A DNA stretch of 64,000 nt from Trogon surrucura (taxonomy: Eukaryota > Chordata > Aves > Trogoniformes > Trogonidae): contig CM036657.1 of the NCBI GenBank assembly GCA_020746105.1, forward strand, positions 7,727,087 through 7,791,086, in the 5' to 3' direction. Of the stretch, positions 1 to 64,000 are shown in pieces (position 1 is the first letter of the stretch; every line of letters starts with the position of its first letter). The notes under the pieces were generated by a model. That model was not told the origin of the DNA. It worked only from the letters and a program-made list of their open reading frames with translations, and made no database searches. The position numbers and the translations under genes are program-made.

Positions 1-2658
1 CTTCTGTAGGTCACAGTATATAGAAACACATCACAAAAGCACTTAAGTTGCCCCTTTTCTGGCAATAAGGAGACCCATTTCCAAGAGTTATTGCCACTGG
101 TTACTTTTAAGTTGATCATTAAGATCTAAAAAAATCCAAGTTCTCTTACATATTTACTTTGCCTCCCTGTACAGTCAGTAAGCCCCTCTATTTCACCACT
201 TTTAAAACAAAGACCACACCCTATTCAAGCCCAATGAAGGGTAGGTTAGTTAATGCCCTTACATAGTTTTGAACCCAAGTGCTCACCATGTGGTAGCCAT
301 TAATTACTAATGCAATTAGTATGTTAAAGCCATCCAGCTGTAAGGAGCTGCTCCACCTAATTGACTAACCTTACACCTTGCCTCTCCTTTGTGCCTATGG
401 AGGTGATGGGAGTCACGGTTACCTTCCTCTTCCAACTGGTCCAATTAAAAAAAAAAAAAGCTGACCTATTTATCTGCTATTTTGCATTCTTAATCTCCTT
501 GGAGAGGGACAAAGTATATACACACTCCTAGGCTGCAACACAAACACAAGGTGGTAAAAGCTCTGCGGTGCAGCATTCTAAGGAGTTACTGCTCTGGTAT
601 GTATGCAAGTACAATGGGCACTCTGTGCCAGCCTCGCCCACAGGCTTTTAACCTCTTTCACTGCTGGTAAAGAAGAGAAGTCTTCTGGAAGACAGCATCT
701 AGCTCAGCAGGGAGGGCAGCAGAATGAGTCTGCAGCCACCAAGGGTGCAGGGAAGGGACTACAGCATAGTGAACCAACACACCTGGGACCCTACGTTGAA
801 TGCAAGCTGTAATAAAACTCACGGCACCGAGCTGGGAAGGATCTCTTGGATTTTGAGTCACTAGGTAATGTTTTATGGATGGTGAATAAAAAGCTAAGCT
901 TCTGCTCCAAAGTCATATTGTGGGTCTTGGACTCAAGCTCTGGGTCACGATGCCCAAACACTCTTGGCTGTGTGCCTCCAGGTCAGTAGAAACAAGCAAC
1001 GGGTGACTAAAGTTACTGCATTACACAAGTGGCTGGTGAGTTCAAGCCAAATACACTTTAAAATGACACTTAAAAATATCAGCCTTGTGTTCTGCTGAGA
1101 GCCTGCAGATAATGATATCACTGGACCTGCAGGTAGCAACAAATAATCCTGTGCTCCAATGCCACACAGAATTATCTGGGTCATTGTTTCAGGTCTCTCC
1201 TTACTTTCCTCCAGGGCTAATAGTTAAATGGTTTAGGTGAAGAAACATTATACTCATCTTCCTTATTTGAGCAGGCTACCTGCACTTGGACTAATTAGGA
1301 AACCTCATTTCAGGTTTCCGGCTGTGTAACTTCTTTAGGAAACCTCCTCATCTTCCTTCTCCAGCCTGCCTGGGAGCAGAAGCGCTGAAGGGACAGCAAC
1401 GAGTGCTTTTCCTCCAGCAGCTCTTCTGCCTTAGCTGGTAATGTGCAGAGCTGGAAATTTAGGAAGGAAACAGATTTTCCAGGAGACCCCTAGCTCTATT
1501 TTAAACCCCCAAGAGATGGGAGCTGTCTAGACTTTTAAGTGCTCACCCAAACTGCCCTTCCAGGCCTCCGAGGCTCACCAGCATCAAGTACTGCTCAATA
1601 AGCAACTACAGAGACATTTTACCATCCGAATTAAGCTTGCGGAGGAAACTGTTACCGCTAGCAGGCTTCCTGCAGTCAAGTTCAATTTGAGGAGGATAAT
1701 TCACAGGTGAATGACAACAAATTTCACAGAAGTTGGCATTAGCTCTTAATTAGGGAGAGATTCACGCTTCCTCTGATAAGTACTGAGAAATAATCAAGTG
1801 CCTGTGTGCTTAGCTTTGCTACGGCTGCTCAAATGTTTCTTACCAGCTCCTCTGGGCACCTCAAACACATTTCTGGAGGCAAAGGCCTGAGGACAAGACC
1901 TCCCTTTGGGTCATACTAGATGCGTCCCATTTTAAGGGTTCTGAAGACACTTCCTTCTCCTGCCTCAGGCAATTACTCCTGCTTGCAAGTATTCATATGC
2001 TATGAAGTGATTAAACTGAAAATTTGAGGAGAACAAAGCCTGAGGGGAGAGCCCACAGTAGTGGAGAGAAATCCACCTCTTTGGGATTCTCTATGAAATG
2101 AAAGCGAGCTTGGCAGGGCTTCTGCCCTCGTTGCAGGAGCAACCACATCAGTAACAAGCAAATGCTGATTAGACAAATGCACGTGAGACAGGTTCAGCTG
2201 CCCTGCATTTGTGTGGCTCCTCTGATTTGCTCAAGCAAATAGCTTGAAGCAATACTAAGATGCTGCCTAAATCCTATAGTCAGCTAATCCCAGCCCTGAC
2301 TGTGGCTACTGAGACTGCTATAATTTTATCCATAGAATCCAAAATGCTTTAAGATGAAAAAGAAGCAGGTTCGAGTGAGGGGAAACTGAGGCATGAATCT
2401 GAGAGTTTCACAGTGAACACGAAATGGAGCACACATCTCTAACCCCATGTCTATCATGTTGCCTTTGGATTTCACATTCTCTCATGCGACACACAGTTAA
2501 ATCCCTGATCTTTGTAAAATATCAGAAATCCTGGAAGCCTCTTTACACTCAGTTTTTTTAAAACCATTCACCACAAAGCACTGGAGACTATACAGCAATA
2601 TTTAATGATGAGATATTACCTTTCACTCCAAAGACTCCCAAATTGTTCCTTGATTATA
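1..2658. other. Non-coding flank, no gene seen
   Basis: All six frames hold only short random open frames without recognisable domains. Base composition is mixed, with short A runs (near 447-460). I see no LTR, CR1 or RNA gene here. It reads as intergenic or intronic bird DNA and forms the left flank of ERV-A. Confidence 0.7.
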
Positions 2659-2662
2659 TATG

Positions 2663-3238
2663 TGAAGCCGTGGAAGAACTGTAGCTTTAATTGGTATGTA
2701 AAAGACTCAATATGCTGGGGCAAACAGAATCAGTGGGACAATGGGACAATGGAGGTGTGAGATAGGTATTCCACAAGGGGAGCTTTTCCCAGAACCTTTT
2801 CCTCAAGGACAGGATGCTCTTATCTTCAATCAGTGGGACAATGGAGGTGTGAGATAAAGTATTCCACAAGGGGAGCTTTTCCCGGAACCTTTTCCTCAAG
2901 GACAGGATGCTCTTATCTTCAAAGATGGAATGAGATATGCAGAACCAGCCTAGGAGTTAACTGAATGGAGCTCATCAACGGGACACCTCGATGAGGACTA
3001 CAATGACGACCACCGAAAGACTGTATTATGCATGCGGGAGTGGGCGGCAACATGTTAATGAGTTCTCGGAAATTGCATGAATATGTATGTCTAAACTGCA
3101 TAAAAGCTGTACGTCTGGCCTTTCTCAGGGCACACACTAGACGGAGCTATCCTCTGTGTGTCCTGCGCAGCAATAAAGAATACCTGCTTAATAGACATCA
3201 AGGCTATTAAGTTCTGATTTCAGCTTTTCACGGCATCA
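2663..3238 (+). repeat. ERV-A 5' LTR
   Basis: The LTR runs from TGAAGCCGTGG to CGGCATCA. U3 contains a tandem direct repeat of about 95-100 bp (2728-2827 and 2828-2922), a likely enhancer duplication that is also present in the 3' LTR. A TATA-like box CATAAAAG lies at 3099-3106 and a polyadenylation signal AATAAA at 3172-3177, placing the R region between them and downstream. Confidence 0.92.
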
Positions 3239-3241
3239 GTT

Positions 3242-3259
3242 TGGCACCCCAGATGGGAC
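3242..3259 (+). promoter_or_regulatory. ERV-A primer binding site
   Basis: Three bases after the LTR end the sequence begins TGGCACCCC, the position and TGG start expected of a tRNA primer site. The remaining bases fit no tRNA that I can name with confidence; Asp- or Lys-like are possibilities. Confidence 0.65.
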
Positions 3260-4229
3260 CCTCTCTGCTCGGCTGCGGGACCCACTGAGAACAGGACTCC
3301 CTAGGGTACCCCCGGGATTTCCCGGAGGGACTCCTCGCCTCAATCGGATCTCTGCGGGAGCAGACAAGGACCATCTAAAGGAATAAGGTATTCTTTAAAT
3401 GTTTGTTTTGTTTGGTTTTGTTTTTTCCCGGGTTTCTGGTACGTTGGGTACGGGCTCAGGTCGGGCTAAGTACTTTTGCAATAGCGTACTCTGTAATGGT
3501 GCACTTTGTTCTGTTCTGTAAGTCGTAGGAGACGTCCTACGCAAGGCACTGTATACCAGGCTACTGTTGCTGGAGGGTATACATCTCTTTGGGTACAAAG
3601 CTTGTGTAAGTGTTTGTACTTTTGTTGGTGCACGCTCATTGTGAGTGGTGTACTCTGGTACGTTGGGTACGGTTACGTACTTTTGCAATAGCGTACTCTG
3701 TGGTGGTATTGATTTATTGGTATTGAACCTGGATATGTCTATAAGGAACCGTTTATGTAAAAGTGATTTGAACCTGGCATTTGTATGAGTGGACTGAGTG
3801 ACTGAGACGCAGCACAGCTGCGAAGTGAGGGTGGAGTCCTGATCCGCAGTTCCATTATCCCACGAGGGGTGCGGCTGGAGACGGACGAAGTGTGTGTGTC
3901 AAGCCCTGGAGAATTATTGTTGGTGGTGTGTGTTTCACCACAAATCATGTCAACTCATATTTGGTTTTGAAGGTATAAGATGTGGTGAGAAGTTTTGGAT
4001 CCGGGGATCCGATTTGGGTGGGATTTTTGTTGCAAAAAGTGATCAGACTGGGAAAGAATTGAGAGCAGGGTATTTGATACACGTACGTTATAAAACGGGG
4101 GGGGGGGGCGATTTAGGAATCGGTAAGATCTCGGATGGGAAGACTTCTGCCAGTAATCCCTCCCCTCGTCCCCCTGCCAGACCTGTAAACCTGGGTTTTG
4201 CACCACACATTTAAGGTGGGGGGGCATAT
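3260..4229 (+). other. ERV-A leader, gag absent
   Basis: Where gag should begin there is only untranslated-looking sequence. It holds an imperfect direct repeat of about 55-60 bases (near 3436-3500 and 3656-3706, sharing GTACGTTGGGTACGG and TTTTGCAATAGCGTACTCTG), a G9 run near 4099 and several short frames with no retroviral similarity. The leader runs straight into the RT core near 4230, so gag, protease and the RT fingers were lost by deletion. Confidence 0.6.
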
Positions 4230-5160
4230 AAAATTGTACTAGCAGAATCCAACTGAGCGTTTGTAGATGGAATCCTTCTTCAGTATGTGGATGACCTGTT
4301 AATTGTAACAGAAACAAAACCTGACTGTATTCAATGGACTGATAGTTTATTGAATTTCTTGGGATTAAATGGATATCGAGTTTCTCAACAGAAAGCTCAG
4401 ATGGTGCAGCAGCGTGTAACCTACCTTGGGTACGAACTGTCAGGAGGACGAGAATTAGGAACGGAAAGGAAAGAAGCAATTTGCAGAACTCCTCTCCCTA
4501 AGACGGTAAAAGAACTCAGAACCTTTTTGGGAATGACAGGTTGGTGCCGGTTATGGATTTATAATTATGGAATAATAGCAAGACCATTGTATGGACTTTT
4601 GAAGAATAATCCCTCTCAGTTGGTCTGGTCCAAAGAAGCTCATAATGCATTCAAAACACTAAAAAAGGAACTAATGAAGGCCCCGGCCTTGGGATTACTT
4701 GATGTCACCAAATCATTCTGGCTCTTCTCCCATGAAAAACAAGGCATAGCTTTGGGAGTCTTGGCTCAGCAGCTAGGGCCTTATAAAAGAGCCATAGCTT
4801 ACTTCTCTAAACAACTTGATGAAGTAAGCAAAGGGTGGCCTGGGTGCCTACGAGCTGTGGCGGCTGTAATACTAAACATTCAAGAAGCCCGGAAATTTAC
4901 TTTGGGCCAAAAGATTACAGTGTTGGTATCGCACGCAGTATCTGCTGTATTAGAGCAGAAAGGAAACCACTGACTTTCTCCATCTCGATTTTTAAAGTAT
5001 CAAGCTATTTTGATTGAATCAGATGATGTTAATATCGAAATAACTAACGTTGTGAATCCAGCTTCCTTTCTCAGTGGGGAAACATCTGAACCTTTGACAC
5101 ATGATTGTTTGGAGACCATTGAGACTGTGTACTCAAGCAGGCCGGATCCAAGTTCAAGGG
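4230..5160 (+). pseudogene. pol: ERV-A reverse transcriptase, central part
   Basis: The open frame through about 4970 carries the gammaretroviral RT core LLQYVDDLLIV with its YVDD active site. It is followed by the conserved stretches TYLGYELSGG, FLGMTGWCRLWI, WSKEAHNAF, APALGLLDVTK and LGPYKRAIAYFSKQLD. This covers late palm, thumb and connection, which copy viral RNA into DNA. A stop at 4971-4973 and a frame change follow, with connection-like residues (NPASFL) further on. The amino-terminal fingers and first catalytic Asp are deleted on the left, RNase H on the right. It is a decayed fragment with no expected activity. Confidence 0.9.
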
Positions 5161-5167
5161 GGAAGAT

Positions 5168-5509
5168 TTGGGTCAGCTAGGAAACTGTTATTTGCAGAAC
5201 TATGTAATAGCTTTAGGAAAACAACTAGAGGTAATAAATAAGAATGTTCTAGGAACGAGGGCTAAGGGACTGAATCACAAAATCCACCCATATAGCCCTG
5301 GAGATTGGGTTTATGTCAAGAATCTTTCAGGTAATCCGCTGGAAGAGAAGTGGAACGGACCATACCAGGTACTACTGACAACCTCCACTGCAATCAAGAT
5401 ACGAGAGCGACCCGCCTGGATCCATTACACTAGAGTGAAGAAAACTCCAGATAAGCAGTGGACTTCAGAGTCCATGGGACCTTTAAAGTTGAAATTACAG
5501 AGACAATAG
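5168..5509 (+). pseudogene. pol: ERV-A integrase, C-terminal domain
   Basis: About 110 codons match the end of a gammaretroviral integrase: a PGDWVYVKNL segment, then EEKWNGPYQVLLTT and WIHYTRVKKTP, the SH3-like DNA-binding domain that precedes env in this genus. The zinc-binding N-terminus and DDE core are absent, so the deletion joins the RT connection region directly to this tail. The frame ends one base before the env ATG, a normal spacing for the genus. Confidence 0.88.
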
Positions 5510-5510
5510 A

Positions 5511-6795
5511 ATGACAGCATTCCACTTTTTGATTACTGTTGTGAATATTGTAGCTGCTTGGGAAGAGAATGTTCACTACCAAGTAATCGAAACATTAGTA
5601 AAAGCTACAAATGCGAAGGATTGCTGGGTATGTGTAGCTTTACCACGTGCAGGGTTTCAAGTACCCTTATATGGAATTCCTGCAAGCTTAGGGGAATGGA
5701 ATTGGCCTTTTAATAGCTCTTCTGGACGGGGTTGTCAACAAGTTGGAAACTATAGCAAGGGACCTCGATTCGAATTACAAAGTATAGGGAACCCCACTTT
5801 TATTAGCCGCAATGATTCAAATGCTTTAAGGGTAGGAAACTTTAGAGTGAACTACACTGCCTTAAATTGGACTGTATATGCAAATGACTATGGCAAGGCC
5901 ACAGTAGTAAGCAAGTCCTCCTTTACGAGATACCCGCCGATGCAGCGTAGGTGCCGCCTTCAGGTGATGCTAGGTCTTAGGCAGAACTATCCTGGAGGAT
6001 GCCTACCAAAGGGCCGATGGTGGTTATGTGGGGATGGACGAGCTCGGAAAGGGTTACCTGCATTATGGAATGGGGTATGTACTATTGGATATCTAGTGCC
6101 TCAGGACAGGATGTACAATCAATCTAAAGTTCCACCAGGTATCTTGAGGACCCTTTGGAAATGAGTTAGAAGACATGAGAATCCCCTGGTGAGGTACGGA
6201 ACAGGATATCATAGCTTTGTACGGTGGCTAATCCCCTCTTTAGGAGTGTCTCAGTTAGAAAGAGCAATTGTAAATATTTCAGCAACCCTAGAGGAAATAG
6301 TAAACTCAACTGCAGATGCTATTAGTGGACTCCAGGTAGAGATAAACTCATTATCAAAAGTAGTTTTACAGAACAGAATGGCATTGGATTTATTAACCAT
6401 GAAAGAAGGAGGAGTAAGTATGTGCAGTAATCAATCAGAGCTGCTGTACGTATGTAGATCAAAGTGGGAGAATTGAAGATGACTTAGAGAACATATGGGA
6501 AAGAACCAAAAGCCTCCATGAAGTAACTAAAGATAATACCTCTTGGGGATTTGAGGAACTGTGGCACAAATTGACATCCTGGCTCCCAAATTTCACATGG
6601 CTTAAGCAACTCTTGGGTTTTTTGGTGACTGTGGGACTCCTGGTGGTGTTAACATGTATTGTAGTACAATGTTCCTTCTGGTGTTGTAAACAGAGCACTA
6701 TGGATTATGAAAATTGGAAGCAAAACAGAATAAGACACCGTGTGGAAACAGGAAAACATTTTAGGAAAACATTGAATGATGGTGGAGTATTCTAG
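5511..6795 (+). pseudogene. env: ERV-A envelope glycoprotein, broken
   Basis: Starts with ATG at 5511 and a hydrophobic leader (FHFLITVVNIVAAW). The surface subunit has CWVC near residue 37, the motif that forms the isomerising disulphide of gammaretroviral Env, plus several N-glycosylation sites. A TGA at 6162-6164 stops the frame near the subunit boundary. The same frame resumes with a heptad-repeat region (LERAIVNIS) and the immunosuppressive-domain position (LQNRMALDLL). A second break, a frameshift between about 6420 and 6470, falls in the CX6CC region. The other frame then gives the membrane-proximal part, a membrane span (LLGFLVTVGLLVVLTCIVV) and a short tail. No clear furin RXKR precedes the transmembrane part. 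Confidence 0.92.
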
Positions 6796-6821
6796 TAAGG
6801 TTGCAAAGGAATTCGCAAAGT

Positions 6822-6840
6822 AAAAAGAAAAGGGGGGAAT
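6822..6840 (+). promoter_or_regulatory. ERV-A polypurine tract
   Basis: AAAAAGAAAAGGGGGG directly before the 3' LTR is the purine run that primes plus-strand DNA synthesis. Confidence 0.9.
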
Positions 6841-7417
6841 TGAAGCCGTGGAAGAACCGTAGTTTTAATTGGTATGTAAAAGACTCAATATGCTGGTGCA
6901 AACAGAATCAGTGGGACAGTGGGACAATGGAGGTGTGAGATAAAGTATTCCACAAGGGGAGCTTTTCCCGGAACCTTTTCCTCAAGGACAGGATGCTCTT
7001 ATCTTCAATCAGTGGGACAATGGAGGTGTGAGATAAAGTATTCCACAAGGGGAGCTTTTCCCGGAACCTTTTCCTCAAGGACAGGATGCTCTTATCTTCA
7101 AAGATGGAATGAGATATGCAGAACCAGCCTAGGAGTTAACTGAATGGAGCTCATCAACAGGACACCTCGATGAGGACTACAATGACGACCACCGAAAGAC
7201 TGTATTATGCATGCAGGAGTGGGCGGCAACATGTTAATGAGTTCTCAGAAATTGCATGGATATGTATGTCTAAACTGTATAAAAGCTGTACGTTTGGCCT
7301 TTCTCGGGACACACACTAGACGGAGCTATCCTCTGTGTGTCCTGCGCAGCAATAAAGAATACCTGCTTAATAGACATCAAGGCTATTAAGTTCTGATTTC
7401 AGCTTTTCACGGCATCA
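6841..7417 (+). repeat. ERV-A 3' LTR
   Basis: Same order as the 5' LTR, including the U3 tandem repeat (about 6906-7006 and 7007-7102). TATA box TATAAAAG is at 7278-7285 and AATAAA near 7351. Ends CGGCATCA, followed by the TATG target duplication. Confidence 0.92.
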
Positions 7418-7421
7418 TATG

Positions 7422-7682
7422 CCACCCCTGAAATGCAGCTGCTTCACCCAAGGGAAAGTTTTGGTCAGAAATCTGCTTTTATAGGAAGTGTCAGTGAAAC
7501 TTCAGAATCCATTATGAGACATAAAAACCCAACAGCCTGGCATGCAGCAAGCTGCACTGAACTCAGTTTGCCCACATTAGGAATAGGAAAAAAAAAAAAA
7601 GAAAGAAAAGAAAACCCCAAACCTTTTTCTTCATTATTGCTTTGCAAAAAAAAAATAAAAATAGGAATTTCATGTGTGGTTG
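7422..7682. other. Short spacer between ERV-A and ERV-B1
   Basis: About 260 bases of non-coding DNA with two A-rich runs (near 7590 and 7647). No gene or repeat recognised. It is continuous in character with the left flank, so probably original host sequence. Confidence 0.5.
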
Positions 7683-8070
7683 TGTCTAGAAGGGACACTT
7701 CGGAGAGCCAGCCAAGTAACGACCATCCCACCAATATGGCTACAAGTCGTCCTCCCTTTATTGCTCCGGACAGCTCAATATATACAGTTAAGCAGTGTCC
7801 ACACGCCTGCCCCTCAACAGAGTTGGTCAGTTACAGGTTTACACACGCCAGCGTTTTATTGGGTAGTGCCATTCAACTATGCAGGTGGCTCTCGCCCCCC
7901 CTTCTCCCCCCCCCCCACCCCCGGCAAGGCTCTTCACAAAACAGATAAAATCTCCTCCTCCTCGTGCCCCAAGGCAGCTCCAAGGACAGAGCCTTTGTTT
8001 AGTCCTACGCTGGGTTGTCCACACCTTTAAAGGGATACCGCACCCCTGCTCCACAAGAAATTCCCCTTCA
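7683..8070 (-). repeat. ERV-B1 3' LTR
   Basis: Matches the other ERV-B LTRs (B2, B3, B4, B5) over its length. On the minus strand it starts TGAAGGGGAATTTCTTG and ends near TTCTAGACA. It contains a poly-C tract (about 7890-7922) that varies among copies. A purine tract (AAAAAGAAAAAGGGAGA on the minus strand) adjoins the start. Confidence 0.88.
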
Positions 8071-8245
8071 TATCTCCCTTTTTCTTTTTCGACAATCCAC
8101 GCTTCGTCCGCTAACTTGCTTATCATTTTCTTGATTACACTCATCAAACAACTAAACATAACTAAACCTATAACAATTAAAACTGCAATAACCAAAAATG
8201 CCTTAACAATTCATCCTGTGAAAGTTCTCACACCCATCACCATAA
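8071..8245 (-). pseudogene. env: ERV-B1 Env transmembrane stub
   Basis: The minus strand encodes a membrane span (VIAVLIVIGLVMFSC) and cytoplasmic tail (SVIKKMISKLADEAW) that continues into the LTR. The ectodomain with the CX6CC motif, present in ERV-B2, is removed by a deletion of about 140 bp whose junction (GAGAACTTT joined to CACAGG here) falls at the same place in ERV-B3. The stub could not mediate fusion. Its value is as a lineage marker. Confidence 0.8.
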
Positions 8246-8261
8246 ATCATCCAGATCCGCA

Positions 8262-8622
8262 GTCGCTGGGGAGCCCCTGTTGCAGCAAGGTTTCTCGAGA
8301 ACCCTCCCGACAATTGGGAAGTCCTGCGCAGTGCGTCCACTCGTAGGTGAGGTTTCCAAAGTCGCTGCAACAGGGTCCAGCATATATACTATTAAATAAA
8401 CAACCTTACATAACGTTGAATGGGGGAACATCTGGTGGTCTTTGCTCCGTTAAATTCTTCTCCCAGCTTGGCCAGGGCTGAAGGAAGAATACAAGGGAGT
8501 CTCCCTATCTATTTTGGTCCTTAATCACACTCTTCTAACAAAGCAAAAGGCAGCTGGTTTCCCCCGCCTTGCTTTTAACTAAAGAAAGCTCGCTTTGCTG
8601 GTTATTACCATCAACCCTAACA
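8262..8622 (-). repeat. LTR-like segment K inside ERV-B1
   Basis: About 360 bases that also occur at the same relative place in B2, B3 and B4, and separately at 63240-63660. Read on the minus strand it starts TGTTAGGG, passes a CTTTCTTTAG tract and a TATA-like box near 8395 (AGTATATATG) and has no coding frame. It looks like the U3 and start of R of a different LTR fused between RNase H and env. The pol frame runs 87 bases into it before stopping at 8535. Confidence 0.6.
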
Positions 8623-11382
8623 ACATATAAGGAATCAGAAACCATATTGAGAGGCTCTTTACTCCAATTCTGGGAAGCCCAACATACAGCTTTCAGTTCG
8701 AGTATTTGTAAGCTATCTGCAACGTCACCCTGGATTGTATGTTGCTTCCACGTTCCCCGTTGTTGCCATACACCTGCTGCGCTTCTCGTCTTCTGCCCTG
8801 CGTCTGTGAAGACCGTCCTTCCATCCACTGGTTGCTTTGAGCACGGGGGTTTTTCTAGCCATTTGTGTTGCTCAATTACTTGCCATAGTGGGCCCTTAGG
8901 ATGCTTGTTGTGAACCAGACCAGAGTAGCCCAGCAATGCTTCCTGGATTTCGATGGAGTACCACAGTTGCCATTCCAAGTCTTCATTTCCAATGGGAATA
9001 CTAATGTCTGCGGGCTCCAACCCATCTATTTCCATTATTCGAGATCGGCCCTTTCGGATCAACGTGGCGATGGCTTCTGTTCTTCTCATTAGGTGAAATT
9101 TAGGTTGCACCGGTAAGAACACCCATTCTATTATTCTTGCTGACTCTCCAGGGGATTCTTCCCCCTTTTTCTTTTGCCATTGAAGCACAATGGCAAGAGG
9201 GTTGGAATCTGTATTGATGATAAGCAATGACAGGGGGCGATCCACAAGACAGCATGCGCTCCATCCTGTTTGTAATTTAGCAGTTACTTGTTCAAGTGCT
9301 TTTGTTTGGTCTGCTGAGCAAGAACGAGGACTGTTAGCTTCTGTGCCTTGCAGCCATGGCAAAAATGGAAGTAGGTCGTCGTTGGTGATTCCAACAATGT
9401 TTCGCACCCATTGCAAATCTCCCAACAATTTTTGAGTGTCATGTAATGTCTGGATGTTTGCGTGTAATGTGATCTTCTGCGGCCTTATCTGTGCGTCTGA
9501 TATTAGCCAACCCAAATATTTCCAGGGTGCAGTTTGTTGTACCTTTTCTGGGGCCAGCACAAGACCTTGTTTACTCAATTGAGCAGTGAGCCAGGCTAAG
9601 TCGGCGTCACTCAAAGACTGTTTCGTTGCAAGCAAAATATCATCCATGTAATGATAAATAAGTGCTGAGGCAAACTTTTGACGAATCGGACGCAAGGCTC
9701 AATCGACATACAACTGACACATGGTGGGAGAGTTTTTCATCCCTTGTGGCAAAACAACCCATTCAAAATGTCGAGTTGGCGTTGCCCTGTTAATAGAGGG
9801 TATAGTGAAGGCAAATCGTTGTGTATCTTCTAGATGCAAGGGAATAGTAAAAAAGTAGTCTTTTAAGTCTATTACTACAATGTGCCACTGTTCTGGGATC
9901 ATGATGGGTGTCGGCAATCCAGATTGAAGTGCTCCCATAGCTTGCATTTGATCGTTGACTCTTCGCAAGTCATGTAACAGTCGCCACTTTCCTGATTTTT
10001 TCGGTATTACGAAAATTGGGGTGTTCCATGGACTTACAGATGATTTGATGTGGCTGGCCTCATGTTTTGGTTTGGCCTGGCCAGATTTCAGCGGCGGGGG
10101 GGGAGCTGCAGGGTGGCTTCTGTAAGAAGCTGCTAGAAGCTCCCCAAGATTGATAGAGCCAATGCCAGCCGGCTACAAAGAGGGACCCGCCGCTGGCCAA
10201 GGCTGAGCCTATCAGTAAGGTGATAGGAGAGGAACGCCTCTGTGAAAAACATATTTAAGAACGGGGAAAAGAACTGCGCCATAACAGCTGGCACAGAGAT
10301 GGAGGAGTGAGAATCTGTGCAGACACCAAGGTCAGTGAAGAAGGAGAGGGGGGAGGATGAGCTCCAGGCGCCGGAGCAGAAGGAGTCCCCCGGGTCCGTG
10401 GTGAAGACCATGGTGAAGCGGGTTGTCCCCCTGCAGCCCATGGGCGAGGTGCAGAAGTCCACCGTGAGGATCACCGCGTAGATGTCCACCGAGGACTCCA
10501 CGCCGTGTGGGTGGATGCCTGAAAGGGGACTGTAGCCCGTGGGAAGCCCACATCAGAGCAAGTTGCTGCCGGAACCTGTAGCCCGTGGAAGAGGGAATGC
10601 CCACGCTGGAGCAGGTTGGCCGGTGGGACTTTTGGGACGTTGTGGGTGGCTCACGCTGGAGCAGTTTCCCCCAAAGGACTGCGCCTCAGACTCACGAGGG
10701 GTGGGCTGCCCCTCGTGAGGTGTCTCCCGTTGGGCAGTTTGTGATGAATTGCCCTTCGTGGGACGACTCACGCGGAGAAGAGAGCGTGAAGCTTGTTTCC
10801 CGTGAGAGGGACCCCACAGTGGCCCTGGGGAAGAGTGAAGAGTCCTCCCCCGGAATGAAGAAGCGGTGGAACCAACGTCGGATGAACTGACCGCAGCCCC
10901 CATTCCCTGTCCCCCTGCGCCGCTCGGGGGGAGGAGGTGGAGAAACCGGGATTGATGTTAAGCCCGGGAAGAAGGGAGGGATGGGGGGAAGGTGTTCTGT
11001 TTAAGATTTGTTTGCTCTTTCTTACTCCTCACTACTCCTCTCTGATTAGTTCTTTTCATAAATGTACCTAATTTCCCTAAAATTGAGTCTGTTTTGCCCG
11101 GGACAGTAAATGAGGGTGATCTCCCTGTCCTTATCTCGAAACCCTGAACCCTTGGAAATATTTTCTCCCCCTGTTCAGCAGTGAAGGGGGGAGTGAGTGA
11201 GTGGCTGTGTGGGTACCTGGCGGTCGGCCAGGGTCAACCCGCGACACCTCAAGTTGTTCTTCCACAAGTTGTTCTGCTATTCGCAGCCTGTCTTTAATCA
11301 TCGGCCACTGCTCCACCCATACGGGTGTATCGGTCACCCAGGTAATCTTTTGTATGGGCGGCTGCTCGGCAGTGGCCGTCAT
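8623..11382 (-). pseudogene. pol: ERV-B1 pol: RT and RNase H, interrupted
   Basis: Coding order on the minus strand: a start segment (about 11382-11247, WVTDTPVWVEQWPM), the solo LTR 10063-11246, then RT from 10062 down. RT has motif A ([15 protein letters not shown]), [13 protein letters not shown] and the YMDD box (YHYMDDILLA). RNase H follows with TVFTDAGQKT and SDSLYVV. An in-frame TGA near 9700 lies between the WVVLPQG and YMDD blocks. RNase H stops after SDSLYVV, where segment K is fused, and no integrase follows. The insertion, the stop and the truncation make this gene dead. Confidence 0.9.
10063..11246 (+). repeat. Solo LTR H2 inside ERV-B1 pol
   Basis: A 1,184-bp LTR (TGTTTTGG to CGCGACA) with the 5-bp duplication CCTCA on both sides (10058-10062 and 11247-11251). 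It is related to the 37942-39007 copy and lies in the same orientation. It holds several degenerate repeats, for example TGGAGCAG followed by purine-rich runs, and a CATATTTAAGAA TATA-like box near 10250. The pol reading frame of ERV-B1 resumes on either side, so this LTR is younger than ERV-B1. Confidence 0.92.
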
Positions 11383-12212
11383 GATAAATGCTGATCCCTG
11401 GTTAATACCATTCCGAGTTGAGACAGCAAGTCTCTGCCTATCAGGCCTTGAAGAGTTGAAGGTAACTGCATGACATATGGCCGAAAGACTATTTGTTGTC
11501 CATCTTCAAAAACTATAGTCACAGGGTCTCTACTGGATTGAGGAGCTTCCATTCCTCCCACTCCCACAATTTGTGTCATGGGAGCCTGCAGGGGCCATGT
11601 GGGTGGCCAATATGTTGGATTAATGATGGTGACATCCGCTCCGGTGTCAAGCATTGGTCTTAATTGAACTTGACTTTCCCCCCGTTGTAGGGTGACTCTT
11701 CTTTGTGGCCGGGAATTCATGTCTAGTGTCAAGAAGACGTCAAATCCTGATGACCCAAAACCTTCATCTCCTCTTTGCTTTTGTCCCTCTTTTGGATGTG
11801 GCTGATGTGGATGGGCTGCTTCAAGGGCAAAGATCTGGGCAATCTTGCTTCCTTTTGGAATGGTAACAGGTGGTTGTAGTGCATAAGCCATAATCTTTAT
11901 TTGACCTGTATAGTCGGCATCAATAACTCCCGGTAATACTACAACTCCTTGTTTGCTGGTAGATGACCGTCCCAGCAGTAGCCCTCCAACAAAAGAGTCA
12001 GTTGAAAATAATGGGCCAAATGCAGTTGTCGGGATTAACGCTACTTGTTTGTCTTGCAGTGTAACTTCTGCTGCGGTTGCCACATCCACGCCGAGGCTTC
12101 CCCAGGTAGCGGGTTTGTTTCGTGGTAGGAAACCATCTGTGGCTTTGGTTGAGGTTGGGCGCTGATTTGTGTCTTGGCGCGTGGCCCCTGCGCGCTGCGC
12201 TTGTAGTTTTCC
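11379..12212 (-). CDS. pro: ERV-B1 dUTPase-protease (open frame)
   Basis: An open frame reached from gag by a -1 shift (candidate site GGAAAAC, 12206-12212). The dUTPase half carries the five family motifs in order: GSLGVDVAT, LLGRSS, GVIDADYTGQI, SKIAQI and GFGSSG. It would hydrolyse dUTP to limit uracil in viral DNA. The retropepsin half has the catalytic LDTGADVTII and the GRDLLSQLG flap-end motif. This N-terminal dUTPase plus protease order is that of betaretroviruses. The frame is intact in this copy, but expression would need the decayed gag upstream. Confidence 0.88.
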   Translation of the reverse strand, partial: GKLQAQRAGATRQDTNQRPTSTKATDGFLPRNKPATWGSLGVDVATAAEVTLQDKQVALIPTTAFGPLFSTDSFVGGLLLGRSSTSKQGVVVLPGVIDADYTGQIKIMAYALQPPVTIPKGSKIAQIFALEAAHPHQPHPKEGQKQRGDEGFGSSGFDVFLTLDMNSRPQRRVTLQRGESQVQLRPMLDTGADVTIINPTYWPPTWPLQAPMTQIVGVGGMEAPQSSRDPVTIVFEDGQQIVFRPYVMQLPSTLQGLIGRDLLSQLGMVLTRDQHLS

Positions 12213-14124
12213 AACTTCCTGCATGCCATGGTAGCATGGGCGTCACTATTACATATGTGACACCATACAGTCTTTTGGCATGTTCTTCTCCAGTGTCCGG
12301 ATTCTCCGCAGCGAAAGCACGGTCCCGCTGCTGGCCCATTGGCTGCTACTTTCTTTGGATTACCAGACCAGCTGTTTTTCCTTCTGGATAAAGCGGCTGC
12401 GATCACGTGTCCTTGCCTTTCAATGGCACCTTGCATGGCCGCGGTAAAGGCTGCAGCTTGGCTGCTTTGTTCTGCTCGTGATGCTCGTAATAACATTTCA
12501 TCCACTCCCGCGCCCTGTGGTAACGTGGCCAAAATGGATTTAGTACTTGAATTGGAATTTTCAAAAGCAAGTGTACGGAACAAGTGTTCTTGCAGTGGCT
12601 CAGTTAACTCGGTAGCGTCCTTTATGGCAGCAGACAATCGATCATCAAATTGATTAAATGGCTCGGTCGTCCCTTGTCGTACCGTTGCATACGTGGGTGA
12701 TTTTTTCTTTTCTGGGACTGATAACAGTGCTTGATGAGCCAGAGTCTGAGAAACTTGATGCATGATTGTCGGATACGTCAGTTGGGTTGCGGTGGTGGCA
12801 TAATTTCCGCTACCAGTCAACATATCTGCTTGTAACCCATATAAAGGATCGTTAATTTCACGGTGTTTGTTGGCCTCTTCCAGAGCCAATCTTTTCCATT
12901 CTCTCTCCCACAGTAAATATTGTGACGGGCTTAATAATAACGAAGCAATATTAAGTGCAGTCATTTGGGCACAATACGTCTTCTGTAAAAATGAATTGTA
13001 GAATACTTCGTGCAGCTTCTGATCGGATGCCATGTGTGATAAGTCTGTTTCGCTTGTTGTAAGATCTTCCAATCATGCAGTTCCCAGGTCCCTTGTCCGT
13101 TATTAATAATAACAGGACACGCAATTGAACTGGCTGCTTCCCAATCTCCCTCTATTATAGCATCTCTGATGACACTACTCCATTGCTGTTGCGAAGGTTC
13201 CTTTATGGTTCGAGTCTGAAAGTCAGGCTTGAGTGAGGGAGCTGATGGTAGTGGGGGAGCTGAGGGTTCAACCGGTGGTACTATATGGAATAATGGTTGA
13301 ACCTCTCGCGGGACCTTAGATATGGTTTCTGGTTGTCTCCAAAGTGACGATGAAACTGGTTTAAGGGTTTCTTCCATTTCTTGCTGTCTAATTGATAATT
13401 CAGCGAGCTTGTTCAGGATCTCTTTCAGAGGTTCATTCAGATCTTCCTCTTTCTTGGTCCGAGGCCTCTCCATTCGCTGCATAACTTGATCATTACCTCT
13501 GACAGATTTGTCAGGACTCAGTTCCGATTCAGAATCCTCGTCGGCAGAGGGTATCAAAGGGTTAATTTTCGGGTGACAGTCGGCTCCGCCCTGTGCCTCC
13601 TCTTTCGGCTGGGCCGCGCCTCTCGAGTCCAGCGGCAGCGCGGCTTCCGGGTTTCGCTCAGTTCCAAGCGGCTTCTGTAACAAGTCTTTCAGAGAGGAGC
13701 ACACCGGGGCCGCTGTACCCTTCATGGAGCGTGTCTGTCCTAGCCGAAAAAATGTCGCCAGTCGGGACGAGCAGGGGGTTTCTTCCTTTGCCTTTTCCCT
13801 TTCCTGCCCTCCCCCCAACGCTTCGATCGCTGACACGACAACTTTATTTTCTGCTTGCGGGATTTCTAGAGTGCGTATTATGGTTTTCCAAACAGTTCCT
13901 AGTCCTTTCGCTTCTTTTCCTTCTTTTCCTCCCTCTAGAGTACAGTCCCACAATAGATTTCCTACTTCACGCCATTCCATTGAGCTAAAGATTAATGAAG
14001 GGTCATTCATTTTCTCCCGCTTCCAAGTCCATTGGATCAGGGCCAATACATCTCCCTCCTTTACTTTTTCTCCTCTCTTAGAGAGTATATCAACAAGGAG
14101 GCGAGTAGCCGTGTCAGTTTCCAT
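12041..14124 (-). pseudogene. gag: ERV-B1 gag, one frameshift
   Basis: Matrix-like start METDTATRLLVD at 14124, with an upstream in-frame extension in which the ERV-B3 initiator MGNC reads MRNC here, so the myristoylated Gly is lost. A proline-rich region with PSAP late-domain motifs follows. Capsid has a major homology region (VRQGTTEPFNQF) and nucleocapsid has two CCHC knuckles (CFRCGESGHWRRTC and CHICNSDAHATMAC). The frame changes between about 12961 and 13072, within capsid. Ends at 12041, overlapping pro. Gag would assemble the particle and package RNA; this copy would make only a truncated product. Confidence 0.9.
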
Positions 14125-14301
14125 CACGGTCTTACCTTGGCAGGGGCTTGATTGGCTGCTCAACCTCTGGTCTCCGGTGCCCTTTTGGTCACACCTGGAA
14201 TTCTCCTGCCTCTGGCTCTCCAGCTCCCAAATCAGCTCACGTTCGATGCTTCGGAGTCTTTCCATATTCAAGCAATCCGCATTTAAGCAATTCCGCATTT
14301 T

Positions 14302-14319
14302 AAGCCTGTTCGGGTGCCA
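14302..14319 (-). promoter_or_regulatory. ERV-B1 primer binding site, tRNA-Lys type
   Basis: Minus strand TGGCACCCGAACAGG follows the LTR end, close to the Lys3 primer site used by lentiviruses and some betaretroviruses. Confidence 0.85.
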
Positions 14320-14321
14320 GA

Positions 14322-14570
14322 TGAAGAGTGTCCCTTCGGAGAGCCAGCCAAGACAACGACAAATCCCACCAATATGGCTACAAGTCCTTCTCCCTTTATT
14401 GCTCCGGACAGCTCAATATATACAGTTAAGCAGTGTCCACACGCCTGCCCCTTAACAGAGTTGGTCAGTTACAGGTTTACACGCACCAGCGTTTTATTGG
14501 GTAGTGCCATTCAACTATGCAGGCGGCTCTCGGCCCCCCTTCTCCCCCCGGGGCCAACACCTTGTTGCAA
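14322..14570 (-). repeat. ERV-B1 5' LTR, truncated
   Basis: Only the R-U5 side and part of U3 remain. The copy stops inside CCCCCCGGGGCCAACAC, a sequence also seen inside the B2 LTR, and ERV-C begins three bases later. Insertion of ERV-C into this LTR explains the cut; the missing part would lie past the assembly gap. Confidence 0.82.
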
Positions 14571-14572
14571 AT

Positions 14573-15067
14573 AAAGTAGAATTAAAATTGTAGAAGTAGT
14601 TAGGCTAAGGCTTTGACTGGCCAGGTAGGCCTTATGAGAATAACAAGTCCTGGGAAGCAAGAAGGAGTGTGCCGAAGAAGAAGGAACAATAATCAAAGGA
14701 ATCGGTAGGGCATATAGGACAAACAGAACTAGCAGAAGTAACGAACAGTTGCTTAGGGAACAGTTGCTTAGGAATAAGAAAGGTGTATAGTATAAACAAA
14801 GGGGTTCTGGTGATGGGAATTAGTTAACCATTATCCTTAGGTTAGACAAGCATGAAAATTTATAAGTTTGGGGATAATTAACAATTGTTTCTGTATGAGG
14901 TAGAATTCTGTATGTAAGCCAAGTTGTAAAAGGTATAAAAATCAAACAGAAAATGAGGGTCTTTGGAATCCTGACTTTGGACGCTAGTCCTCAGGTTTCC
15001 CGGGCCCTGAATAAAGCACCGCATAAACTGACACTCTGTTGGTTTGTGTCTTTGTTTACGGGCAACA
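14573..15067 (+). repeat. ERV-C 5' LTR
   Basis: 495 bp from TGTTGCAAATAAAG to TTTACGGGCAACA. A TATA-like GGTATAAAAATC lies near 14932 and AATAAA near 15010, at normal spacing for R. Confidence 0.85.
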
Positions 15068-15073
15068 GTTTTC

Positions 15074-15091
15074 TGGCGACCGCGGCAGGAC
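15074..15091 (+). promoter_or_regulatory. ERV-C primer binding site
   Basis: TGGCGACCGCGGCAGGAC six bases after the LTR end. The GGCAGGA block resembles tRNA-Ser primer sites, but the first stem differs, so the tRNA assignment is tentative. Confidence 0.65.
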
Positions 15092-15450
15092 TCCGGAGGT
15101 GGCAGGAGCGGTTCACGGGCTGATCCACTCCAAGCCGGCACCAGGTGATTTCTGGGGAGACATCAACCCGTGCCCGACTCCGCGCTGGACGGACAACCGT
15201 AAGGTAAGCCCGAAGGTGCTTTATTCTTTTAAGGTTGGGTGCCTGCCCGTAAGACGAGGACTTATCTCGCAGGGTTGGGGCAAAGGTTCTGGTATTGGGA
15301 AGCCTAGGCGCTGGCCGTAAGACGCAGCGAAAGCCGCGCTGAGCCAGCACTTGCCACTCGCGGCGTCGAGAATAGGCAAGTTGGTTGGTATTAAGGTAAA
15401 AGGGTTATAGTATTGTAGTTGTACGAGTGTGTGTGTGTGTGAGTAGTATA

Positions 15451-17134
15451 ATGCCGTTTAAAATGTTTAGAGTTCTATCGTGCAATGAAATCGATATCCC
15501 TGAGGATTCTCCTCTTGGTTGTTTATTGAAACGTTGGAAAGATGGTAATTTTGGAAAGGAATTAAGAAAGAGAAATTTAATTGATTATTGTAATTACGTA
15601 TGGCCTGAATATGAAACAGAAGGAATGCAGTAGCCACGAAACGGTACAGTGAATTCAGAAATTATAACCCACTTAATGCAGTTCTTACGGGAAAATGAAA
15701 AATGGGAAGAGGTGCCGTACCTTGACTTATTTTATTACTTAAAAGGGAAACCTGAATGGCAGAAAGAATGTGGAATGATGGTATTGAGATTAACAGATAA
15801 GGAATGTGCTGGTTGTAAGGAGTGGAAAGTCTGGTTCTCGGAACCAGAGGAGGATGTGTCTTTGTTAGTTTCCCCAAGCGCGCCGTCGCCCCCCCGAAAT
15901 ACCACCACCGAATGACCATAAGGTCACTATTCCTGTTTTAACAGAAGAGGAAACAGAGTCTGAAGAATTGTTGGCTGATAAGCCGAGAACGCCGCTTGCA
16001 GAGCGGACTCGTAAAGGGAGGTTAGAACGGAAAAAGAGATTGCTACAACCTCAGTTGATGGCCCCGTTACGGGAGGCTGTGGGGGGAAGTGGAGAAAGAA
16101 TTTTAGTAAAGGTCCCATCTTCTCCGAGTGATCTGATGATTTGGAAGCAATCGGCAGGGGCATATAGAGAAAATCCGGAGAAGGTGGCTCGGGTAATAAA
16201 AATGGTGATAAAAGCACAAAATCCAGATTGGAATGATTTACAGGTGTTATTAGATACCATAATGGATTCCACTGAAAAGGAGATGGTGTTTAAGGCTATG
16301 ACAGATCGTGCGCGAGAAATGGTTAGGATGCGGGTTATTAAAGGTGATACTATTAATAATTTGGTGCCCAGAGAAGATCCCGAGTGGGATCCCAACTCCG
16401 GGGAGGGGTATCGTAGACTGAAAGCGTACCAGGAATTATTGATAGATGGGATACGCGAAGGGATTCCGAAAACATTGAATTGGTCTAAATTGTATTTGGT
16501 AAGACAAGACAAAGGGGAGTCACCATCGGCGTTTTTAGAGAGACTGAAGGAGACGGCTCGGAGATATACGGATTTGGATGTGGAAGCTGAGTCAGGCAAA
16601 TTACAATTGGCATTGATTTTTATGGGACAATCTCAGGAGGACATTAGGAAAAAGCTGCAGAAGCTAGAAGGGGAAGATACACGGAACTTGGAGAAATTAT
16701 TAGAAGTGGCCTAGAAAGTATATAATAGTAGGGAAAAGGAATCGGTAAAGAAACAGCAAGCGAGCATGCTGGCGGTCCTGCAACAGGCTTCTCAAGTGAA
16801 TAATAGAGGAAGGGGCCGGGGGAGAGGAAGAGGTAATGAACGAGGAAGAAACTTCGGGTTTGGGGGTTTTGGAAATCAAGTCCCGGGAGGTCGGGAAAAG
16901 TTGGGACCTAATCAATGCGCGCTGTGTAAGGGCCAGGGACACTGGAACAAGGAGTGCCCACTTAATTTGGGGATGGGAACACCAATGGGTGGTAACATAG
17001 GTGGAAATGCATTAGGAAATGGGATGAATTTGGACGGAGGGATGAATTCTGGTAACGGAATGAACCCTTTTGTAGGAGGACCACAAGGTGCCGCTCAAGC
17101 TTTTATGATGAGAAATTATCAGAATCAGAGCTGA
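15451..17134 (+). pseudogene. gag: ERV-C gag, several breaks
   Basis: Matrix begins at ATG 15451 (PLGCLLKRWKDGNFGKE is typical of avian gammaretroviral matrix). The second residue is Pro, so there is no myristoyl Gly. A TAG ends this frame at 15631-15633, and it continues to about 15915 with proline-rich sequence. A frameshift then leads to capsid (15968-16714) with DWNDLQVLLDTIM and the homology region QDKGESPSAFLERLKE. TAG at 16712-16714 separates capsid from a basic, RGRGRG-rich nucleocapsid with one knuckle (CALCKGQGHWNKEC) and a Gly/Asn/Met-rich tail. Gag terminates TGA at 17132-17134 and the same frame reads on into protease. Confidence 0.9.
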
Positions 17135-17193
17135 CTAGACCGAGATTTAAAGGTTATTTTGGAAATAGGGGGGGAACCGATGGAATTTAGGGT
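17135..17193 (+). pseudogene. pro: ERV-C protease, first codons only
   Basis: Directly after the gag TGA and in the same frame are residues resembling the start of gammaretroviral protease (DLKVILEIGGEPMEF), just ahead of where the DTGA active site would stand. The run of Ns begins there. Confidence 0.75.
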
Positions 17194-17293
17194 NNNNNNN
17201 NNNNNNNNNNNNNNNNNNNNNNNNNNNNNNNNNNNNNNNNNNNNNNNNNNNNNNNNNNNNNNNNNNNNNNNNNNNNNNNNNNNNNNNNNNNNN
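17194..17293. other. Assembly gap, 100 Ns
   Basis: Exactly 100 Ns, the usual placeholder for a gap of unknown size. It separates ERV-C protease from the interior of ERV-B4, so the remainder of ERV-C, the lost part of the B1 5' LTR and the 3' end of B4 probably lie in it. Confidence 0.95.
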
Positions 17294-17545
17294 TCGCTGC
17301 AAGAGGGTCCAGCATTTATACTATTAAATAAACAACCTTACATAACATTGAATGCAGGAACATATGGTGTTGTTTGCTCCGTTGAATTCTTCTCACAGCT
17401 TGGCCAGGGCTGAAGGAAGAATGCAAGGGAGTCTCCCTATCTATTTTGGTCCTTAATCACACACTTCTAACAAAGCAAAAGGCAGCTGGTTTCTCTGCCT
17501 TGCTTTTAGCTAAAGAAAGATCACTCTGCTATTATGTGGCTTTGA
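17294..17545 (-). repeat. LTR-like segment K in ERV-B4
   Basis: Same segment as in B1, B2 and B3, with a TATA-like AGTATAAATGC near 17325 on the minus strand. It is cut on one side by the gap. Confidence 0.7.
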
Positions 17546-17840
17546 GTAGACAGTCTTACACAACCAATATAAGCTTCATTGTTAGTCACATAAAAAGAAT
17601 ACATATCGATAGGACAGGTAACATTGAAAACAGTTACATTTTCCCATAATTGCTCTGCCATCAGCCGTAAGCATCTTCTGCCAGTCCAATCCATGTCATC
17701 GTTGGTAATCGGTACCTCAGGGTCCCATCACGTCACGGAGTGAAACAAAGGGATTCAACAGGCAGGCCCAGTGCACGGTCGTGTTGCTGCTACACTCTTG
17801 AAGTAACAGGATGCTGCACAGCCCCATCATGCAGAATCAT
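17546..17840 (-). pseudogene. env: ERV-B4 env surface-like fragment
   Basis: Counterpart of 28549-28852 in ERV-B2, with which it aligns on the minus strand (shared stretches such as TGGATTGGACTGGCAGAAGA). The encoded cysteine-containing segment looks like part of a surface subunit but is too short and too decayed to be certain. Confidence 0.5.
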
Positions 17841-17844
17841 GCGG

Positions 17845-18912
17845 TTCCCAGGTCCCTTGTCCGTTATTAATAATAACAGGACACGCAATCGAACTGGCTG
17901 CTTCTCAGTCTCCCTCTATTACAGCCTCTCTGATGACACCGCTCCATCGCTGTTGCAAAGATCCTTTATGGCTCAAGCTTGAAAGTCAGGCTTGAGTGAG
18001 GGAGCTGATGGTAAAGGGGGAGCTGAACTGGTTTAAGGGTTTCTTCCATTTCTTGCTGTCTAGTTGATAATTCAGCAAGTTTGTTCAGGATCTCTTTCAG
18101 GGATTCATCTTGATCTTCCCTTTTTTTTTCCTTTTTTTTTTCTTTTTTTTTTTTTCTTATTAGCTCATGTATTTCTTCAATCACTCTGTTATCACATAGG
18201 GAAAACAGACTTTCCCAGGTCTGTTTTGATCATACTCTCCCATTCACTCCCATGCACATCTGGTGTACAAGAATTGTCTTATCTGTTCATTCTCATGGAC
18301 AAGCTCTCAACATGAGCTGTACTTGGCTGGTCAGGGTCTCTTTTCTTAATTAGCAAGTAAGAGTTATGTACTTGTTTAGAAAAGAGCTCAAGGACGAAAG
18401 TCTTAATTCTGCAACGCAGTGCTGCCAGCACGGCTAGCTGTAAAATGTAGGGTATCCGCAGTTCCCCCTTTTTTTTTTCTTTTTTTTTTTTCTTTTCCTC
18501 CTCCCAAGGCTTCAATCGCCGCCGCATTGACTTTCTTTTCTGCTTGCATAATTTCTAAAGTGCGTATTATGGTTTTCCAAACCGTTCCTAGTTCTTCCGC
18601 TTCTTTTCCTGTGGATACCCTACATTTTAGTTAGCTGTGCTGGCAGCACTGCGTTGCAGTTCCATTTTCCACCATCTCGGAGTTCGTGCGTGCTTCTCAA
18701 CATTTTCCTTCTTTTCCTCCCTCTAAAGTACAGTCCCACAAAAAGTCTCCTACTTCATGCCATTCCATGGAGCTAAAGATTAATGGCGGATCGTTCATTT
18801 TCTCCCTCTTCCGAGCCCATTGGATCAAGACTAATACATCTTGCTCCTTTACTTTTTCTCCTCTCTTAGAGAGCATACCAACAAGGACGCGAGTTGCCGC
18901 GTCCGTTTCCAT
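17845..18912 (-). pseudogene. gag: ERV-B4 gag, truncated and rearranged
   Basis: METDAATRVLVGM at 18912 starts the matrix region, which stays readable to about 18700. An insertion of about 90 bp (18611-18701) and another of about 280 bp (18185-18465) then break the frame. These insertions carry inverted copies of a 49-bp sequence. The distal part encodes ILNKLAELSTRQQEMEETLKP and ends near the capsid border, where it is joined to the env-like fragment. T-rich runs on the plus strand (18118-18158 and 18466-18495) mark expanded Lys/Arg codons. No capsid homology region or zinc knuckle remains. Confidence 0.82.
18409..18661. repeat. Inverted repeat, about 49-bp arms
   Basis: Arm 1 (about 18409-18460) and arm 2 (about 18611-18661) are reverse complements, sharing GCAACGCAGTGCTGCCAGCA and ATGTAGGGTATCC with a few mismatches. 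About 150 bases of gag sequence lie between. B1, B2 and B3 lack both arms. Confidence 0.8.
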
Positions 18913-19087
18913 CGCGGTCTTACCTTGGCAGGGGCTTGATCGGCCACTCAAGCTCTGGTCTCCGGTGCCCTTTTGGTCACACTCGGAACTCTCCTGCCTC
19001 CAGCTCTCCAGCTCCCAAATCGGCTCAGGTCCGATGCTTCGGAGTCTTCCCACATTTAAGCAATCCGCATTTAAGCGTCCATAGAGG

Positions 19088-19105
19088 GTCCCTGTTCAGG
19101 CGCCA
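19088..19105 (-). promoter_or_regulatory. ERV-B4 primer binding site, tRNA-Lys type
   Basis: Minus strand TGGCGCCTGAACAGGGAC, one base off the standard Lys3 primer site. Confidence 0.88.
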
Positions 19106-19107
19106 GA

Positions 19108-19475
19108 CGAAGAGGGTCCCTTCGGAGAGCCGGCCAAGTTAACGACCATCCCACCGATATGGCTACAAGTCGTCCTCCCTTTATTGCTCCGGACAGCTCA
19201 ATATATACAGTCAAGCAGTGTCCACACGCCTGCCCCTTAACAGAGTTGGTCAGTTACAGGTTTACACGTGCCAGCGCTTTATTGCATAGTGCCCCCCTCC
19301 TCCCCCCCCCCCCCCCCCCCCCCCCCCCGCAAGGCTCTTCACAAAACAGATGCACCTCCTCCTCTCCGTGCCCCAAGGCAGCTCCAAGGACAGAGCCTTT
19401 GTTTAGGCCTAAGATGGGTTGTCCAAAACCTTTAAAGGGATACCACGCCTCTGATCCACAAGAAATTACTCTACA
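19108..19475 (-). repeat. ERV-B4 5' LTR
   Basis: ERV-B type LTR of 368 bp. A long poly-C tract (about 19293-19328) replaces the more varied sequence of the other copies, and the U5 end reads CG instead of CA on the minus strand. TATA-like TATATAT and AATAAA are near 19200 and 19180. Confidence 0.85.
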
Positions 19476-21780
19476 AACACCCAACACGGGATTGGATTTG
19501 ACAGCAGTCCTTTACCCCTAAAATCCTCCTGTCAATACGAAAAGGATCAAATTGCTTTCCCTGACAGCAGAGGACTAGCAGTCTCAGCACTTTGCTCGCC
19601 TCGTACATCCTTTGCGGTTTGACAGATGGACATATAAGGCAACAACGGCGGGTCCCCGTCCACCCCCACCCTAAACCAATCTCCCCCCTTCCCTGGGCTC
19701 GGCTCTCCCGGCACGGCCCCAACAGAGCCAACGCGGACCCGTGGCTAATGAAACACCTCTGCTTGAGGAGGAGAAGCCCTTCCCGGCTCCCCTCTATTCC
19801 CTCCCTCTAAACCTTCCCCACCCTCCCCCTTACCTCCATCCCTGCCGGCAGCATTTGCTTGTGGCGGACTCCTCCCAGTGCCCAACTCGGCTCGCCCTGC
19901 TCGCGGCAGCCGCCACCCCCCCCCACGGCACTGGGATGAACGGGCAGTGTGTGTGTCCCCCAAAGCCGCCTCGCCATGCACTACACCCCCCCCCCCCCTC
20001 GCATGCATATCCTCCTCCCCCGCGGGGAAACCCCCCGCATCTTCCCTTGCTGAGCCTCCCGGGGAAGGGGGACCTGCCCGCCGGGAGGTGGCCGGGCCGG
20101 GTGTCGTCCACTCCCCTTCCTCGCAGGCTGCCGCTCCCCGGGTCCGGCTCCCGGCAGCGAAATGCCCTTTGAGCGTCAGGCCCGAGATTATCAGTGCCGT
20201 TTATTTGAAGCAGAAACGAATCGGAAATCCTCTCAAGTACCTTTTTTTTTAGACACACAAATACACACAGCGCGGGGGCCCGGCAGTGCCCGGCTTGATG
20301 CACACACACACAAGACAAGGGCGGGAGGGGGGCCCTCGCCTCGCCGGGAGGCCCCGATTTCCCTCTGCCCGCCGGGGGAAACCCCGCGAGGAAGGAGTAT
20401 GAATGTGAGCGAGGATAAGAGAGGGTGCACGGAGGTGAGCAGGGAGCCTTGCGCCAGGGCTTGCAACAGTTGACAATAGCCGCCTGCGGCTGCAGTCTGC
20501 GTTTTGCACATCCCCGCCTCTTCCTCCAAAACCACCGCCACCACCACACCTCCCCCCATAATATCGGCGATATTCGAACCGTCCAATGCTGAACTCCACT
20601 TCCACCTGGGGTGGGGAGGAGGAGGGAGAGGGGTGGCAATCACCGCATATTAATAAACAACGCATCTCACTTCGCCACCGAGCAGAGGGAGCGGGGGGTC
20701 CGACAATGCTAATTACTCCCCCCTCTTCACACCCCCCTCCCGGTCACACACACATTTCTTTGCCCCTGCAAATTGCCTCTTTTCGGGGCTGCGTGTCCTT
20801 TTCAATGTCAAAACAAACGCGAGGCCGCGGCGGCCGCCCCGGGACAGACCTTCCCACACACACACCGCGCCCAGCACTGCCACTGACCCCCATGAATCCC
20901 CACCCCCCCCGCACAAACAAAATCCCCACAGGGTTACGATGGTGCTCTCTAGCTTCACTTAACCTGCAATTTACGAAGCGGGGGGTGGTGGGGGTCTTCC
21001 CCCCCCTTTCCACACGCACACACAGAGCTGCCACCTACCCCCGGCACCGGTCGGGGAAACACATACAGGCTACCAAAGAGGGGTGGGCGGGAATATGGGG
21101 GGTAAATACATTTTATGCAAACTCCTAAAAATATTGCAAACCCTTCCCAGTAGCACGATCTTAACCCCCCCCAACCACACACATACACCCCCCCCCCCCA
21201 CCAGCCACAAAGCATGGGAAGGGGAAGAGTCGGAAAGGGAGAGGAGGATTTGCATGCATTGCACAGCGGAGAAATATTCCCTCCTCCCCCCCCCTCCCCC
21301 CCCCCTCCCCCCCCCAAATAAAGCCCTTTCCGCGCCACTACAAAGTCACAACACGAAAAAAAAAAAAGGAGACGATAGTAACTTTTGCATGCAGAGGGGA
21401 AAAAGCGGGGGGGGGGGGAGAAGGGAAAAGAGAGAGGGGTAAGACCCTCCTGCAATCCGGATCATCAAGACAGACCTTTCTTCGATGGCTCAGGTTTTTC
21501 GTTGCGCCTTTTTTTTTTTTTTTTTTTTTTTTTTTGGCCTTTACTAACCCATATCCCCAAAACTGCAGCGGAAGCTTCTTAGCAGCTTCCTCCTCTTCTT
21601 TCTTCCTCCTCCTCCTCTTCCCTCGGATTTCCTCCTTTTGTTGTCTCTTCTCTTTTAGATCCCGGTTTCAATCTCTCTCCACAGTCCCCAAAGGTGCTTT
21701 TGCTTGTGTTGCGGCAAACCCATGGCGGTGTTCATCTGTCAGATAAGGGGAGCGCATGGCTGAGAGAGAGGAAGGGGGGG
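19476..21780. other. GC- and CpG-rich non-coding region, candidate CpG island
   Basis: High GC with frequent CpG and long C, CA and CT tracts (for example 21180-21200, 21285-21320, T25 near 21510). Several long overlapping frames occur on both strands, but they are Pro/Gly/Arg-rich products of base composition with no domain. Such a block beside low-GC sequence is what a bird gene promoter or first exon looks like. I cannot identify a transcript or its direction. Confidence 0.45.
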
Positions 21781-21899
21781 GGTGTCAGAGAGGGGGGGGG
21801 AGGGGGGTGAAAATGGCGTCTTGGAAAGCCAGAATCCCGAAATAAATCAAATTAACACGCAACACCCAGAGCAGTCTCGGCTAATTTTAGCAGATTTCA

Positions 21900-21958
21900 A
21901 AGGAAAAGGAAAAGGAAAAGGAAAAGGAAAAGGAAAAGGAAAAGGAAAAGGAAAAGGA
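21900..21958 (+). repeat. Microsatellite (AGGAAA)n
   Basis: About nine tandem AGGAAA units, ending in GGAGAGGGAGG. The Lys-Gly frame that results is an artefact. Confidence 0.97.
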
Positions 21959-22269
21959 GAGGGAGGTGAAAGAAAGGAGTGCGAGAATAAGAAAAAGGAG
22001 TGTCTTTACAAATAAGTGATAAAACCAGAAGGGGAGTGTGTGGGGTTTTTCTCCTTGTTAGTGATGGAACAAAGAGGAGAGTGACCTTCATGAACGATGC
22101 AGTCTGTGAGAAGAAGATAATGAGACACCTGGACCATTAGGGCTATCAATTAATTCAGCAGCAAGGATACTCTAAACTTCTGAACTCTGAGAAAGCGTGC
22201 GCAGGCTTAATAGGCCTTTGAATATTCACTTCTCCACCCTGGGCGGCATAAAGTTGGAGTTAACGAAAC

Positions 22270-22533
22270 ACGCGATGTGTGTTGTTAAGGGGGGTACATG
22301 TTAAGGGGGAACACGGAATAGGCGGATCGGGAAGTCTGTACCTTCTGAGTGCCTCAGCCAATGGGGAAAGGGAGAGGGTTTCATGCGGCCGGGAAATTAG
22401 GATAAAAGGAGGCTGCATCCTTCAGCAATTGGAGAGACCTCCCAGGGACTTGGCAACCCCGGTGAACTCTCCCTTTAGTCGAATAAAGTTAAGACTCCTC
22501 TGTCTTCTTTGTGAACACTGACCTCTGGCAACA
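22270..22533 (+). repeat. Probable solo LTR, 3' portion
   Basis: CCAAT box (22358-22362), TATA-like GATAAAAGG (22401-22409), AATAAA (22482-22487) and a terminal GGCAACA (to 22533) lie in LTR order and spacing. I could not locate the 5' edge or a target duplication, so the element may start as far left as about 22060. Confidence 0.55.
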
Positions 22534-22659
22534 TGATTTTCCGTACAGGAGGAAGGGAAGAAGGAAAAAAAGGAGGATGAAAAAAATAAGAAAAATAAAT
22601 CAATGCACTTAATAAAATCCTGGATTTGAAATCGATGGAGCTTGTCTTTGGCTCTCTCG

Positions 22660-22692
<33 letters not shown>

Positions 22693-25219
22693 TTTTGGAG
22701 GGAGGCTCTTTTTGCTTTCAGTTTGTTGTTGGTTGGTTGGGAGCCTTTTGCAGGGGGTCGAAGGAGAGGGAAGCATTTTCAGTTTTGCTTTTCCCAGTGA
22801 GGAGTTTAAAAACCAAAAAAAAAAAAAGCAAAGAAAGAGAAAAAAAACCGCAACAAGAAAAGGGCTGCTTTGGCAGCAAGGAAGCTGTTCCTTTTATTAT
22901 GTCTCGCTCTCGTCTCCGGAGCAGGCCTGTGCTGGTGCCGGAGCTCGGGCGGGTTGCAGGTCTGCGGTTCCCTCCGCCTTGCTGCCTCACGCCACTCCAG
23001 GCCGCGCCGAGGACAAAGGGTAGGCGGGAGGGGAGATCAGGGGGATGGGGGGAAACATTCCCTTTTCCTAATGGGCACGGGATCGATGCTTACACACACA
23101 GACACACACACACACCCCCTCCTCGCTGAGGGGACAGGCTCGGAAAAGCGATGTCTGGGGGCTGCTTTTTGCTCCCTGCTGGATTTTCCTTTCTCTATCT
23201 TTTATTTTGTCTTTTGATCTGGTTCCCCCTCCATCCCTGCAAGAGCCGGCGATTTGTTTAAGCATATTTGGGGACTGATGGCTCCGTCTCTCTCTTCCCT
23301 CGATTTCTCTCACTCGCTCCCAGAGTCCTGCAGCACTGAGGGGGGACTGAGGGGGGACGGACGAGGGCACACGGAAAGGAGAGGGGGAATAAATGATAAT
23401 GATCACAGACACCCTGGGTGTGGCTGCAATGCTCAGCCCTGGGTTAATGTACTCAGTAGTGCCACTACCTGACACAACAGCAGCAGTGATAAGGGCAGGG
23501 GAGAAAAGGCAGAGAAGGTGAGATGGGTTAGTGGTCTGCTCCAATCTCTCCCTCTCCCCCCATATCCTTTTCATAGCTCGTGACCTATGCGGGAGATTTT
23601 TGGGGTCCAGTTACTGCTGGTTCAGACATGAGGTGAGGAATCCTTTTCTGGGGTTGAGGAAGACAAACAAGGACTTCCAACAGCTATTTTAATGATTAAA
23701 GCTCTCTCCCCCACCACCATTTTTCAGTATTAAGCAATAACAGTGCCCAAAATACAGCACAAACTCAGCTCCAGGCCAGTGGTGCTGTGCAAAACCCAAG
23801 TCCTTGGGCTTTTGCTTTCCCACCCTTGCTTGGTCAGCGATCTGGATGGTGCTGCCATTTGGGTTGCCAGTTTGGCAAACCTTGATGTGCAGGAGTAAAT
23901 TATTGGTTTGTCTAAGTAATTGTGCAGGTGATGAGAAAGAACCCCCAGAAAAGGGAAGATTTGTGGGATAGAGTTGTGGAAGTGTATTTACAGGTGAAGG
24001 TAACGCTGGGGGGGAGTAGGGCGTACCCCCTTGGGTCTGTGTGTTTGATCCCTTGCAGAGATGGTGCCACAGGAATCCCTGTTCCAGAGTGTTGCAGGAG
24101 ACTCAAAGCACACTGAAATTCTTCCCTTTGCTCTGGGACCAAGGGTAACTGCAGACCATCATCCAAGTGACCTGAATTCAAGTTTCAAATGATGCAAGGA
24201 CTATCTGGGCTGACTCCCACCAGCGATGTAGGCTTATTCATATGCCACAATCCCTTAAATGTGTAGCAACAGATCTATGATGCAGGGCCCAGTCTAACAC
24301 CAGCTGGGTAGGAGAGCTTTGTATGGCCCAGGAGATGTCAGCATAAACCTCACCAACCCTCTGCAGACTCGACTACATGGATGAGTATGCGCCTTCAGCC
24401 CCACCATGTCTCTTCATGCTTTCTGGGAAAAACTCCTAGATAGAAAACACACCGAGTCATTATTTCTCTTTAGATCTCTCAACATGACTGACCTCTGCCA
24501 TGATATCTGCATATCTCAAACTGATGAGCTTGGGTAGAGGCAACAAGCTGTGCCTATCCTTCTTCTCTCATGGTCCTTTCTTCCCTCTCGTCTCCATCAA
24601 TAGAAGAAGACAAATAAATGAATAAAATGCACAAAAAATGGATGACCAACAGGTCAACTTCACCTCTATCCCAAACAAATCCACACCTCAAAAACTGAAA
24701 ATGTTGACATTTCTGACTGAAATCAAATGGGAATCGTCATTTTGAATCAGTGCTTTGACTTGGAAGGAAGGCTTGTTTGTTTAAATTAAATCATCCAACT
24801 GGAGCTACATTTTGTCATTTTGCATTCAAATGAAACAAAGAGAAGTAGTTTCAACATTTCTTGGCGGAGCTGCCAATGACATTTCCCTGTGAAGGATTTC
24901 GGTTTTGAAAACTTTTGGCAGGTAAACTCTGTGCGTTGAAGAGCCCCATTGACCATTGTCTTCTTCCTTGAAAAAGGATGACACATGGTTATGATATAAT
25001 TGGCTTTATTGGATTAACACAGAAAACCAAATTATGGACCAAAATAGTAAAAAAGAACCTCCAAAAAAAAAAATACTTTTTATTTTTCTTTGTTAGAAAA
25101 TAGTGTTTTGTATATATTTAATAAATTTGGGATAATAAGTGCTTTGTGAGATTTGCTCTTTTTATCTTATCTTTCTTTTCTTCTGGAGAGTATATATATA
25201 AAAATATAATTAAGCAGCC
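22534..25219. other. Non-coding, no gene identified
   Basis: Left part is GC-rich with mononucleotide runs (T22 near 22690) and a CA tract near 23095. From about 23400 it becomes ordinary AT-richer DNA. Small frames are present but none has a credible start plus domain. Possibly host promoter-distal or intronic sequence. Confidence 0.5.
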
Positions 25220-25315
25220 TGCCCTGTTTTGAGGTAAACATACCTAATTCTGTTCAGTGATTTTTACTTCTCAGCTCAGTCTCTTCTGAGAGAGACTGCA
25301 CTCTCTGAAGTCAGT

Positions 25316-26533
25316 AGTATCATAGAATCACAGAATGTTAGGGATTGGAAGGGACCTCGAAAGATCATCAAGTCCAATCCCCCTGCCAGAGCAGGAATGC
25401 CTAGACTATGCCACACAGGAACGTGTCCAGGCAGGTCTTGAATGTCTCCAGAGAAGGAGACTCCACAGCTTCTCTGGGCAGCCTGTGCCAGTGTTCCGTC
25501 ACCCTCACTGAGAAGAAGTTTCTTCTCGAGTTTAAGCGGAACCTCTTATGTTCCAGTTTCAGCCCATTACCCCTTGTCCTATCAGTGGTTGTCACGGAGA
25601 AGAGCCTGGCTCCATCCTCATGACACTCACCCTTGATATATTTGTAAACATTAATGAGGTCACCCCTCAGCCTCCTCTTCTCCAAACTAAAGAGCCCCAG
25701 CTCCTTCAGTCTTTTCTCATAAGGGAGATGCTCCACTCCCTTAATCATCCTAGTTGCCCTGTGCTGGACTCTCTCCAGCAGTTCCCTGTCTTTCTTGAAC
25801 TGAGGGGCCCAGAACTGGACACAGTATTCCAGATGGGGTCTCACCAGGGCAGAGTAGAGGGGAAGGAGAACCTCTCTCGACCTACTAACCACCCCCCTTC
25901 TAATACACCCCAGGATGCCATTGGCCTTCCTGGCCACAAGGGCACAGTGCTGGTTCATGGTCCTCCTGCTGTCCACCAAGACTCCCAGGTCCCTTTCCCC
26001 TACACTGCTCTCTAATAAGTCATTCCCCAACTTATACTGGAACCTGGGGTTGTTCCTGTCCAGATGCAAGACTCTACACTTACCCTTGTTATATTTCATT
26101 AAATTTTTCCCCGCCCAACCCTCCAGCCTGTCCAGGTCTCGGTGAACGGTAGCACAGCCTTCTGGGCTGTCAGCCACTCCTCCCAGCTTGGTGTCATCAG
26201 CAAACTTGCTGATAGTACTCTCTAGTCCCTCATCCAAGTCATCGATGAATTTATTGAATAATACTGGTCCCAGTACCGACCCTTGAGGGACTCCACTGGA
26301 TACAGGCCTCCAACCAGACTCCGCCCCATTGACCACGACTCTTTGGCTTCTTCCCCTTAGCCAGTTCACAGTCCACCTCACTACCCGAGAGTCTAGACCA
26401 CACTTCCTCAGTTTAGCAGCAAGGATGCTGTGGGAGACTGTGTCAAATGCTTTACTGAAGTCAAGGTAGACCACATCCACCGCTCTGCCATCATCTATCC
26501 ACCTTGTTATATCCTCGTAAAAGGCTATGAGGT
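25316..26533 (-). mobile_element. CR1 LINE, 5'-truncated, inside LTR E
   Basis: Minus-strand CR1. Coding part 26480-25401 is one open frame of 359 codons with [11 protein letters not shown] (RT motif A), [15 protein letters not shown] and FADDTK (the Y/F-ADD active site), then the conserved C-terminus ending [16 protein letters not shown]. The 3' end repeats ATCATAGAATCACAGAAT. The element starts inside RT, so EN and ORF1 are missing, as is usual for CR1. It could not retrotranspose. Confidence 0.93.
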
Positions 26534-26782
26534 TAGTATGTTTTTGCAGACAGTGTGTGCTACTGGCAGTGATAACACCTGATGTTTACAGTCACTGCCT
26601 GGGACTGGGATGCAGAAAGGCTCTTGCTTATACTTTTCCTATAATGACCAAGGCCACTGCTGGCTCTTGTGTGCCATGCTGGGGATGCTGGGTAGTAAGA
26701 GGGGGGCACAAGGAAGTAAAAGGTTGCAGCTCCAAGGTGACAGGACAGGTGACACAACAAGAATATTCCATTCCATTCAATT

Positions 26783-27179
26783 TGTAGAGGAATTTCTTGT
26801 GGAGCAGAGGCGTGGTATCCCTTTAAAGGGTTTGGACAACCCAGCTTAGGCCTAAATAAAGGCTCTGTCCTTGGACTCACCTTGGGGCAGGAGGAGGAGG
26901 AGGTGCATCTGTTTTGTGATGGCCTTGCGGATGCTTGGCTGGATGTGTTGGCCCCGGGGGGAGAGGGGGACGAGAGCTGCCTGCATAGTTGAATGAAACT
27001 ATCCAATAAAATGCTGGCGTGTGTAAACCTGTAACTGACCAACTCTGTTGAGGGGCAGGCGCATGGACACTGCTTGACTGTATATATTGAGCTGTCCGGA
27101 GCAATAAAGGGAGGACGACTTGTAGCTGCATTGGTGTGATTGTCGTTACTTGGCCGGCTCTCCGAAGGGACCCTCTTCA
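26783..27179 (+). repeat. ERV-B2 5' LTR
   Basis: TGTAGAGGAATTTC to CCCTCTTCA. TATA-like TGTATATATTGAG near 27078 and three AATAAA-type signals, the last near 27105. Contains GTTGGCCCCGGGGGG, the block at which the B1 LTR is cut. Confidence 0.9.
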
Positions 27180-27181
27180 TC

Positions 27182-27199
27182 TGGCGTCCGAACAGGGAC
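27182..27199 (+). promoter_or_regulatory. ERV-B2 primer binding site, tRNA-Lys type
   Basis: TGGCGTCCGAACAGGGAC, one base from the Lys3 primer site, two bases after the LTR. Confidence 0.92.
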
Positions 27200-27360
27200 C
27201 CTCTATGGACGCTTAAATGCGAATTGCTTAAATGTGGAAAGACTCCGAAGCATCGGACCTGAGCCGATTTGGGAGCTGGAGAGCTGGAGGCAGGAGAGTT
27301 CCGGGTGTGACCAAAAGGGCACCAGAGACCAGAGCTTGAGCAGCTGATCAAGCCCCTGCT

Positions 27361-27369
27361 AAGGTAAGA
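27361..27369 (+). promoter_or_regulatory. Candidate splice donor before gag
   Basis: AAG/GTAAGAC is close to the consensus donor and lies 11 bases upstream of the gag ATG at 27375. It would allow subgenomic env mRNA. Equivalent sequence precedes gag in B1 and B3. Confidence 0.6.
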
Positions 27370-27374
27370 CCACG

Positions 27375-28432
27375 ATGGAAACGGACGCGGCAACTCGCCT
27401 CCTTGTTGATATACTCTCTAAGAGAGGAGAAAAAGTAAAGGAGCGAGACGTATTAGTCCTGATTCAATGGGCTCAGAAGCAGGAGAAAATGAAGGACCCA
27501 TCATTAATCTTTAGCTCAATGGAATGGCGTGAAGTAGGAGACTTTTTGTGGGACTGTACTTTAGAGGAAGGAAAAGAAGGAAAAGAAGCGAAAGAACTAG
27601 GAACGGTTTGGAAAACCATACTAGGCACTTTAGAAATCATGCAAGCAGAAAATAAATTTGCCACGGCAGTGATCAAAGCCTTGGGTGGAGGGCAGAAGAG
27701 AAAAAAAAAGAAGAGAAGAAACCCCTTGCCCGTCCCAATTAGCGACATTTTTTCGGGCAGGACAGACACGCCCCTTGAAGGGCATGGCGGACCCGGTGTG
27801 CTCGTCTCTGAAGGACTTGTTGCAGAAAACTGAAAAAGAGGAAGTTTCACCACTTACGGGGACTGCACCTGTGCAAAACCCGGAATTCGCACCGCTGCTG
27901 GACACAAAAGCAGTGGCCGAACAGAAAGAGGAGGCACAGGGCGGAGCCAACTCTTGCCCGAAACTTAACCCTTTGATGCCCTCTTCCGACTAGGATTCTG
28001 AATCAGAACTAAGTCCTGATGAGTCCGTCCGAGGTAATGATCAAGCCATATAGCGAGCAAAGAGACCTCGGAACAAAAAAAAAAAAAAAAAGAAAGAAAA
28101 AAAAAAGAGGGGAAAAAAAAGAAAAGAAAAGAAAAAAAAGAGAAAAAAAAAGGAAAAAAAAAAAAAGGAGGAAGATCAAGATGAACCCATGAAAGAGATC
28201 CTGAACAAACTCGCTGAATTATCAACTAGACAGCAAGAAATAGAAGAAACCCTTAAACCAGTTTCATCGTCACTTTGGAGACAAACAGAAACAATATCGA
28301 AGGTCCCGCGACAGATTCAACCATTATCCCATATAGTACTACTGGCTGAACCCTCAGCTCCCCCTTTACCATCAGCTCCCTCGTTTAAGCCTGATTTTCA
28401 AACTCAAACCATAAAGGATCCTTTGCAACAGT
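27375..28432 (+). pseudogene. gag: ERV-B2 gag, N-terminal two thirds, broken
   Basis: METDAATRLLVDILSKRG opens matrix at 27375. The frame shifts in an A-rich run near 27700 and a stop follows at 27991-27993. The next part is a purine-only expansion (about 28074-28168) giving Lys/Arg/Glu-rich codons at the place where B1 and B3 have only KKEED. The last part (28189-28432) encodes ILNKLAELSTRQQEIEETL and a Pro/Ser stretch with PSAP. Capsid and nucleocapsid are missing because gag is joined to an env-like fragment near 28545. It cannot form particles. Confidence 0.87.
28074..28168 (+). repeat. Purine (A/G) expansion in gag
   Basis: About 95 bases of A and G only, with A runs up to 18. ERV-B4 has T-rich counterparts on the plus strand at the same gag position. 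Confidence 0.9.
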
Positions 28433-28548
28433 GATGGAGCGGTGTCATCAGAGAGGCTGTAATAGAGGGAGATTGGGAAGCAGCCAGTTCGATTGCGTGT
28501 CCTGTTATTATCAATAACGGACAAGGGACCTGGGAACCGCATGATTCT

Positions 28549-28852
28549 GCATGATGGGGCTGTGCAGCATCCTGTTACTTCAAGAGTGTAGCAGCAACAC
28601 AACCGTGCACTGGACCTGCCTGTTGAATCCCTTTGTTTCACTCAGTGACATGATGGGACTTTAAGTACCGATTACCAACGATGACATGGATTGGACTGGC
28701 AGAAGATGGTTATGGCTGATAGCAGAGCAATTATGGGAAAATGTAACTGTTTTCAGTGTTACCTGTTGTGCTGATATGTATCCTCTTTGTGTGACTAACA
28801 ATGAAGCTTATGTTGGTTGTGTAAGACTGTCTAATCAAAGCCACATAATAGG
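28549..28852 (+). pseudogene. env: ERV-B2 env surface-like fragment
   Basis: A frame of about 55 codons from 28686 contains RRWLWLIAEQLWENVTVF and a cysteine-containing segment (VTCCADMYPLCV) with an N-X-T site. It follows gag after a deletion and precedes segment K. Placement between pol-equivalent sequence and the transmembrane gene suggests surface Env, but no diagnostic motif settles this. The frame stops at 28893-28895, inside K. Confidence 0.5.
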
Positions 28853-29020
28853 TGTTAAGGTTTATATACTAACCAGGAGATTGATCTTTCTTTAGCTAAA
28901 AGCAAGGCAGAGAAACAAGCTGCCTTTTGCTTTGTTAGAAGTATGTGATTAAGGATCAAATTGATAGTGAGACTCCCTTGCATTCTTCCTTCAGCCCTGG
29001 CCAAGCTGTGAGAAGAATTC
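28853..29020 (+). repeat. LTR-like segment K in ERV-B2, left part
   Basis: Begins TGTTAAGG. The right part of the same segment resumes at 34061 after ERV-B3. Shares CTTTCTTTAGCTAAAAGCAA and GCCCTGGCCAAGCTGTG with the other copies. Confidence 0.75.
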
Positions 29021-29397
29021 TGAAGAGGGTCCTGTCGGAGAGCCGGTCAAGACAATGACAAATCCCACTGATATGGCTACAAGTAGTTCCCCCTTTATTG
29101 CTCCGGACAGCTCAAGATATACCGTTCAGCAGTGTCCCCGCGCCTGCCCCTTAACAGAGTAGGTCAGTTACAGGTTCACACGCGCCAGCGTTTTATTGGG
29201 TAGTGCCATTCCACTATGCAAGCGGCTCTCACCCCCCCTTTCTCCCCCTGGCAAGGCTCTTCACAAAACAGATAAAACCTCCTCCTCCCTGTGTTCCAAG
29301 GCAGCTTCAAGGACAGAGCCTCTGTTTAGGCCTACGCTGGGTTGTCCACGCTTTTAAAGTTATACCGCACCTCTGCTCCACAAGAAATTCCTCTACA
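29021..29397 (-). repeat. ERV-B3 3' LTR
   Basis: 377 bp, ends TGTAGAGG (5') and CCCTCTTCA (3') on the minus strand. AATAAA occurs on the minus strand near 29099 and 29197. Confidence 0.95.
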
Positions 29398-29575
29398 TAT
29401 CCCCCTTTTTCTTTTTGGACAACCCAGGCTTCATCAGCTAGCTTGCTTATCATTTTCTTGATTATATTTCTCAAACAACTAAACATAACTAAGCCTATAA
29501 CAATTAAAACTGCAATAACCAAAAATGTCTTAACTAAACTCTTAATTCATCCTGTCAAAGTTCTCACACCCATCA
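29398..29575 (-). pseudogene. env: ERV-B3 Env transmembrane stub
   Basis: Encodes the anchor VIAVLIVIGLVMFSC and tail ISKLADEAWVVQKEKGGY, which then runs into the LTR. The ectodomain with CX6CC is removed by the same 140-bp deletion as in ERV-B1. Confidence 0.82.
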
Positions 29576-29589
29576 CCCTAAATCATCCA

Positions 29590-29957
29590 GACCCGCAGTC
29601 GCTGGGGAGCCCCTGTTGCAGCGAGGTTTCTGGAGAACCCTCCCGACAATTGGGAAGTCCTACGCAGTGCGTCCACTCGTAGGTGAGGTTTCCGAAGTCA
29701 CTGCAAGAGGGTCCAACACTTATACTATTAAATAAACAACCTTACATATGTTGAATGCGGGAACATCTGGTGTTGTTTGCCCCGTTGAATTCTTCCCACA
29801 GCTTGGCCAGGGCTGAAGGAAGAATACAAGGGAGTCTCCCTATCTACTTTGGTCCTTAATCACACACTTCTAACAAAGCAAAAGGCAGCTGGTTTCCCCC
29901 ACCTTGCTTTTAGCTAAAGAAAGCTCACTCTGCTGGTTATTACCATCAACCCTAACA
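29590..29957 (-). repeat. LTR-like segment K in ERV-B3
   Basis: Starts TGTTAGGGTTGATGG on the minus strand, immediately after the RNase H motif SDSLYVV. Contains AGTATAAGTG near 29725, the TATA-like position of the other copies. Confidence 0.72.
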
Positions 29958-30720
29958 ACATATAAGGAATCAGAAATCACATTGAGAGGCTCTTTGCTCC
30001 AATTCTGGAAAGTCCAACATACAGCTTTCAGTTCGAGTACTTGTAAGCTATCTGCAACGTCACCCTGGATTGTATGATGCTTCCACGCTCCCTGTTGTTC
30101 CCAGACACCTGCTGCGCTTCTCGTCTTCCGCCCTGCGTCTTTGAAGACCGTCCTTCCATCCACTGGTTGCTTTGAGCACAGGGGTTTTTCTAGCCATTTG
30201 TGTTGCTCAATTACTTGCCACAGTGGGCCCTTAGGATGCTTGTTGTGAACCAGACCAGAGTAGCCCAGCGATGCTTCCTGGATTTTGATGGAGTGCCGCA
30301 GTTGCCATTCCAAGTCTTCATTTCTAACGGGAATACTAATGTCTGCCGGCTCCAACCCATCTATTTCCATTATTCGAGATCGGCCCTTTTGGATCAACGC
30401 GGCGATGGCTTCTGTTCTTTTCATTAGGCGAAATTTAGGTTGCACTGGTAAGAATACCCATTCTATTATTCTTGCTGACTCTCCAGGGGATTCCTCCCCC
30501 TTTTTCTTTTGCCATTGAAGCACAATGGCAAGAGGGTTGGAATCTGTATTGATGATAAACAATGACAGGGGGCGATTCTCAAGACGGCATGCACTCCATC
30601 CTGTTTGTAATTTAGCAGTTACTTGTTCAAGCACTTTTGTTTGTTCTGCTATTCACAGCCTGTCTTTAGTCATCGGTCACTGCTCCACCCATACAGGTAA
30701 TCTTTTGTATGGGTGGCTGT
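29958..30720 (-). pseudogene. pol: ERV-B3 pol, RT core deleted
   Basis: What remains is the RT connection (ALIQKGRSRIMEIDGLEPADI) and the start of RNase H (TVFKDAGRKT and SDSLYVV). Compared with ERV-B1, the fingers, palm and YMDD box are gone through a deletion near 30650-30720 that joins the first pol codons (ending IAEQ in B1) to TKALEQVTAK-like sequence. RNase H lacks its end, where segment K is fused. Integrase is absent. The first RNase H motif reads FKDAG where B1 has FTDAG. No enzyme activity is expected. Confidence 0.88.
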
Positions 30721-30733
30721 TCGGCAGTGGCCG

Positions 30734-31567
30734 TCATGATAAATGCTGATCAGTGGTTAATACCATTCCGAGTTGAGACAGCAAGTCTCTGCCTATCAGG
30801 CCTTGAAGAGTTGAAGGTAACTGCATTACATATGGCCGAAAGACTATTTGTTGTCCATCTTCAAAAACTATAGTCACAGGGTCTCTACTGGATTGAGGAG
30901 TTTTCATTCCTCCCACTCCCACAATTTGTGTCATGGGAGCCTGCAGGGGCCACGTGGGTGGCCAGTATGTTTGATTAATGATGGTGACATCCGCTCCGGT
31001 GTCAAGCATTGGTCTTAACTGAACTTGACTTTCCCCTCGTTGTAGGGTGACTCTTCTTTGTGGCTGGGAATTCATGTCTAGTGTCAAGAAGATGTCAAAT
31101 CCCGATGACCCAAAGCCGTCATCTCCTCTTTGCTTTTGTCCCTCTTTCGGATGTGACTGATGTGGATGGGCTGCTTCAAGGGCAACGATCTGGGCAATCT
31201 TGCTTCCTTTTGGAATGGTGACAGGTGGTTGTAATGCATAAGCCATAATCTTTATTTGACCTGTATAGCCGGCATCAATAACTCCCGGTAATACTACAAC
31301 TCCTTGTTTGCTGGTAGATGACCGTCCCAGCAGCAGCCCTCCAACAAAAGAGTCAGTTGAAAATAATGGGCCAAATGCAGTTGTCGGGATCAACGCTACT
31401 TGTCTGTCTTGCAGTGTAACTTCTACTGCGGTTGCCACATCCACGCCGAGGCTTCCCCAGGTAGCGGGTTTGTTTCGTTGTAGGAAACCGTCTGTGGCTT
31501 CGGTTGAGTTTGGGCACTGATTTGTGTCTTGGCGCGTGGCCCCTGCGCGCTGTGCTTGTAGTTTTCC
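30734..31567 (-). CDS. pro: ERV-B3 dUTPase-protease (open frame)
   Basis: Open on the minus strand after a -1 shift from gag (candidate site GGAAAAC at 31561-31567, the same as in B1). The dUTPase motifs GSLGVDVAT, LLGRSS, GVIDAGYTGQI, SKIAQI and GFGSSG are present; motif 3 reads GVIDAG where B1 and ERV-D have GVIDAD, which would remove a conserved Asp of that motif. Retropepsin has LDTGADVTII and GRDLLSQLG. The frame is intact while the neighbouring RT is deleted. Confidence 0.9.
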   Translation of the reverse strand, partial: GKLQAQRAGATRQDTNQCPNSTEATDGFLQRNKPATWGSLGVDVATAVEVTLQDRQVALIPTTAFGPLFSTDSFVGGLLLGRSSTSKQGVVVLPGVIDAGYTGQIKIMAYALQPPVTIPKGSKIAQIVALEAAHPHQSHPKEGQKQRGDDGFGSSGFDIFLTLDMNSQPQRRVTLQRGESQVQLRPMLDTGADVTIINQTYWPPTWPLQAPMTQIVGVGGMKTPQSSRDPVTIVFEDGQQIVFRPYVMQLPSTLQGLIGRDLLSQLGMVLTTDQHLS

Positions 31568-33654
31568 GACTTTCTGCATGCCACGGTAGCATGGGCGTCA
31601 CTGTTACATATGTGACACCATACAGTCTTTTGGCATGTTCTTCTCCAATGTCCGGATTCTCCGCAGCGAAAGCACAGTCCCGCTGCTGGCCCATTGGCTG
31701 CTTTTTTCTTCGGATTACCAAACCAGCTGGTTTTTCTTCCAGATAAAGCAGCTGCTATCACGTGTCCTTGCCTTTCAATGGCACCTTGCATGGCTGCAGT
31801 AAAGGCTGCAGCTTGGCTGCTTTGTTCTGCTCGTGATGCTCGTAATAACATTTCGTCCACTCCCGCGCCCTGTGGTAAGGTGGCCAAAATGGCTTTAGTA
31901 CTTGAATTGGAATTTTCAAAAGCAAGTGTACGGAACAAGTGTTCTTGCAATGGCTCAGTTAACTCGGTAGCGTCCTTTATGGCAGCAGACAATCGATCAA
32001 CAAATTGATTAAATGGCTCGGTCATCCCTTGTCGTACCGTTGCATACGGGGGTGATTTTTTCTTTTCTGGGACTGATAACAGGGCTTGATGAGCCAGAGT
32101 CTGAGAAACCTGATGTATGATTGTCGGATACGTCAGTTGGGTTGCAGTGGTGGCATAATTTCCGCTACCAGTCAACATATCTGCTTGTAGCCCATATAAA
32201 GGATCGTTAATTTCACGGTGTTTGTTGGCCTCTTCCAGAGCCAATCTTTTCCATTCTCTCTCCCACAGTAAATACTGTGATGGGCTTAATAATAACGAAG
32301 CAATATTAGTGCAGTCATTTGGGCACAATACGTCTGCTGTAAAAATGAATTGTATAATACTTCGTGCAGCTTCTGATCGGATGCCATGTGTGGTGACAGT
32401 CTGTTTCGCTTGCTGTAAGATCTTCCAATCATGTGGTTTCCAGGTCCCTTGTCCGTTATTAATAGTAACGGGACACGCAATCGAACTGGCTGCTTCCCAA
32501 TCTCCCTCTATTATGGCATCTCTGATGACACCGCTCCATCGCTGTTGCAGAGGATCCTTTATGGTTCGAGTCTGAAAGTCAGGCTTGAATGAGGGAGCTG
32601 ATGGTAGTGGGGGAGCTGAGGGTTCAACTGGTGGTACTATATGGGATAATGGTTGAATCTCTCGCGGGACCTTAGAAATGGTTTCTGGTTGCCTCCAAAG
32701 TGATGATGAGACTGGTTTAAGGGTTTCCTCTAATTCTTGCTGTCTAATTAATAATTCAGCGAGCTTGTTCAGGATCTCTTTCAGAGGTTCATTCAGATCT
32801 TCCTCTTTCTTGGTCCGAGGCCTCTCCATTCGCTGCATAACGTGATCATTACCTCTGACAGATTTGTCAGGACTCAGTTCTGATTCAGAATCCTCGTCGG
32901 AAAAGGGTATCAAAGGGTTAATTTTCGGGCGACAGTCGGCTCCGCCCTGTGCCTCCTCTTTCTGCTGGGCCGCGCCTCTCGAGTCCCGCGGCAGCGCCGC
33001 TTCCGGGTTTGGCTCAGTTCCAAGCGGCTTCTGTAACAAGTCTTTCAGAGAGGAGCACACCGGGGCCGCTGTACCCTTCATGGGGCGTGTCTGTCCTAGC
33101 CGAAAAAATGTCGCCAGTCGGGACGAGCAGGGGCTTTCTTCCTTTGCCTTTTTCCTTTCCTGCTCTCCCCCCAACGCTTCGATCGCCGCCGCGGCAACTT
33201 TATTTTCTGTTTGCATGATTTCTAGAGTGCGTGTTACGGTTTTCCAAACAGTTCCTAGTCCTTTCGCTTCTTTTCCTTCTTTTCCTCCCTCTAAAGTACA
33301 GTCCCACAATAGATTTCCTACTTCACGCCATTCCGTTGAGCTAAAGATTAACGACGGGTCGTTCATTTTCTCCCGCTTCCGAGCCCATTGGATCAGGGCC
33401 AATATATCTCGCTCCTTCACTTTTTCTCCTCTCTTAGAGAGTATATCAACAAGGAGGCGAGTTGCCGCGTCAGTTTCCATCGCGGTCTTACCTTGGCAGG
33501 GACTTGATCGGCTGCTCAAACTCTGGTGTCCGGTGCCCTTTTGGTCACACCTGGAATTCTCCTGCCTCCGGCTCTCCAGCTCCCAAATCGGCTCACGTCC
33601 GATGCTTTGGAGTCTTTCCATATTCAAGCAATCTGCATTTAAGCAATTCCCCAT
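31423..33654 (-). CDS. gag: ERV-B3 Gag polyprotein (open frame)
   Basis: A 743-codon open frame. The first ATG (33654) gives MGNCLNADC, with Gly2 suitable for N-myristoylation. A second ATG at 33480 (METDAATRLL) lies after a splice-donor-like site, so either may be the true start. Order: matrix, an acidic and proline-rich linker with two PSAP late-domain motifs, capsid with homology region (VRQGMTEPFNQFVDRL), and nucleocapsid with knuckles CFRCGESGHWRRTC and CHICNSDAHATVAC. It would assemble virions and bind genomic RNA. This is the only ERV-B gag here without a break, so it could still be translated if transcribed. Confidence 0.92.
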   Translation of the reverse strand: MGNCLNADCLNMERLQSIGREPIWELESRRQENSRCDQKGTGHQSLSSRSSPCQGKTAMETDAATRLLVDILSKRGEKVKERDILALIQWARKREKMNDPSLIFSSTEWREVGNLLWDCTLEGGKEGKEAKGLGTVWKTVTRTLEIMQTENKVAAAAIEALGGEQERKKAKEESPCSSRLATFFRLGQTRPMKGTAAPVCSSLKDLLQKPLGTEPNPEAALPRDSRGAAQQKEEAQGGADCRPKINPLIPFSDEDSESELSPDKSVRGNDHVMQRMERPRTKKEEDLNEPLKEILNKLAELLIRQQELEETLKPVSSSLWRQPETISKVPREIQPLSHIVPPVEPSAPPLPSAPSFKPDFQTRTIKDPLQQRWSGVIRDAIIEGDWEAASSIACPVTINNGQGTWKPHDWKILQQAKQTVTTHGIRSEAARSIIQFIFTADVLCPNDCTNIASLLLSPSQYLLWEREWKRLALEEANKHREINDPLYGLQADMLTGSGNYATTATQLTYPTIIHQVSQTLAHQALLSVPEKKKSPPYATVRQGMTEPFNQFVDRLSAAIKDATELTEPLQEHLFRTLAFENSNSSTKAILATLPQGAGVDEMLLRASRAEQSSQAAAFTAAMQGAIERQGHVIAAALSGRKTSWFGNPKKKAANGPAAGLCFRCGESGHWRRTCQKTVWCHICNSDAHATVACRKSENYKHSAQGPRAKTQISAQTQPKPQTVSYNETNPLPGEASAWMWQPQ

Positions 33655-33657
33655 TTT

Positions 33658-33675
33658 CAGCCTGTTCGGGTGCCA
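33658..33675 (-). promoter_or_regulatory. ERV-B3 primer binding site, tRNA-Lys type
   Basis: TGGCACCCGAACAGG on the minus strand, then diverging from the Lys3 site in the last bases. Confidence 0.85.
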
Positions 33676-33677
33676 GA

Positions 33678-34054
33678 TGAAGAGGGTCCTGTCGGAGAGC
33701 CGGTCAAGACAATGACAAATCTCACTGATATGGCTACAAGTAGTTCTCCCTTTATTGCTCCGGACAGCTCAAGATATACAGTTCAGCAGTGTCCCCGCGC
33801 CTGCCCCTTCACCGAGTTGGTCAGTTACAGGTTCACACGCGCCAGCGTTTTATTGGGTAGTGCCATTCCACTATGCAAGCGGCTCTCACCCCCCCTTTCT
33901 CCCCCTGGCAAGGCTCTTCACAAAACAGATAAAACCTCCTCCTCCCTGTGTTCCAAGGCAGCTTCAAGGACAGAGCCTCTGTTTAGGCCTAAGCTGGGTT
34001 GTCCACACTTTTAAAGTTATACCGCACCTCTGCTCCACAAGAAATTCCTCTACA
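33678..34054 (-). repeat. ERV-B3 5' LTR
   Basis: 377 bp, alignable base for base with 29021-29397 apart from about eight substitutions. Abuts the GAATTC duplication at 34055. Confidence 0.95.
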
Positions 34055-34060
34055 GAATTC

Positions 34061-34276
34061 AACGGAGCAAACAGCACCAGATGTTCCCGCATTCAATGTT
34101 ATGTAAGGTTGATTATTTAATAGTATAAATGCTGGACCCTCTTGCAGCGACTTCGGAAACCTCACCTACGAGTGGACGCACTGCGTAGGACTTCCCAATT
34201 GTCGGGAGGGTTCTCCAGAAACCTCGCTGCAACAGGGGCTCCCCAGCGACTGTGGGTCTGGATGATTTAGGGTGAT
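34061..34276 (+). repeat. LTR-like segment K in ERV-B2, right part
   Basis: Continues 28853-29020 after the ERV-B3 insertion. Contains a TATA-like AGTATAAATGCTGG (about 34121-34134) and R-like sequence up to the env transmembrane frame. Confidence 0.75.
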
Positions 34277-34278
34277 GG

Positions 34279-34657
34279 GTGTGAGAACTTTGATGGGATG
34301 TGTTGTATGGATCTTGAAAATCATTCAAAATCCATTCATAAGAAAATTCAAAAATTGCAAGAGCATTCAAAACAGATCACTCAAGTTGTTGGGTTGTTCG
34401 GTTTAGATGGATTATTGAAATGGAGTGGTTTGACAGGATGGATTAAGAGTTTAGTTAAGACGTTTTTGGTTATTGCAGTTTTAATTGTTATAGGCTTAGT
34501 TATGTTTAGTTGTTTGATAAGTGTAATCAAGAAAATGATAAGCAAGCTAGCGGACGAAGCGTGGGTTGTCCAAAAAGAAAAAGGGGGATATGTAGAGGAA
34601 TTTCTTGTGGAGCAGAGGCGCGGTATCCCTTTAAAGGTTTTGGACAACCCAGCTTAG
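34279..34657 (+). pseudogene. env: ERV-B2 transmembrane Env
   Basis: The most complete ERV-B transmembrane sequence here. It reads GCENFDGMCC, a CX6CC motif of the kind that covalently links to the surface subunit in alpha- and gammaretroviruses. An amphipathic stretch (HSKSIHKKIQKLQEHSKQI) and a membrane span (FLVIAVLIVIGLVMFSC) follow, then a tail that continues through the LTR boundary to the stop at 34655-34657. An in-frame TAG lies just before GDGCENF and the fusion peptide and first heptad repeat are missing, so it is a fragment. The overlap with the 3' LTR recurs in ERV-D. Confidence 0.85.
34572..34588 (+). promoter_or_regulatory. ERV-B2 polypurine tract
   Basis: AAAAAGAAAAAGGGGG, three bases before the 3' LTR. 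It also encodes part of the Env tail (QKEKGGY). Confidence 0.9.
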
Positions 34658-34965
34658 GCCTAAATAAAGGCTCTGTCCTTGGAGCTGCCTTGGGGCACGG
34701 AGAGGAGGAGGTGCATCTGTTTTGTGAAGAGCCTTGCCGGGGGAGGGGGAGGGGGGCGAGAGCCGCCTGCATAGTTGAATGGCACTACCCAATAAAACGC
34801 TGGCGCGTGTAAACCTGTAACTGACCAACTCTGTTAAGGGGCAGGCGCAGGGACACTGCTTAACTGTATATATTGAGCTGTCCGGAGCAATAAAGGGAGG
34901 ACAACTTGTAGCCATATTGGTGTGATTGTCGTTACTTGGCCGACTCTCCGAAGGGACCCTCTTCA
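34591..34965 (+). repeat. ERV-B2 3' LTR
   Basis: TGTAGAGGAATTTC to CCCTCTTCA. TATA-like GTATATATT at 34866-34874. AATAAA occurs three times (34663-34668, 34791-34796, 34889-34894); only the last stands in the normal R position. Confidence 0.93.
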
Positions 34966-35027
34966 TCCATTCCATTCCATTCCATTCCATTCCATTCCAT
35001 TCCATTCCGTTCCATTCCATTCCATAT
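34966..35027 (+). repeat. (TTCCA)n microsatellite
   Basis: About eleven TTCCA units with one variant, continuing the short TTCCATTCCATTCAATT on the other side of ERV-B2 (26766-26782). It is an expansion inside LTR E. Confidence 0.95.
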
Positions 35028-35170
35028 ACGTCAAACTCCATCACATCTTCCATCATTGATTCCGATCCTGAATTCCTGAATCCAGCTCCCATCTGCCGCT
35101 GAGCCTGGGTGCTGCCTTCTCCGCAGCATCACTGGTGATTGTTGTCAAGAGGCGGGAGGAATTGGGTTCA

Positions 35171-35293
35171 ATATCACAGAATCACAGAATCACAGAATCA
35201 CAGAATGTTAGAGGTTGGAAGGGACCTTAAAGATCATCTAGTCCAACCCCCCTGCTGGAACAGGATCACCTACAGTAGAGCGCACAGGAACGA
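35171..35293 (-). mobile_element. CR1 3'-end fragment inside LTR E
   Basis: Four ATCACAGA units followed by GTTAGAGGTTGGAAGGGACC and AGATCATCTAGTCCAA, the avian CR1 3' terminus in minus orientation. LTR E sequence resumes at about 35294. Confidence 0.9.
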
Positions 35294-35504
35294 ATTTGTA
35301 TATATTTGTATATAGTTAATGATTTTTATTATTTCCTTATTAGTGCTATTATTGTTTTATTAAAGCTGTTTAGTTTTCTTTTTCCAGTCCGTAAGTCTCT
35401 CTGCGTTATTCCATTTTCCTTCCCATTTTGGGGAGGGAGAGGGGGTTAGAGATCATCTGTCAGCATTCAGTGGCCGGCCCAACCCTAACCCTTGACATAT
35501 TTAT

Positions 35505-35522
35505 TGGCACCCAATGTGGGGC
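35505..35522 (+). promoter_or_regulatory. Primer binding site after LTR E, tRNA-Lys1,2 type
   Basis: TGGCACCCAATGTGGGGC is two bases from the Lys1,2 primer site. It shows that this LTR was once the 5' LTR of a provirus. The sequence after it is an inverted LTR E fragment, so the interior is gone. Confidence 0.8.
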
Positions 35523-35529
35523 ACAAACC

Positions 35530-35705
35530 CAGGCAGTGACTGTAAACATCAGGTGTTATCATTTCTAGTAGCAGACACTGTCTGCAAAAACATGCTGTTG
35601 ACTTCAGAAAGTGCAACCTCTGAGAAGTGACTGAACTGAAAATTAAAAATCAGTGAACAGAATTGGTTCTGTTTAGCTCAAATCAGGACACAGCTCCACT
35701 TTTTT
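35530..35705 (-). repeat. Inverted fragment of LTR E
   Basis: Matches the start of LTR E in reverse orientation (TGTAAACATCAGGTGTTA, GTCTGCAAAAACATGCTG and AACAGAATTGGTTCTGTTTA are shared with 62320-62470). Its presence next to the primer site indicates rearrangement after insertion. Confidence 0.75.
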
Positions 35706-35840
35706 ATTTATTTATTTTTTTAAAATTATAAGTTCAATTTGGGAAGCAATCAAGATAATGACTTATTTAATGCTCATTGACTATGAAAACATGAGGGAGT
35801 CTAAAATAATAATAATAAAAATCCCTCAAAACTACCAAAG

Positions 35841-36655
35841 TGTACTGGGTTCAGCTAGCATAGGGTTAATTTTTGCTGGAGGCTGAGAGGGTCGCTGAAC
35901 CAAACTAGTCACTAGCCAAGGAGATATTCGATACCATCATGACCATGCTCAGGGTATATAGAGGGAGCTGGTCGGGCAGGGATCTCTTTCTTGCAGTCTC
36001 TCCATCTGAGAACTCGTGCCGCTGGGTTCTGGGTGGGGAGACATCCGCGTTACATATTGATCGCATTATATCTGGTTAAACAGTACCGTTATTTCGCTGT
36101 TATTGTTATCATTTATGTTTCATCATTAAACTGTTTTTATCTCAACCCCACGAGGCTCTGCCTACCGCTCCTTCCGGGCTCTCCTACTCACTCCCAGTAG
36201 GGGGGAGTGAGTGAGGGAGCGACCCTGTGGTTCCTCTGCGAAGAAGGGTCCCTTCGGAGAGCCGGCCAAGTTAACGACCATCCCACCGATATGGCTACAA
36301 GTCGTCCTCCCTTTATTGCTCCGGACAGCTCAATATATACAGTTAAGCAGTGTCCATGCGCCTGCCCCTTCACAGAGTTGGTCAGTTACAGGTTTACACG
36401 CGCCAGCATTTTATTGCATAGTGCCATTCAACTATGCAGGCGGCTCTCACCCCGCCTCTCCCCCCCGGCAAGGCTCTTCACAAAACAGATGCACCTCCTC
36501 CTCTCCGTGCCCCAAGGCAGCTCCAAGGACAGAGCCTTTATTTAGGCCTAAGCTGGGTTGTCCAAACCTTTAAAGGGATACCGCGCCTCTGCTCCACAAG
36601 AAATTCCCCTGCACCTCTGTCTCTCCCTGTCGGGCAGTCGGCTTGGACCACGACA
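35841..36655 (+). repeat. Solo LTR I with LTR B5 inside
   Basis: TGTACTGGGTTCAGC to GACCACGACA, flanked by the 5-bp duplication CAAAG (35836-35840 and 36656-36660). TATA-like GGTATATAGAGG near 35955. Interrupted by a solo ERV-B LTR with its own duplication; without it LTR I is about 434 bp. Confidence 0.9.
36239..36613 (-). repeat. Solo LTR B5 (ERV-B family) inside LTR I
   Basis: 375 bp, same family as the B1-B4 LTRs, flanked by CCTCTG (36233-36238 and 36614-36619). The U5 end reads CG instead of CA on the minus strand, as in B4. A solo LTR arises by recombination between the two LTRs of a provirus. Confidence 0.92.
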
Positions 36656-36660
36656 CAAAG

Positions 36661-37304
36661 GAAGTTTTGGATTGACTCAAAGGTATTTTTAGGCCTGTCT
36701 TATGTATATCTGGAAAAAAATGAAATGACACTTGGTTACCTGTAGACCTCAAACTCTGAAAAGACCCATCAGGATAAATTTTATAAGCAGAAAAACACCC
36801 ATTCCTTTGAGTGGTCTCCTTGTAGGACATGTGTGCATAAATCATTGTGGATTAGTGTTGACGTGAAAGGCTTTCTTTCCTATGGCTTTGTCTTCTAGAT
36901 CTTTTTCTTAAAAAGAATCTCCTCTCTCTGACTCTGCTGTGTGTCAGGGATTTCATACAAAGTAGATAATATGAAAAGGGAAATTTCCTTCTCTTTGTTC
37001 TTTTCATTTAAAAAATACTATGGCATTCATAAAGTTGGTTTGGTTCCTTCAATGGACCTGAGATGAGTTTCTTATTTGTATCTAACAATCTGTACATAAC
37101 CTTGACTGCATGAGACAGGCAGATGTTTCATAATGAAGGCCATGAGCCTGTTATTTTTATATAAATAGCATACTGAGCTAAGTATGTATATAAGTCTTTC
37201 TAGGTTCAAGGTATGGATTAACGTTATACAGAATTATTGAGTGATTTGTAAGTTAATGTGAAAGAGAAAATGTATCTTGCAAGACCCCCAGTAAAACACT
37301 TGTA
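36661..37304. other. Non-coding spacer
   Basis: AT-rich sequence with no gene, LTR or CR1 that I recognise. Confidence 0.55.
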
Positions 37305-37309
37305 ACACT

Positions 37310-37830
37310 TGTGGCAGATGCATCCCCCTAGCCTGGGCTGCCTCCCCTCACAGCGGTTGCCAGGCAGATTTCAGAGAAACTGCTAAAAGTTTCTGAAAGT
37401 TTCTGGCTAGTTTGGGCCTAGCCCCCCAGCCTAGGTGTACACCCAAGAAGTTGGCTGGCAGCCAATGGGAGGTCAGTATGAGTTTGATTGACCACAGATC
37501 AGATTGGACTGAGCTTTAAAATGGAGTCCTGCCAGGGGTGTATTGGAGCATGTCTCTTTGGAGCAGTAGGTCCTGCAGTTGGAGCACAGCCTCCCCCTTG
37601 GTTTGGGACACCAGCCAAGGTAACTCCTTGAGGTTGAGAGTCCTCATCTTTATATGGGTGAGTGTGTGTGCAATCTGGATCGTTATTCTAAGCTTAAGGG
37701 TTGGGTGTAGTGTAGTAATTGCTCTTCTCAGCCGATACCAGAACTTGTATATTTGTGGGAACTTCCATTTGTAAATAAATTCAGTTTAATTGCATTTGTG
37801 TATTAACTGACAATGGGAGCACTTCTCACA
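37310..37830 (+). repeat. Solo LTR F
   Basis: 521 bp, TGTGGCAGATGC to ACTTCTCACA, flanked by ACACT (37305-37309 and 37831-37835). TTTAAAATGG near 37516 may be the TATA box and AATAAA is at 37774-37779. A 5-bp duplication fits several ERV classes. Confidence 0.88.
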
Positions 37831-37941
37831 ACACTTTATATGATTCAAAGATACAAACAGATCATGAACAATAATTATTTCCAACTGGTTTAATTATTCA
37901 AATCCGACTAGTTTCCATATGTGTTTTAGCTTCTCAGCTGT

Positions 37942-39007
37942 TGTACTGGGTTTGCCTAGACAGGTGGGGGCTGGGGCGGGGGGCTGTAGAAGCAGCTTCT
38001 ACAAGAAGCTGCTAGAAGCTTCCCCAAGGTCCAACAGAGCCAACGCCAGCCGGCTCCAAAGCCTGTCAGTGATGGTGGTAATGCCTCTATGAAAACATAT
38101 TTAAGAAGTGAGGAAAAAGTACTGCACCACAACATCTGGCAGAGAGAGAGGGAGGGGTGACAATATGTGAAGACACCCAGGTCAGTGAAGAAGGAGGGAG
38201 GATGTGCTCCAGGCACCGGAGCAGAGATTCCTCTGAGCCATGGTGAAGACCATGGTGAGGCAGGCCGTCCCCCTGCAGCCCATGGAGATGACAGGGGTGC
38301 AGGTGTCCACCTGTAGCCCGTGGAGGACCCCATATCGGAGCAGGTGGATGCCTGAAGAAGGCTGCGACCCTGTGGGAAGCCCACACTGGAGCAGGTCGCT
38401 GCCAGAATCGGTAGCCCGTGGAGAGAGAGAGAGAGAAGCCCATGCCAGAGCAGGTTTGCTGACAGGACTTTGTGACCTCATGGGGGACTCGTGCTGGAGC
38501 AGTTTCCCCTGAAGGGCTGCACCCCATGGAGAGGACTCACGCTGGGGCAGTTTGTCAAGAACTGTCTCTCGTGAGAAGGACTCATGTTGGAGAAAGTTTG
38601 TGAAGAATCATCTCCCATGAGAGGGACCCCACATTGGAGCAGAGGAAGAGTGAGGAGTCCTCCCCTGGATGAAGAAGGAGCGGTGGAGACAACATCGGAT
38701 GAACTGACCACAAGGAGGAAGTGGAGTAGTTGGGAGTAAAGTTAAGCCCGGGAAGAAGGGAGGGGTGGGGGGAAGGTGTTATTTTAAAGATCTGCTTTCA
38801 TTTCTCATTACTCTGATTCGATTGTTAATATATTTAATTTCCCCAAGTCGAGTCTGTTTTGCCCAGGACAGCTGCGAGTGATCCCTTGTGCTTATTTTGG
38901 CCCATGGGCCCTTTGTTATATTTTCTTCCCCTGTCTAGCTGAGAAGGGGGGAGTGATAGAGTGGCTGTGGTGGGCACTTGGACGTCAGCCAGTATCAAAC
39001 CACTACA
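37942..39007 (+). repeat. Solo LTR H1
   Basis: 1,066 bp, TGTACTGGGTTTGCC to CCACTACA, flanked by GCTGT (37937-37941 and 39008-39012). Related along its length to LTR H2 in ERV-B1 pol (10063-11246). TATA-like ACATATTTAAGAAG near 38096. The open frames in it are chance products. Confidence 0.92.
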
Positions 39008-39012
39008 GCTGT

Positions 39013-39265
39013 CTAGCACAATTCTGAGCTTTACATAGAGGATATCTATGTATCTATATATGTATCTACCTGTCTATCTGTCCAGCTGTCTAGCTCTCTA
39101 GCTGGCTATTATCTGTCTAGCTATTTATATATACACCCATAAACTCTTAGACATACAATTCATTGTATCCCACTACAACATAAGCAGTGTGAACGTATTT
39201 CAGTCCTCCCATTTTTTGCTCAAGATTTGTAAATCCAACTGTTTGAAAATTCACCCCAAAATAGA
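39013..39265. other. Spacer with degenerate TATC/CTAT repeats
   Basis: 39045-39135 is an imperfect tetranucleotide array (TATCTATATATG, CTGTCTATCTGTC and similar units). The remainder is unremarkable. Confidence 0.7.
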
Positions 39266-39271
39266 AATAGC

Positions 39272-39673
39272 TGTTGCTGGCCTTGCTGGCGCTATAGCAT
39301 TGCAGCCTGTGTTTAAGAAAATACCTTAGATCCTTTGACCATTAAGGTCAGTCTGCCCTTGATGTGCTTCCTTGAAGCAAAACAAAGTCATAAATCTTTC
39401 CGGTTTGTCATTGAGAACAAAGGCACTGGACATCTGGAGATGCAACATCCTGATAGATTAACTATAGGTATATTAGATGTAACCGCACCAATCAGTAACT
39501 GTTGTAGTAGCTAGAATGTAATAATAACCAATGAGATAACAGAAAATGTAATGTACTGAGAGTTGAAAGAGTATAAATGCTTGGTAGAAAAGAATAAAGT
39601 TGAATCTGTTTGTTCACGCTCATATTGAGTTGTTGCCTGCAGTTCCTGTTTCTCCAGCATGAGGCTCCCCGCA
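39272..39673 (+). repeat. ERV-D 5' LTR
   Basis: 402 bp, TGTTGCTGG to CTCCCCGCA. CCAAT is present at 39528-39532, the TATA box GTATAAATGC at 39571-39580 and AATAAA at 39593-39598. The close spacing of TATA and AATAAA implies a very short R region, as in alpharetroviruses. Confidence 0.95.
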
Positions 39674-39676
39674 TCT

Positions 39677-39694
39677 TGGTGACCCTGACGTGAT
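39677..39694 (+). promoter_or_regulatory. ERV-D primer binding site, tRNA-Trp type
   Basis: TGGTGACCCTGACGTGAT, three bases after the LTR, is one base from the tRNA-Trp primer site used by avian alpharetroviruses. Confidence 0.93.
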
Positions 39695-39783
39695 CCTGCG
39701 GGACCTGCCGTCCGACGAAGGAGAACGTAAGAAACCCGTGGCGGTTGCGACCGGGCGTTCGAGAGAGACGCGAGTGGCCACTG

Positions 39784-39796
39784 ATGACCGGTGAGT
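39784..39796 (+). promoter_or_regulatory. Candidate splice donor in ERV-D leader
   Basis: CCG/GTGAGT (cut after 39790) fits the donor consensus. An ATG at 39784 lies just before it, so spliced messages might borrow that start. The donor is 40 bases upstream of the gag ATG. Confidence 0.6.
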
Positions 39797-39830
39797 CGGA
39801 GCTCACAATACGAGCTGTTTTGTGCACGGG

Positions 39831-42026
39831 ATGGGAAGCGCTGCATCAGCGATTGAAAAGGCGACCGTGGAAGCCATTTTACGTGTGGTTCAGAGAGCGG
39901 GGGAATCGCTGGATCGAACCCTGCTGACAAACTTATTGCATTGGGCACGGCACCGTGGTTATTTAAATGACTCAACTGACGTGTTTAAAGATCCTGTGTG
40001 GAAGGAGGTGGGGCAAGATATATGGGAAGCAGTACAGACAGGGAATAAGGAAGCAAAAGCGATAGCCCTGACATATCGCCAGTTACGATTACTGATAGAA
40101 TGCATGGGAGCAGATGCTGAGGTAGAAGTTGCTGCTAACACACTGTATACAGCTGCTGCTGAGAAATTGGCTACTCCGTCTTCAGATTCCTCAGTAAATA
40201 ACTCACAAGATACACCTCTCCCGGTCGCAGCACCGGCACACCGAGGTCCTTATGATGATCTCATCCCACCATGGGAGCCACCCGAACCCACTCTGCCCCC
40301 ACCTCCCTCAGCTCCCCCTGGGGCCATTGACCCGGCGACAGTGCCGTTACCTGAAGATATGGAAGTCGATGAATCCCTAGAAATGTTGATTCAGAAACAG
40401 ACAGACGTTATGACCAAACTGTTAGAAGAAATGCAGCGATTGGATAAAGGGGCACAGTCTAACATAATTCGAGAAAAATACCGTAAAGCTCATCAAGCTA
40501 TAGTAGATGGACTCAAAAATTTTGAAAAGCAATTTGATAAGGCTGAATCTTCTGGTCCTCGACGTAATCGGCGTGTTTGGGTGATTAACATGTTAAAAAA
40601 CGAGGAATGGGACTATGAGTCAGCTAATCACTATTTAGAATCGAACGGAGAACCCCGACTAACAGAAACTGAGATAAGTGACATTCAGGCATATCTTAAG
40701 CGTAATCCACCTAAAAAAGGGGGGTTATATCATACTTTATCAAAATCAGATGGTAATGATGGTATATCTAGTATGTTACAAAAGTGGTGGAAAGGAGGCG
40801 GTGAGGGCGGGTCGCGTAAACTGCCGACAGAGGAGGAAATTCCCAAAGACCCTTCCTTTGATATGTCTAAACAGTGGAGAGGTGTTATTACCAACGCGGA
40901 ATTAACAGGGGATTTTCAGTTACTCGCTGCTCCTGTTATTCGAGATGCCCAAGGTGGTGGCAATTGGCACCCACTAGATTGGAATCTGATTTCACGTTTA
41001 CAGAAGGCGGTTTTAGACTACGGTATTGATAATCGTCTAGTTAAACGACAAATAGAGACTATTGTTAAACATCAGGAGTTAGTTCCCTCTGATATCAAGT
41101 CTATTTTTGAACTCATCTTGGGTCCTACAAGCTATATGCTATTTTTGCAGAAGTGGCAAGAATGTCTGGAGGCGGCACAGTTAGACAATTTGGGATTGCC
41201 TCCTGATGATCCTTTACGCTATACTAATCTGGACCAGCTCATGGGGCAAGGTCGTTTTATAGACCCACAACGCCAAGCAGCTTTGAACCCTCGCATTTTA
41301 GGTCAAAGTAAAGCTGCTGCGCTAGAAGCTTTCGCTGCACTTCCTCAAGTAGGGAAACCGCGACAACCGTACTTACAAATCCGACAAGGAGAGGATGAAG
41401 CCTTTTTGTCTTTTGTTGACAAAGTAAAGGAAGGAGTAGAGGCTGCCCCTGATATTCTCTATAATATGAAAGACACATTAGTTAAAGAAATAACCATTCA
41501 GAATGCTAACGCGACTTGTAGACACCTCATTGCAAGCCTCCCTTCTGGTTCATCTCTTACACAAATTATCGAACGTTGCTCTCGCGCTCCTATGGAAACA
41601 GAAAAGGAAAAAGCTGCAATACATGCTACTGCTCTAGCTGCCGCCCTAACAAAGAGTCAAAAATCTAATACTGATGCTTGTTATAATTGTGGCCACACAG
41701 GTCATTTTCGAAAACATTGTCCACTACGTAATCAAAAACATTCTCCTTCTAATCCTACTACCACTACTACTTTTGTTGGTTCTTGTCACCGCTGTGATAA
41801 ATTTGGTCATCGGGCCAATGAGTGTCGATCTAAATTTAAAAAAGACGGAACTCCTTTGTCGGGAAACGGGAAGGGCCGCATGGGGGGCGCGGCGACTCTT
41901 CCCCACCAAAACCCCTCACAAGTCATCCAACCGCCCAGGAATCCAAACTGGACCCCCTCGGCAATAGAGGCTGCCTCTCCACAATGTGTGCAGCCACCAA
42001 AGGAAGCGCCGGAATCGATCTGGTAA
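39831..42026 (+). CDS. gag: ERV-D Gag polyprotein, intact
   Basis: 731 codons from ATG 39831; MGSAAS gives a myristoylation signal for membrane targeting. Matrix covers roughly residues 1-110. A proline-rich linker holds PSAP near residue 160, the ESCRT-recruiting late motif. A p12/p10-like region follows with charged segments. Capsid starts near residue 340 (FDMSKQWRGVITNAEL) and has the major homology region IRQGEDEAFLSFVDKVKEG near 520. Nucleocapsid has two knuckles, CYNCGHTGHFRKHC and CHRCDKFGHRANEC. The 3' end overlaps pro, reached by a -1 shift at 41861. No stop or frameshift interrupts it. Family placement is beta-like by its two knuckles and dUTPase-bearing pro. Confidence 0.95.
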   Translation: MGSAASAIEKATVEAILRVVQRAGESLDRTLLTNLLHWARHRGYLNDSTDVFKDPVWKEVGQDIWEAVQTGNKEAKAIALTYRQLRLLIECMGADAEVEVAANTLYTAAAEKLATPSSDSSVNNSQDTPLPVAAPAHRGPYDDLIPPWEPPEPTLPPPPSAPPGAIDPATVPLPEDMEVDESLEMLIQKQTDVMTKLLEEMQRLDKGAQSNIIREKYRKAHQAIVDGLKNFEKQFDKAESSGPRRNRRVWVINMLKNEEWDYESANHYLESNGEPRLTETEISDIQAYLKRNPPKKGGLYHTLSKSDGNDGISSMLQKWWKGGGEGGSRKLPTEEEIPKDPSFDMSKQWRGVITNAELTGDFQLLAAPVIRDAQGGGNWHPLDWNLISRLQKAVLDYGIDNRLVKRQIETIVKHQELVPSDIKSIFELILGPTSYMLFLQKWQECLEAAQLDNLGLPPDDPLRYTNLDQLMGQGRFIDPQRQAALNPRILGQSKAAALEAFAALPQVGKPRQPYLQIRQGEDEAFLSFVDKVKEGVEAAPDILYNMKDTLVKEITIQNANATCRHLIASLPSGSSLTQIIERCSRAPMETEKEKAAIHATALAAALTKSQKSNTDACYNCGHTGHFRKHCPLRNQKHSPSNPTTTTTFVGSCHRCDKFGHRANECRSKFKKDGTPLSGNGKGRMGGAATLPHQNPSQVIQPPRNPNWTPSAIEAASPQCVQPPKEAPESIW
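41861..41867 (+). promoter_or_regulatory. Gag-Pro -1 frameshift site GGGAAAC
   Basis: G GGA AAC stands in the gag frame exactly as the X XXY YYZ rule needs, and the -1 frame is open from here to the end of protease. The heptamer is known from gag-pro junctions of simian betaretroviruses. GC-rich sequence follows that could form the stimulating structure. Confidence 0.85.
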
Positions 42027-42709
42027 CAGCCGAGTCTATTACGGTATCTGATGATTCCGTACATCTAATAAATTCTACTAGTTCTGGTCCACTTGGGAAT
42101 GGGTTGGCAGCACTATTGCTTGGAAGATCCTCTGCAACAAAGCAAGGTATATTCGTACAACCAGGTGTTATTGATGCAGACCATGTGGGAGTTATTAAAA
42201 TTATGGTTAGAGTGTTTTTACCACCTTTGTTTATTCCAAAAAGGAGTGTTATTGCTCAACTTATACCTTTCTATCCTCAAGTACCACAAGAATCCCGCTC
42301 AAATGATATACGACAAGGAGGTTTTGGAAGTACGGGTCCTCTAACGGCTTTTGCTGAACTCTTGTCATCTAACAAACCCCTGAGAAAGGTAACCATTACC
42401 CTACAATCAAATTGTGGTGAAAATAACTCTTCTTTTCAGGCAGAAATGATGTTAGATACTGGTTCAGACATTATCATAATTCCTATGTCAGCGTGGCCCG
42501 CTTCTTGGCCTACAACAATATTACAAGAAAAGATCCTCGGAATCGCTGGTTGTGGTTCCACATCTCAAAGCAAGAATTTTGTATCCATTACAGATAGCGA
42601 GAAAAATCAAGCGTTTGTTAAACCTTATGTCATGAACACCCCCCTGTGGATCATCGGTCGCGATGTGTTAAGTCAGTGGAATGTCGTCCTTACCAGCCAC
42701 CATTTTTAG
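41868..42709 (+). CDS. pro: ERV-D dUTPase-protease, intact
   Basis: Expressed as Gag-Pro through the GGGAAAC shift; the recognisable protein starts near 41984. All five dUTPase motifs are present: GSAGIDLVTA, LLGRSS, GVIDADHVGVI, RSVIAQL and GFGSTG. Retropepsin follows with catalytic LDTGSDIIII (about 42451-42480) and GRDVLSQW. It would cut Gag and Pol after budding, while dUTPase keeps dUTP low during reverse transcription. Stop TAG at 42707-42709, with pol in the next -1 frame. No break seen. Confidence 0.93.
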
Positions 42710-45700
42710 TGATGGCCGCTGAGCAAAAGGATGCTCGACCCACAATTAAGCTGTCCTGAATTACGGAAGAGCCTGTGCGGGTTGCTCAGTGGCCCATCCC
42801 AGCAGAAAAATTAGAGCATCTACATGAATTAGTAAATGAACAATTACAATTGGGACATTTAAAAATATCTCACAGCCCCTGGAATACCCCTGTTTTTGTA
42901 ATTCAAAAAAAGTCTGGAAAGTGGCGTTTATTGCATGATTTAAGAGCAGTTAATGAACAAATGCTGCCATTTGGGGCCCTTCAACCGGGTATTCCGTCAC
43001 CTGCTGGACTCCCAAAAGAGTATCATCTCTTTGTAATTGATATTAAAGATTGTTTCTTTAGTATTCCTTTACATCCAGAGGATACTAAGCGGTTTGCCTT
43101 CAGTTTACCATCTATAAACAGTAACGCCCCAGAGGAAGTCAGGGCAGTGGAGGAGTATGCTTTAGTCGATGAGGACTGGGTTAGGGACCAATTAAGCAAT
43201 CTGGACATCCATAAATCCATGGGTCCAGACGGGATGCATCCATGGGTGCTGAGGGAGCTGGCTGATGTCATTGCTAGACCACTCTCCATCATCTTTGCCA
43301 AGTCTTGGGAGACGGGAGAGGTGCCTGAGGACTGGAGGGAAGCAAATGTCACTCCAGTCTTCAAAAAGGGCAAGAAGGAGGACCCGGGAAACTATAGACC
43401 GGTCAGCCTCACCTCCATCCCTGGGAAAGTGATGGAACGACTTATCCTTGGTGCCATCTCAAGGCATATCAGGGATAAGAGGGTCATTAGAGACAGTCAA
43501 CATGGCTTCACCAAAGGGAAGTCGTGCTTGACTAACCTCATAGCCTTTTATGAGGATATAACAAGGTGGATAGATGATGGCCGAGTGGTGGATGTGGTCT
43601 ACCTTGACTTCAGTAAAGCATTTGACACAGTCTCCCACAGCATCCTTGCTGCTAAACTGCAGAAGTGTGGTCTAGACTCTCGGGTAGTGAGGTGGACTGC
43701 GAACTGGCTGAGGGGAAGAAGCCAAAGAGTTTTGGTCAATGGGGCAGAGTCTGGTTGGAGGCCTGTATCCAGTGGAGTGCCTCAAGGGTCGGTACTGGGA
43801 CCAGTATTATTCAATATATTCATCGATGACTTGGATGAGGGACTAGAGAGTACTATCAGCAAGTTTGCTGATGACACCAAGCTGGGAGGAGTGGCTGACA
43901 CACCAGAAGGCTGTGCTGCCATCCAGCGAGACCTGGACAGGCTGGAGCGTTGGGCGGGGAAAAATTTAATGAAATATAACAAGGGTAAATGTAGGGTCTT
44001 GCATCTGGGTAGGAACAACCCCAGGTTCCAGTATAAGTTGGGGAATGACTTATTAGAGAGTAGTGTAGGGGAAAGGGACCTGGGAGTCTTGGTGGACAGC
44101 AGGATGACCATGAGCCAGCAGTGTGCCCTTGTGGCCAGGAAGGCCAATGGCATCCTGGGGTGTATTAGAAGGGGGGTGGTTAGTAGGTCGAGAGAGGTTC
44201 TCCTTCCCCTCTACTCTGCCCTGGTGAGACCCCATCTGGAATACTGTGTCCAGTTCTGGGCCCCTCAGTTCAAGAAAGACAGGGAACTGCTGGAGAGAGT
44301 CCAGCACAGGGCAACTAGGATGATGGAGTGGAGCATCTCCCTTATGAGAAAAGACTGAAGGAGCTGGGGCTCTTTAGTTTGGAGAAGAGGAGGCTGAGGG
44401 GTGACCTCATTAATGTTTACAAATATATCAAGGGTGAGTGTCACGAGGATGGAGCCAGGCTCTTCTCGGTGACAACCACTGATAGGACAAGGGGTAATGG
44501 GCTGAAACTGGAACATAAGAGGTTCCGCTTAAACTCGAGAAGAAACTTCTTCTCAGTGAGGGTGACGGAGCCCTGGAACAGGCTGCCCAGAGAGGTTGTG
44601 GAGTCTCCTTCTCTGGAGACATTCAAGACCTGCCTGGACACGTTCCTGTGTGGCATTATCTAGGCATTCCTGCTCTTGCAGGGGGATTGGACTTGATGAT
44701 CTTTCGAGGTCCCTTCCAATCCCTAACATTCTATGATTCTATGATTCTATGAAATGATATGAATGGGTCGTTCTCCCACAAGGTATGCGTAACAGTCCTA
44801 CTATTTGTCAATGGTTTGTGGATCAAGCATTGCATCAGTGAAGGGAAAATAATCCTAATCTTCTCACATATCACTACATGGACGACATTCTAGTGGCAAG
44901 CAAACAACCTTTGTCTATTGACAAGGAGAAGGAATTGTTGTCCAATCTTGAACAGTGGGGGTTACGCGTTGCAGAAGAAAAAATCCAACGAACTGAACCT
45001 TGGTTATACCTAGGTTTCGAAGTTACCAAAAATCGATTTAAACCTCAAAAGTTAACAATGCATACAGTAATTCAAAATGTGAATGATGTACAAAAACTGT
45101 TAGGTGACATTCAATATGTTCGTGCATGCGCCGGTATCACTAATTCAGATTTAAACCCTCTTCGCTCTTTGTTAGAAGGTTCCGCAAATATTACTGACCA
45201 GCGTACGCTTACCGAGGAAGGTAAGACAGCACTTGATATAATCTCTCGAAAAATAAATAACATTTGTGTGTATCGATTTGATCCACAACTCATCATTGGC
45301 ATTTACGTTTTTAATTTAAAAGCAGAGCAAGTGGCCCTTATCGGCCAGACCACTTCTGATGGCAAACAGTTTTTTCCTTTGGAATGGGTTTTTACTAAAA
45401 GTGTACCTACTGTCTCTGTTCTTCGATGCATTGATAATTTGGGTGAACTTATTCTAAAAGCTAAGCAGCGTGTTCGACAAGTTTTCGGTACTGAACCTAC
45501 TACTGTGACACTTCCATTTAAAATGTCTCTTCTTATAGAAGAATGGCAATTGACTTCTGTTATTTTTGCTACTGCTGTGTTAGGTTTAACTATTGATAAC
45601 CATTATCCACAAAGCCCAATATTTTCTGTGAATCTTCCTTTCCGGAGTGCCAGTGTTCGTTCAGATTCCCCGCTCAAGGACTGTCCTACTGTATTTACTG

Positions 45701-47031
45701 ATGCCAGTGGTAAAACCTCAAAATATGTTTTTTCTGTGAAAGTCGAGGGAAAATGGCAGTCTACTGTGTATACTGCACTTGGAATGTCTGTACAAATTTT
45801 AGAATTGAAAGCAGTTGTACTTGCATTTGAACATTTTAACTCTACACCGTTTAATCTTGTTTCAGATTCTCTTTATGTTAGCTCTATTCTTGAAAGAATT
45901 ACTGATGCGCTACTGGGTAAGTTTGCCAACCCTCTTATTGAAAAAGAAATACTTTACTTGTTAAATTTAGTTAATAGCCGTCATTGTCCTTTTTTCTCTA
46001 CTCACATTCGTAGTCATACCCAATTACCTGGATTTCTCAGTACAGGTAATTCTGTGATTGATCAGGCTGTATCAGCCCCAGTAGTAGGGCTGACTCCTTT
46101 TACCCAAGCTGAACTTTCGCATCAGTTTTTTCATCAATCAGCACGCAGTTTACAAAAGGAATTTGATATTCCTCGTCATATGGCCCGTGGCATTATCGCT
46201 ATGTGTCCAGACTGTTCCAAATTACCTCCTTTACAACAGACTGGTACCAACCCTCGTGGATTGGAGGCTGGTAAATTATTTCAATCTGACGTTACAATTT
46301 ATCCTGCTTTTGGTCGGTGGCGTTTTGTTCATGTTACTATTGATTCCTAGAGTAAACTTGTGTGGGCCTCCGCAATGACAAATAGCAAAGGCCGCACGAC
46401 ATGTCGCCGTTGGCTGGAAGCATTTGCCGTTTTAGGCAAGCCCGATATCCTCAAAACGGATAATGGTACCAATTAAATTGGCCGAGTAGCTCAGTCTTTT
46501 TTATCTGCCTGGGGCGTTCAACACCAATTAGGTGTCCCTTATAACAGCACTGGACAAGCCATTGTCGAACGAAAACATCAAGACCTTAAACGCTTATTCC
46601 GAGCGTTACGAAAAGAGGGGGAACATACCCTCACACCTCAGGAAATCGTTATGAAAGCGGTATACGTTCACAATTGGAAGATGTACATCGACGTGGTAGA
46701 TACTAAACAACAACTGACGCCCATTCAACTTCATCATCAAAGGAAAGGACCCTTATTAACACACGATGTTTCTGTACAAATTTGGGACCCCGCTACACAA
46801 AACTGGTTTGGACCGGTGAGATTATTAACTTGGGGGTGGGGTTATACTTGTGTTTTTCTAGGTGACAAATCATCGTGGATACCCGCGAAGTGGGTGAAAC
46901 CGTGGATAGCGAAACATACTGGAGGACATAGCAGCCCAATTCAGGACGAGGTGGCGCAGGGAACTGCGTCTACGGCCTCTTCGCTCGATACTGGAACGAG
47001 AACTACGGACATTATTACCACTGGTACCTGA
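42706..47031 (+). pseudogene. pol: ERV-D pol, four stops and a CR1 insertion
   Basis: Third frame, again -1 to pro. A TGA at 42757-42759 ends the first codons. RT runs from [14 protein letters not shown], with motif [14 protein letters not shown], to about 43125, where a CR1 intervenes. It resumes at about 44756 ([16 protein letters not shown]), meets TGA at 44839-44841, then shows YHYMDDILVA. RNase H has FTDASGKT, ELKAV and SDSLYV. Integrase has the H-X3-H and C-X2-C zinc site, then D of QSDVT, D of KTDNG and E of IVERKH, so the DDE triad is retained. Stops at 46348-46350 (TAG) and 46474-46476 (TAA) fall in the core. The C-terminal domain has IWDPATQNWFGPVRL. The frame ends at 47031. Confidence 0.94.
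43126..44755 (+). mobile_element. CR1 LINE inserted in ERV-D pol
   Basis: Plus-strand CR1 starting in the linker before RT ([16 protein letters not shown]). It has [22 protein letters not shown] and FADDTK, and a frameshift near 44320 (a 4-base loss around GATGATGGAGTGG relative to sister copies). The 3' end has three ATTCTATG units. By chance its frame continues the ERV pol frame from 42775 to 44358. The insertion must post-date the young ERV-D provirus. Confidence 0.94.
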
Positions 47032-47377
47032 TCCTGTAGCGTTTCGGAGAGAAGTTGAGAAGCTTACAATTACTAAAGTGTGTGGACTACACTGGCCACC
47101 TTGTGGCTGCACAGTGTGGCTCCAAGGACATTTTCACTGTGGAGGGTGTGGGAAACTGTTTTTCTTAAATAATAGTAGACAATGTTTTTTAGGTTGTTTA
47201 ATTTGTAGGAATAGGTTTGTCCCTGTTATACTTAATGAACTCCGTGTTTAGTTAAACTATCCAGAGTTGTCTTTAACTGAAACTGAACTATTGTTTGAAT
47301 CACGAGAAGGAATTAGCCTTGTTATGGACACAAATCAATTCTATTATGAACCAACTAATTACTGTCAAACATACTGA
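46910..47377 (+). pseudogene. Cysteine-rich frame between pol and env, function unknown
   Basis: Open from 46910 to a TAG at 47249-47251 (113 codons), then open again in the same frame to TGA 47375-47377. It overlaps the end of pol in another frame. There is no ATG near its start, so splicing would be needed. The early part is arginine-dense (TRWRRELRLRPLR). The middle has eight cysteines in about 42 residues, including PPCGC, HCGGC and CLIC, spaced like a zinc-binding fold. Past the TAG the codons are acidic (LTETELLFESREG). It is not like any Gag, Pol or Env domain that I recognise. It could be an accessory regulator or a degenerate env leader; env has its own ATG and signal peptide further on. 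Confidence 0.5.
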
Positions 47378-47418
47378 TATTGTACAGTCTTATTATCTGA
47401 AGAATTGCAAAATTCATA

Positions 47419-48658
47419 ATGATCCGCCTGATGTTACTCACCTGTTTATGGATTAATTGGACATTAGCAGACTTCCCTATGACGAATTTTTGGGTACGAT
47501 GGGCAAATCAGACTGGCAATGATGCCTTTTGCTTACATTTAACATCAGCAACTGATCCCTTTAAGACATGTTTAATTGGAACACCTGTGTCCCCTTTTCA
47601 ATTGGGTGACTGTAGAAAAGCAAGTAATAGCAGCCACTGTCTTGCCATGATTGTTAAGAATTTATCAGTGCCACTTCTTTGGGATCCCCAAGAGCTGAAT
47701 TTACTAGACAGTCAAAAACCAAATGGGTCTGGGTGTATTTACTTTGGTTCCTGGAATTTGTCACTATCTCCAAAACAAAATTGGCTGACTCCCCATAAAA
47801 ATTTTAATCATTCTGAGTATTGTGGATCCCGCCCTTATGGCTGGGGACCTGGACATTTATATTTAAACATCTCCTTTCCTCTTTCGTTACCGTCCCACAT
47901 TTACTTGATCTGTGGCGACCGTGCTTGGCAAGGAATTCCTAGCTTTGCTCACGGTGGTCCTTGTTACCTTGGTCATTTAGCCTTACTTGCTCCATCTAAA
48001 GAATTTTTAGTAACCTTGAATCACACCCGAACTAAAAGAAGTGTTTCTCTATTGCCTCCCGACTGTAATGACGATGTAGAGCTATGGGGTCCCACAGCCA
48101 AGGTGTTTGCTTCCTTAATTCCTGGCATTGGCACTTCTCATGCTTTACAACAAATTCAAAGACTGGCATGTTGGACCGTAAAACAAGCTAATGTCACTAC
48201 TCAAGTAATATCCCAACTAGCCCAAGATATGAATAGTCTGCATCAAGCGGTCCTTCAAAATCGTGCTGCCATTGATTTTTTTATTACTAGCTCAAGGTAA
48301 AGGTTGTGAGGAAGTTCAAGGGATGTGCTGTTTTAACCTGTCGGATCATAGTGACTCGATTCACAAACAACTATATTGGCTTCAACAACATACACAAAAA
48401 ATTACTGTAGGCCATAATCCTTTTGATGACTGGCTTTTGTCTTTTGGAATTTCTGCCTGGCTTAAAGATGGAATTAAGATGGTTATAATTATTATTGTTA
48501 TCGTATTGATTGTAATTTGTATGGGACCTTGCATCATCCAGTGCTTCTCTGCTCAGATCAAAAGGCTAGCTGATGCTGTGTTTGATAAAAGAGGGGGAGA
48601 TGTTGCTGGCCTTGCTGGCGCTATAGCATTGCAGCCTGTGTTTAAGAAAATACCTTAG
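47419..48658 (+). pseudogene. env: ERV-D envelope, alpharetrovirus-like, one frameshift
   Basis: ATG 47419 starts a signal peptide (MIRLMLLTCLWINWTLA). The surface subunit has many N-X-S/T sites and cysteines, and ends at the furin site RTKR (residues about 204-207). The transmembrane subunit has an internal fusion loop bounded by cysteines (CNDDVELW to LACW), as in alpharetroviruses, then a heptad region and LQNRAAIDF. A run of seven Ts (48276-48282) puts the rest out of frame and a stop follows at 48298-48300. The other frame continues with CEEVQGMCC (CX6CC), SDHSDSIHKQL, a membrane span (MVIIIIVIVLIVICM) and a tail reaching 48658, 58 bases inside the 3' LTR. Confidence 0.94.
48588..48600 (+). 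promoter_or_regulatory. ERV-D polypurine tract
   Basis: AAAAGAGGGGGAGA lies directly before the 3' LTR and inside the env tail. Confidence 0.88.
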
Positions 48659-49003
48659 ATCCTTTGACCATTAAGGTCAGTCTGCCCTTGGTGTGCTTCC
48701 TTGAAGCAAAAACAAAGTCATAAATCTTTCCGGTTTGTCATTGAGAACAAAGGCACTGGACATCTGGAGATGCAACATCCTGATAGATTAACTATAGGTA
48801 TATTAGATGTAACAGCACCAATCAGTAACTGTTGTAGTAGCTAGAATGTAATAATAACCAATGAGATAACAGAAAATGTAATGTACTGAGAGTTGAAAGA
48901 GTATAAATGCTTGGTAGAAAAGAATAAAGTTGAATCTGTTTGTTCACGCTCATATTGAGTCGTTGCCTGCAGTTCCTGTTTCTCCAGCATGAGGCTCCCC
49001 GCA
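48601..49003 (+). repeat. ERV-D 3' LTR
   Basis: 403 bp, same elements as the 5' LTR: TATA box 48901-48910 and AATAAA 48923-48928. Four differences from the 5' copy. Its first 58 bases also encode the Env C-terminus. Confidence 0.95.
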
Positions 49004-49009
49004 AATAAC

Positions 49010-49264
49010 AGTGATTTTTAAAGTTGCTCTTCTATTTTGTAAACCTCTCAGACACATGGTATCAAGTTTCAACATTGTTGTGTGAACAATGTCAGGCAAG
49101 AATCAAAATTCAGGGCCAAGGGATTGGATCAGCTGTAAAGATCAGGTTTCCTTTTAAGGAAGATATTGAATGCCACCCAAGCAAGTGGACCACCATGGAA
49201 AAAGGCATTAAATACCGGAGAGAACTAGCTGTGAAAGAGGTGATATACAGCAATACACAAAGAG
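49010..49264. other. Unassigned sequence before the Tc1 fragment
   Basis: A weak open frame spans 49024-49278 but has no recognised domain. It may be an internal part of the Tc1 element or another old repeat. I cannot say which. Confidence 0.35.
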
Positions 49265-49665
49265 TTGTCAACTGTTAAAAAAATCTGCCTTTTGGAGTGG
49301 CCAAGTCAGTGCCCAGACCTCAACCCAACAGAGATGCTCTGGAATGACTTGGAGAGAGCCATACACATGAGACGTCCAAAGAATATGACAGAGCTAAAGC
49401 AGTTCTGCCAGGAAGAATGGGCTAAAATCCCTCCTGAAGGATGTGCAGCTCTGACCCACAGCTACAGGGAGCGCCTGGTTGAGGTTATTGCTGCCAAGGG
49501 AGGTCAACCAGTTATTGATTCCAAGGGTTCACTTACTTTATCCAATGGCATTTTGAATGTTGAATGAGCTTGTTCAATAAAGACATGGAGGATCAGACTT
49601 GTTGTTGTATTATTATTTTAGGCACATTCTATTTGTCAATACTCTTGACTTAGATGACGGTTACA
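49265..49665 (+). pseudogene. Tc1-like transposase, C-terminal part, and 3' end
   Basis: About 90 codons match the end of Tc1/mariner transposases: WPSQCPDLNPTEMLWNDL, holding the last acidic residue of the DDE/DD34E triad (E in PTEMLW), then RRPKNMTELKQF and the C-terminal SYRERLVEVIAAKGG. The frame ends at 49565-49567 and an AATAAAG follows. The DNA-binding domains and first two catalytic residues are missing, so it is a 5'-deleted copy. It sits between ERV-D and a CR1. The enzyme would cut and paste the element at TA sites. Confidence 0.88.
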
Positions 49666-49669
49666 TCAT

Positions 49670-51163
49670 CCACGGGTGCTGAGGGAGCTGGCTGATGTCA
49701 TTGCTAGACCACTCTCCATCATCTTTGCCAAGTCTTGGGAGACGGGAGAGGTGCCTGAGGACTGGAGGGAAGCAAATGTCACTCCAGTCTTCAAAAAGGG
49801 CAAGAAGGAGGACTCGGGAAACTATAGACCGGTCAGCCTCACCACCATCCCTGGGAAAGTGATGGAACGACTTATCCTTGGTGCCATCTCAAGGCATATC
49901 AAGGATAAGAGGGTCATTAGAGACAGTCAACATGGCTTCACCAAGGGGAAGTCGTGCTTGACTAACCTCATAGCCTTTTATGAGGATATAACAAGGTGGA
50001 TAGATGATGGCAGAGCGGTGGATGTGGTCTACCTTGACTTCAGTAAAGCATTTGACACAGTCTCCCACAGCATCCTTGCTGCTAAACTGAGGAAGTGTGG
50101 TCTAGACTCTCGGGTAGTGAGGTGGACTGTGAACCGGCTAAGGGAAAGAAACCAGAGAGTCGTGGTCAATGGGGCGGAGTCTGGTTGGAGGCCTGTATCC
50201 AGTGGAGTCCCTCAAGGGTCGGTACTGGGACCAGTATTATTCAATATATTCATCGATGACTTGGATGAGGGACTAGAGAGTACTATCAGCAAGTTTGCTG
50301 ATGACACCAAGCTGGGAGGAGTGGCTGTGCTGCCATTCAGCGAGATCTGGACAGGCTGGAGGGTTGGGCAGGGAAAAATTTAATGAAATATAACAAGGGT
50401 AAGTGTAGAGTCTTGCATCTGGACAGGAACAACCCCAGGTTCCAGTATAGGTTGGGAAACAACCTGTTTGAGAGCAGGGTAGGGGAAAGGGACCTGGGAG
50501 TCTTGGTGGACAGCAGGATGACCATGAGCCAGCAATGTGCCCTTGTGGCCAGGAAGGCCAATGGCATCCTGGGGTGTATTAGAAGGGGGGTGGTTAGTAG
50601 GTCGAGAGAGGTTCTCCTTCCCCTCTACTCTGCCCTGGTGAGACCCCATCTGGAATATTGTGTCCAGTTCTGGGCCCCTCAGTTCAAGAAAGACAGGGAA
50701 CTGCTGGAGAGAGTCCAGCACAGGGCAACTAGGATGATTCAGGGAGTGGAGCATCTCCCTTATGAGGAAAGGCTGAGGGAGCTGGGGCTCTTTAGTTTGG
50801 AGAAGAGGAGGCTGAGGGGTGACCTCATTAATGTTTACAAATATATCAAGGGTGAGTGTCACGAGGATGGAGCCAGGCTCTTCTCGGTGACAACCACTGA
50901 TAGGACAAGGGGTAATGGGCTGAAACTGGAACATAAGAGGTTCCGCTTAAACTCGAGAAGAAACTTCTTCTCAGTGAGGGTGACGGAACAGTGGCACAGG
51001 CTGCCCAGGGAGGTTGTGGAGTCTCCTTCTCTGGAGACATTCAAGACCTGCCTGGACACGTTCCTATGTAGCATTATCTAGGCGTTCCTGCTCTGGCAGG
51101 GGGATTGGACTTGATGATCTTTCGAGGTCCCTTCCAATCCCTGACATTCTGTGATTCTGTGAT
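49670..51163 (+). mobile_element. CR1 LINE, 5'-truncated
   Basis: Plus strand, from [17 protein letters not shown] to the terminal repeat near 51163 (TTCTGTGATTCTGTGATTTG). RT motifs [19 protein letters not shown] and FADDTK are present. The coding frame is broken near 50325, where bases encoding part of ADSPEGCA are lost, and continues at 50383-51081. Confidence 0.93.
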
Positions 51164-51167
51164 TTGT

Positions 51168-53022
51168 ACCCCATGCAACTACAGCTGTCCTAGAGCAAAA
51201 AGGAGGACAGTGGCTGTCACTGGGGCAGATGCTGAAATCCCAAGCTGTTCCTTTGAGGCAGGACGACGTAGAACTGAGAGTGACTGCAATCGATCCCGAA
51301 TCCAGCAACTTCCCTAACTGCTGACTCTGAGCTAACTCATGATTGCTTGCAGGTGATGGAGCAGGTGTACTCCAGCGGAGCTGACCTGAGAGATACGACT
51401 GTGAAAGATGCGGACTGGGACTGGTTTGTGGATGGCAGCATCTTTATGCGAGATGGCATACGAGAAGCAGGACATGCAGTGGTAACTGTCAAAGGACTAA
51501 TCAGGGCTAAAGCTCTACCACCTAACACGTCGGACCAGAAAACAGAACTTATGGCTTTTCTAAGAGCCCTGGAGCTGTCACAAGACAAAATTGTTAACAT
51601 ATGGACAGACTCAAAATTTGCCTTTGGGGTAATTCATGCTCTTGGAGCTCTCTGGAAAGAAAGGGGACTTTTAGCCTCCCAAGGCTCCCCTATCAAATAT
51701 GGATCAATGATCCAGCAGTTGTTACAAGCCGTTGACCTGCCTAAATTAATAGCAATCCTGCATTGTAAGGTACATCAATTTGGAAACAACCTAATGCATA
51801 TAGGGAACCAATTGGCAGATAAGGCTGCAAAAGAGACAGCTGAAAGTCAAATACTGTTAGTTTTACCAGAAAAATTTCAGAGGTTGGGACCTGAAAGCCT
51901 GCAGTACACACCAGAAGATAATCAGTTGGCTAATATACTAAAGGCAGATAAAAATCTGGATGGATAGTAGGTAACTCCTTCCCATCATAGGTAGTCACAC
52001 AAGAGATTATGCATGGATTGGCCAGGAGACTCACTGGGGAATTGAAGCAATGACAGAAGCATTAAAAGAATAAGTGCTAAGTGTGCGAATGACTGGAATA
52101 ATCAAAAGAGTAGTAAAGAAATGTGAGTTATGTTTAAAGAACAATCCGCACGTATCCCAAAGATCTTCGCTAGGAGTCACAAAAAGAAGAAACAGTCCTG
52201 AAGACTATCGGCAAACAAACTTTTCCAAACTACTGCGACAAAATGGGTATCGGTACCTTTTAGTAATGATAGGTACTTTTTCAGACTGGCCAGAGGCTTT
52301 TCCTTGTTGCACCAATAAAGTAAGAGAGGTAGCAAAGGTATCACTTAAAGAAGTAGTACCAAGGTTTGGGGTGTCTATAGGACTATCTTTAGATAGGGGC
52401 CCACATTTCATAGCAGAAGCTGTTCAGCATTAGGGATAATCCCATATTATGGGATCTCCATACCCCATGGAGGCCACAATCAAGTGGGAAGGTAGAAAGA
52501 ATGAATCAAAGCTTGAAGAGACAAATGAGTAAAATCTGTCAGGAAGCTCACATCAAGTGGCCAGATGCTTTACCTTTAGCCTTGCTATGGGTACGTATTC
52601 AGCCCAGGTCTAAAGAAAAGGTTAGCCCATTTGAAATCATGTATGGCAAACCTTATCAGGTGACAGAAGTAGGGGTTAATCCTGAGACTGTAGGAAGGCA
52701 TTACCTGAAAGAATGTCTTCTCTCTCTAGGAAAAGTTCTCTCCTCTCTTCACAGGCATATCACTGTGAGCGCATCGCTCTCCCTGGATGTACCTGTGCAC
52801 CAGTACCAGCCTGGAGACTGGGTGCACCTGAAGATGTGGTCAGACGAGCCATTGAAGGAGAGGTGGAAAGGACCCTTCCAGATTCTACTCATCACCTACA
52901 CAGCCATCAAGCTTGAAGGAGTTACTCCATGCATCCATTACACCAGGATTAAACTGGCTACGTCGACCGGATGGACTGTCAAACAAGGACCTTTGCGTTT
53001 GAAACTAACTCAGGAATCATGA
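51168..53022 (+). pseudogene. pol: ERV-J pol: RNase H and integrase
   Basis: The open part 51347-51967 is a gammaretroviral RNase H with WFVDGS, KTELMAF, IWTDSKFAFG and LADKAAK, the four acidic positions of the active site. Stops follow at about 51965-52075. Integrase then shows CELCLKN (second half of the zinc site) and GYRYLLVMIG. The position of the first catalytic Asp reads QTNFSKL, so Asp is replaced by Asn. LSLDRGPHF keeps the second Asp. A stop at 52431-52433 and a frameshift precede the SSGKVERMN block with the Glu. The last frame, 52501-53022, ends with the PGDWVHLK, WKGPFQIL and CIHYTRIK C-terminal domain. Confidence 0.9.
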
Positions 53023-53857
53023 TATGTTGGGCGATTTTCCTGATAGGAAGCTGGGACAGTAAGGGCAGGAGAATTAAATGGAAACGATGGGGGGAGATTT
53101 GATTCACACTCACGCCCACACATTGATACATCATCAGAACCTATGGGAGCAAAATATACACTTGCAAATAGTACATCAAATAACGAGGAGTATCGATAGA
53201 TCAAATTGTTGTAATTGGGCAATGCAAATTCAGAAAGGAAAAGTGATGCCAGGATATTGGAATGTACCAAATAAGAAGGGATGGTATTGGATATGTGGGG
53301 ATAAGGCAAGAAAGGCTCTACCTCCGAATTGGGAAGGAATTTGTACTTTAGGTGCTTTAGTTCCTAGAATGACTATCACTGATAAATTACATGAGGGTTC
53401 TGGGATTAGATCTTATATGAGAATATTTAAAAGAAGTTATAACCCCTTAGCTGAAAGGCCCACTAACTTCCGCTCCTTTGCATGGTCGTTCTTACCATGG
53501 CTGGGAGTTGGCAAATTAGAAAAGGCAATTGTAAATATCTCAGCTGAATTGGAGAATATCGAAAACAAAACCGTTGATGCCATTACTGCCCTATAGGAGG
53601 AAGTATTTCAGATAAGTAAAATTGGCATACAAAATAGAATGACTCTGGACATGCTATTAGCATCTCAGGGAGGGGTCTGCACAGTGGTAAATTCAAGTTG
53701 CTGTGTGTATGTTGATCCATCTGGCAGGATAACTGCAGATCTAAAGGAAATTTGGAAACGTACCCAGGTGCTACATCAAATCCAGAAAGATGATACTTCC
53801 TCAGGATTTTTGCAAGTATGGAATTGGCTGATTTCCTGGTTCCCTGATGTGTCAATG
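53022..53857 (+). pseudogene. env: ERV-J envelope, shortened
   Basis: Surface sequence is largely deleted; recognisable text starts near 53210 ([15 protein letters not shown]), which parallels ERV-A. No furin RXKR or long hydrophobic fusion peptide is seen ahead of the heptad repeat ([14 protein letters not shown]). TAG at 53594-53596 breaks the frame. It resumes with LASQGGVCTVVNSSCCVYV, a complete CX6CC motif, and ends in a stop at 53858-53860, just short of the hydrophobic span seen in another frame (VVILVILEMVGVVVL region near 53875-53940). Confidence 0.88.
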
Positions 53858-54020
53858 TGAATAAAGAAGTTGATAACAGTAGTGATTTTAGTGATACTAG
53901 AAATGGTAGGTGTGGTTGTTTTATGGCAATGCTGTGTTAAATATTGTTGTTGTTGTTGTTTTAGATACATAGATTAGGAAGTAAGGAATTATTATTCACC
54001 TAAGTCCCAAAGGGGGGAAA

Positions 54021-54668
54021 TGTTGCCATAAGGGTGGCAGAATAATTTTTTACTGCCTTAAGAGGGGTAAATCAGTCTTTCAAAGAATACTGCTTCAAGG
54101 ATGGGAAGAGGTGACAAGGAAATTTTCCAGCCAGTTAGTAGAAAACATAAGAAGATAGTGTGCACCTGGAGATAGCAAGTAAACCACTGTTTAGAAAGTT
54201 TTAACGAGCTGTTTGTCCTTGGGGTGTGTGGAACCAAACCTAAGCGGGGGGTTTCTAGTCAAAACCCTCGTTATGGAGATTAGAGGGTACCAAAACATCA
54301 AGAACTGTTTATGAAAGGCTGAAAATGAGCCAAAATTAAATAGGGCAGTGGGAGGTGACGACCACTGACTCAGTTCAGAGCACTGAAAACTCGCCTCCCC
54401 ACATCCGCAAGGAGCACGCGTGCTAATTTACATGAGAGGCGAAGCTAATTTTAATATACTGATCCAATGATGAATGTAACCATTATCACTAACCAGTGAC
54501 TGTAGAATTAGTGGCAAGTTAGGCACGTTTATACTAATAAGTTACAAAATAACTATGTTGCAGTTTTCTGATGCAGTATGCTAGTTGCATCTAGCATCCA
54601 AACTTGGCCAACTTTGCTAATAAACCAGTGTCAGCTTTCTAAACTGTCATTTGGTTTAGAGAGTTACA
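54021..54668 (+). repeat. ERV-J 3' LTR
   Basis: Starts TGTTGCCATAAGG after the purine tract AAAGGGGGGAAA. AATAAA at 54619-54624. The end is placed at AGAGTTACA (54668), where the CR1 begins. No 5' partner to compare. Confidence 0.78.
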
Positions 54669-55597
54669 GTATCACAGTATGCTAGCGATTGGAAGGGACC
54701 TCAAAAGATCATCTAGTCCAATCCCCCTGCCAGAGCAGGAATGCCCAGATGATGTTACACAGGAAGGCGTCCAGGAGGGTTTTGAATGTCTCCTCTCCAA
54801 GGAGACTCCACAACCTCCCTGGGCAGCCTGTGCCAGTGGTCTGTCACCCTCACTGAGAAGAAGTTTTTTCTCAAGTTTAAGCGGAACCTCTTGTGTTCCA
54901 GCTTGATTCCATTACCCCTTGTCCTCTCATTGTTTGCCACCGAGAAGAGCCTGGCTCAATCCTCGTGACACTCCCCCTTTATATATTTATAAACACTAAT
55001 AAGGTCACCCCTCAGCCTCCTCTTCTCCAAACTAAAGAGTGCCAGCTCCCTCAGCCTTTCCTCATAAGGGAGATGCTCCACTCCCTGAATCATCCTAGTT
55101 GCCCTGTGCTGGACTCTCTCCAGCAGTTCCCTGTCTTTCTTGAACTGAGGGGCCCAGAACTGGACACAATATTCCAGATGGGGTCTCACCAGGGCAGAGT
55201 AGAGGGGAAGGAGAACCTCTCTCGACCTACTAACCACCCCCCTTCTAATATACCCCAGGATGCCATTGGCCTTCCTGGCCACAAGGGCACATTGCTGGCT
55301 CATGGTCATCCTGCTGTCCACCAAGACTCCCAGGTCCCTTTCCCCTACACTGCTCTCTAATAAGTCATTCCCCAACTTATACTGGAACCTGGGGTTGTTC
55401 CTGTCCAGATGCAAGACTCTACACTTACCCTTGTTATATTTCATTAATTTTTCCCCACCCAACTCTCCAGCCTGTCCAGGTTTCGCTGGATGGCAGCACA
55501 GCCTTCTGGGCTGTCAGCCACTCCTCCCAGCTTGGTGTCATCAGCAAACTTGCTGATAGTACTCTCTAGTCCCTCATCTAAGTCATCGATGAATATA
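54669..55597 (-). mobile_element. CR1 LINE fragment
   Basis: Minus strand, from the 3' terminus (TATCACAGTATGCTAGCGATTGG) to the RT region around FADDTKLGG, where it is cut by the next CR1. Coding frames 55462-54956 and 54940-54755 are broken. Confidence 0.9.
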
Positions 55598-57800
55598 TCA
55601 TAGAATCATAGAATCATAGAATGTTAGGGATTGGAAGGGACCTCGAAAGATCATCAAGTCCAATCCCCCTGCCAGAGCAGGAATGCCTAGACTATGCCAC
55701 ATAGGAATGTGTCCAGGCACGTCTTGAATGTCTCCAGAGAAGGAGACTCCACAACCTCCCCGGGCAGCCTGTGCCAGTGTTCCGTCACCCTCACTGAGAA
55801 GTTTCTTCTCGAGTTTAAGCGGAACCTCTTATGTTCCAGTTTCAGCCCATTACCCCTTGTCCTATCAGTGGTTGTCACCGAGAAGAGCCTGGCTCCATCC
55901 TTGTGACACTCCCCCTTGATATATTTGTAAACACTAATGAGGTCACCCCTCAGCCTCCTCTTCTCCAAACTAAAGAGCCCCAGCTCCCTCAGTCTTTTTT
56001 CATAAGGGAGATGCTCCACTCCCTGAATCATCCTAGTTGCCCTGTGCTGGACTCTCTCCAGCAGTTCCCTGTCTTTCTTGAACTGAGGGGCCCAGAACTG
56101 GACACAGTATTCCAGATGGGGTCTCACCAGGGCAGAGTAGAGGGGAAGGAGAACCTCTCTCGACCTACTAACCACCCCCCTTCTAATACACCCCAGGATG
56201 CCATTGGCCTTCTTGGCCACAAGGGCACAGTGCTGGCTCATGGTCATCCTGCTGTCCACCAGGACCCCCACGTCCCTTTCCCCTACACTGCTCTCTAACA
56301 GGTTGTTTCCCAACCTATACTGGAACCTGGGGTTGTTCCTGTCTAGATGTAGGACCCTACACTTTCCCTTGTTATATTTCATTAAATTTTTCCCCGCCCA
56401 ACCCTCCAGCCTGTCCAGATCTCGCTGGATGGCAGCACAGCCTTCTGGGCTGTCAGCCACTCCTCCCAGCTTGGTGTCATCAGCAAATTTGCTGATAGTA
56501 CTCTCTAGTCCGTCATCCAAGTCATTGATGAATATATTGAATAATACTGGTCCCAGTACTGACCCTTGAGGGACTCCACTGGATACAGGCCTCCAACCAG
56601 ACTCCGCCCCATTGACCACGACTCTCTGGCTTCTTTCCCTTAGCCAGTTCGCAGTCCACCTCACTACCCGAGAGTCTAGACCACACTTCCTCAGTTTAGC
56701 AGCAAGGATGCTGTGGGAGACTGTGTCAAATGCTTTACTGAAGTCAAGGTAGACCACATCCACCGCTCTGCCATCATCTATCCACCTTGTTATATCCTCG
56801 TAAAAGGCTATGAGGTTAGTCAAGCACGACTTCCCCTTGGTGAAGCCATGTTGACTGTCTCTAATGACCCTCTTATCCCTGATATGCCTTGAGATGGCAC
56901 CAAGGATAAGTCATTCCATCACTTTCCCAGGGATGGAGGTGAGGCTGACCGGTCTATAGTTTCCCGAGTCCTCCTTCTTGCCCTTTTTGAAGACTGGAGT
57001 GACATTTGCTTCCCTCCAGTCCTCAGGCACCTCTCCCGTCTCCCAAGACTTGGCAAAGATGATGGAGAGTGGTCTAGCAATGACATCAGCCAGCTCCCTC
57101 AGCACCCGTGGATGCATCCCATCTGGACCCATGGATTTATGGATGTCCAGATTGCTTAATTGGTCCCTAACCCAGTCCTCATCGACTAAAGCAAACTCCT
57201 CCACTGCCCTGACTTCCTCTGGGGCCTCAGGGGAACGGGGCTCCTCAGGACAGCCTCCGGCAGAGTAGACAGAGGCAAAGAAGGCATTCAGTAACTCTGC
57301 CTTCTCTGTATCTTCTGTCACCAAGGCACCCACCTCATTCATCAGTGGACCTACATTGCCTCTGGTGTTAGTTTTATCTGCCACGTATTTGAAAAAGCTC
57401 TTCCTGTTGTCCTTGACCCCTCTCGCCAGGTTCAATTCTAGGGAGGCCTTTGCTTTCCTAGTTGCCTCCCTACATCCTTGGACAACAGCCTTATATTCTT
57501 CCCAAGTGGCCAGCCCCGCCTTCCAAGATCTGTAAATTCTCCTCTTGCCCTTGAGCTTACCCAGCAGATCCCTGTTTAGCCACGCAGGTCTCCTGGCTCC
57601 CTTCCTTGACTTCCTACATGTCGGGATGCTCTGATCTTGAGCACGGTAGAAGCAGTCTCTGAACACTAACCAACTATCTTGGGTCCCTTTACCTTCAAAC
57701 AGCCTTGCCCATGGGATTTTCTCTAGTAATTGTTTGAAAAATCCAAAGTTTGCCTTGGTGAAGTCCAGGGTTGCAATTCTGCCATGCTCACTACTTTCCA
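55598..57800 (-). mobile_element. CR1 LINE, longest copy
   Basis: Minus strand, about 2.2 kb. The 3' end has repeated ATCATAGA units at 55598-55620. The frame 57807-56911 covers the linker after the endonuclease and the RT start ([30 protein letters not shown]). A TGA replaces an Arg codon at about 56908-56910. The frame 56823-55687 continues with [19 protein letters not shown] and FADDTK to the C-terminus. Endonuclease and ORF1 are missing. A 3-base loss near 55800 removes one residue. Confidence 0.93.
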
Positions 57801-60800
57801 AAAACAAAAGGAAAACATTTTTTTTTTCTCCAATTGCTCAAGCAGGACAATTAGAAGAAAACCTTGGTAGCTTAGCAACATTTTATTGCAACATGGGGGA
57901 TGACTGCATGGGAGACTCAGGTTTAAGTCTAGACTTTCTTATCTATTAGATTTTCCTGCAAACCTTCTTCCCCCTATAGAGACAGTGACTAAACATTGCT
58001 CAGTAATCGGGCATCATGCAAAAGTTATAGGCTTCAACAATGCAGCACTTGCTAATGCACCAGCAGAAGACCAGGACCTGCCTTTTACTCAGCCTGCTCA
58101 GACACACAAGTCTTTTAGAAAACCTTTAAATGTTTGCCTCCTGTAGCTCTTTGAACATCCATCAGTTTGTTACTGCTCTTATAGTTGTGGTTTTATTTTG
58201 CAGTCTTTCCTAAGCAAACAAGGGACTCTGATCTCATAAGCACATGAAATTCTTTCCCTCATAAATAACTTCAAAGAAGTTAATTACTAATAAGTGTCAA
58301 AAACTATCCTGGATTCTCATGTGCATTGTTGATCTATGACGGTGGAGATTTCAATCACAGTCTTCATACTGATCACGATTTTGCATATATATGTGTATAT
58401 AGCCTCAAATATGTGTACTTATATGTATTTAAGACTTTATAAATTAATATAGAAGCAGTAACATGAATAACAGGCACAACACGTTAGCAGAAATATAACA
58501 TCAGTCAATGAAGCACAGGACCAGCAGGAGGTAATTTAAAGCTACATAATTTAGGATAGAGAGTGAATGGACATACTGGATCTGCTTGGGAATTCCAGGT
58601 ATAAAGGACTGTTTAGCTAGGAAAGTCATAAAAGGAATTGATAACTAGAAGTTGAAATCAGAGAGAAGATTGCATTGCAGTGAAGATGTACGTGGTTCAT
58701 AGTGATTAATCATTCCAGAAACATAATAGGAGGACTGGTAAAAATCACCATCTCATGACATTTTCAGGTTGGAGACTGGATGACTTCCTAAAAGATTTAT
58801 AAGCGAAGTAATTGGGTTCAGGACAAGAGCAGACATGAAATGACTTAAGAACTGCCTAACTGACAGATCTCTGAAAGTAATTGCCAATGCAGAATTATTG
58901 TTGAAGTGTTACTAGAGCTTTCCCTTATGCTCTTCTTCAGTGATCTGGGAATAAATATAAAACTACTGCTGATGACATTTTTACATGACAGTATGTTTGG
59001 TGAAATAGCAAAGAATGAGAATCCAGGCCAGCTGGATGTGACAAACTGCACTGTCTGGCTTGGGCAAATAAAATGAATTTTAATATAATAAGATGCTTCT
59101 TGCAAACACAGGCAAAAACCTGGACAAGCACCACAGTGCCACCTTCAAGTTGGATCCTCAAATCTGAAAGCTCTGATGTGATCCTTGGCTCTGCAGTCAC
59201 CAGACTTGGGGTGTATGGCACTAGTAAGGTTGAACTCAAGAGGCTGTTTATGGGTCTGATGGCCACAATTTAGAACATATGGTGACAAAATTGGAGAAGG
59301 TACAAAAAAATCCACAAAAAATGATTGAGAGATGGAGAAAATGATTTGTAGAGCAAGCATTGAAGAATTATGTTCAGCTATCAGAAATAGATTTGATTCC
59401 AGGGGAAAAATGCCTTGTAGGCAAGGAAATTACATGGTACCAAAGGACCGGAGTCAGGTACCTAATTTGAACTTGATGATCTCAGAGGTCTTTTCCAGCC
59501 TCAATAATTAATTCTGTGATTTCTCAAAGGAGCAGGGTTGGGACCATTCCTCTCTTCAGCATTTCCTATATAACAGTTTAGGTGACTCCTACCCACTGTA
59601 AACCCAACTAATTTCTAGCTCTGTCCCCATATTGTAATTGAAAGACCTCACTTAAAACTTTGAGGTCCACTCTGGGACTAGGTGTTATGCTGCCCTGGTG
59701 CAATTCCAGATTTGGTCTGGGATTCCTTTCTGGAAAAAAAGTTTAACTGCATAAAATTAAATTATTCTTTAACCTAAGCCAAGCTGAAGCACTGATGACC
59801 CTAACAGGCTGGAGACAGACTAGATGACATAGATGGTCCATTCTGGCTTGGCAATCATTGAAAATGAATTTGCAGAAGAATCATGTAAAAGTCTCTTGAA
59901 CTTTGACTGACAGCAATGTATATACAGTGCAGTTCTCATGAAAGGTGCCATATAGTACCAAGCAAAATCTTACTAGTCCTTGAAACTAGCCATAAGGTGA
60001 AGACAAACCATGACTTTTCCTAAGAAATTGGTGAATCACTGAAACTGGAGGTTTTTGCTTTGACTGAGTTTGGCTCAGAAAGTTTCTCCAACTCAAATGG
60101 ACTTTTTGGCATAGAAAGGGAAAGAGCCTCACCTTCATGCTAAGATCCCACTGGTGATGTGCAGTATCATTACTTCAATTTCTAACCTGTCTAAATCAGA
60201 GCAGATACCTGAACCTCATCTTCCAGAACAGTGCTCCAAGTATGACACACTTGGCTGGTTTTGGATGGGTCTGCCACTGCATTTTACTGGGCTGCTTCAT
60301 TAGGTATGGATAACATCAACTGGATCAGAAATACTTGATTTCTCTTGTCCACGTACGTTCTCAGTCCCATGGAGAGGATAACTTTTTATTTCTCATGGAA
60401 AGCCACAGGATAGACTTTGCTTTCTTAAAATATGAAGTGTACTCTCTCCCAAAAAATCCCACACCAACAACCTTCAGAGAATATGAAAATGTCTTCCTCC
60501 TTTGCTCTGTATGATTTCATTGGGCCAGTTGCACAGTAGGAAACACAGACCATGCAATAACATCAGCAGACAGAAGGTGCATTTCACAGGTGAGCTGAGG
60601 TTGGCCTCAGAAATTATTTGGAGGAAAAAAAAAAGAGCATACTTACATGCTATTAGTAATGTATAAAATCCTTCGGATGGCAACAGATAATATCCATATG
60701 GATATCCATCCATGGATAATATCCATATGGAGAATATCCAGTTCTCAGTATCTATGCACCTTCTTTATTTAAAATGTAAATCATTAGCTGTTCCTTTCCT

Positions 60801-61693
60801 CCCAGGGCTTTGCAAAACTTGACACATGGATGCTTTATATGCTTAAATTATTTGTTATTGTTGTGGGACACCCAAAAGTTTTAAAGATGAAAACATGAGG
60901 AACAAGATGCATCACATTTCAGAGTGAAGTTCTATCTGAATAACAGTTTGCAAATATACTTTGGGGTGTTTTGCATTGTGTGTGTGAATGAATCAGCTCA
61001 TGCACAATGCAAACGTGATCCCACAAGGCCAAGGTTCAATATTCAGCAAGAATCACTGCTGATATTAAGCCTCTGTCATCTGTGTTGGGTCTCATCTAAG
61101 GGACAGCACCTTTCTCAGCCAAGCAGTTGGTGGCATTAAGTTGGTCAATGTGTTTATGGAATGCTTGAGCCTCTACCATGGTAAGCAGTAGCGCACTCAG
61201 CAGAAAGCAGATTATATTTATCAGTGCCAGGTCTACAGCAGAGCCTCAGGATATCTAATTCTGCCATTTCTCCCTTTCCCCTGTTCGTTATCATTCCCTG
61301 ACACTCCCATGGTGATAGCCAGCCCTGGCATCCAACGATGTAGAGATCCCCTAAGTGGCATCAGGCGTCAGTCCGAGTGACTGTCGCTCCCCAACCCGAG
61401 GGAAAAAGAAAACCAGGCAAAGCCCACTTGATTTGCAAAACCGATGGCTAACTGATTCCCGGTGCTCTGGGGAACATGCAGCACAACTTTTGAATTCACA
61501 CCTCGGTCATTTATCGATGTTTTCTTCTAGCAGCGAGTGAAATTTTTGGGAAAAAACCCACCCAAAACTATGTGGGCACCTAGGGCTGACACGGGTGGGT
61601 TTTGCCCCATGGATGTAGTATTCCCTTGCCTCTTGCATCACAGCATCTTTTTTCTTGCCCTTCTACCCATCAACATTGATTGTTTTTCCCCGA
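57801..61693. other. Non-coding, no gene identified
   Basis: AT-rich, low-repeat sequence with only short frames. An old CR1-like 3' end (about 59455-59525, TGATGATCTCAGAGGTC and CTGTGATTTCT) is the only repeat that I recognise. A short palindromic ATATCCATATGGATAT cluster lies at 60688-60730. It is probably original host sequence. Confidence 0.6.
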
Positions 61694-62482
61694 TGGTCGA
61701 GGGTTAGAGCTGGGCTGGCCACTGAACACTAACAGATGCTCACTAACCCCTCTACCCCTCCAAATGGGAAGGGAAAGGGAATAAGACAGAGAGACTTACG
61801 GACTGAAAAAGAAAACTAAACAGCTTTTATAAAAAAAATAATAGAATTAATGCGGAAATAATGAAAATAATGAACTACATACAAATATATACAAAACTGA
61901 TATTGAACTCATCTTCTCCCCGATAGCAATCCCCACTGATGCTGCAGAGCAGATGGCACTGGGGAAGTCCCAGGCTCAGCAGCACAGGAGGACTGGGTAT
62001 AGGAGCTGGATTCGGGAACTCAGGATTGGGATCTAAGGCAGGAGGAGAGAGTGCTCCTCAGACATCGGCCACTGAAGAAGAGGAAGAGCAGGAAGCCCTT
62101 AATCCCCGTGATCTCTCAGTTTATACCGAATATGATGTATATGGGATGGAATACTCTTGTTGGTCACCTGTCCTGTCTATTACCCCCTGGAGGTGCAACC
62201 TTTTACTTCCTTGTGCCCCCTCTTACTACCCAGTACCCCCAGCGTGGCACACAAGAGCCAGCAGTGGCCTTGGTCACTATAGGAATAAGTATCAGCAAGA
62301 GGCTTTCTGCATCCCAGTCCCAGGCAGTAACTGTAAACATCAGGTGTTACCACTGCCAGTAGCACACACTGTCTGCAAAAACATGCTGCTGACTTCAAGA
62401 TAGTGCAGCCTCTGAGAAGAGACTGAGCTGAGAAGTAAAATCACTGAACAGAATTGGTTCTGTTTAGCTCAAATCAAGAACA
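61694..62482 (-). repeat. LTR family E, second copy
   Basis: 789 bp, minus strand, from TGTTCTTGATTTGAGC to CCCTCGACCA. Colinear with the pieces at 25220-25315, 26534-26782 and 34966-35497, which it joins without interruption. It therefore serves as the intact reference for the nested copy. No clear target duplication. Confidence 0.85.
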
Positions 62483-62717
62483 CCGGTTTCGGCGGGTTCG
62501 ATCGCAGGGCCATGGAACAGCGACCCCTGCCGGCCGGATAGTGCATGCAGAGATCGAGCTACTCGTTATTGAGATTTTCGGGCAAAGAAAGGAGAGGAAA
62601 GTCAGGAGGAAATCATCAGCACGTAAAGCATTGTTCGTGTCTGTACAATTTAACACACAAACGAAATTTTAGGTTTTTGGTTTTTTTTTTTTAGCTTAAA
62701 AATATTAACTGATAAAG

Positions 62718-62862
62718 GTCCTGAAGCCTCCTTCTCTGGAGACTTCCAAAACCTGCCTGGACTGTTTCTGTGTGGCCTGCCCTAGGGGATCCTGCTCTGG
62801 CAGGAGGGTTGGACTAGATGATCTCTAGAGGTCCCTTCCAACCCCAAACATTCTATGATTCT
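62718..62862 (+). mobile_element. CR1 3'-end fragment
   Basis: Encodes SLETSKTCLDCFCVACPRG-like sequence and ends TTGGACTAGATGATCTC and ACATTCTATGATTCTT, the CR1 3' terminus. Confidence 0.88.
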
Positions 62863-62955
62863 TCCTCCATCTGCACAATGTTGTACTCATGCAGCATCAT
62901 GATGTGATTGAGAGAGACTCGTGCAGTTCATTAGGAGTGAGATGCAGACTAATGT

Positions 62956-63043
62956 AATCTTAGAATGGACATTAGGAAAAACTTCTTCATAGAAAAGATT
63001 GTCAAGCATTGGAACAGGCTGCCCAGGGAAGTGGTGGAACACG
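62956..63043 (+). mobile_element. CR1 coding fragment
   Basis: Short piece encoding [20 protein letters not shown], the region before the CR1 C-terminus. Confidence 0.8.
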
Positions 63044-63112
63044 GGAACATCTGGTGTTGTTTGCTCTGTTGGATTCCTCCCACAGCTTGGCCAGGGCTAA
63101 AGGAAGAGTACA
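63043..63112 (-). repeat. Segment K fragment, inverted
   Basis: Matches 29757-29830 of ERV-B3 (GGGAACATCTGGTGTTG, CAGCTTGGCCAGGGCT) and lies opposite in direction to the copy at 63240. Confidence 0.8.
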
Positions 63113-63173
63113 AGGGACTATACACTATATAGTATTAATCACATATGTGATGTATTGATAACCTATTTTAGCA

Positions 63174-63202
63174 TATATATATATATTTATATATATATTC
63201 CA
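63174..63202. repeat. (AT)n microsatellite
   Basis: Two runs of alternating AT separated by TTT. Confidence 0.95.
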
Positions 63203-63239
63203 ATGCCAATCTGTAAGAGCTTTGCTGTAAGACTAAATG

Positions 63240-63895
63240 TGTGGTGGGAACCAGCAGGGTGATCTTTCTTTATCTGAAGGCCAGGTGCAAGGCTGGGAAA
63301 CTGGCTGCCTCTTGCTTTGTTAGAAGCATGTTACAAGACCATAAGACCAGAGGTCTGTCTTTGGTGAGAAATACGTGCTTAAGGACCAAAATAGATCGGG
63401 AGACTCCCTTGTATTCTTCCTTTAGCCCTGGCCAGGCTGTGGGAGGAATCCAATGGAGCGAACAACACCAGCTGTTCTCACGTTCAAAGTTATGTAAGGT
63501 TGTTTATGTAATAGTATAAAAGCTGGATCATCTTGCAGTGATTTCGGAGACCTCACCTACGACTGGACACACTGCGTAGGACTTCCAAATTGCCGAGAGA
63601 GTTCTCCGGAATCCTCGCTGCAACAGGGGCTCCCCAGCGACTGCGGATCTGGATGATGATATTAGGGCGATTGGTGATGGATCTTTCTTAACAACTCTCG
63701 CTAACCGCATATAGTACTGATTAGGTGCATTACCCTGCTTGTTCTCCTTGCTGCTTAAAACTAGAGTATAATAAGCTTGCATTGCCTTGTTCTTGTAATA
63801 CTTTGAAATAGACAGTAAAATAAGCCAACCCTTCTGTTGGTGCCTGTGTCCTTTTCTGTGGGACGCCCACCCTCCCTGGGCCAATTAACAAAACA
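63240..63895 (+). repeat. LTR-like element K, free copy
   Basis: 63240-63660 is similar to the segment found inside all ERV-B copies, here outside any ERV. A TATA-like AGTATAAAAGCTGG lies at 63511-63524. After the shared part it continues to ACAAAACA with AAATAAGCC near 63815 in place of a standard poly(A) signal. This free copy is why I read the segment as an LTR. No target duplication was found. Confidence 0.55.
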
Positions 63896-63900
63896 TTACT

Positions 63901-64000
63901 ACAAAGAACATTGCTGCGCGCCTGAAGTTTGCGAAAGAGCACATTGACATTCCAGACTGGTATTGGCAAAATGTTTTGAGCACCGATGAGACAAAGACTG
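63901..64000 (+). pseudogene. Tc1-like transposase fragment at window edge
   Basis: Encodes NIAARLKFAKEHIDIPDWYW and then QNVLSTDETK, the block around the first catalytic Asp of Tc1-type transposases (usually in a W-(S/T)-D-E-(T/S) context). The window ends here, so its extent is unknown. It covers a part of the enzyme not present in the 49265 fragment. Confidence 0.82.

Follow-up and report, generated by a model that had tools for sequence, protein, structure and literature searches.

Does the open reading frame that lies between pol and env of an avian endogenous retrovirus (ERV) represent an additional gene, or has it stayed open by chance? The frame, here called frame X, is open on the plus strand for 113 codons in the window, by which we mean the whole stretch of 64,000 nucleotides that was analysed. 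A first-pass annotation had described 113 open codons, a single TAG and 41 further open codons that together overlap the end of pol, with an arginine-dense segment, eight spaced cysteines and no ATG, and we recovered each of these traits at the following positions:

46910..47248, plus strand: frame X, a candidate accessory frame with an arginine-rich first half and an eight-cysteine second half, without an ATG
47249..47251, plus strand: the TAG that closes frame X
47252..47374, plus strand: 41 more open codons in the phase of frame X, acidic, which may or may not belong to it

The 41-codon extension is ended by a TGA at 47375-47377. The cysteines occupy residues 58, 65, 67, 77, 80, 92, 96 and 99, with the spacing given originally. 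The pol frame stops at 47031 and shares its last 122 bases with frame X, this overlap making up the first third of the frame. No ATG occurs in any frame from 46767 to 47181, and the first one in the phase of frame X, at 47324, is past the TAG. Frame X is an extra open reading frame outside gag, pro, pol and env, as are the accessory genes of complex retroviruses.

Judged by its sequence matches, the element that carries frame X is a class II provirus of birds, of mixed alpha/beta type, with these landmarks:

39269..39673, plus strand: 5' LTR
46477..47028, plus strand: C-terminal part of integrase; solved integrases match it as far as about 46917, and the remaining tail overlaps frame X
47419..48300, plus strand: start and SU part of env, with its own ATG, a signal-peptide-like start and an alpha-type gp85 match
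48598..49003, plus strand: 3' LTR

Alignment of the two LTRs shows differences at 5 of 406 columns, which makes this a fairly young provirus, and the flanking AATAGC and AATAAC, read by eye, point to a target duplication of 6 bases in which one base has changed. The sequence behind the 5' LTR resembles what we take to be the tRNA-Trp primer site of avian retroviruses. Gag contains p24 (Gag_p24, of betaretrovirus type) and two zinc-knuckle matches, and a dUTPase is fused to the protease in one frame, which is again the betaretrovirus type. The env product is of alpharetrovirus type by its gp85 match (PF03708, E 1e-14). The integrase piece matches 118 solved sequences, with RSV integrase among the 60 matches listed and the best two, labelled 'Integrase' alone in the database, presumably being MMTV; these matches end about where frame X opens. 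The single Rfam match in the provirus, to the RSV_RNA stability element RF01417, falls at 42812-43103 in the RT-coding part of pol with 69.4 bits, below the curated 105, suggesting that this segment is akin to alpharetroviruses. Pol is interrupted by a LINE copy at 43126-44755 and also has stop codons in its frame at 46348 and 46474, and env shifts frame between about 48233 and 48298. The TM frame of env continues for about 60 bases into the 3' LTR (48598-48658) before its stop.

Several other elements share the window. RT-encoding LINE copies, which we take to be CR1-like, lie at 49667-51164, 55595-57225 and 25311-26537 in addition to the presumed CR1 inside pol, and are about 95-96% identical to one another. 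Further class II ERV pieces, most of them in minus orientation, lie at 8600-14560 and 26770-34060, and a 3.3-kb stretch at 11269-14548 is 94% identical to 30641-33905. An open frame of 107 codons at 49244-49567 looks, we presume, like the end of a Tc1/mariner-type transposase.

We considered whether frame X has stayed open by chance within the leader, untranslated, of the env mRNA, in which case the splice acceptor at 46862 would serve env, and a CpG-rich and then TG-rich composition would yield the arginine and cysteine codons. We give this reading somewhat less than an even chance. The length of the frame stands against it, as a run of at least 113 open codons appeared in 199 of 20,000 first-order Markov sequences (any of three forward frames, 620 bases), about a 1% event; frame X was picked by the first-pass annotation for looking odd, so this and every other P value is optimistic. 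That the frame stays open through the pol overlap is unremarkable (P 0.25). The cysteines fit a chance frame better: TGT and TGC are counted 8/4/4 times in the three frames, a weak preference for the frame of X, and among 225 open frames simulated at a length of 72 codons, 15 had at least eight cysteines, indicating that the TG-rich local composition explains much of the cysteine richness. Codon usage, scored after training on genes of the same element, also sides with chance. The score of frame X is negative both in the overlap (-3.7, fourth of six frames) and behind it (-4.4, third of six), and does not support a coding status, while the 41-codon extension scores +3.5, the best of the six frames there.

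The arginines of frame X weigh on the other side. Fixing the amino acids of the integrase tail (40 codons) and sampling synonymous codons according to the usage of the element itself, we found that the overlap encodes 10 arginines in frame X against 2.3 expected, a count reached in 0, 1 and 0 of 20,000 draws in three runs; nine of the ten lie behind a CTG at 46919 and one before it. The corresponding z of 4.6 exceeds all 164 control windows from gag, pol and env (overlapping, two frames each), in which the maximum was 3.1 for any residue and 2.2 for arginine, and this speaks against a frame open by chance. Composition accounts for part of the excess. Nine CpG dinucleotides lie in the overlap, seven at positions 1-2 and two at positions 2-3 of X codons and none between codons. 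NCG codons stand at 7/18 in the pol tail against 52/501 elsewhere in the element (P 0.002), but do not differ from the 7/29 of the adjacent integrase part (P 0.34), which is likewise CpG-rich, and a CpG richness common to both is what a chance frame would show. When CpG codons were weighted six-fold, giving nine CpG on average, at least 10 arginines had a P of 0.12, again as a chance frame would have it; among draws with exactly nine CpG at this weight, 94 of 3,508 reached that number (P 0.03), and over weights from 1 to 8 the conditional share ran from 0/158 to 133/3,060. Allowing for local CpG richness thus weakens the arginine excess, and the choice of arginine-encoding codons in the overlap is suggestive of dual coding without being proof of it.

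A frame that lacks an ATG raises the question of how it could be expressed. Using a generic splice-site scoring matrix, with LINE positions excluded, we identified the following signals:

39727: weaker leader donor, rank 14 of 469
39791..39796, plus strand: strong leader donor, rank 2 of 469, just after the ATG at 39784
46862, plus strand: first base after the best acceptor of the provirus, rank 1 of 466, 48 bases upstream of frame X and probably shared with the env mRNA
46919..46921, plus strand: CTG, the possible start of frame X, with A at -3 and G at +4

The acceptor is not specific to frame X, since a retrovirus of this kind must have an acceptor for env close to where pol ends. The CTG is in frame X, in good context, 57 bases behind that acceptor, and CUG starts occur in retroviral accessory genes. 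Both the acceptor and most of frame X lie in a 416-base stretch without ATG, longer than any other in the provirus, which is a 2-7% event for its own side of the provirus and a 3-10% event for both sides. Four ATGs lie between 47182 and the env ATG, an odd feature for a plain env leader and hence a point against chance.

The idea that a spliced exon must supply the start codon needed refinement. The acceptors at 46932 and 46935 would bring a leader ATG into the phase of X, but they rank 375 and 335 of 466 and were rejected, whereas CTG 46919 offers a start behind the best acceptor. Joining the leader ATG at 39784 to 46862 was rejected as well, as phase arithmetic places it in the pol frame and not in X; by the same arithmetic this product would continue for about 58 codons in the frame of the integrase tail. 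The ATG lies two codons before the strong donor (39784-39796), a layout that we take to resemble the gag-AUG/donor arrangement of Rous sarcoma virus. A frameshift from pol into X is not favoured, X being the +1 frame of pol and not the usual -1. We also rejected an RNA element in place of a gene, as the fold z is 0.04 for 47032-47418 and the sole Rfam match is in pol.

Searches for relatives of X returned little. Among 5.8 billion proteins, frame X had 14 candidates, none at E <=10, and its cysteine-rich part alone had no candidate, as would be expected of a chance frame. X matched no Pfam family, including those of Tat/Rev/Rex/Vif type, and nothing in NCBIfam; matches to PDB sequences were at chance level (best E 0.48). 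X had no relative in viral or prokaryote contigs, and none came from scans of the viral contigs with the integrase, Env, an RT-to-integrase piece and an Env alignment (the window Env with 12 of 120 listed proteins); nor did any of the scanned collections yield a related provirus. Within the window, tblastn of X gave itself and chance matches, and the other class II pieces there are distant from its provirus. By comparison, the same protein collection contains 128 proteins related to Env at E 0.001 or better, from many birds, and the best of the 120 listed, from Manacus vitellinus, is 62% identical. The lack of X relatives is nonetheless weak evidence, as annotation seldom includes frames without an ATG, and relatives that evolve fast escape the word filter. 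Two AlphaFold2 models made without an alignment, both of low confidence (pLDDT 42 and 58), predict helices in the arginine-rich part and short strands in the cysteine-rich part, and Foldseek gave no hit at E <=0.001 among the 3 and 43 matches listed for them. The literature, in the portions available, describes no similar open reading frame in a bird ERV.

Two further origins bear on these searches. Long env leaders and signal peptides are found in alpharetroviruses and among the Rec/Rem-type signal peptides, and X might be the remnant of such a leader, shifted out of frame. Its position and basic stretch would suit this origin, as would P0014, which is strongly basic and is one of three Env relatives with an N terminus of more than 45 residues (by a simple pattern, among the matches listed). 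We regard it as improbable, because env begins at 47419 with an ATG of its own and a signal-peptide-like sequence, the frames of X and env differ, with stops of both frames between them, unlike the in-frame arrangement of Rec and Rem, and more lesions would be needed than the LTR divergence of 5/406 columns predicts. Against the 120 listed Env relatives, moreover, X reached a best E of 3.0 and the 41-codon part one of 0.40.

Alternatively, X might be a host exon or domain captured between pol and env, for which CrocERV29, a crocodilian ERV carrying a captured KIT-ligand open reading frame in that interval, is a precedent in the available text (PMC4299795). The CxxC pairs of X do align weakly with NADH pyrophosphatase (PDB sequences, E 1.8). 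Since the search of the 5.8-billion-protein collection found no host protein, and the first third of X overlaps pol, which excludes a simple insertion, this is the least probable of the explanations that we weighed, and a very unlikely one.

Our preferred reading is that an accessory gene belonging to no known family has X as its coding exon, overprinted on the tail of integrase in an avian class II retrovirus. We put it just short of an even chance, about equally likely as the chance frame. The narrow preference comes from the coincidence of the frame's length, its arginine coding, its position and its splice context; the chance frame has to accommodate the same coincidence of several modest signals. 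The first-pass view of X as a separate coding frame therefore stands in part, with open length, arginine codon choice and the top-ranked acceptor upstream in its favour and codon usage against it.

If X is such an accessory gene, its mRNA would, going by the splice-site scores, be spliced once, from one of the two leader donors (39791 or 39727) to acceptor 46862. Translation might start at CTG 46919, yielding a basic product some 110 residues long. The arginine-rich first half of this product may act in RNA binding or as a nuclear signal, in keeping with a regulatory role, and the cysteine-rich half may bind zinc. Env could be translated by leaky scanning of an mRNA with that acceptor, or from an mRNA using the later acceptor at 47209; for vpu-env, the available part of PMC2657110 documents leaky scanning on a bicistronic mRNA of a retrovirus. 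By analogy, the function of X would be nucleic-acid binding with a zinc-stabilised domain. The suggestion of a regulator of export or transcription is an analogy of composition, and the searches gave no match to a family, fold or motif in its favour. Going further, this mixed alpha/beta avian lineage may have been a complex retrovirus whose regulator, rich in arginine and cysteine and started at a CUG, had no kinship with Tat, Rev, Rex, Rem or host proteins, a possibility that we consider doubtful. If real, an overprinted regulator of this kind would show that complexity arose independently here, and would supply a dated example of a gene born within an overlap.

Lentiviruses and deltaretroviruses have separate regulators; we know of none established for alpha- or beta-type retroviruses of birds. 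Tat/Rev, Rex/Tax and Rem resemble X in being small, basic, cysteine-rich products encoded between pol and env, in overlapping the end of pol and in probably needing a spliced mRNA. X differs from them in having no Pfam match, a host element of mixed alpha/beta type and no demonstrated second exon, and in its order, arginine-rich first and then cysteine-rich. Among mammalian betaretroviruses, MMTV has a separate regulator, according to the available part of PMC3026287. The black swan retrovirus MT138119 is avian and clusters with bird ERVs, and the available part of its report describes Gag, Pol and Env only (PMC9001828). Open reading frames were called there from ATG starts with a minimum size of 300, according to the same text, so a frame without an ATG would have gone unlisted. 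One Env from a metagenome, P0005 (Retroviridae sp.), shares 43% identity with the provirus Env over 90% of the query and is possibly that of MT138119. CrocERV29, as far as its available text goes, is alike in having an additional open reading frame between pol and env of an ERV; its frame is a host gene, whereas X, for which no host relative was found, overlaps the integrase.
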